Virus record (IMG/VR): IMGVR_UViG_3300042691_012110 | Coordinates: 1 to 30,642 of that record | Strand: one strand, 5' to 3' | Length of the DNA stretch: 30,642 bases | From: a virus | In this document: positions 1 through 30,642 of the stretch, in pieces | Position numbering within the stretch: the first letter of the stretch is position 1 | How the letters are laid out: the number at the start of each line of letters is the position of its first letter | Notes under the pieces: generated by a model | Seen by the model: the letters and a program-made list of their open reading frames with translations, nothing else | Told to the model about the DNA's origin: nothing | Databases searched by the model: none | Program-made: the position numbers and the translations under genes

Positions 1-2
1 TG

Positions 3-182
3 GACATTCTTATGGAATGTGTACAGATTGCAATGAAACAATACAAGCCAGAACTCTCTGAAGACGTAAAGAAACTAGAGGAGAATATTGATCTCCCAAC
101 TGTTTACAAGATCGTAGAAGCAGCATCAGGTATTAAACTTGCTGAAGTTTCAGACGTTCTTGGCGTAACTATGGCTGAATAA
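3..182 (+). CDS. Probable tail assembly chaperone, C-terminal end (partial at window edge)
   Basis: An open frame runs in from the left edge and ends at the TAA at 180-182, giving about 59 residues with no stop. The residues are mostly charged and helical (for example ELSEDVKKLEENIDLPTVYK). Its place directly before the tape measure gene, with a 22-base gap, is where long-tailed phages encode the tail assembly chaperones, which coat the tape measure protein during tail tube assembly. In many such phages the longer chaperone is made by a programmed ribosomal frameshift; any slippery site would lie upstream and cannot be seen. The call rests on position and helical character, because no strongly diagnostic motif is present. 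The true start is outside the window. Confidence 0.55.
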   Translation, partial: DILMECVQIAMKQYKPELSEDVKKLEENIDLPTVYKIVEAASGIKLAEVSDVLGVTMAE

Positions 183-204
183 TTTAAAAGAGGTGTGAAA
201 CTAA

Positions 205-3200
205 ATGGCTGATGTTAATGCTAATATTGACATTAATATTGATTCGTCTAATGCATTAGCACAGTTAAAAGCATTACAACGTCAGATATCACAGTTTCAC
301 ACCTCAATAGCCAAATCAAGTGAAGCAGCAGCCCTTGCTCAAAGAGGCTTACAGAAAAATCTTTTAAATAGTATTAACGCTATCGGTTCATTTACTGCCG
401 AAATGCGTACAGTTAAAACATCTGCAGAATCATTTACCGACTCATTAGAAAAAAATAAATTTTCAATGCGGGAATACTTCCGCTATGCGGGAGCATCTAC
501 AAAAACATTTGGTAGATTATTTAGGTCAGAGTTTGACACAATTGGCAAGGTAGCCGAAGAACGTGTAAAAAGACTACAAACACAATATATTAAGATGGGC
601 CGTGATACTAACGGTGCAATGAAAGCAATGGCTGTTATGCCAACTCAGTTGAACATGGATGATTATACAACTAGAGTTCAAATAGCAGCACAGAAGCAGG
701 CATTATTTAATCAATTAATGAAGCAGGGTTCCACCAATCTTTTAAATTTTGGTAAGAATACACAATGGGCTGGTCGTCAGTTAATGGTTGGTTTTACATT
801 ACCATTGATGGCAGTAGGCACAGCAGCAACCAAAACATTTATGGACATGGAAGCACAGGCACTTAGATTTAGAAAAGTTTATGGAGACTTATTTACACCA
901 CAGGCAGAAACACAGGCAGCACTAGATAATATTACAGAATTAGGAAAGCAGTTTACAAAGTATGGCGTAGCAGTTTCTACTACTGTTGGATTAGCAGCAG
1001 AGGCTGCAGCAGCAGGCTTCCAAGGACTAGATTTACAACGTCAAACAACAGAAGCAACACGACTTTCTATTCTTGGTCAAGTTGATAGTCAAAAAGCACT
1101 TGAAACAACTATTTCTTTACAAAATGCCTTTGGTATGTCATCTGACAGACTTGCAGATTCTATTAACTTTTTAAACGCAGTAGAAAACCAAACAGTTGTA
1201 TCTCTTGATGATATCACTACTGCTATTCCAAAGGTAGCACCAGTTATTCAACAATTGGGTGGAGATGTAAAAGACTTAACATTCTTTATGGCTGCTATGA
1301 AAGAAGGCGGTATTAATGCATCAGAAGGCGCTAACGCATTAAAGTCAGGTCTTGCAGCATTAATTAATCCAACTGAAAAAGCATCAGACATGCTTGCAAG
1401 GTTCGGTATTAATGCAACTGCAATTGTTGAAAAAAATAAAGGAAATTTAAAAGCAACAGTTGTAGAATTTGCAAATGCTTTAAATGCTTTAGATCCACTT
1501 TCTAGAGCAAGAGCAATTGAACAAATGTTTGGTAAGTTTCAATTTGCTCGTTTGTCAACATTGTTTGCTAACGTAGCCAGAGATGGAAACCAGGCTGCCC
1601 GTGTTCTTGATTTAGCAAATGCCTCAGTAGAAGAACTATCTGCTCTGTCTGAGCAAGAATTAGGCATGACAGCAGACTCTGCAATGAATAAATTTAGAAA
1701 AACAGTTGAAGACTTAAAGGTTTCCCTTATACCAGTTGGCAAGGCATTTTTAGAAGCAGTAACACCAATTGTAGAATTTGTTGGAAATATATTAGAAAAA
1801 TTTTCTAATCTTTCAGATGGAACTAAAAGACTTATTACTTTACTAACAGTAGGTATTGGAGCAGTAGGCCCTGTCCTTCTTATGACATTTGGTTTGCTTG
1901 CAAACGGTATAGCAAATATCATTAAACTATTTTTAACATTACGTGGCGGGTATCAAAGATTAACTGGTCAAACACAAATACTTGGAGAGCAAACCCAGTA
2001 TATGACAAGTGAGCAGTTAGATGCAGCAGCAGCAGCCCATTCTCTTAATCAAACACACGCTACACTAACTCAAACCTTTACAGCAGAAACGGCACAAATC
2101 ACTAAACTTATTGCAGCATATAACTCTGCAGCAGGAGCAGCAAGAAACTTTGCAATGAATAATCCTGGAATGATGATGCCAGGAAGAGGTGCTAGAAAAT
2201 TAGCAAGTGGTATTGTTTCAGTTCCTGGACCAAAAGGAGCAGGGGATATAGTTCCAGCAATGCTATCTCCAGGAGAATCAGTTATTCCAGCAGACATGAC
2301 AAAGAAATATGCTCCACTAATTCAAGGAATGATTGCAGACAATATTCCTGGATATCAAAAAGGAAGAAGTTTAGGAACAGCGGTTGATGTTCCAGGTGGA
2401 ATGGATGTATCACACTTTGGAACAAAAAGTTCTAGAACTGGTGCAGAACTATTTTCAATGGTTGAAGGACTAGAAACATCCGCTGCTAGAAATATTAGAA
2501 AAATGGTTGCGTCTTTTGAAAATGGATTAACTAGAGTATTCACAACTTTTGACAATCAGGTGGTTGCACAGTTTACTGAAATAAATAGATTAATGCAAAC
2601 ACAAGGAAAAGCAAGCACACAAAAAGTTAAACAAAATTTAGTTGGTGCAGGATTTGCTGAAACACGAGACATAGAGTTACAAAGACAATTAGTACAGTCT
2701 GGAACATCTATTGATGAATTTAAATTAATAAATAAACAAATAACAGATGAAATTATTATAGGTTTTGATGCTTTAGGAGATAAAACAGAAATTACCTCTG
2801 AAGAACTAAATAATCTTTTAAGAAAGGCTTATGAAGAAGTAGCAAAAACAGATGCTCGTGTTGAAAAAGCATACAACAACATGAAGCAGGTCTCAAGTGT
2901 CTTTAGTCCAGATAGAGCAGGAGTTAGAGGATCAAGAATTCCAATAACAGAAGAATCTTATATCAAACAAAAAAAGAGTACGCAAAGAACTCCAAGTCAA
3001 TATAGAAAAATGCAAGGGCAGATGGTTGGTGCTGAAAACATTCCATATGCACAATCTAGTAGATTTGTTGTTACAAATAGTATTGCTAAAGAATTAGACC
3101 TCAGCAGTAAACAAGCAGCAGATATATATAACAAGATGTCTGCAGATGCTAAAGTAACTTTGTCAAGAATGAGAAATGACCTTACAGCATTTAAAAAAGA

Positions 3201-6200
3201 ATTTATTATAGAAGCAGCCAAAGTTGGAGAGATGGTTGGTACATCAGCAGTTAACGCAACTGCCAAGGCAGCAGGAACTGCATCAGCATCAAGAAAAACA
3301 AGAAGAATTGGCGAAGATGTTGGTCGTGGTCTTGAAGAAGGAATGAAGAGCAGGCAAGACGACGTTGCTTTAGTTGGATCTCAATTAGGAAATGCTGCAA
3401 TAGGTGGAGTTAAAGGCGCAGTCCCACCAGTTACATTTCAATCAGCAGGACAACCAGGATTCGTAGCAGCAAATGCACCAAAACCAGGTGTTCCAATGTC
3501 TGTTTTAAATGCAGCGTATGAAGAAGATGCTATGAGAGATTTAATGAAAAAACAACAACAAAAAATAGCAATTACTAATCAAAGAATGAATTCATTAAAT
3601 AAAGCATTTATGAGTGGCACATTTGCACTATCTGCTTTATCTGGTGTTGCTTCAATGGCTGGCGGAAACCTAGGAAAATTCTCTCAAATAATATTTACTT
3701 TAACTGGTCCATTATTTGCTTTATCGTCAATACTTCAATTGCTAACTGGATCAAAAATATTACAAATTATTTCAAATTTTGGTAAACTTAAATTTGGACT
3801 TATTTCTGTTGGCATAACCGCACTAGTTACTGGATTTTCAATGTATAGAAAATCACAAGAAGAAACAAGAAGAAAACTTTTATCATTTAAAGATGCATTA
3901 ACAATAACCGAAAAACAAGCAAAAGCCACTGCTGATTATTTTGGAGTTGTTCGTAAAAAGGGTGCTTTAGAAACTGGCTCTAGAGCAACTGCAGCAACAG
4001 CAAAGACTCCAAATTTTAGAGATAAGGTTAATCAGTTTATAGATTCTGACGAGTTTAAGAATAATTATGAAAGTAGTATAAAAAGTTTAAGTGAACAAAC
4101 AGACAATGCAGCAAGAACAGCATTATTTATTAGAGCACAAGAATTATTGGCTACAGGTTATTCTGAAGAACAAATAAATATTATTATTTCAGCACTTCAG
4201 CAACAAGCAGGAAAGCAAAATTTAAATTTATTATTTAAAGATATCAAAATTGACGCTTTGAATAAAAATATTATGGATGGCCTAAAAGAACAATTGGCTG
4301 ATTTAGGAAAATTTGCTGAAAGTAAAAGGTTTAGAAAAATAATTACAGAAGTGTTTAATCCCGACACTCAAAAATTTGATCAAATTATATCAGTTGTTCC
4401 ATTAAAAGGTTTTCAGACAGCAGTTGACAATGTTGCAGCAGGAATTAATTCATTTTTAAAGAGTGTTACATTATTAAGAGAAAATGGAAAAATAAGTGTA
4501 CAAGACGTAGAAAAATCATATAACTCATTAATGTATACAATTAATACCAGCACACCAGATTCACGAGTTAAAATTGCTTTATTAAATAGCGCATTAAAAG
4601 ACTTAAAAGATCCTGTTGCAATTGCAGCAATGCAAACTGAAAATTTAGCCAAAAAGACAAAATTATTAGAGGCTGCAATGTTTGGTGCAATAATTCCTGT
4701 AGAGTTACTTAATGAATATTTAAGAACAGATAGTGGAAACCCCAACCTATATGCTTCAGGACAAACAGAAGCAAGAATAAATGCTTTAATTGAGGCTGCT
4801 AAAAAATCAACAAAGGCAGTTTATGACGCAGTAAAGGCTAGCGAAGCAGCAGCCGCTGCTGATGGAAAAACAAATCCATTAAAAGAAAGAATTAAAGCAA
4901 TTCAAAATCAAACTAAGGCATATATTATATTACGTAATGCAAAAGTTGATGAGGCAACTGCAACAGAATTAGCAAATGATGCAGAAATAGCATCTCTTGT
5001 TATTGCAAATAGTAAAGGTAAATCGTTAACACAAATTATTGCATTAATTAACGAATATAAAGCAGCAATCAAGGGACAAACTGATGCTGAATTAAAATAT
5101 ATGGAAAAGCCAAATTTGTTTAAAAAGCAATTGGAGCAGTATCAAGCACAGGCAGAACTTAGAGAAAAATTAATTGATGTTCAGTTTGCATCAAGAATAA
5201 AGGCAGAAAATGATGCTTTAAAGGTTCAAGAACAAAATTTGCAAAACGTAAATAATGAAATTCAAAAAATTACAGATTCTCAAATTAAACCAATTCAGGC
5301 TGTTATTGATGCAAATAACTTTGCTCTTGAATCAATATCTTTACAAGAAGATGCAATTAATGAAAAATATAATACACAAATAGAATCTTTAGATAAAATT
5401 GCAACCCTTAATCAAAATATTGCAAATATTCAAAAACAAAGACTTTCTATTGCTGATGCACTTACTCGTGGAGATATATCTGCTGCTGCACAACTTGCTC
5501 AAGAAGCAAGAGCAGAAAATGCAGCCTCTGCTGTAACTGGACAAAAAGAGGCTTTAACTATTACTCGTGATGCTCAAATAAAAGCACTTGGAAGAGTTGA
5601 AATTGAAAAGCAAAATAAAAAACTTCAATTAGAAATTAATACAATTGAAAGAGGATCATTACTAACCTTACAACAAAAGAAAGACACAATTGAAAGCACT
5701 ATTGATTCAATTAATAGAAACATTCAAGCATTAAATTCTCAAGTTGATGCATTAAAAAATGGCGCTTACTATGCTGGACAAACCAGAACAGAGATAGATA
5801 GTCTTGCTGGACTTATTGATGCAGCAGAAAAAGCAGGCATTCCATTTAGCAATCAACTTTTAAGTCAAGCAGGATCTGCTGCAGCACTTGCAAAATCACT
5901 TTCAGATGCTGTTACCGCTCAAAAGTCTTTAGCCTCATTATCAGGTCTTGTGTCTGGAGCAGGACCTGGCACAGGAACTGGCACAGGAACTGGCACAGTC
6001 ACTGGTACAGGTGCGGGATCAACCGTCACTGTAAAGTCTGGTAATACATTAAGTGGAATTGCAAAGGCAGCAGGAGTTAGCCTTTCAGATGTAATTAAAG
6101 CCAATCCACAAATTACTAATCCTAATTTAATTAAACCAGGACAAATAATTAAAATACCAGGAAAAATGTATGGTGGCAAAATTAAGTCAATGAACATGGG

Positions 6201-6555
6201 TGGAATGGTTCCTAAATACCTTGCTCGTGGTGGTGGTATAGGTTCTGATACCGTGCCAGCAATGCTTACTCCTGGAGAGTTTGTAATGAATAGAAGAGCA
6301 ACTGAGCAATTTGGTCCATTGCTATCAATGTTAAACGAGTCAAAATATCCATCAATGATTGGTAACAGGGTTGGTGCACAAGTTCCAGTTAATAATGTTT
6401 CAACATCTATGAGCGATAACTCAACGGCAGTGTATAATTATAACTTAGGCTTTAATATTAGTGGAACTAACTCAAATCCAAATGATATTGCTAGAGCAGT
6501 AATGAGAGAAATTAAAAATGTTGACTCACAAAGAATTAGGGGGCAAAGAGTATAA
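205..6555 (+). CDS. Tail tape measure protein (2116 aa) with LysM domain
   Basis: This protein sets tail length and occupies the tail tube lumen. Its ATG follows AAGAGGTG at about 188-195. Residues 1-150 look helical. Residues about 185-480 resemble the TP901-type tape measure domain, including FGKFQFARLSTLFANVARDG. Hydrophobic segments lie at about 545-585 and 1139-1213, and a Gln/Lys-rich coiled coil at about 1650-1830. A Gly-Thr linker at 1922-1937 precedes a LysM-like domain at about 1939-1986 (key run SGNTLSGIAKAAGVSLSDVI), a peptidoglycan-binding fold. The motif VPAML(S/T)PGE occurs twice, near residues 683 and 2016. At the usual rule of about 0.15 nm per residue, the length would imply a tail of up to about 300 nm (inference). 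It overlaps the next gene by one base (TAATG). Confidence 0.95.
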   Translation: MADVNANIDINIDSSNALAQLKALQRQISQFHTSIAKSSEAAALAQRGLQKNLLNSINAIGSFTAEMRTVKTSAESFTDSLEKNKFSMREYFRYAGASTKTFGRLFRSEFDTIGKVAEERVKRLQTQYIKMGRDTNGAMKAMAVMPTQLNMDDYTTRVQIAAQKQALFNQLMKQGSTNLLNFGKNTQWAGRQLMVGFTLPLMAVGTAATKTFMDMEAQALRFRKVYGDLFTPQAETQAALDNITELGKQFTKYGVAVSTTVGLAAEAAAAGFQGLDLQRQTTEATRLSILGQVDSQKALETTISLQNAFGMSSDRLADSINFLNAVENQTVVSLDDITTAIPKVAPVIQQLGGDVKDLTFFMAAMKEGGINASEGANALKSGLAALINPTEKASDMLARFGINATAIVEKNKGNLKATVVEFANALNALDPLSRARAIEQMFGKFQFARLSTLFANVARDGNQAARVLDLANASVEELSALSEQELGMTADSAMNKFRKTVEDLKVSLIPVGKAFLEAVTPIVEFVGNILEKFSNLSDGTKRLITLLTVGIGAVGPVLLMTFGLLANGIANIIKLFLTLRGGYQRLTGQTQILGEQTQYMTSEQLDAAAAAHSLNQTHATLTQTFTAETAQITKLIAAYNSAAGAARNFAMNNPGMMMPGRGARKLASGIVSVPGPKGAGDIVPAMLSPGESVIPADMTKKYAPLIQGMIADNIPGYQKGRSLGTAVDVPGGMDVSHFGTKSSRTGAELFSMVEGLETSAARNIRKMVASFENGLTRVFTTFDNQVVAQFTEINRLMQTQGKASTQKVKQNLVGAGFAETRDIELQRQLVQSGTSIDEFKLINKQITDEIIIGFDALGDKTEITSEELNNLLRKAYEEVAKTDARVEKAYNNMKQVSSVFSPDRAGVRGSRIPITEESYIKQKKSTQRTPSQYRKMQGQMVGAENIPYAQSSRFVVTNSIAKELDLSSKQAADIYNKMSADAKVTLSRMRNDLTAFKKEFIIEAAKVGEMVGTSAVNATAKAAGTASASRKTRRIGEDVGRGLEEGMKSRQDDVALVGSQLGNAAIGGVKGAVPPVTFQSAGQPGFVAANAPKPGVPMSVLNAAYEEDAMRDLMKKQQQKIAITNQRMNSLNKAFMSGTFALSALSGVASMAGGNLGKFSQIIFTLTGPLFALSSILQLLTGSKILQIISNFGKLKFGLISVGITALVTGFSMYRKSQEETRRKLLSFKDALTITEKQAKATADYFGVVRKKGALETGSRATAATAKTPNFRDKVNQFIDSDEFKNNYESSIKSLSEQTDNAARTALFIRAQELLATGYSEEQINIIISALQQQAGKQNLNLLFKDIKIDALNKNIMDGLKEQLADLGKFAESKRFRKIITEVFNPDTQKFDQIISVVPLKGFQTAVDNVAAGINSFLKSVTLLRENGKISVQDVEKSYNSLMYTINTSTPDSRVKIALLNSALKDLKDPVAIAAMQTENLAKKTKLLEAAMFGAIIPVELLNEYLRTDSGNPNLYASGQTEARINALIEAAKKSTKAVYDAVKASEAAAAADGKTNPLKERIKAIQNQTKAYIILRNAKVDEATATELANDAEIASLVIANSKGKSLTQIIALINEYKAAIKGQTDAELKYMEKPNLFKKQLEQYQAQAELREKLIDVQFASRIKAENDALKVQEQNLQNVNNEIQKITDSQIKPIQAVIDANNFALESISLQEDAINEKYNTQIESLDKIATLNQNIANIQKQRLSIADALTRGDISAAAQLAQEARAENAASAVTGQKEALTITRDAQIKALGRVEIEKQNKKLQLEINTIERGSLLTLQQKKDTIESTIDSINRNIQALNSQVDALKNGAYYAGQTRTEIDSLAGLIDAAEKAGIPFSNQLLSQAGSAAALAKSLSDAVTAQKSLASLSGLVSGAGPGTGTGTGTGTVTGTGAGSTVTVKSGNTLSGIAKAAGVSLSDVIKANPQITNPNLIKPGQIIKIPGKMYGGKIKSMNMGGMVPKYLARGGGIGSDTVPAMLTPGEFVMNRRATEQFGPLLSMLNESKYPSMIGNRVGAQVPVNNVSTSMSDNSTAVYNYNLGFNISGTNSNPNDIARAVMREIKNVDSQRIRGQRV
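5968..6015 (+). repeat. 12-base tandem repeat encoding a Gly-Thr linker
   Basis: Four 12-base units follow one another in frame. The first two are identical (GGCACAGGAACT), the third starts GGCACAG, and the fourth is more diverged. They encode residues 1922-1937 of the tape measure protein as alternating Gly and Thr, just before the LysM-like domain. Because the unit is a multiple of three, gain or loss of copies by replication slippage would keep the frame and only change linker length. Confidence 0.9.
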
Positions 6556-7190
6556 TGGCTACTAGTGCCTATTTAGCGGGTAGACGTAGATATACAAGAC
6601 CCCAGGGTATATTATGGGCAAACAACCCTGGAACCCTCTCTAATGGCCTTTATGTGCCTAATGGCATAGAGGTAGGGGCAGACACACAAGAAACAAACCC
6701 AGACCTATTAGATCAGTTTATTATTTTATCTGACCATAATAGAGGGGATATGCAATTTAATACCCAAAGAATTGAACAAAGACAAAGAACGATTAATGGT
6801 CGTATGCGTTCATATCATATTGCAGATAAACTAAACATGTCTGTATCTTGGAATATGCTACCTTCACGAGGATATTCAGGACTAGCCAATTTTGATGAAG
6901 CAACAGGTATAGCACCAAATGAAGGGTCTCAACTAGAATATACAGCAGATGGTGGTGCAGGTGGAGTAGAACTGCTTGACTGGTATGAAACACATCAGGG
7001 GCCTTTCTGGATGTATCTTGCTTATGATAAATATACAAACCTAGAAGGACAAGGTTATGAGTATACTGGTTTAAATAGATACAATCAAATAATTCAAGTT
7101 TATTTTGCAGATTTTAACTATTCCGTCGTAAAGCGTGGAGCAACAAATCATGATCTTTGGAACATATCGGTAACACTGGAAGAAGTTTAA
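6555..7190 (+). CDS. Distal tail (Dit-like) minor tail protein, 211 aa
   Basis: This is a structural tail protein by position, between the tape measure and the large hub gene, where siphoviruses usually encode the distal tail protein that joins tube to tip. The sequence is rich in aromatic residues and apparent beta strands. It has no signal peptide or membrane segment. Stretches such as NMSVSWNMLPSRGYSG and YNQIIQVYFADFNYSVVKRG, with a conserved-looking end (DLWNISVTLEEV), fit a virion beta-sandwich. Its ATG overlaps the last base of the tape measure stop codon, so translation is probably coupled. The assignment is from synteny and general fold character rather than a specific motif. Confidence 0.6.
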   Translation: MATSAYLAGRRRYTRPQGILWANNPGTLSNGLYVPNGIEVGADTQETNPDLLDQFIILSDHNRGDMQFNTQRIEQRQRTINGRMRSYHIADKLNMSVSWNMLPSRGYSGLANFDEATGIAPNEGSQLEYTADGGAGGVELLDWYETHQGPFWMYLAYDKYTNLEGQGYEYTGLNRYNQIIQVYFADFNYSVVKRGATNHDLWNISVTLEEV

Positions 7191-10100
7191 ATGTTTGAAA
7201 GTACCGAATTAAAAGATCACTTTGAAACATCTGCAACAATACAAACAGAGTCACTAGTTCTGGCTGAGTGGAATATGAATATGCCAGATAACATATCCAA
7301 ACTTGGTAACTATAGGTATAGGCCTCAAGAACAAAATTCTCAATTTTTAACGCTAATAAATACTTTTGATCCAGCAGATATTGGTTTGTTCTATACAGGT
7401 GCAACAGATGCTGATGTTGTTATTGATGGAGGGTTTGAAAATAATGGAACACCACAACTTTTTACTTCAACAAAAGAAAAAGTTAAATTATTATATTCTT
7501 TAGAAGATTGTATAAAACCATTTAGACCAAGATCTGGTATTAATAAGGCAGCATTTTTTAACGGTAGATATTTAGCAAATTCTGGCAAGGATATTGCAAG
7601 AAGGCCAAGATATTATATGCCATCTAGATATGATCAATTTAAATATTGGACTTCTTTTAGAACTGAAAACGGTATTGAAAGAGGTATTGCTAAAACAATA
7701 GTTAATGGAAACTATTATATAGATGATGCTGTGCCATTTGTTGTGTATAAAAAAAATGTCCCAACAAATAGAATTATTGTAAAAATGCAAACAAATGTTG
7801 GTGATATAGACCTTGGAGATTTTACAGATATCTCTAGAACGTTTCCAGATCCACTTTATGGCAATGCAAATAAAACAACTCCAACAAGATGGAGAGTTCA
7901 ATATCTTGAAGAAAATAACTGGACTGATGCATATATTTTTAATGAAAACGATTTAAGAGAAGATGGCTCTGCAATTATTTCTAATGATGGATACGTTGAA
8001 TTACAGTATGCGTTAAAAAATATTCCAGACAATTTTAAAGATACTTTTGTTATAGCAGAAACAATCTCTTCCTCAACACTTTTACCAACAGAATCAATTA
8101 ATGGATATGCATATTTAGTTATTGAAAATGAGGGTAGTGTTGGAACATTTCATGTTTGGAATTCAACCACAGAGGAATATGAAACATTTGTACCCGCCTA
8201 TGGTTGGATTTTAGGAAGTGAAAAAATTGACAATAAAACAAGTTTTGTAACAGATTTAACATCTCCGTTATCTTTTATAGAAACAACAAATGGAAAGACA
8301 ATATATAGGGAATTTCAAGATATTCGTGGATTAAGGATTGTTGTAGAAAGAATGAATAAGTTTGATTCTACTTTTGATTTAATTGAAATGTCTCCAAGGC
8401 TTGTTGTTAATATATCTGACAAAGTTATAGAATATAGTATTAAAAAAATACTTTCAGACTTAGGAAACTCTGCTTTACCAGTGGGACAATTGCTGGCTTC
8501 AACTGGAAATTTGTCCATATTTGACGATGACCAAGCATTTAATGACAATAATACTAATAGCATTATTAGTGATTATATTCGTAAAAATATAAAATTTAAT
8601 TTTTATGAAAAAATATTAAATGTAAGCGGATATGATTATTGGGTACCAATTAAAACTTTATATTCAGACGGATTCCCGCAAGCAAATGTAACTGCTGGAA
8701 CATTAGATTTATCCCTAAGAGATTTTTATTTCTTTTTAGAATCTATGCCAGCACCAAGAATGTTAGTAACAGAAGTATCACTTAGTTATGCTATTACATT
8801 AATTCTTGACTATATTGGATTTAGCAACTACGCTTTTTATAGAACAACAAATGAGCCAGAACCAATAATTCCATATTTTTTTATTGCACCAGATCAAACC
8901 GTAGCAGAAGTTTTAAATCAACTGGCAGTATCAACACAAACTGCAATGTTTTTTGATGAATATAATAACTTTATAGTAATGAGTAAAGATTATATGTTGC
9001 CAACAATAGATGATAGAAGCACCAATATTATTTTATCTGGTTCAAATAATCAGTCTGCTAGTGGAATAATTGAAAATCAAACCTCTGGAACACTGCCAAA
9101 CATTTTATCAATAGCATCTGAAGATAAAAAAGTTTATAATAATGGAAAAATTAATTATACAACTAGATATATTCAAAGATCATATGGCAACGTTCGTCAG
9201 GCAAGTATGATTGATAAAGAAAAAACTTGGATATATAAACCAGCCTTACTTTGGGAAGTTTCTGGAACAGACTCAACAAAAACAATTAATGAGGTTGCAT
9301 CTAAACAATCAAAATATGTTCTTGGAGCAATGCCAATAAATTCAGACTTATCCAATAGTGTTCCAACAGTGGTTAATCATCAAATTCAAAATAACGTAAT
9401 AGATCTTGGAGAAAATGTTTATTGGCTTACCAGATATCAAGGTTATTTTTATTCTAACGGAGAAATTATTAGATATGATGCTGCTCAATTTAATGTTACC
9501 CTTGCAATTTGGTATCCTATTCAATCAGATGGCTCATTGCTAGATTCCTCTCCACAAATTGTCTTGCCTGGAAGACTAGCGCCAACTAGTATTATTGACA
9601 ATTTAGATAAAAAAGTTGCAAATGGCGAAATTACAGAAGCACAAAAAGGTGAAGCAATCCAGGGTTGGAGAACATCACATAGACAGGGTAGTAGTAATGT
9701 TTGGATTACAAATAATCAAGAGTATCAAAACTATTTTAAGTCATTACCATTTAATGGAAAAATATATCCTACAGGATTAGTTAGAATTTATACCGTTCCA
9801 TTTTATGAAACAATTGATGGAATTACTCGTTTACAAAATGGTTCAGTTTACGAACATGGGCGTGCACAATTTGGAACACAGGTTACGACACATTCTGCAG
9901 GTATAAATTCATATTGGTCCAACAATGATTATGTCAAAGGATGTGAGATGAAAACAGAGTATTTGTTTACAACCACACTACTTGAAGACATATCCCTTCC
10001 ATCAACATCAACTGGAGCAGCAGGCGTTAACAACACTAAAGCAAGACAGACATCAAGAAATGGAACTATAAAAAACTTCATGTCCTCAAGTTATTCAACT

Positions 10101-11696
10101 GAAACACCAGTTAATAATACAACGTCAACACAATCTGGAACAATCCAGTCATCTGCTTTGGTTATGAATGGTCCATCATTTACAACAACAGAAAAACCAA
10201 TTGACTTAGTTTCATATGTTTATAAAGAATTAAATAATGCATATAAACATTTTGGAACTAGAATAAGAATTATTGGTAAAATTGAAAACAACGAAAGTCG
10301 TAGTCAGACTCCAACAGGAAGCGTAACATACTACCAGGTCGCTGGAGTTAAACCAGATCAAAATGTAAACATTGGTGGTGGTTCTGGAGGTTTAGCAGTA
10401 TTGCTTAATCCAGAAACAAATAATGGATATTATTTTGAAATTGCTGCCTTAACAGAACAAAATATAGAATCATATTTAAAATTAGATAAAAATAACAAAT
10501 CTAGTATTTCAATTAATAACGTAGTATTTTATAAAATCAAAAAAAATTCTTCAAATACAGAAGCCATTCCAGTAAAACTTTGGGGAGGGCTATCAAAAAT
10601 TACAGTTGACGACGGTAGATTTACTGGACAATATAGAATGTCTAGTGAAGAAAATCCAACAGTATATGATCTAGCAGTAGAATATCAAGATATAGGAAAA
10701 ATTAGAAGATTTTTCTTATATATAAATAATCAACTAATTCAGGTTGTAGACGATACAGATCCGCTACCAGTATATAACAATATGGCTCTATTTGTTCGTG
10801 GATCTTCTAGAGTTATGTTTGAAAATATTTACGCACTATCTGAAAACTATTCTCAAAATAGCGTGTTTACAGTTGGAGAAACACTTTCATCAGCATTTGG
10901 CGATAAAGAAATAAATGCTAGTGAGTCTTTTAGAAAATATGCAATGAGTGGCATTGTTCAGTCAACGTATTTATCAGGAATTAGTTCTCAACAACCACCT
11001 AAATATAATATGTATTTTGAAGAATTTGGCTCAATTATGAGAGAGTGTTCTTATTTTGATATTAAATATGATCGTGCATATCCTGCTCTTTACGCTCAAC
11101 TATCTCCAACTTTTAATAAAATAAAAGGATATATCACATCTGGATTTTATGCTGATTCATACGGCGCAGAGTTTTTAGTTTTTAATGCTACAGATACAGC
11201 AATTAATCTTGACGAAACCAGTGGCAACTATTTAAGAATTCAGGGAATTACTTTTACACAGGACACAACTCACGAACTAACTGTTGATGAGTATTTTAAA
11301 AAACGTAGCAATTTTTCTAATCCACAACTAACTAGTTCTTCTCAAATTATTTCTCCGCTTGTTGAAAAAGAAAAATTTGATAATATAAAATTAAGTAGAA
11401 TGATTTATGGAAATAATGAATTTACTCTAGACACTCCATATATTCAAACACAAGACGATGCTGAAAGTTTGATGGGCTGGATTATAGATAAGTTAATGGA
11501 ACCTAAAAAATCAGTTGGTATAAAAATATTTGCAACTCCAACTATTCAACTTGGAGATATTGTAACAATTAATTATAAAGACTCTAATAATTTAGACTTA
11601 GTCACAAAAAATACTTCTAGGTTTGTAGTATATAATATTGAATATGCAAGAAAAATAAATGGTCCAGATATGACTCTTTATTTGGCGGAGGTGTAA
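7191..11696 (+). CDS. Tail hub / tail-associated protein with lectin-like insertions, 1501 aa
   Basis: This is probably the central tail-tip hub and perhaps part of the host recognition apparatus. Its ATG directly follows the previous stop. Residues about 1-390 look like beta-sandwich modules (a segment near 220-290 includes TPTRWRVQYLEENNWTDAYI). Residues about 395-620 match the pattern of gp27-like hub proteins: a strand-rich start (VIEYSIKKIL), LPVGQLLASTGNLSIFDDD, then SYAITLILDYIGF and EVLNQLAVSTQTAMFFDEYN. Residues about 1004-1220 resemble a LamG/concanavalin-type jelly roll (GYYFEIAAL, FFLYINNQLIQVVDD). The C-terminus at about 1420-1501 returns to a hub-like fold (PTIQLGDIVTINYKDS). 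A plausible reading is a hub split by a large carbohydrate-binding insertion. No peptidase motif was recognised. Confidence 0.75.
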   Translation: MFESTELKDHFETSATIQTESLVLAEWNMNMPDNISKLGNYRYRPQEQNSQFLTLINTFDPADIGLFYTGATDADVVIDGGFENNGTPQLFTSTKEKVKLLYSLEDCIKPFRPRSGINKAAFFNGRYLANSGKDIARRPRYYMPSRYDQFKYWTSFRTENGIERGIAKTIVNGNYYIDDAVPFVVYKKNVPTNRIIVKMQTNVGDIDLGDFTDISRTFPDPLYGNANKTTPTRWRVQYLEENNWTDAYIFNENDLREDGSAIISNDGYVELQYALKNIPDNFKDTFVIAETISSSTLLPTESINGYAYLVIENEGSVGTFHVWNSTTEEYETFVPAYGWILGSEKIDNKTSFVTDLTSPLSFIETTNGKTIYREFQDIRGLRIVVERMNKFDSTFDLIEMSPRLVVNISDKVIEYSIKKILSDLGNSALPVGQLLASTGNLSIFDDDQAFNDNNTNSIISDYIRKNIKFNFYEKILNVSGYDYWVPIKTLYSDGFPQANVTAGTLDLSLRDFYFFLESMPAPRMLVTEVSLSYAITLILDYIGFSNYAFYRTTNEPEPIIPYFFIAPDQTVAEVLNQLAVSTQTAMFFDEYNNFIVMSKDYMLPTIDDRSTNIILSGSNNQSASGIIENQTSGTLPNILSIASEDKKVYNNGKINYTTRYIQRSYGNVRQASMIDKEKTWIYKPALLWEVSGTDSTKTINEVASKQSKYVLGAMPINSDLSNSVPTVVNHQIQNNVIDLGENVYWLTRYQGYFYSNGEIIRYDAAQFNVTLAIWYPIQSDGSLLDSSPQIVLPGRLAPTSIIDNLDKKVANGEITEAQKGEAIQGWRTSHRQGSSNVWITNNQEYQNYFKSLPFNGKIYPTGLVRIYTVPFYETIDGITRLQNGSVYEHGRAQFGTQVTTHSAGINSYWSNNDYVKGCEMKTEYLFTTTLLEDISLPSTSTGAAGVNNTKARQTSRNGTIKNFMSSSYSTETPVNNTTSTQSGTIQSSALVMNGPSFTTTEKPIDLVSYVYKELNNAYKHFGTRIRIIGKIENNESRSQTPTGSVTYYQVAGVKPDQNVNIGGGSGGLAVLLNPETNNGYYFEIAALTEQNIESYLKLDKNNKSSISINNVVFYKIKKNSSNTEAIPVKLWGGLSKITVDDGRFTGQYRMSSEENPTVYDLAVEYQDIGKIRRFFLYINNQLIQVVDDTDPLPVYNNMALFVRGSSRVMFENIYALSENYSQNSVFTVGETLSSAFGDKEINASESFRKYAMSGIVQSTYLSGISSQQPPKYNMYFEEFGSIMRECSYFDIKYDRAYPALYAQLSPTFNKIKGYITSGFYADSYGAEFLVFNATDTAINLDETSGNYLRIQGITFTQDTTHELTVDEYFKKRSNFSNPQLTSSSQIISPLVEKEKFDNIKLSRMIYGNNEFTLDTPYIQTQDDAESLMGWIIDKLMEPKKSVGIKIFATPTIQLGDIVTINYKDSNNLDLVTKNTSRFVVYNIEYARKINGPDMTLYLAEV

Positions 11697-11697
11697 A

Positions 11698-12531
11698 GTG
11701 GCAAGCGAAAATTCAGGTGGTGGTACATCCAAAATAATTAGGGCTAATACAAGAGAAGACAGAGTTATATCTACAACAAAAAAAGAACCCGAATTTACTG
11801 GTCCTTCAAAATATAGTCCATACGTTCCGCCTGTAGTTAAATCAGAACCACCTAAAAAATCTTCTGTTTCTTATAAAGCAATCGCAGATGCTTTTCAGCC
11901 AGCAGTTTCAAATGGATTATTTATTGGACCAATACCATTAGGAACTGTTCGTACAGAAACTGGATATAAAAAAGAACCAATTACAGAAGAGGTTATAATT
12001 ACAGGTGCAGGACCAACTAGTTTTATAACAAGTAGCATAGTTGCAACACCATCAACGCCAACTTTGCCAGTAATAATTTCTACTCCACCACCACCAGTTA
12101 AAACTGCAACCTTAGATATTATTTTATTTGATGATGAAACAACGCCAATAGATACAATGGCAGATTTAATATTTGAAAATATTGGTGGACAAGAATTAAT
12201 TAATATTACAAGGTCTGATATTGTGAATGGTCAAAAAATATCATACCAACCTATTAAAAATTTATCATCAATACAGCAGCGATATAATCCTAATAATATT
12301 CTTAGTCTTCAACAAACCTCAGATAAATATTTTGCTGGATTTTCAATAAAACTAGAAGACAAAATTCCAAACCAAGGAAATGGTATAAATGGAGAAAATA
12401 TCTATATTGAGGAAAGCACGGGAGACTTGATTATTGAGTTTATTAATATAAACAGTGATGAGCAGATTGAATTACAAATTACCACAGATGGTACAATATA
12501 TGAAGCAGATCTTGGAGAAATAGCCTCATGA
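11698..12531 (+). CDS. Putative minor tail protein with Pro-rich linker, 277 aa
   Basis: The start is GTG, one base after the preceding TAA, with GGCGGAGGTG just upstream as ribosome binding site. Residues 1-130 are low-complexity and rich in Pro, Ser, Thr and Lys, including a PPPPVK stretch near residue 125. Residues about 135-277 form a compact acidic region with alternating hydrophobic residues (TLDIILFDDE, YFAGFSIKLEDK, DLIIEFININ), suggesting a beta domain. Lying in the tail cluster between the hub and the next fibre-like gene, it is most likely a structural connector or tip protein. The flexible Pro-rich part would act as a spacer. I do not recognise a specific family. It overlaps the next gene by four bases (ATGA). 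Confidence 0.5.
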   Translation: MASENSGGGTSKIIRANTREDRVISTTKKEPEFTGPSKYSPYVPPVVKSEPPKKSSVSYKAIADAFQPAVSNGLFIGPIPLGTVRTETGYKKEPITEEVIITGAGPTSFITSSIVATPSTPTLPVIISTPPPPVKTATLDIILFDDETTPIDTMADLIFENIGGQELINITRSDIVNGQKISYQPIKNLSSIQQRYNPNNILSLQQTSDKYFAGFSIKLEDKIPNQGNGINGENIYIEESTGDLIIEFININSDEQIELQITTDGTIYEADLGEIAS

Positions 12532-13673
12532 TAACTAATACTGGCAAAACCATTATTGCAAAATATTTGCTTGGTCAAGCACCAGCCTATGCCTCTTATC
12601 TTGCTATTGGTTGTGGTGCTACACCATTAACTACTGGAGATCCTCTTGGAAATTATTCAGCAAAACAAAATTTAGATTTTGAAATGTTTCGTGTTCCAAT
12701 CTCTTCAAGGGGATTCGTAAATGAGGGTGGATTAGATAAAATTGTTTTAACCGCAGAACTTCCAACAGAAGAAAGGTATGAAATTTCAGAAATTGGAATT
12801 TATTCTGCAGGATCAAATCCATCTGCTGGAGCATATGATAGCAAAACAGTATTTGCTTTTACACAAACAGAAAATTGGCAATACGTTACTGGTGGATCAG
12901 CAGTAGCAATTGACACATTTTCTAGTGCATTAGATGAGCCTGAGTATGATAATATTATTGCAGTTGCAGATCCAGTTTTTCAAACAAGCGCAGATAATCC
13001 AATATTTTTTAAATCTCCAAGAGTAGAAAGATATGAAAGACCAAGATTTTTAAATAATACAATTTTAATAAAGGGTAATGAGTCAGATCTTGACATAGAG
13101 TCTGATAGTGGTCCAGCGCAAGATACTTTTGAAATAAGTGCAGGATCAAATTATATTAAACTAAGCGGTGCAACAGTTGATTTTACAAGAAACTCTCCAA
13201 CAGATGAACTAAGATTGGCGTTTTCAATAGTAAACAGGGATGGAACTTACGGATCTGGCACACAGCCAGAAAGGGCTAGAGTTTTGGTTTCATTTGAAAA
13301 TACAAACGGAACACAGTTTGCAAGACTTGAAGCAGAGGTTATTGATGATAGTAGTGGTGGACAATATGATTTTGCAACAGAAAGATATTTTGTTGTAACA
13401 AAGCAACTTCAACAACTATATAGAACATCTGAATTTGATTGGAATGCAGTTTCAGTGGTCAAAATATATGCGTGTGTTATTGATGGAGTCAATCCATCTG
13501 GCAACTATTATGTGGCGCTGGATGCTTTAAGACTAGAAAATATTGGTACAGTAAATCCACTTTATGGTTTAACTGGATATTCAGTAGTTCAAAACATAGA
13601 CGCATCAACTATTGTAAAAAGTCCTAATACTAGCAATTATATTGAGTTTAGATTTTCAGTTGGTGTAACATAA
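12528..13673 (+). CDS. Minor tail / fibre-like protein with C-terminal jelly-roll, 381 aa
   Basis: The N-terminus (ITNTGKTIIAKYLLGQAPAY, then LAIGCGATPLTTGD) and the following LTAELPTEERYEISEIGIYS resemble a module I associate with baseplate or fibre attachment proteins of phages, covering residues about 1-100. Residues about 165-340 look like a carbohydrate-binding beta-sandwich (NYIKLSGATVDF, LRLAFSIVNRDG, NYYVALDALRLEN). The C-terminal 35 residues form another strand-rich piece. A receptor-binding or tip decoration role is plausible from this architecture and position. The ATG overlaps the previous stop by four bases and its own TAA overlaps the next ATG by one base. The exact family name is not certain. 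Confidence 0.6.
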   Translation: MITNTGKTIIAKYLLGQAPAYASYLAIGCGATPLTTGDPLGNYSAKQNLDFEMFRVPISSRGFVNEGGLDKIVLTAELPTEERYEISEIGIYSAGSNPSAGAYDSKTVFAFTQTENWQYVTGGSAVAIDTFSSALDEPEYDNIIAVADPVFQTSADNPIFFKSPRVERYERPRFLNNTILIKGNESDLDIESDSGPAQDTFEISAGSNYIKLSGATVDFTRNSPTDELRLAFSIVNRDGTYGSGTQPERARVLVSFENTNGTQFARLEAEVIDDSSGGQYDFATERYFVVTKQLQQLYRTSEFDWNAVSVVKIYACVIDGVNPSGNYYVALDALRLENIGTVNPLYGLTGYSVVQNIDASTIVKSPNTSNYIEFRFSVGVT

Positions 13674-14173
13674 TGGCGGATGCAGGAATTAAAAAGATAA
13701 GAATAAAACAAGGAAATCTTCCTACAATAAATGTGAATGAAGAAGGATATGTTTTAAAGTACAGGGTAGTTTCCGAAGACAAAAATAGAACATCTCAATG
13801 GTCACCAATATCAGTCATTCAACCAGGATATACATATGTTGGTGGTGATATATCTTTTAACAAATCAGGACAAGTTGCAACCTTTGCTTGGGATTCTGTT
13901 TCAATACAAATAGATGGAAATCAAATTAGAAGATCACATGAATTTGATATATGGTTAAAATGGGATAGAAGCGATGGGGGAGATTGGATTTATAAACAAA
14001 GAATTGATGGCACCAATGCTTCTTTTCCAATTCCAAGTACATATACAATAAATGGAGTAGTTCAAGGTTCTGCACCTAATAAACTTTCAATAGAAGTATA
14101 TTTAAAAGGAACACCAATCACTAGAGATTCTTCTTTTTTATTAGTCTATGAAGATGGTCCACACACCGTTTAA
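13673..14173 (+). CDS. Putative minor tail protein, FN3-like, 166 aa
   Basis: This small protein is rich in beta strands and aromatic residues. Residues about 18-50 (EGYVLKYRVVSEDKNRTSQW, then SPISVIQPGY) have the look of a fibronectin type III or Ig-like strand pair. Residues about 75-160 continue with strands such as HEFDIWLKWDR and KLSIEVYLKG. There is no signal peptide or membrane segment. It starts at the ATG sharing a base with the upstream TAA, so it is translationally coupled to the fibre-like gene. Structural proteins with such folds commonly decorate tail tips or assist adsorption. The function here is inferred from context only. Confidence 0.5.
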   Translation: MADAGIKKIRIKQGNLPTINVNEEGYVLKYRVVSEDKNRTSQWSPISVIQPGYTYVGGDISFNKSGQVATFAWDSVSIQIDGNQIRRSHEFDIWLKWDRSDGGDWIYKQRIDGTNASFPIPSTYTINGVVQGSAPNKLSIEVYLKGTPITRDSSFLLVYEDGPHTV

Positions 14174-14198
14174 TGATATACTTTAATAGGAGGAAATA
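14174..14198 (+). promoter_or_regulatory. Possible extended -10 element plus strong ribosome binding site
   Basis: This is one of the few gaps in the tail module. It holds TGATATACT (14174-14182), which fits an extended -10 box, and a near-perfect Shine-Dalgarno AGGAGG at 14188-14193, five bases before the ATG at 14199. No -35 box resembling TTGACA lies 17 bases upstream, and the -10 would leave little or no untranslated leader before the ribosome binding site. The ribosome binding site is convincing; the promoter is weak. Confidence 0.35.
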
Positions 14199-14639
14199 AT
14201 GGCTAAGGTACCACTACCAGAAAGAGGACAACCTCTTGATGTTACATATTTATATAGTTTAGTTGATGCTGTAAATGACCTTTCTACACAGGTTGCGTCT
14301 ACAACTACTAACAAAACTGTTATAGATACAACTAGCGCTGGCAAACAAGAAATTAAAACTTCTAATTCAAGAATAATTGGTGGCTATGTTGAAGTTGCTA
14401 ATAACTCAACAGTTTCTGCTGGAAATGAAAAAACTTTTACATATGACTTTAAAGACTTTAAGTATCCACCAATTGTTTCGGCTACTCCAGTAAATATTGG
14501 ACAAACACCAGCAGGACAAAACGTAAATGTTATTTTAAAGAGTGTTACAGAAACAAGAGTTGAAGGCATTGTGAGATTTGGGGCTTCTGGCGACTTATCT
14601 TTAGCAGTACATTTGATTATTGTTGGAATTCCAAACTAA
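14199..14639 (+). CDS. Putative tail tip / fibre structural protein, 146 aa
   Basis: The N-terminus (VPLPERGQPLDVTYLYSLVD) begins a short helical region with a run of Thr, followed from about residue 50 by a beta-rich domain (RIIGGYVEVANNSTV, FTYDFKDFKYPPIVSATPVN) ending in VHLIIVGIPN. The phrase ‘PPIVSATPVN’ and the ending recall small structural proteins and H-type lectin-like tips that I remember from T4-like cyanophages and other marine phages; that is memory, not a search. It has its own strong ribosome binding site (AGGAGG), suggesting higher expression than its coupled neighbours, as expected for a multi-copy virion component. It is the last gene of the tail cluster. Confidence 0.55.
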   Translation: MAKVPLPERGQPLDVTYLYSLVDAVNDLSTQVASTTTNKTVIDTTSAGKQEIKTSNSRIIGGYVEVANNSTVSAGNEKTFTYDFKDFKYPPIVSATPVNIGQTPAGQNVNVILKSVTETRVEGIVRFGASGDLSLAVHLIIVGIPN

Positions 14640-14649
14640 TAATAAACTT

Positions 14650-14841
14650 ATGATTTTTTGTAAAAAATGTAGGGGTAGAACTTTTGTTGATAGACAATAC
14701 AGCAGTATTCAACATATGGAAACATATTGTGTTGTGTGTGGATTAAGAAGATTTTTTCATCCTCCGACAGAAAGTGAAGAAGGAAAATGGTTACTAGCAA
14801 AGGAATTATCCAGGGCGAAATTTACAATAACGAAACTGTAA
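14650..14841 (+). CDS. Small zinc-ribbon protein, 63 aa
   Basis: The frame could begin at 14620, but that start lies inside the previous gene. The ATG at 14650 gives a protein starting MIFCKKCRGRTF, which places a CxxC pair near the N-terminus as usual for zinc ribbons. The second pair is CVVC near residues 31-34. Four cysteines in two knuckles about 25 residues apart predict one structural zinc site and a nucleic-acid or protein-binding role. The C-terminal half (ESEEGKWLLAKELSRAKF) is helical. The last 55 bases overlap the next gene in another frame. It opens the non-structural region and could be a small regulator, but its target is unknown. Confidence 0.6.
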   Translation: MIFCKKCRGRTFVDRQYSSIQHMETYCVVCGLRRFFHPPTESEEGKWLLAKELSRAKFTITKL

Positions 14842-15329
14842 TAAAAGGAAATAAAAAAATATGGTTTCTAAATAATGACTTGGTAAGGCTTCACCATAGT
14901 TCACGATCTACTGGAATGGTTTCTGTTTATAACATAACCAAAGATAGAATTGAAACTTGTTTACGTTCAGATTTTAGAAAAAAAAGAGAAAGAGCATATA
15001 CAGTTGCAGAGACTGCTAAATTAATTAATCGTCATAGAAAATATATGCCAAAATTAATTAAAACTGGAATGATTCCACCACCAGTTGGTGCAAGGCTAAA
15101 TGGTGAAAGAGGTTGGCAAATTAGATCTTATTATTCAGAAAGCATGGTAAGAGAGATCCGTGCTATACTGGCTACTATACATATAGGACAACCAAGAAAA
15201 GATGGACTTATAACAAATAATATGACACCCACAAGCCAAGAATTGACACGGCGAATGGGAGACGGTATACTTACATATACAAAGACAGAAGATGGTAGAT
15301 TTATTCCTGTTTGGGCAGAGAATATTTAA
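14787..15329 (+). CDS. MerR-like helix-turn-helix DNA-binding protein, 180 aa
   Basis: The ATG is preceded by GAAGGA. Residues about 70-105 (YTVAETAKLINRHRKYMPKL, then IKTGMIPPP) read as a MerR/excisionase-type winged helix: an alpha-alpha turn followed by the ‘tG.iPpp’ wing typical of the family. A basic patch RKKRER precedes it. The N-terminal 60 residues are strand-like and the C-terminal part is a helical and basic tail. It probably binds DNA at the boundary between tail and replication genes, perhaps as a regulator, or as a replication-initiation or excision-type accessory factor. No recombinase gene is nearby to pair with an excisionase. A consensus promoter lies inside its 3' end. The overlap with the upstream zinc ribbon suggests coupled expression. 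Confidence 0.65.
   Translation: MVTSKGIIQGEIYNNETVIKGNKKIWFLNNDLVRLHHSSRSTGMVSVYNITKDRIETCLRSDFRKKRERAYTVAETAKLINRHRKYMPKLIKTGMIPPPVGARLNGERGWQIRSYYSESMVREIRAILATIHIGQPRKDGLITNNMTPTSQELTRRMGDGILTYTKTEDGRFIPVWAENI
15161..15169 (+). promoter_or_regulatory. Intragenic extended -10 candidate TGCTATACT
   Basis: The same nine bases, TGCTATACT, also occur in the gap at 25243-25251. Here they fall inside the helix-turn-helix gene, followed closely by another TATAC (15176-15180) and about 100 bases later by a full promoter at 15243-15271. No -35 match is seen at the expected spacing. It is listed as a possible accessory start site or operator-like repeat only. Confidence 0.2.
15243..15271 (+). promoter_or_regulatory. 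Consensus sigma70-type promoter within the end of the HTH gene
   Basis: TTGACA at 15243-15248 is a perfect -35 hexamer. A spacer of exactly 17 bases leads to TATACT at 15266-15271, a five-of-six match to the -10 consensus. Transcription would start near 15278-15280, inside the last 50 bases of the helix-turn-helix gene, and read into the 70-aa gene at 15349 and the whole replication module. This is the best promoter match I found in the window. It would let the replication genes be transcribed independently of the tail genes by the host polymerase. Confidence 0.7.
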
Positions 15330-15348
15330 TAGCAGAAATGGTGGGGTA

Positions 15349-15561
15349 ATGGAAAACGAAAACACAAAAATATCAGTAGCACTTGGATATACTCTTAATT
15401 TAGGAAATTTTCAATCACTAAGGTTTGACTTTGGAATAGTTGACTCTAAGCGTGATGGCGAAAATACAGAACAGGCCTTTGAAAGAATATACAAATTTGT
15501 TGAAGACAAATTAACAGAAAAAGTTAAAGAGGCAGAAGCAGAGTCTGATAGCAAAGAATAA
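15349..15561 (+). CDS. Conserved-looking small phage protein of unknown function, 70 aa
   Basis: The open frame extends back to an ATG at 15292, but that start lies inside the upstream gene and lacks a good ribosome binding site. The ATG at 15349 has GGTGGGG at 15340-15346 and gives a natural N-terminus (MENENTKISVALGY). Residues 7-30 form probable strands (ISVALGYTLNLGNFQSLRF) and 41-65 an acidic helix (EQAFERIYKFVEDKL). The pattern, strands then a helix with an acidic tail, recurs in small proteins of other actinophage-like genomes as I remember them, without known function. It is the first gene after the consensus promoter and shares a base with the next ATG. Confidence 0.65.
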   Translation: MENENTKISVALGYTLNLGNFQSLRFDFGIVDSKRDGENTEQAFERIYKFVEDKLTEKVKEAEAESDSKE

Positions 15562-15869
15562 TGGCTGAACGCAAAGACCGAATGGCTTTGCTAAGTAGAT
15601 ATAACAAACTACATCTACAAAAGTACGAAGCCAAAAGCAACATGAATCTCAATGTTGAGCAATGGGCTGCAGATGCACTTGTTGAATCTTATGGAATAGG
15701 AATATGTTATGACTTATTGGATTATTATTTTAATATTGCTTCTTCCCCTTCTTGGAATTACTTTGCATACAATGCGGAAAAAATATTGGAAGCAAAATTA
15801 GAAGTAGAACAAGATATTAAAGAAAGACAGGAAAGAAGAAAATTAGCAAGAAGGTGGATTAGTGAATAA
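15561..15869 (+). CDS. Hypothetical protein before helicase, 102 aa
   Basis: I do not recognise a family. The protein is mainly helical, highly charged at both ends (MAERKDRMALLSRYNKLHLQ; ERQERRKLARRW), with a more hydrophobic centre (ADALVESYGIGICYDLLDYY). It has no Cys pairs, membrane segment or signal peptide. It begins at an ATG overlapping the previous TAA by one base and ends eight bases inside the helicase gene, so it is co-translated with the helicase. A role as a helicase loader or partner is possible because such small helical proteins often precede phage DnaB genes, but nothing in the sequence proves it. Confidence 0.55.
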   Translation: MAERKDRMALLSRYNKLHLQKYEAKSNMNLNVEQWAADALVESYGIGICYDLLDYYFNIASSPSWNYFAYNAEKILEAKLEVEQDIKERQERRKLARRWISE

Positions 15870-17085
15870 TACAGAAGCAAAATTAATTAGTGCCGTATTA
15901 AATGATAAACAAATTCATGTTTTGCTGCAAGCCAACATTGACAATCTTTTAAGAACTCACAATGATGTATGGAATTTTATTAGATTGTATTCAGAAAACA
16001 ACCAATCAGTTCCACCAGCATCTTTGGTAGTAGAAAAATTTAGAGATTTTGTTCCAGTAGATGGCGTTGGAGCAACAAAGCATCACCTTGAAGAACTACA
16101 AGCAGAATATTTAAATGATAGCCTAAAAGATATTTTGCGTAATGCAGCATCTGAAGTTCAGGTTGGCAATGGCTCAAATGCTCTTGAACATTTAATTACA
16201 AAAACATCAGAGTTAAAAAAGAATACTGCTGCAATTAGAGATATTGAAGTTACGGATTTAGAGTCAGCAGTTGCATATTTTGAAAATGTAAAGAAAATGC
16301 AAGATCTTGGACATATTGGTATTAAGACAGGTTTACCAGGATTTGATAACTATTTACCTTCTGGAATTATGCCAGGACAACTTGGTGTGTTCTTAGCATA
16401 CCCAGGTATTGGTAAATCTTGGCTAGCATTATATTTCGCAGTACAAGCATGGAAACAAGGTCGCAGTCCACTTGTTATAAGTCTTGAAATGTCTGAAACG
16501 GAAGTTCGTAATCGTGTATTTGCAATTATGGGTGAAGGCTTATGGTCTCACCGCAAACTTAGCAATGGAGAAGTAGAAATTGATATGCTTAAAAAATGGC
16601 ATGCTGAAAAGTTAGCGGGTAAACCAGAATTTCACATCATCTCAAATGATAATGGCGGAGATGTAACTCCATCTGTTATACGTGGAAAAATTGATCAATA
16701 TAGACCAGACTTTGTTATCGTAGACTATTTACAACTTATGTCTCCAAACCAAAAATCTGATAATGAAACAGTACGTATGAAAAACTTATCTCGTGAACTT
16801 AAATTAATGTCAATTAGTGAAGAGGTTCCTATTATTGCTATTTCTTCTGCTACGCCTGATGATGTTAAAGATCTTTCTACACCGCCAACTTTAGGACAAA
16901 CTGCATGGTCTAGACAAATTGCTTATGATGCTGATTGGGTAATGGCACTTGGTCGTGCTACGAATAGTGATATTATTGAATGTGTATTTAGAAAAAATAG
17001 AAATGGTTTTATGGGAGACTTTTTAGTTCAAGTAGACTTTGATAGAGGATATTATAGATATAAAGACTATGAGGATAAAGCATGA
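15862..17085 (+). CDS. DnaB-like replicative DNA helicase, 407 aa
   Basis: This is a hexameric 5'-3' helicase that unwinds DNA ahead of the polymerase. The start is GTG with AAGGTGG upstream (15851-15857). Residues 1-110 resemble the DnaB N-terminal helical domain. A linker leads to the RecA-like ATPase core: Walker A at 181-186 (PGIGKS, with K185), a conserved segment PLVISLEMSETEVRNRVFAI, and Walker B ending at D288 with DYLQLM. Near the C-terminus, FRKNRNGFMGDF matches the arginine-finger loop region of DnaB (‘.KnRnG..g’). The length is a little under the usual 450 or so. It overlaps both neighbours and heads the replisome block. It is distinct from the RecA-like gene at 23450. Confidence 0.92.
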   Translation: MNNTEAKLISAVLNDKQIHVLLQANIDNLLRTHNDVWNFIRLYSENNQSVPPASLVVEKFRDFVPVDGVGATKHHLEELQAEYLNDSLKDILRNAASEVQVGNGSNALEHLITKTSELKKNTAAIRDIEVTDLESAVAYFENVKKMQDLGHIGIKTGLPGFDNYLPSGIMPGQLGVFLAYPGIGKSWLALYFAVQAWKQGRSPLVISLEMSETEVRNRVFAIMGEGLWSHRKLSNGEVEIDMLKKWHAEKLAGKPEFHIISNDNGGDVTPSVIRGKIDQYRPDFVIVDYLQLMSPNQKSDNETVRMKNLSRELKLMSISEEVPIIAISSATPDDVKDLSTPPTLGQTAWSRQIAYDADWVMALGRATNSDIIECVFRKNRNGFMGDFLVQVDFDRGYYRYKDYEDKA

Positions 17086-17807
17086 AAAATAAAAAAATTA
17101 TTTTTGAAGCATCAAGCCAACATTCAGAAATTTTATTAAGTCCACCAACTCCTGCAACTAATGTTGTGCCTGAATGGTTTAAAAAACAAAAAAATTACTC
17201 AAATGATGAAAACAATATATTAAAAGCACATAAAAAAAGAAATAATTTTAGTACATATAAAATGTGTGTTCCAATAACAGACAGCATAACTAGTGGATAT
17301 ATGATGTTAAGCCCAGCAGATATACTTATAGAAAATGTTGGAAATGAAACACACTATGTTCCATATATTAACTGGAAAACAACTTTTGAAGTTGTTGATT
17401 TGCAGCCACCAGAGGCAGTTGCAAACTATCCAATACCAGTAGGATTTAGTTCGGAATCTTTTAGATGGATGAATGATTGGAAAGTAACAACTCCAAATGG
17501 ATATAGTTTATTTATTACACATCCATTACATAGACATGATTTGCCATTTTTTACATTAAGTGCAATAGTTGATGCAGACAAACACCCTAATAAATTGTTA
17601 TTGCCATTTTTTGTTAAAAAGGGTTTTGAAGGTATAATTCAAGAAGGAACTCCAATTGCACAAATTATGCCTTTTAAAAGAAATAATTGGAAATCAGAAA
17701 AAAAATCATTTAAAAATGAAACAACTATATTTTATGATAATTTTATTAAATTAAATTTTGCAAGAACTTATAAAAATAAAATTTGGACTAGAAAAAAGTA
17801 TACGTAA
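17082..17807 (+). CDS. DUF6065-like protein, copy A, 241 aa
   Basis: Function is unknown. I recognise the family (DUF6065 as I recall it) by PEWFK near the N-terminus, PIPVGF in the middle, and the signature GYSLFITHPLHRHDLPF around residues 141-156 (H147), followed by AIVDAD (D164, D166) and GFEGIIQEGTPIAQIMPFKR at about 180-199. The pattern ‘IxDxD … G …GTPIAQI’ resembles motifs III and IV of trimeric dUTPases and dCTP deaminases (D-x-x-Y/G … G-x-x-I-A-Q-L); that link is my inference. The C-terminal 35 residues are Lys-rich. It overlaps the helicase stop by four bases and abuts the primase. A second, divergent copy lies at 19424. Confidence 0.7.
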   Translation: MKNKKIIFEASSQHSEILLSPPTPATNVVPEWFKKQKNYSNDENNILKAHKKRNNFSTYKMCVPITDSITSGYMMLSPADILIENVGNETHYVPYINWKTTFEVVDLQPPEAVANYPIPVGFSSESFRWMNDWKVTTPNGYSLFITHPLHRHDLPFFTLSAIVDADKHPNKLLLPFFVKKGFEGIIQEGTPIAQIMPFKRNNWKSEKKSFKNETTIFYDNFIKLNFARTYKNKIWTRKKYT

Positions 17808-18731
17808 ATGATTAAAGATTCATATACAGCAGAACAAGTTAAACGTATCTTAACTGGCTCTGGTATTGATATTGAAGCAGAGTACGGAACTGATTATATT
17901 ATTTTTTGTCCGTATCACAATAATAATAGAACTCCTGCTGGAGAAGTGTCAAAAGATCACGGAATGTTTTTTTGTTTTGGATGTCAAACCACAAAAACTT
18001 TAATTGAATTTGTAATGTATACATCAAATAGAACATACTTTGAAGCAGTTAGATATATTAAAAGCAAAGAACAAGAAACAAGTATTGAAGAATCTATTAA
18101 CAAAACATTAATAAATAAACCAGAGTTTATTCAATATGACGAGTTATTAATTAAAAGATTAAATAATCAAGCATTAGAATCTCCTAGGGCAATTAGATAT
18201 TTTGAAGGAAGAAAAATCACTAAAGACTCAATAGATAAATTTAGTCTTGGATATTCTGAAAAGCAGGATTCTGTAACTATTCCAATTCATTCTCCAGACG
18301 GAATGTGCATAGGGTTTGTTGCTAGAACTGTTGAAGGCAAAGAATTTAAAAATACACCAGGCTTGCCAAAAGGAAAGATTCTTTTTAATTTACATAGAAT
18401 TAAGACGTCAAATATTGTTTATGTAGTAGAATCATCTTTTGATGCAATAAGATTGGATCAAGTAGGTTTCCCTGCCGTTGCTACGTTGGGGGCTAATGTT
18501 TCTGCAGCACAGATAAGACTATTAGAAAAATATTTTAATAGTATTGTTTTAATTGCAGATAACGATGATGCAGGAGTAATCATGAGAGACAAGTTGATTG
18601 AAAAACTTGGACCCATTGTTACTTCTGTTTATATAGATAAAAAATATAAAGATATAGGCGATATGGATGATGAGGCAATTAAAAAATTGGAGTTTCAGTT
18701 TGACAATTCTATCATCGGCATGTTAAAATAG
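17808..18731 (+). CDS. DnaG-like DNA primase, 307 aa
   Basis: It makes RNA primers for the lagging strand. The ATG directly follows the previous TAA. The N-terminal zinc-binding domain carries a CHC2 set: C34, H37 (CPYH), C56 and C59 (CFGC). A linker containing RAIRYFEGRKITKDSIDKFS, which matches DnaG core sequences, leads to the TOPRIM domain with E208 (VVESSFDAI), the ATLGANVS loop, and the acidic metal motif D251, D253, D254 (ADNDDAG). The length is about half that of bacterial DnaG. The C-terminal helicase-binding domain is absent, as in many phage primases. It sits between the two DUF6065 copies and beside the probable ssDNA-binding gene. Confidence 0.92.
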   Translation: MIKDSYTAEQVKRILTGSGIDIEAEYGTDYIIFCPYHNNNRTPAGEVSKDHGMFFCFGCQTTKTLIEFVMYTSNRTYFEAVRYIKSKEQETSIEESINKTLINKPEFIQYDELLIKRLNNQALESPRAIRYFEGRKITKDSIDKFSLGYSEKQDSVTIPIHSPDGMCIGFVARTVEGKEFKNTPGLPKGKILFNLHRIKTSNIVYVVESSFDAIRLDQVGFPAVATLGANVSAAQIRLLEKYFNSIVLIADNDDAGVIMRDKLIEKLGPIVTSVYIDKKYKDIGDMDDEAIKKLEFQFDNSIIGMLK

Positions 18732-18760
18732 ATAAAAGCATACAAGGAGAAAAAAATAAT

Positions 18761-19417
18761 ATGACTATAGTAAAGGGACTAAAAAACATTAATGCCCTAG
18801 TTGACAAACCAAAATATGATGAAAACTCTCCAAAGGTAAGATGGTTAAAACTTGCCGACGGACAATCAGCAAAAATCAGATTCATTGAAGAACTTGATGA
18901 AGATTCTGCAAACTATAATCCCGAAAGAGGGTTAGCACTTGTTGTAAAAGAACACGTAAATCCAAAAGACTATAAACGCAAGGCTGTAGACACAATGGAA
19001 ACAGAAGGTCGTGACTGGGCAGAAGAAATGCACCGTAAAGATCCAAAGGCTGGCTGGAGAGCACGTCTTCGTTTTTACTGCAATGTTCTAGTAGACGACG
19101 GCATTGAGGCACCATATACCGCTATTTGGTCAATGGGTGTTAGCAAGCAATCAGCATTTAATACAATTCGTGAGTATGCTCTTGAAACAGGCAGCATCTC
19201 AAATGTAAACTGGAAATTAAAGCGTAATGGTCAGGGTACTGAAACAAGTTATACATTAATTCCATCTGCACCAGATACAGAACCATATGATTGGTCAGCA
19301 GTTAAGCCTTATCCGCTTGAGTTAGCACTAAAGAAAATTCCTTATGCTGAACAAGAGGCATTTTATTTAGGGTTTGATACTCCATCTTTAACTTCATCAA
19401 GTAATGCAGATTGGTAA
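18761..19417 (+). CDS. Probable single-stranded DNA-binding protein, 218 aa
   Basis: AAGGAGA at 18744-18750 gives a good ribosome binding site in a 29-base gap, so this gene is probably translated independently and more strongly than its coupled neighbours, as expected for a stoichiometric DNA-coating protein. Early residues (KVRWLKLADGQSAKIRFIEE) look like an OB-type first strand. The middle has a basic aromatic segment (DPKAGWRARLRFYCNVLVDD) and the C-terminus is Ser-rich with terminal Asp-Trp. No zinc site like that of T4 gp32 is visible. Its position between primase and polymerase supports the call, but the family identity is not certain. An alternative is another replisome accessory protein. 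Confidence 0.55.
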   Translation: MTIVKGLKNINALVDKPKYDENSPKVRWLKLADGQSAKIRFIEELDEDSANYNPERGLALVVKEHVNPKDYKRKAVDTMETEGRDWAEEMHRKDPKAGWRARLRFYCNVLVDDGIEAPYTAIWSMGVSKQSAFNTIREYALETGSISNVNWKLKRNGQGTETSYTLIPSAPDTEPYDWSAVKPYPLELALKKIPYAEQEAFYLGFDTPSLTSSSNADW

Positions 19418-19423
19418 AAATAC

Positions 19424-20167
19424 TTGAAAAAAATTAGTTTTGTTCCAGTTAATGCAAGGGTAGAAAATAATATACCTATGCCAAAACCAGCAAAACTATA
19501 TATTCCAGAATGGTATAAGGAATCTCATTCGTTTTTTAATTTTGAAAATAATTCTTATGTAAATAAGTTATCTTTTTCAAATTATGGGGTTCCTTCTACT
19601 ACTATGAAAATGTGTATGCCATTTTTAGATACTTTTTCTTTTGGATACATACAAGAAACTTGGTCTGATATTTTTATAGAATATAAAAACAATAAGGTTA
19701 TTTATCATTATGCCTATAGTCCAGAACCAGAGTTTCCAATTATTCAGGAAAGACCATTAGAACTTTTAGGTAAAATACCAGTTCCAGTTGGTTTTAGAGG
19801 AGATATTTTTTTTAATTGGCCAAGGGTTTGGAATCCAATTTTACCAAAAGGTTATAGTTCAATAATTACTCATCCACTTAATAGAGACGACTTACCATTT
19901 AAGTGTTTATCTGGAATTATTGATTCTGATAGATATTTTTCTCCTGGAAAAGTAGGATTTTTTATAAAAGATGGATTTACTGGATTAATACCAAAAGGAA
20001 CTCCTATGTATCAAATAGTTCCCTTTAAAAAAGAATCATGGGAAACCAAAAAACTTAGTAATAAAAATAAAATTTTAAAATCTTTAGAAATTCAAAAAAA
20101 TAATATTTTTTCTACTTTTTATGGTGGATATAAAAAAAATTATTGGAATAAAAAAAGTTTTAAATGA
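19424..20167 (+). CDS. DUF6065-like protein, copy B, 247 aa
   Basis: This is a paralogue of the protein at 17082. It shares PEWYK, KMCMP, a GKIPVPVGF stretch, GYSSIITHPLNRDDLPF, then GIIDSD and GFTGLIPKGTPMYQIVPFK, with the same order and spacing. Both proteins also end in Lys-rich tails. Overall identity outside these blocks looks low, so the duplication is old or one copy was acquired separately. The start is a TTG with no good ribosome binding site, six bases after the previous stop. The N-terminal KKISF aligns with KKIIF of copy A, which supports the TTG over the internal ATG at about 19480. Function is unknown; a nucleotide-metabolism or nucleic-acid role is possible. It overlaps the polymerase gene by four bases. 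Confidence 0.7.
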   Translation: MKKISFVPVNARVENNIPMPKPAKLYIPEWYKESHSFFNFENNSYVNKLSFSNYGVPSTTMKMCMPFLDTFSFGYIQETWSDIFIEYKNNKVIYHYAYSPEPEFPIIQERPLELLGKIPVPVGFRGDIFFNWPRVWNPILPKGYSSIITHPLNRDDLPFKCLSGIIDSDRYFSPGKVGFFIKDGFTGLIPKGTPMYQIVPFKKESWETKKLSNKNKILKSLEIQKNNIFSTFYGGYKKNYWNKKSFK

Positions 20168-23100
20168 TGAATAGTAAATATGTAGGCTTACATGTACACA
20201 CTCATTATTCATTATTTGATGGTGTTGCTACTCCAGAAGAATATATAGACCGAGCAGTTGAACTTGGTATGCCAGCATTGGCTATCACAGATCACGGAAC
20301 CTTATCTGGGCATCGGGAACTGTACCGAATTGCAAAAGCAAAAGGCGTAAAGCCTATTCTTGGCTTAGAAGGATACATGTGTGCAGACATATCTGATAAA
20401 AGAGATAAGTCTGAAAGAGAAGGTCAACAAGATCTTGTCTACAACCACATTATTCTTCTAGCCAAGAACCAAAAAGGTTTAGAAAATCTTAATAAAATTA
20501 GTGAGATTGCATGGACAGATGGATTCTTTAAAAAACCAAGGTTTGACTTTGAGATACTGCAAAAATATAAAGAAGGTATTATTGTAACGTCTGCCTGTCC
20601 AAGTAGCGTTTTGGTTAAAGCATTAGAAGAACAAGAGTTTGCTCTTGCTAAAAAACACATAAAATGGTTTAAAGATAACTTTGGTAGCGATTACTATATT
20701 GAGGTAATGCCACACAACACTCCTGAAATAAATAAATATTTGCTTGAACTTGCAGACGAGTTTAACATAAAGGTTGTTGTAACTCCAGATTGTCATCATT
20801 CAGATACGTCTCAAAGAGAGATACAAGAATTTAAATTACTTTTAAATACACATGCAAAAATTGATAAAGAGGCATCATACGAAAAATCTAAAAAGAAAAA
20901 AGATATGATGGAAAGACTTGACTATCTTTACGGGGCTGATCGTAATATAACATTTAATAAATTTAATATTCATTTAATGTCTTATGAAGAAATTAAAGCA
21001 GATATGCAAAAGCAAGGTATTGATAGAGAAGATATATACTCAAACACATTACTATTAGCAGATACAGTAGAAGACTATAACATTCAGGATGGATTAAATC
21101 TTCTTCCCGTTCAATATAAAAATCCAGATCAAGAGTTAGCAAACTTAGCATTTGCAGGACTTGAAAAGTATAGACTTAATAGCAATTGGATTGGCAATGA
21201 TGTTTATGAACAAAGACTTGATGAAGAGTTAGAGATTATTCGCAATAAAAAGTTTGCACCTTATTTTTTGGTAGTTAGCAACATGATTAATTGGGCAAAG
21301 AAAGAAGGAATTCTTGTTGGTCCAGGTCGTGGATCATCTGCTGGTTCTTTAGTATGTTATTTACTTGGTATTACAACAATTGATCCAATAGAGCATGGCT
21401 TATTGTTTTTCCGTTTTATTAATCCAGATCGTAATGACTTTCCTGACATTGATACAGATATTCAAGATACACGTCGTGACGAAGTAAAAGATTATTTAGT
21501 TAGACAATATAGACACGTTGCCTCTATTGCAACCTTTTTAGAATTTAAAGATAAAGGTGTTGTAAGAGATGTTGCAAGAGTATTAGATATTCCATTAACA
21601 GATGTTAACAAGGTTTTAAAATTAGTTGATACTTGGGATGAGTTTTGTAGATCAAAAACCACAGAATGGTTTAGAGAGAAATATCCAGAGGTAGAAATTT
21701 ATGGGGAACAACTACGAGGTCGTATTAGAGGTACTGGCATTCATGCTGCTGGTGTGGTTACTAGTAAGGATCCAATCTTTAGGTTTGCACCGTTGGAAAC
21801 TCGCTCTTCTCCTGGATCCGATGATCGCATACCTGTGGTTGGTGTTGACATGGAAGAGGCTGAAAAGATTGGTCTTATCAAGATTGATGCGCTTGGTTTA
21901 AAAACATTAAGCGTAATTCAAGATGCAATTGCAATGATAAAAGAAAATCACTATAAAGAAATAGATTTATTATCTTTAGATTTATCAGATCCTAAAGTTT
22001 ATGAGATGCTTTCAGACGGGTATACAAAAGGCGTATTTCAATGTGAAGCAACACCATATACAAACCTATTAGTTAAGATGGGCGTAAAAAACTTTAATGA
22101 ACTTGCAGCATCAAATGCCCTTGTTCGTCCAGGAGCCATGAACACTATTGGTAAAGACTATATTGCTCGTAAACATGGTAAACAAAATGTTTCATATACC
22201 CATCAAATTATGAAAGAATTTACTGATGATACATATGGGTGTATTCTATATCAGGAACAGGTTATGCAGGCTTGCGTTTATCTTGGTGGGATGACAATGG
22301 CAGAGGCAGACAAAGTAAGAAAGATTATTGGTAAAAAGAAAGATGCAAAAGAGTTCAATATTTTTCAAGACAGGTTTGTTGCTGGGGCGAGCAAGTTCAT
22401 CTCTCCTAATCAAGCCCTTGATCTATGGCATGACTTTGAAGCGCATGCGGGTTATTCGTTCAACAAGTCTCATGCGGTTGCTTATTCTACGCTCTCGTAT
22501 TGGACGGCGTGGTTAAAATATTATTATCCGCTTGAGTTTATGTTTGCTCTTCTTAAAAATGAAAAAGATAAAGATGGTCGTACAGAATATTTGATTGAAG
22601 CAAAGCGTATGGGAATTTCAATTAAACTTCCTCATATTAATGATTCTGATTTAGATTTTAAAATTGAAGGTAAAGGAATTCGTTTTGGTCTCACTGGAAT
22701 TAAGTTTATTTCAGATAATATTGCACAAAAATATATTAATGCAAGACCATTTAACAATTATAAAGAGTTAGAGGAGTTTACATTTACAAAGGGTAATGGA
22801 GTAAATAGCAGAGCATTAAATGCTTTAAAGGTAATTGGTGCAGCGACCTTTCCAGATAATCCTAGAAATGATGCAGAAATTAAAGAAAATATTTATGAGT
22901 ATTTAAATCTTCCAGAGTTCAATATAACAATACCTTCACACTATTATGCATTTATTCAAGATGTTTGTGACTTTGAAGAAAAAGGTTCTTTTGTTTTATT
23001 GGGAATGGCTAAAGCAATTAAACGAGGAAAGGGATGGTCAAGAGTTGAAATTTTGGACAAGACTGGGTCTGTTGGTATATTTGATGATGAAAGTACCACT

Positions 23101-23460
23101 ATTGAGACTGGTCGTACTTATATTATTCTTGCTAATGATAACAGGATTGTGTCTGCAGTTCCTGTGGATGAAATAAAAGGATCTTCAAATGCATTGATTA
23201 AGTTTTTAAGTTATAAACAACTTCCTTATAAAGAAGATGAAATGTTTGTTGTATCTTTTAAATCAAGAATTACAAAAACTGGTAAAAAGATGGCTTCGCT
23301 TACACTAGCAGATACTTCACGAGATCTGCATTCAGTCACAGTATTTCCAACAGCATTTCCAAAAGCCTATATGCATGTTCAAGAAGGAAATGCTTATAAA
23401 TTTAGTTTTGGTAAAACCAAAGATGGAACAGTTATAATGGAGGATGTAAATGTCAGTTAG
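20164..23460 (+). CDS. dnaE: DnaE-type DNA polymerase III alpha subunit with intact PHP domain, 1098 aa
   Basis: This is a family C replicative polymerase. The N-terminal PHP domain keeps a complete metal set: H10, H12, D19, H44, E69, H95, C145, D209 and H211, matching in order the nine ligands of actinobacterial DnaE1, whose PHP domain proofreads 3'-5'. The palm carries GRGSSAGSLVCYLLG and the catalytic aspartates D430 and D432 (PDIDTD), with D575 in KIDALGLKTL. FNKSHAVAYSTLSYWTAW is the conserved fingers segment. A C-terminal OB-fold (MFVVSFKSRITKTGKKMASL) is followed by a short end lacking an obvious tau-binding region. There are two adjacent possible ATGs (20164, 20167). It is slightly shorter than bacterial DnaE (about 1160 aa). 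Confidence 0.95.
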   Translation: MMNSKYVGLHVHTHYSLFDGVATPEEYIDRAVELGMPALAITDHGTLSGHRELYRIAKAKGVKPILGLEGYMCADISDKRDKSEREGQQDLVYNHIILLAKNQKGLENLNKISEIAWTDGFFKKPRFDFEILQKYKEGIIVTSACPSSVLVKALEEQEFALAKKHIKWFKDNFGSDYYIEVMPHNTPEINKYLLELADEFNIKVVVTPDCHHSDTSQREIQEFKLLLNTHAKIDKEASYEKSKKKKDMMERLDYLYGADRNITFNKFNIHLMSYEEIKADMQKQGIDREDIYSNTLLLADTVEDYNIQDGLNLLPVQYKNPDQELANLAFAGLEKYRLNSNWIGNDVYEQRLDEELEIIRNKKFAPYFLVVSNMINWAKKEGILVGPGRGSSAGSLVCYLLGITTIDPIEHGLLFFRFINPDRNDFPDIDTDIQDTRRDEVKDYLVRQYRHVASIATFLEFKDKGVVRDVARVLDIPLTDVNKVLKLVDTWDEFCRSKTTEWFREKYPEVEIYGEQLRGRIRGTGIHAAGVVTSKDPIFRFAPLETRSSPGSDDRIPVVGVDMEEAEKIGLIKIDALGLKTLSVIQDAIAMIKENHYKEIDLLSLDLSDPKVYEMLSDGYTKGVFQCEATPYTNLLVKMGVKNFNELAASNALVRPGAMNTIGKDYIARKHGKQNVSYTHQIMKEFTDDTYGCILYQEQVMQACVYLGGMTMAEADKVRKIIGKKKDAKEFNIFQDRFVAGASKFISPNQALDLWHDFEAHAGYSFNKSHAVAYSTLSYWTAWLKYYYPLEFMFALLKNEKDKDGRTEYLIEAKRMGISIKLPHINDSDLDFKIEGKGIRFGLTGIKFISDNIAQKYINARPFNNYKELEEFTFTKGNGVNSRALNALKVIGAATFPDNPRNDAEIKENIYEYLNLPEFNITIPSHYYAFIQDVCDFEEKGSFVLLGMAKAIKRGKGWSRVEILDKTGSVGIFDDESTTIETGRTYIILANDNRIVSAVPVDEIKGSSNALIKFLSYKQLPYKEDEMFVVSFKSRITKTGKKMASLTLADTSRDLHSVTVFPTAFPKAYMHVQEGNAYKFSFGKTKDGTVIMEDVNVS

Positions 23461-24463
23461 CATAGAAGATGTATTATCACAGTTAGACCCAAGAATACGT
23501 AAACGTTTAGGAACAGGCGAAGGAGTTACCTTTGAATATCAGCCAACCCCAAGTTTTGGATTAAACCGTGCATTAGGTGGAGGCTTGCCATATGGTAGAC
23601 AGGTATTAATTTGGGGAAGTAAGTCTTCAGCAAAATCATCTATGTGTTTACAGATGATTGCTTTAGCACAAAAAGAAGGTAAGGTTTGTGCATGGATTGA
23701 TTCTGAAATGTCTTATTCTGAAGACTGGGCACGAAAGTTGGGAGTAGATCCAACTAAACTAATATACTCACAGGCAAGAACCATTAGCGATATGGTAGAT
23801 GTTGGCGTTGGATTAATGAACGCTGGAGTTGATTTAATTGTTGTTGACTCAATTACTTCTTTACTTCCTGCTATTTATTTTGAAAAAGATTCAGATGAAA
23901 TGAAGGCTCTTGAAAATACTAAACAAATTGGTGCAGAATCTAGAGACTTTAGCAATGCTTGGAAAATGCTTAATTATGCAAACAACAAAGTAAAACCAAC
24001 ATTACTAGTTTTAATATCTCAATCTAGAAATAATATTAACGCTATGTATACTAGCCAACAGCCATCTGGTGGTCAGGCTACAAAATTTTATTCATCTTGC
24101 GTTATAAAATTATTTTCTTCTGAGTCAGACAATCAAGCAATTAAAGGAAAAATTAAAATAGGAGATAAATTAATTGAAGAAAAAACTGGTAGAAAAATTC
24201 GTTGGGAACTACAGTTTTCTAAAACTTCTCCAGGTTTCCAATCTGGTGAGTATGATTTTTATTTTAGAGGTGACGATCTTGGTGTTGATGCAATAGGAGA
24301 TTTAGTTGATACTGCTGAAACGATGGGCTTAGTTAATAGAACTGGTGCATGGTATCAATTAGATGATGGGACTAAGGTCCAAGGTCGTGATGGATTTATT
24401 AATCGTGTCAAAGAAGATTTAGATTTACAGGAACAACTTAAGGCAAAAATAATTAATGCTTGA
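23450..24463 (+). CDS. RecA/UvsX-like recombinase, 337 aa
   Basis: It is a strand-exchange ATPase for phage recombination and recombination-dependent replication. GGAGG at 23439-23443 precedes the ATG, which lies inside the end of the polymerase gene. The N-terminus has the RecA-type FGLNRALGGGLPYGRQVLIW. The Walker A at 56-63 reads GSKSSAKS, where the usual Gly before K62 is Ala61. Walker B is IVVDSITSL with D133. The SQSRNNINAMYTSQQPSGG stretch matches the L1/L2 region of RecA (‘N..R.kig.m…….GG.A.kfy.s’). The C-terminus has a small helical domain. T4 UvsX also departs from the canonical glycine at this position, so the change need not abolish activity. It overlaps the next gene by eight bases. 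Confidence 0.85.
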   Translation: MSVSIEDVLSQLDPRIRKRLGTGEGVTFEYQPTPSFGLNRALGGGLPYGRQVLIWGSKSSAKSSMCLQMIALAQKEGKVCAWIDSEMSYSEDWARKLGVDPTKLIYSQARTISDMVDVGVGLMNAGVDLIVVDSITSLLPAIYFEKDSDEMKALENTKQIGAESRDFSNAWKMLNYANNKVKPTLLVLISQSRNNINAMYTSQQPSGGQATKFYSSCVIKLFSSESDNQAIKGKIKIGDKLIEEKTGRKIRWELQFSKTSPGFQSGEYDFYFRGDDLGVDAIGDLVDTAETMGLVNRTGAWYQLDDGTKVQGRDGFINRVKEDLDLQEQLKAKIINA

Positions 24464-24641
24464 ACCTAAATTTTCAACATACCCTGGTAAGTGGCCTTGT
24501 AAAACTTGTCAAGAAATTGTAACAACTTTAAGATATTGGAAAGAAACTGGAGATGCAACTTGGATGTGTTCTAAAAAACATATATCAAAAGTTGGATTAG
24601 TGCCACCCAAAAGAAAGAAAAAGGACTTTATAAATGAGTGA
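24456..24641 (+). CDS. Small zinc-binding protein, 61 aa
   Basis: The ATG lies eight bases before the end of the recombinase gene. The protein carries CKTC near residues 15-18 and, after a WKETGDATW stretch, a Cys-Ser-Lys-Lys-His segment (C38, H42), so a CCCH-type or incomplete zinc knuckle is likely. The C-terminus is strongly basic (PPKRKKKDF). A small basic zinc protein between a recombinase and a nuclease may bind DNA or one of these partners. No specific family is recognised. It overlaps the next gene by eight bases, so the three genes are probably translated together. Confidence 0.55.
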   Translation: MLEPKFSTYPGKWPCKTCQEIVTTLRYWKETGDATWMCSKKHISKVGLVPPKRKKKDFINE

Positions 24642-24933
24642 AAAAAATGAGTCTAAAAGAATTGGTGCAAAGCAACACAAGAACTCTGGACGTAATACTA
24701 AAAAAGGTGATGCTACTTGGAGAAATTTTGTTGTTGATTTTAAAGAAGCCGAAAAATCATTTACTTTAAATAAGGATGTTTGGGCTAAGGTGGTTACTGA
24801 CTCAATCCAGGCGGGTAGAGATAAATCTCCAGCAATTATTGTCATACTTGGAAAAGGTAATACAAAGGTAAGACTTGCTATAATTGAAATGAATATGCTA
24901 GAACAATTAACAGAGGAGAAAATAAATGACTAA
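24634..24933 (+). CDS. Hjc-like PD-(D/E)XK nuclease, probable Holliday junction resolvase, 99 aa
   Basis: It probably cleaves branched DNA. The pattern fits small archaeal-Hjc-like nucleases found in many phages: an N-terminal acidic residue and Lys (E6, K8), a Gly/Ser loop (HKNSGR, 15-20), KKGDAT with D26, then VVDFKEA with D35 and K37 as the (D/E)xK pair, followed by SFTLNKDVWAKVV, which resembles the conserved ‘ksfslske’ segment. A final strand (SPAIIVILG) completes the compact core. The metal-binding site is D26, D35 and K37. The first acidic residue of the (D/E)xK pair is Asp rather than Glu. It overlaps both neighbouring genes. The fold call is fair; the exact substrate is inference. 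Confidence 0.6.
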   Translation: MSEKNESKRIGAKQHKNSGRNTKKGDATWRNFVVDFKEAEKSFTLNKDVWAKVVTDSIQAGRDKSPAIIVILGKGNTKVRLAIIEMNMLEQLTEEKIND

Positions 24934-25240
24934 TGAGGTACCGCAAAAAACAACTTTGGACATGGTAAATGGTTTGACAGAAATCGCAGATTATATGCAA
25001 GATGAAGAACTTACTACAGCCCTAACCATGATTGCAAAAATTATTATTAAACCAGATATTCCTCTTCAAGTTGCTAGCATGGAGATTGTAAGGCTTCAGG
25101 CCATTGCTGCAAAAATGTCATTTAAAGCAACTTGGATGGCCAATGTTGATAAGTCAGATAGGGCAAAGAAAAACATATATTTCACGGCAGCCCAAGCAAT
25201 TAACGATTTGGTATCAGCGCTTAAATACATAATGCGCTAA
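24926..25240 (+). CDS. Hypothetical helical protein, 104 aa
   Basis: The ATG is preceded by GAGGAG (24913-24918) and overlaps the nuclease stop by eight bases. I do not recognise the family. The sequence is mainly alpha-helical, with regular hydrophobic residues (LTEIADYMQDEELTTALTMI; MEIVRLQAIAAKMSFKATWM) and a Lys-rich loop (DKSDRAKKN). No Cys, membrane segment or signal peptide is apparent. It ends the first recombination sub-block; a 32-base gap with a probable promoter follows. Because its neighbours are DNA-processing enzymes, it may be an adaptor or structural partner, but this is not shown by the sequence. Confidence 0.5.
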   Translation: MTNEVPQKTTLDMVNGLTEIADYMQDEELTTALTMIAKIIIKPDIPLQVASMEIVRLQAIAAKMSFKATWMANVDKSDRAKKNIYFTAAQAINDLVSALKYIMR

Positions 25241-25242
25241 CC

Positions 25243-25251
25243 TGCTATACT
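25243..25251 (+). promoter_or_regulatory. Extended -10 promoter candidate TGCTATACT
   Basis: The 32-base gap between the 104-aa gene and the Cas4-like gene contains TGCTATACT, which fits the extended -10 form (TGn plus TATAAT-like hexamer at 25246-25251). The -35 region is poor (TTAAAT at 25221-25226 with a 19-base spacer). Extended -10 promoters often lack a -35 box. It would give a short leader to the GTG at 25273, which has AAAGGA at 25262-25267. The same nine bases recur at 15161. Confidence 0.45.
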
Positions 25252-25272
25252 TAATACAAACAAAGGATAAAA

Positions 25273-26142
25273 GTGGCTAAAAATTTATTAAAACAGATTA
25301 TGGTTAAAGATACTAAAAAGAACGTTAAAAATAGTAAAGAGGATGAGAGTTTTGTTGAAGGTTTGGTAGATGCAATTAACTCTGGATATCTTGCTAAAAC
25401 AAAACCAAAGTTTACAAAAAAGAGTAATTTTTCTGCATCTAACCTAACTTATGGTTCTGGAGAATGCCCAAGGTACTGGCATTTAGCATTTGAGGGTCAA
25501 ATATTTTATGATAATGCAGATGCTTTTGGTGTAGCAAATAGAACACAAGGAAGTCTTGGGCATGAAAGAATTCAAGAGGCAATAGCATCGTCTGGATTAC
25601 TTGCAGAAGATATGGAATTTGATCCACTTCCAAGAAAATATAATAAGCAAACTCATCCAGCAATGGAGTTTAGAGTTAAAACTGATGATCCACCATTTGA
25701 TGGATATGGCGATGTAATGCTTGACTATAAGGGTGAAAGACTTGTTGGTGAAATAAAGACAATGCCAAACGATGGATTTCAATACAAAAAAATAAGTAGA
25801 CGACCTAAGATGGGTCACCTAATGCAGTTGTTAATGTATATGAAGGTTTTAAAGATTCGTAAAGGCGTTATGATTTATGAAAATAAAAATAATCATGAAC
25901 TACTTACATTGCCTGTAGTAGTAAATGAGCATTATCGTAATTGGGTAGAGCAGGCTTTTGAATGGATGAGAGTAGTTTATAAGAATTGGCAAGATCAAAA
26001 TTTGCCAGAAATTCCATATCGTTCAAATTCAAAAATTTGTAAAGTATGTCCAATTCAAAAAGCCTGTGCTGAAGCAGGTACAGGAACAATAAAAATCAAG
26101 CCACTAGTATTATTAAAGGATGAAGAGGATTCCTTAATGTGA
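25273..26142 (+). CDS. Cas4-like RecB-family exonuclease with Fe-S cluster, 289 aa
   Basis: This is a PD-(D/E)XK nuclease of the Cas4/RecB type, probably making or trimming single-stranded ends for the recombinase. The nuclease residues visible are H97 (GSLGHERI), D147 (GYGDVML), and E160 and K162 (GEIKT), with QLLMYMKVL as the following helix. Four cysteines arranged as in Cas4 and AddB, C65 (GECPRYW) and C256, C259, C265 (CKVCPIQKAC), predict a 4Fe-4S cluster clamping the two ends of the domain. The start is GTG with AAAGGA upstream. No CRISPR array or cas1/cas2 gene is nearby, so this is a stand-alone phage recombination nuclease. It overlaps the next gene by four bases. Confidence 0.85.
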   Translation: MAKNLLKQIMVKDTKKNVKNSKEDESFVEGLVDAINSGYLAKTKPKFTKKSNFSASNLTYGSGECPRYWHLAFEGQIFYDNADAFGVANRTQGSLGHERIQEAIASSGLLAEDMEFDPLPRKYNKQTHPAMEFRVKTDDPPFDGYGDVMLDYKGERLVGEIKTMPNDGFQYKKISRRPKMGHLMQLLMYMKVLKIRKGVMIYENKNNHELLTLPVVVNEHYRNWVEQAFEWMRVVYKNWQDQNLPEIPYRSNSKICKVCPIQKACAEAGTGTIKIKPLVLLKDEEDSLM

Positions 26143-26432
26143 GACTATGTGAAAGATGCGAGACGCCATTTAAACCAAAAGTAAGTTATCAAATCTATTG
26201 TGGAGATGTTTGTAGAGGGCACGCAACTAAGATAAAGATAGCCGAAAGGTATCAAATAACTCGTAGACAAAAAAGAAAAGGAAAAAAAAGACTTTGCCTT
26301 GGTGGTTGTGGAGAACAACTATCAATATACAATGACTCTGGATTTTGCTCTAACTGTAATGTAAACAAAAAAGAAGTAGATAAAATGCTAAAACAAATAA
26401 AAGGATTTATTGACTATGAACAACAATGGTAA
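26139..26432 (+). CDS. Cys-rich zinc-binding protein, 97 aa
   Basis: The start is a GTG overlapping the Cas4-like stop (GTGA). The first half has CERC (4-7) and, about 15 residues on, CGDVC, a treble-clef or zinc-ribbon pattern like that in small phage DNA-binding proteins. A basic stretch (RRQKRKGKKR) follows, then a second set, CLGGC and CSNC. Eight cysteines and a basic centre suggest two zinc sites and nucleic-acid binding. There is no HNH signature, so I do not call it a homing endonuclease. It lies between the Cas4-like nuclease and the RuvC-like resolvase and probably belongs to the same translated unit. Confidence 0.55.
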   Translation: MRLCERCETPFKPKVSYQIYCGDVCRGHATKIKIAERYQITRRQKRKGKKRLCLGGCGEQLSIYNDSGFCSNCNVNKKEVDKMLKQIKGFIDYEQQW

Positions 26433-26991
26433 TCCAAAAACAATTTGTGCTATTGATGCAAGCACAAACAGTCTTGCTTTTGCTATTTTTAATAATAATG
26501 TTTTAGGTAGTATTGGTAAAATTAAATTTGAAGGAAAGACAAATTATGAAAAAGTTATGGATGCTTGTGCTAAAACAAAAGCATTTTTTGAATATTATGG
26601 TGGACTTGAAGCAATTGTAATTGAGCACACAGTATTTATGAATAGTCCTAAAACTGCTGCAGATTTAGCATTAGTGCAAGGTGCATTATTAGGTGCAGCA
26701 GGATTGACTGGAACAAAGGTCATAGGAACTGTAGCGCCAATAACTTGGCAAAATTATTTAGGAAATAAAAAAATAACAAAAGAAGAACAAGTTATAATTA
26801 GATCAAAAAATCCTGGAAAGTCAGACTCTTGGTATAAAACATATGAAAGACAAATTAGAAAAGAAAGAACTATAAAATTAATTGAAATCAATTATAATAA
26901 AACTATTAACGATAATGACGTTGCTGATGCTTGTGGTATCGGTCACTGGGCTATTAATAATTGGAATAAAGCAGTAGGTTATAATGAATAG
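26416..26991 (+). CDS. RuvC-like Holliday junction resolvase, 191 aa
   Basis: This is an RNase H-fold nuclease of the RuvC type, predicted to resolve recombination junctions before packaging. With the ATG at 26416, the catalytic acids are D14 (AIDAST), E70 (VIEHTVF), D168 and D171 (DNDVADACGIG), in the right order and spacing for RuvC (about 170-190 aa). A TTG six bases upstream (26410) is another possible start; the ATG is preferred because AAAGG at 26400-26404 is 11 bases before it. The start overlaps the zinc-protein end by 17 bases. It is the second predicted junction resolvase in the window, alongside the Hjc-like protein, so the two may act at different stages or on different branch types. 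Confidence 0.8.
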   Translation: MNNNGNPKTICAIDASTNSLAFAIFNNNVLGSIGKIKFEGKTNYEKVMDACAKTKAFFEYYGGLEAIVIEHTVFMNSPKTAADLALVQGALLGAAGLTGTKVIGTVAPITWQNYLGNKKITKEEQVIIRSKNPGKSDSWYKTYERQIRKERTIKLIEINYNKTINDNDVADACGIGHWAINNWNKAVGYNE

Positions 26992-27157
26992 AAATAGTTT
27001 TATTTTTAAAGAAGAAAAAACTGAAATTTCTTTAATTGTAAAAACACTATCTCCAGAAAAATGGTTATTAATAGATCGTGAAACTGGACAAGTTTATCAA
27101 GGAAATCCTGGGGGTTTTTGGGATAAACTTAAAACAATGACAAGGGGTAGTGTGTAA
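26984..27157 (+). CDS. Small hypothetical protein, 57 aa
   Basis: A short open frame begins at an ATG eight bases before the resolvase stop and ends at a TAA sharing one base with the next ATG. Both joints use the stop/start overlap style of this phage, which supports it as a real gene. The product is mixed: an N-terminal charged stretch (FKEEKTEISLIVKTL), then WLLIDRETGQVYQGNPGGFW with Trp and Gly residues typical of a short beta sheet, and a basic end (KTMTRGSV). No family is recognised. Without this gene, about 165 bases between resolvase and the next gene would be empty, which would be unusual here. Confidence 0.6.
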   Translation: MNRNSFIFKEEKTEISLIVKTLSPEKWLLIDRETGQVYQGNPGGFWDKLKTMTRGSV

Positions 27158-27810
27158 TGCCAGAATTAAATGCAAATATACCACCAATTGAATGCTATGT
27201 TCGTGGTAATTTTTTAAGAAATCAACTTGATAGTCATGATCAATATTTTCCTTGTGTAATTTTTGGAGTTTCAAGTGTGCAAAACCGTAGCCCATTATTT
27301 CATTTTTTAATGGAAGATGGCGGTATCTGGTGGAGAATGCCTATTAATGCTTTTTGTACTAAGCCAGATGTAGCGGAAGAAGATCTTCATAATCTTGTTT
27401 TATGGAATTCGTTTAGCCCTTTTATAACTGTAACTAAATTTGCTAACCTTACAAACATACGCATGACCTATATTGATAGAACAAAAACAAAAATTTCTGG
27501 TAAATATTTATTTACTCTTGATTGGCACAATCCTGATTCTAATAGACTTGACGATGGCTATTCAGAAAATCCAGGGCAACATAAATGTGGTCATGTAATA
27601 CAAAGAGATGATGGAAATTTTGCAATACAGCCAAATAACCGTGTTTTTGCTTTAGAGCCTTCATTTACTACAAAACCAGGGAAGCCATTAATAAATCGTT
27701 TAATAAATACCTATAAATGGGATGTAGAAGATGCCTCTAAATGGATAACTGAAGATTCCGATAGTTATTTTTATGATATTATAAATAAAGAAACAGAGAT
27801 TGACAAATAA
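27157..27810 (+). CDS. Conserved-looking phage protein of unknown function, 217 aa
   Basis: The ATG shares a base with the preceding TAA. I recognise the overall pattern (PELNANIPPIECYVRGNFLR, then GVSSVQNRSPLFHF, WWRMPINAFC, FTLDWHNPDS, PNNRVFALEPSF) as one I have seen in phage genomes including marine ones, but I know of no function. The protein is soluble and rich in aromatic residues and Asn, with several probable strands in the N-terminal 120 residues and a helical C-terminus. There is no signal peptide or membrane segment. Its place between the resolvase and terminase blocks suggests an early or middle gene rather than a virion component, but this is inference. Confidence 0.6.
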   Translation: MPELNANIPPIECYVRGNFLRNQLDSHDQYFPCVIFGVSSVQNRSPLFHFLMEDGGIWWRMPINAFCTKPDVAEEDLHNLVLWNSFSPFITVTKFANLTNIRMTYIDRTKTKISGKYLFTLDWHNPDSNRLDDGYSENPGQHKCGHVIQRDDGNFAIQPNNRVFALEPSFTTKPGKPLINRLINTYKWDVEDASKWITEDSDSYFYDIINKETEIDK

Positions 27811-27828
27811 TCTTATGACTGCTAAACT
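27800..27828 (+). promoter_or_regulatory. Promoter candidate upstream of the packaging block
   Basis: A perfect -35 (TTGACA, 27800-27805), a 17-base spacer, and TAAACT at 27823-27828, a four-of-six -10 match. It spans the end of the 217-aa gene and the start of the small helix-turn-helix gene. RNA would begin near 27835, after the start codon of that small gene, and lead into the MazG-like and terminase genes. The -10 is imperfect, so confidence is moderate. Confidence 0.4.
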
Positions 27829-27970
27829 ATATACAAGCGAGGCTTGGCTCCGTAAAAGGTTTGTTATGGACAAAAAGTCTCCGCAAGACATTGCTAAGGA
27901 ATGTAGAACTAGTGTTGAAACTATCTATGTATACCTTGCAAAATTTGGATTAAGGAAGTCAAAACGATGA
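27815..27970 (+). CDS. Small helix-turn-helix protein, 51 aa
   Basis: The ATG lies four bases after the previous TAA and its TGA overlaps the next ATG (ATGA). The sequence SEAWLRKRFVMDKKSPQDIA, followed by KECRTSVETIYVYLAKFGLR and a basic end, is the classic small phage HTH: an aromatic-basic lead helix, the turn ‘S.qdIA.ec..s..TI..yL..fGLR’ and a basic tail. Such proteins resemble the DNA-binding tails of HNH endonucleases and small transcription factors. At 51 aa it is almost only a DNA-binding domain. Its place next to a promoter candidate and upstream of the terminase suggests a local regulator, possibly of itself. That role is inference. Confidence 0.75.
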   Translation: MTAKLYTSEAWLRKRFVMDKKSPQDIAKECRTSVETIYVYLAKFGLRKSKR

Positions 27971-28302
27971 AGCCAGTTCCAGTATATAAAGATATTGATC
28001 ACTTTGTTTATAATGACCTATATCTACATTCATTATCTGCGCCATCTGGCAATGAAATATTGATGAATTGTTTAGGAATTGCACAAATGTTAATTGAAAA
28101 AAATATTTCATATGGAGATTCTGCATTAGATCCAGTAAGAATTTTTAGTAAGGCAAATCCAATAGAACAACTTCATGTCAGAATAGATGATAAATTAAGT
28201 CGTCTAATGAAAGGCACTGATATGGTGGGGGACAATGACATTGATGACTTAATTGGATATTTAATTTTATTAAAAGTAGCAAAGGAAAAACATGTCAACT
28301 GA
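27967..28302 (+). CDS. MazG-like / Nmad1 (DUF1599)-type protein, 111 aa
   Basis: This all-helical protein has the run NISYGDSALDPVRIFSK, then EQLHVRIDDKLSRLMKG and NDIDDLIGYLILLKVA. That matches my memory of DUF1599 (nucleotide modification associated domain 1), a branch of the MazG-like NTP pyrophosphohydrolase superfamily. The acidic residues in IDD (about 75-77) and NDIDDLIGY (about 91-99) would bind metal. Members are found with nucleotide-modifying enzymes, but no base-modification gene is visible here, so it may act in general nucleotide-pool or alarmone control. It is coupled to the small HTH gene upstream and overlaps the small terminase gene by 11 bases. Confidence 0.65.
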   Translation: MKPVPVYKDIDHFVYNDLYLHSLSAPSGNEILMNCLGIAQMLIEKNISYGDSALDPVRIFSKANPIEQLHVRIDDKLSRLMKGTDMVGDNDIDDLIGYLILLKVAKEKHVN

Positions 28303-28828
28303 AACAGAATTAATTCAACACCTTGACGAAGTAAATAAGGTTGTTGCAGAATATCTTAAAGGTCAAGACCCTACAAAAATTTCTAAAGATTTAGATATGC
28401 CAAGAACTCGTGTTGTTTCATTAATTAATGAATGGAAAGTTATGGCATCTGCCAATGACGCTATTCGTGCTCGTGCTAAAGAAGCACTTGCTGGTGCAGA
28501 TGCACATTACAGTAAATTAATTACAAAGTCCTACGAAGTTATTGATGAGGCATCAATGACAAATAATCTTAGTGCAAAAACTCAAGCAATTAAATTGGTT
28601 ATGGATATTGAAAAATCTAGAATTGAGATGTTACAAAAGGCTGGACTATTAGAAAATAAAGAACTTGCAGAAGAAATGATTCAGATTGAAAGAAGGCAAG
28701 AGGTCTTAGTTGAAATACTTAGAGATATTGCTTCAAGTCATCCAGAAGTACGTGATTTAATTATGCAACGTCTTTCTCAGATTGCTAAAGAAGGAGAAGT
28801 GATTACAATTGTCCACGATGTTCAATGA
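28292..28828 (+). CDS. Probable terminase small subunit, 178 aa
   Basis: It probably recognises phage DNA and starts packaging. The ATG follows AAAGGAAA (28281-28288). Residues about 14-55 form an N-terminal helix-turn-helix (YLKGQDPTKISKDLDMPRTR, then VVSLINEWK). The rest is long, regular helices suited to oligomerisation (AKTQAIKLVMDIEKSRIEML; EEMIQIERRQEVLVEIL). The size and this plan fit phage TerS proteins. The gene directly precedes and overlaps the large subunit gene, the usual arrangement. The sequence of TerS proteins is poorly conserved, so the call depends mainly on synteny and domain plan. Confidence 0.75.
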   Translation: MSTETELIQHLDEVNKVVAEYLKGQDPTKISKDLDMPRTRVVSLINEWKVMASANDAIRARAKEALAGADAHYSKLITKSYEVIDEASMTNNLSAKTQAIKLVMDIEKSRIEMLQKAGLLENKELAEEMIQIERRQEVLVEILRDIASSHPEVRDLIMQRLSQIAKEGEVITIVHDVQ

Positions 28829-30593
28829 TTTTCTTGAGGTATTAAAAGAAAATCAATTTGAAGAAAAACCAGTAGACGCAAAAACTTTTGTTGAGTCTTC
28901 TGATTATTTGGGGCAGCCACCATTATCCTCTATTCAGTATGACATTGTAGAAGCAATGAGTCAAATATATAAAAGAGAAGATTTGCAAGAACTGTATGGG
29001 TCTGTAGAAGGAGCAAGGTACTATGATAAATATACTAAAAATGAGATTATTTTACAGTTGGGCAAAGGCTCTGGTAAAGACTTTACCTCTACTGTTGCTT
29101 GTGCTTATATTGTTTATAAGTTATTATGTCTTAAAGACCCTGCAAGATATTTCGGGAAACCAAGTGGAGATGCAATAGATTTAATTAACGTTGCTATAAA
29201 CGCACAACAAGCAAAAAATGTTTTCTTTAAAGGCTTTAAAACAAAGATTGAAAAGTCACCATGGTTTGCTGGCAAATATAATGCTAAAGCAGACTCTGTA
29301 GAGTTTGATAAATCAATCACAGTTTATTCTGGTCATTCAGAAAGAGAATCACACGAAGGTTTAAACTTATTGCTTGCCGTGCTTGATGAAATTTCTGGTT
29401 TTGCATCTGAGGTCGGCACTGGAAATGAGCAAGGCAAAACTGCAGAAAACATTTATAAAGCATTTCGTGGGTCTGTAGATTCTCGTTTTCCAGATCTTGG
29501 TAAAGTAGTTTTACTTTCTTTTCCACGATATCAAGGAGATTTTATTTCTAAAAGATATGAAGATGTAATTGCAGAAAAAGAAACAATAGAAAAAAAACAT
29601 GTTTTTATTATGAATGAAGACTTACCACACGATGATCCAAATAATCAATTTGAAATTAATTGGGAAGAAGATAATATTATTTCTTATAAAGTTCCAAAAA
29701 TTTTGGCTTTTAAAAAACCAACTTGGGAAGTAAATCCTACTCGTAAAATAGATGATTTTAAGTTAGCATTCTATACAGACTTAGGTGATGCAATGATGCG
29801 TTTTGCATGCATGCCAACATTTGCATCTGACGCATTTTTTAAACAAAAAGATAAATTAGAAAAATGTATGAACACTAGAAACCCATTAGACTCTTTTAGA
29901 AGGTTTGATGAAACATTTAAACCAGATCCAGAAAAAACATATTATGTTCATGCAGACCTTGCACAAAAACATGACAAGTGTGCTGTTGCTATTGCCCACG
30001 TTGATAAGTGGGTCAACATTCAGGTTATTAAAGATTATGAACAGGTAGCCCCTATTGTTGTTGTTGATGCCGTTGCTTGGTGGGAGCCAAGGGCAGAGGG
30101 ACCAGTTAATTTATCAGAAGTAAAGCAATGGATTATTAACTTGCGTAGAGAAGGTTTTAATATTGGCATGGTTTCTTTTGACCGTTGGCAATCATTTGAT
30201 ATTCAAAATGAGTTACAGGCTGTTGGAATTAGAACAGAAACTGTTTCAGTTGCAAAAAAACATTATGAAGATTTGGCTATGATGATTTATGAAGAGCGTG
30301 TTGCTATCCCAATGATTCCAATTTTGTTAGAAGAAATGTCAGAATTAAAAATAATGAAAGGAAATAGAGTTGACCATCCCCGTAAAAAGTCAAAAGACTT
30401 GGCTGATGCTGTATGTGGGGCGGTATTTGGAGCAATATCTCATACACAGAAGAATAATAATACAGAGATAGAGATTCACACATGGAGTTCTGCAACACGA
30501 CTTGCTGAGAAGCAGCAACGTATGGTAGAATTGGATAATCGGGAAATGCCTAACGATGTTAAGGACTTTCTGGATAAATTAAACTTAATATAA
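28809..30593 (+). CDS. Terminase large subunit, 594 aa
   Basis: This is the packaging ATPase and headful or site-cutting nuclease. The ATPase has Walker A at 85-90 (GKGSGK, K90) and a Walker B with D193, E194 (LLLAVLDEISGF). The C-terminal nuclease has an RNase H-like set: D382 (VHADLAQKHDKCAVAI), D458 (GMVSFDRW) and D533 (DLADAVCGAVFGA). The length is usual for a TerL. The longest frame begins at TTG 28809, with AAGGAG at 28791-28796, 12 bases upstream; an ATG at 28818 is an alternative. Its start overlaps TerS by 20 bases. It lies downstream of replication genes, so the map is read through into the head genes beyond the right edge. Confidence 0.93.
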   Translation: MSTMFNDFLEVLKENQFEEKPVDAKTFVESSDYLGQPPLSSIQYDIVEAMSQIYKREDLQELYGSVEGARYYDKYTKNEIILQLGKGSGKDFTSTVACAYIVYKLLCLKDPARYFGKPSGDAIDLINVAINAQQAKNVFFKGFKTKIEKSPWFAGKYNAKADSVEFDKSITVYSGHSERESHEGLNLLLAVLDEISGFASEVGTGNEQGKTAENIYKAFRGSVDSRFPDLGKVVLLSFPRYQGDFISKRYEDVIAEKETIEKKHVFIMNEDLPHDDPNNQFEINWEEDNIISYKVPKILAFKKPTWEVNPTRKIDDFKLAFYTDLGDAMMRFACMPTFASDAFFKQKDKLEKCMNTRNPLDSFRRFDETFKPDPEKTYYVHADLAQKHDKCAVAIAHVDKWVNIQVIKDYEQVAPIVVVDAVAWWEPRAEGPVNLSEVKQWIINLRREGFNIGMVSFDRWQSFDIQNELQAVGIRTETVSVAKKHYEDLAMMIYEERVAIPMIPILLEEMSELKIMKGNRVDHPRKKSKDLADAVCGAVFGAISHTQKNNNTEIEIHTWSSATRLAEKQQRMVELDNREMPNDVKDFLDKLNLI

Positions 30594-30609
30594 AATAATA
30601 AGGAGAAGA

Positions 30610-30642
30610 ATGAATTCATTTAAGAAACTTGCCACAGTCTTG
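30610..30642 (+). CDS. Start of next gene, probable portal protein (partial at window edge)
   Basis: An ATG at 30610 is preceded by AAGGAG at 30600-30605 in a 16-base gap after the terminase stop. Only 11 codons are visible (MNSFKKLATVL), so the sequence does not identify the product. Portal protein is proposed because it usually follows the large terminase gene. Confidence 0.45.
   Translation, partial: MNSFKKLATVL

Follow-up and report, generated by a model that had tools for sequence, protein, structure and literature searches.

The analysed stretch of DNA, a virus record of 30,642 bases and 33% G+C (the window), very probably holds a dual-coded promoter of the housekeeping-sigma type at positions 15243–15271, where it would drive the replication genes from inside the coding sequence that precedes them. 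Selection at silent sites is strong on both hexamers of this box and on the stretch leading from the −10 hexamer to the predicted transcription start, and is absent from the 17-base spacer. We infer that the box initiates transcription and is read by the main sigma factor of the host.

The sequence-only reading had placed TTGACA-17-TATACT at 15243–15271 on the + strand, within a 180-codon open reading frame at 14787–15329, and the match was confirmed at that place. The −35 hexamer TTGACA (15243–15248) is spelled by the codons TTG ACA (Leu-Thr), the −10 hexamer TATACT (15266–15271) falls within the codons GGT ATA CTT (Gly-Ile-Leu), and the silent sites of the spacer between them (15249–15265) are free to vary. 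A further constrained stretch, 15272–15279, runs on to the predicted start at 15278–15279. The bacterial sigma70/SigA promoter consensus is TTGACA-17-TATAAT. The box agrees with it at 11 of 12 hexamer letters and in the spacing, which lies within 16–18 bases, but it differs from such promoters in being a candidate that sits wholly within a coding gene.

The gene that carries the box in its final 30 codons encodes a 180-residue, MerR-like helix-turn-helix (HTH) protein (phrog_9440; 14787–15329, + strand) with Streptomyces phage annotations. The case for a MerR-like fold is weak: the structure model has a pLDDT of 71, and the fold search gave weak MerR-type matches with a best E of 0.18 and none at or below 0.001. 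Annotated genes on the + strand run from the tail genes (tape measure and minor tail proteins), through a small open reading frame and the HTH gene, to the replication module.

Intragenic promoters occur in both bacteria and phages; that of lambda int, which lies within xis, is one example. As in lambda, a promoter in the end of one gene would serve the next genes; unlike the lambda case, the box was recognised through silent-site conservation in environmental relatives rather than transcript mapping. It is thus a clear and useful fresh case of an already known phenomenon, the promoter inside a gene. In mycobacteria, the available part of one study reports that synonymous recoding creates intragenic start sites, with a SigA −10 consensus of TANNNT (PMC10653884). 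There too, as far as that part goes, synonymous choice decides where transcription starts in an actinobacterial coding stretch, but as an unwanted by-product, whereas the choice here is apparently kept by selection. In the literature searched, which included few subscription papers, we saw neither this promoter described nor transcript starts given for these phages.

Silent-site conservation in close relatives

Relatives were fetched through peptide words lying outside the box (the best 80 of 506 and the best 80 of at least 349), and were therefore not selected by the box. For the HTH gene, 155 loci entered the comparison; 42 were skipped because fewer than 120 of the 180 residues matched the window or the gene was incomplete, and 40 were duplicates, leaving 74 distinct genes with the window included. 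The number skipped fits the distant clade described below plus two single loci, L083 and L128. The lowest protein identity measured in this close-relative group is 78%.

Across these 74 distinct genes, TTGACA and TATACT are both exact in every one, whereas 14 different spacers occur between them. On the tree, the five codons that cover the hexamers (Leu, Thr, Gly, Ile and Leu) show no silent change. Elsewhere in the same gene, the codons for these residues that remain unchanged number 0 of 9 for Leu, 3 of 15 for Thr, 2 of 12 for Gly and 4 of 18 for Ile. Flanking and spacer codons changed repeatedly: eight times each at Glu 15240 and Arg 15249, nine times at Arg 15252, 16 times at Gly 15258 and 15 times at Thr 15279. 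Positions 15261–15278 are identical in 72 of the 74 genes.

Silent changes were also counted by parsimony over 28 window genes in up to 31 relatives. On this count, for which Poisson expectations and p values are rough (parsimony counts, with rates averaged per amino acid and gene), the hexamer codons had 0 silent changes against 17.2 expected, and the hexamers were identical in 31 of 31 relatives. The spacer codons accumulated 18 changes against 15.5 expected in the same 31 relatives. Codons 15261–15278, with 0 changes against 17.8, ranked second among separate six-codon windows (8602 scored), and among the 132 promoter-like sites that lie inside one gene, out of 140 in the window, the box ranked first (p 3e-8). 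A random-draw test (0 of 200,000) was set aside as evidence, its zero arising by construction, as every other Leu codon in the HTH gene has changed.

A pair of motifs set 17 bases apart by a spacer that is free to change is the pattern expected of a promoter. Hexamers kept letter for letter while nearby silent positions drift thus very probably mark a working promoter. Conservation of the hexamers beyond codon constraint was the comparison that the sequence-only reading had itself put forward as able to overturn it, and with 0 changes against 17.2 and 74 of 74 genes exact, the promoter survived.

Alternative explanations for the constrained letters

As a bare sequence match, the box is not unusual; what exceeds chance is its conservation at silent sites. 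The earlier claim that so good a match is rare in 30 kb fails, since at spacing 17 with one mismatch the window holds 2 sites against a shuffle mean of 0.93, and 62% of 60 shuffled windows contained at least one. Wider scans behaved similarly, with 5 sites against a shuffle mean of 2.87 at spacing 16–18 and one mismatch, 10 against 11.4 at spacing 17 and up to two mismatches, and 96 against 90.3 in a looser scan of 5500–25400. Chance sites do occur: a near-equal site on the − strand at 17952 (TTGACA-18-TATTAT, 11 of 12 letters), which only 2 of 30 relatives share in identical form, was treated as one. The shuffle mean and this site would favour a functionless chance match at 15243–15271 as well, but the absence of silent change, the identity in all 31 relatives and the exact hexamers in all 74 genes make that explanation very improbable. 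Second on constraint, after the box, came another − strand site with 11 of 12 letters, at 27806 (p 5e-4), for which two relatives were comparable over the whole site, neither of them identical.

Promoters are hard to find in tightly packed phage genomes because consensus matches arise by chance. With no experiment, silent-site conservation over dozens of environmental relatives sets a single convincing candidate apart from some 130 look-alikes, and the approach yields a testable list of promoters together with a likely transcript map of the replication module.

RNA polymerase might instead bind the constrained letters without starting there, the box serving as a sigma-dependent pause or roadblock for transcription that arrives from upstream. 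According to the available part of one report (PMC1939733), −10 motifs within coding sequences have been proposed to work in this way in some genomes, and nearby constrained elements, those at 15161, 12489 and 6433, have a −10 hexamer with no recognisable −35. The box, however, keeps a full −35 hexamer at 17 bases, and the next gene has a conserved ribosome site, as for a promoter, so that a pause is a slim prospect. The letters could also form an operator, bound by the HTH protein or by a different regulator, with their likeness to sigma70 elements secondary; the box does lie in a gene whose product probably binds DNA. Here the constrained letters are two sigma70 hexamers at the canonical distance and the 17-base spacer changes at the expected rate, which argues against a sequence-conserved operator between the hexamers and leaves this explanation a slimmer prospect still; a promoter with an overlapping operator is possible. 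Control of the promoter by the HTH protein, as suggested by the sequence-only reading, gained no evidence: the spacer codons vary at the expected rate, and the matches to a MerR-like fold are weak. The window also has an antisense open frame at 15135–15365, and an overlapping antisense gene or an RNA structure could in principle hold silent sites. That frame contains internal stops in 16 of 31 relatives, three stretches folded no better than their shuffles (z 0.68, −0.30 and 0.04), and either element would also constrain the spacer, which makes this account extremely improbable.

Predicted transcription of the replication genes

On the promoter reading, host RNA polymerase would bind TTGACA and TATACT at 15243–15271 and begin transcription near 15278–15279. 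A start near 15278–15280 is consistent with the end of the constrained block at 15278. The resulting RNA would have a leader of about 70 bases, reach its first gene at 15349 behind GGTGGGG, and extend on into the genes for helicase, primase and SSB. The Leu-Thr and Gly-Ile-Leu codons of the HTH protein would be restricted to just those synonymous codons that write out the hexamers, and the presumed purpose is to express the replication genes independently of the tail genes. The earlier proposal of a sigma70-type promoter placed to serve the replication module apart from the tail genes gains support from the conservation of the hexamers (0 changes against 17.2; 74 of 74).

The first gene behind the predicted promoter (phrog_5189; 15349–15561, + strand) had its start re-assigned from 15292, the position given by the open-reading-frame caller, which was rejected in favour of 15349 behind GGTGGGG. 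The ATG at 15292 is lost in 12 of 52 sequences through GAC in place of GAT. The 32 aligned sequences keep a GGTGGG-like ribosome site closely followed by a start codon, which in the window falls at 15349. The downstream module (15561–19417, + strand) starts with a phrog_11101 gene and includes a DnaB-like helicase (15862–17085), a phrog_7084 gene (17082–17807), a DNA primase (17808–18731) and SSB (18761–19417), all on the + strand. A DNA polymerase III alpha-type enzyme and a UvsX-like recombinase also belong to the replication module. The scanned region held no excess of terminators (5 against 7.9 expected). Genes of the phrog_7084 family, at 17082–17807 and 19424–20167, flank the primase and SSB genes; the pair may be mobile insertions, as a match occurs in only 11 of 31 relatives.

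The likely reader of the box is the housekeeping sigma of an actinobacterial host. A search of seven relatives, whose records may be incomplete, found neither sigma70 region 2 nor region 4, and its controls were detected. WhiB was found in six of the seven and, among 14 control genomes, only in the actinobacterium. The presence of WhiB together with the lack of a detected sigma70 region 2 or 4 points to an actinobacterial host and its main sigma as likely. The search for a phage RNA polymerase was uninformative on single-subunit enzymes, as its own controls were silent. According to the available part of one report, a sigma-70 factor is encoded by two phage isolates of freshwater Nanopelagicales (PMC10202952), so the absence of a phage sigma is not settled for actinophages in general.

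Strong sites, with at least 11 of 12 letters, were also located relative to genes in four long relatives with crude gene calling. They are over-represented between genes, where there lay 5 of 12 such sites in G010 (0.77 expected), 7 of 19 in G025 (1.06 expected), 5 of 15 in G012 (1.11 expected) and 1 of 10 in G017 (0.29 expected). Perfect 12-of-12 matches to TTGACA-17-TATAAT occur at G010:C1:61590, G012:C1:36953 and G017:C1:14637, outside the stretch covered by the window. These three have similar spacers, each lies 341 from the next called open-reading-frame start, and they are apparently the same site.

Distant relatives and other elements embedded in codons

In a distant clade (loci L084–L123), the HTH protein is 23–28% identical to that of the window. 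The register of the box is absent there: the 28 distinct end sequences shown match it at 5–8 of 12 letters; L128, which is cut short, was left unscored in this comparison. The clade's 40 HTH genes include 32 distinct ones, in which the tightest constraint among 164 windows falls on the one encoding Ile-Ile-Leu-Tyr-Thr-Lys (ATATTGTATACTAA), with 1 change against 20.7 expected. That stretch contains TTG TAT ACT in 32 of 32 genes, and the upstream CTT and AAA codons are also invariant in all 32. Relative to the window's register, this TATACT is shifted 10 bp downstream, and the hexamer 17 bases above it is TTYTCA, a poor −35. Other windows of the distant-clade HTH gene are nearly as constrained, for example one near the gene start with 2 changes against 21.8. 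The distant-clade TATACT may represent the promoter rebuilt in the same place; if so, it shows how a dual-coded promoter can be replaced without leaving its gene.

Stanwilliamsviridae phages of Streptomyces (TunaTartare and others) have a homologous HTH gene, at about 35% identity, and share the gene order in which helicase, primase and SSB genes follow it. They differ from the window in the register itself. From the 125 matching records, 15 were fetched, and the end sequences listed are those of 14 Streptomyces phages and the environmental locus L083, with Coruscant (L248), which was missed by the anchor, left out. TTGAGA-17-TAT(T/G)GT, a weak match with 9 of 12 letters, appears in 3 of the 15 listed sequences and the remainder score 3–8 of 12, so that conservation of the register across Streptomyces phages was rejected as weak and not general. 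Among 50,697 named phage records, the nearest matches to the HTH protein stay under 60% identity.

There is about an even chance that this phage group carries a set of promoters written in codons, mostly near gene 3′ ends, with five candidates in the window and the one in the HTH gene rebuilt roughly a turn of DNA (10 bp) away in the distant clade. If this is true, silent sites carry the genome's transcription map. Among the eight most constrained separate windows, four have a −10-like hexamer on the coding strand, compared with 7.9% of tiles (Fisher p 0.002); the other four have none on that strand, and two of the eight have one on the other strand. The four are the box itself and the elements at 15161–15169, 12489–12497 and 6433–6438. 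Strong constraint also occurs at 25648–25665 in the Cas4-like exonuclease gene (0 changes against 11.9) and at 20419–20436 in the DNA polymerase gene (2 against 17.2), in both cases with no promoter-like motif.

Three of the candidates, all on the + strand, resemble a −10 element. Within the HTH gene itself lies a candidate extended −10, TGCTATACT (15161–15169), with no recognisable −35. Its TGnTATACT is present in 74 of 74 genes, GAT replacing GCT in two, and 15159–15176 shows 2 silent changes against 16.5 expected. Near the end of the gene at 11698–12531, a second extended −10 candidate, TGGTACAAT (12489–12497), falls in the most silent-site-constrained window of all, 12484–12501 (TGGTACAATATAT), with 0 changes against 18.2. 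All 26 relatives aligned there keep GGT ACA ATA TAT, and the base before GGT is always T (26 of 26) though the residue varies among Asp, Ser, Asn and Gly. This element ends 30 bases short of the tail gene at 12528. At the end of the tape-measure gene, a candidate −10 hexamer TATAAT (6433–6438) is found in 22 of 22 aligned relatives, and the surrounding 6427–6444 (GTGTATAATTATAA) has 2 silent changes against 17.4.

A sister candidate with both hexamers, TTGACA-18-TAAAAT with TG before the −10, is situated before SSB in the end of the primase gene (18700–18729, + strand). TTTGACA-N18 with TGn-TANNNT is present in 31 of 32 sequences (the window and 31 relatives), the sole miss being an 8,714-base contig (G026), and its hexamer codons show 4 changes against 14.1 expected. 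Several relatives have about 350 bases of extra sequence between this element and SSB.
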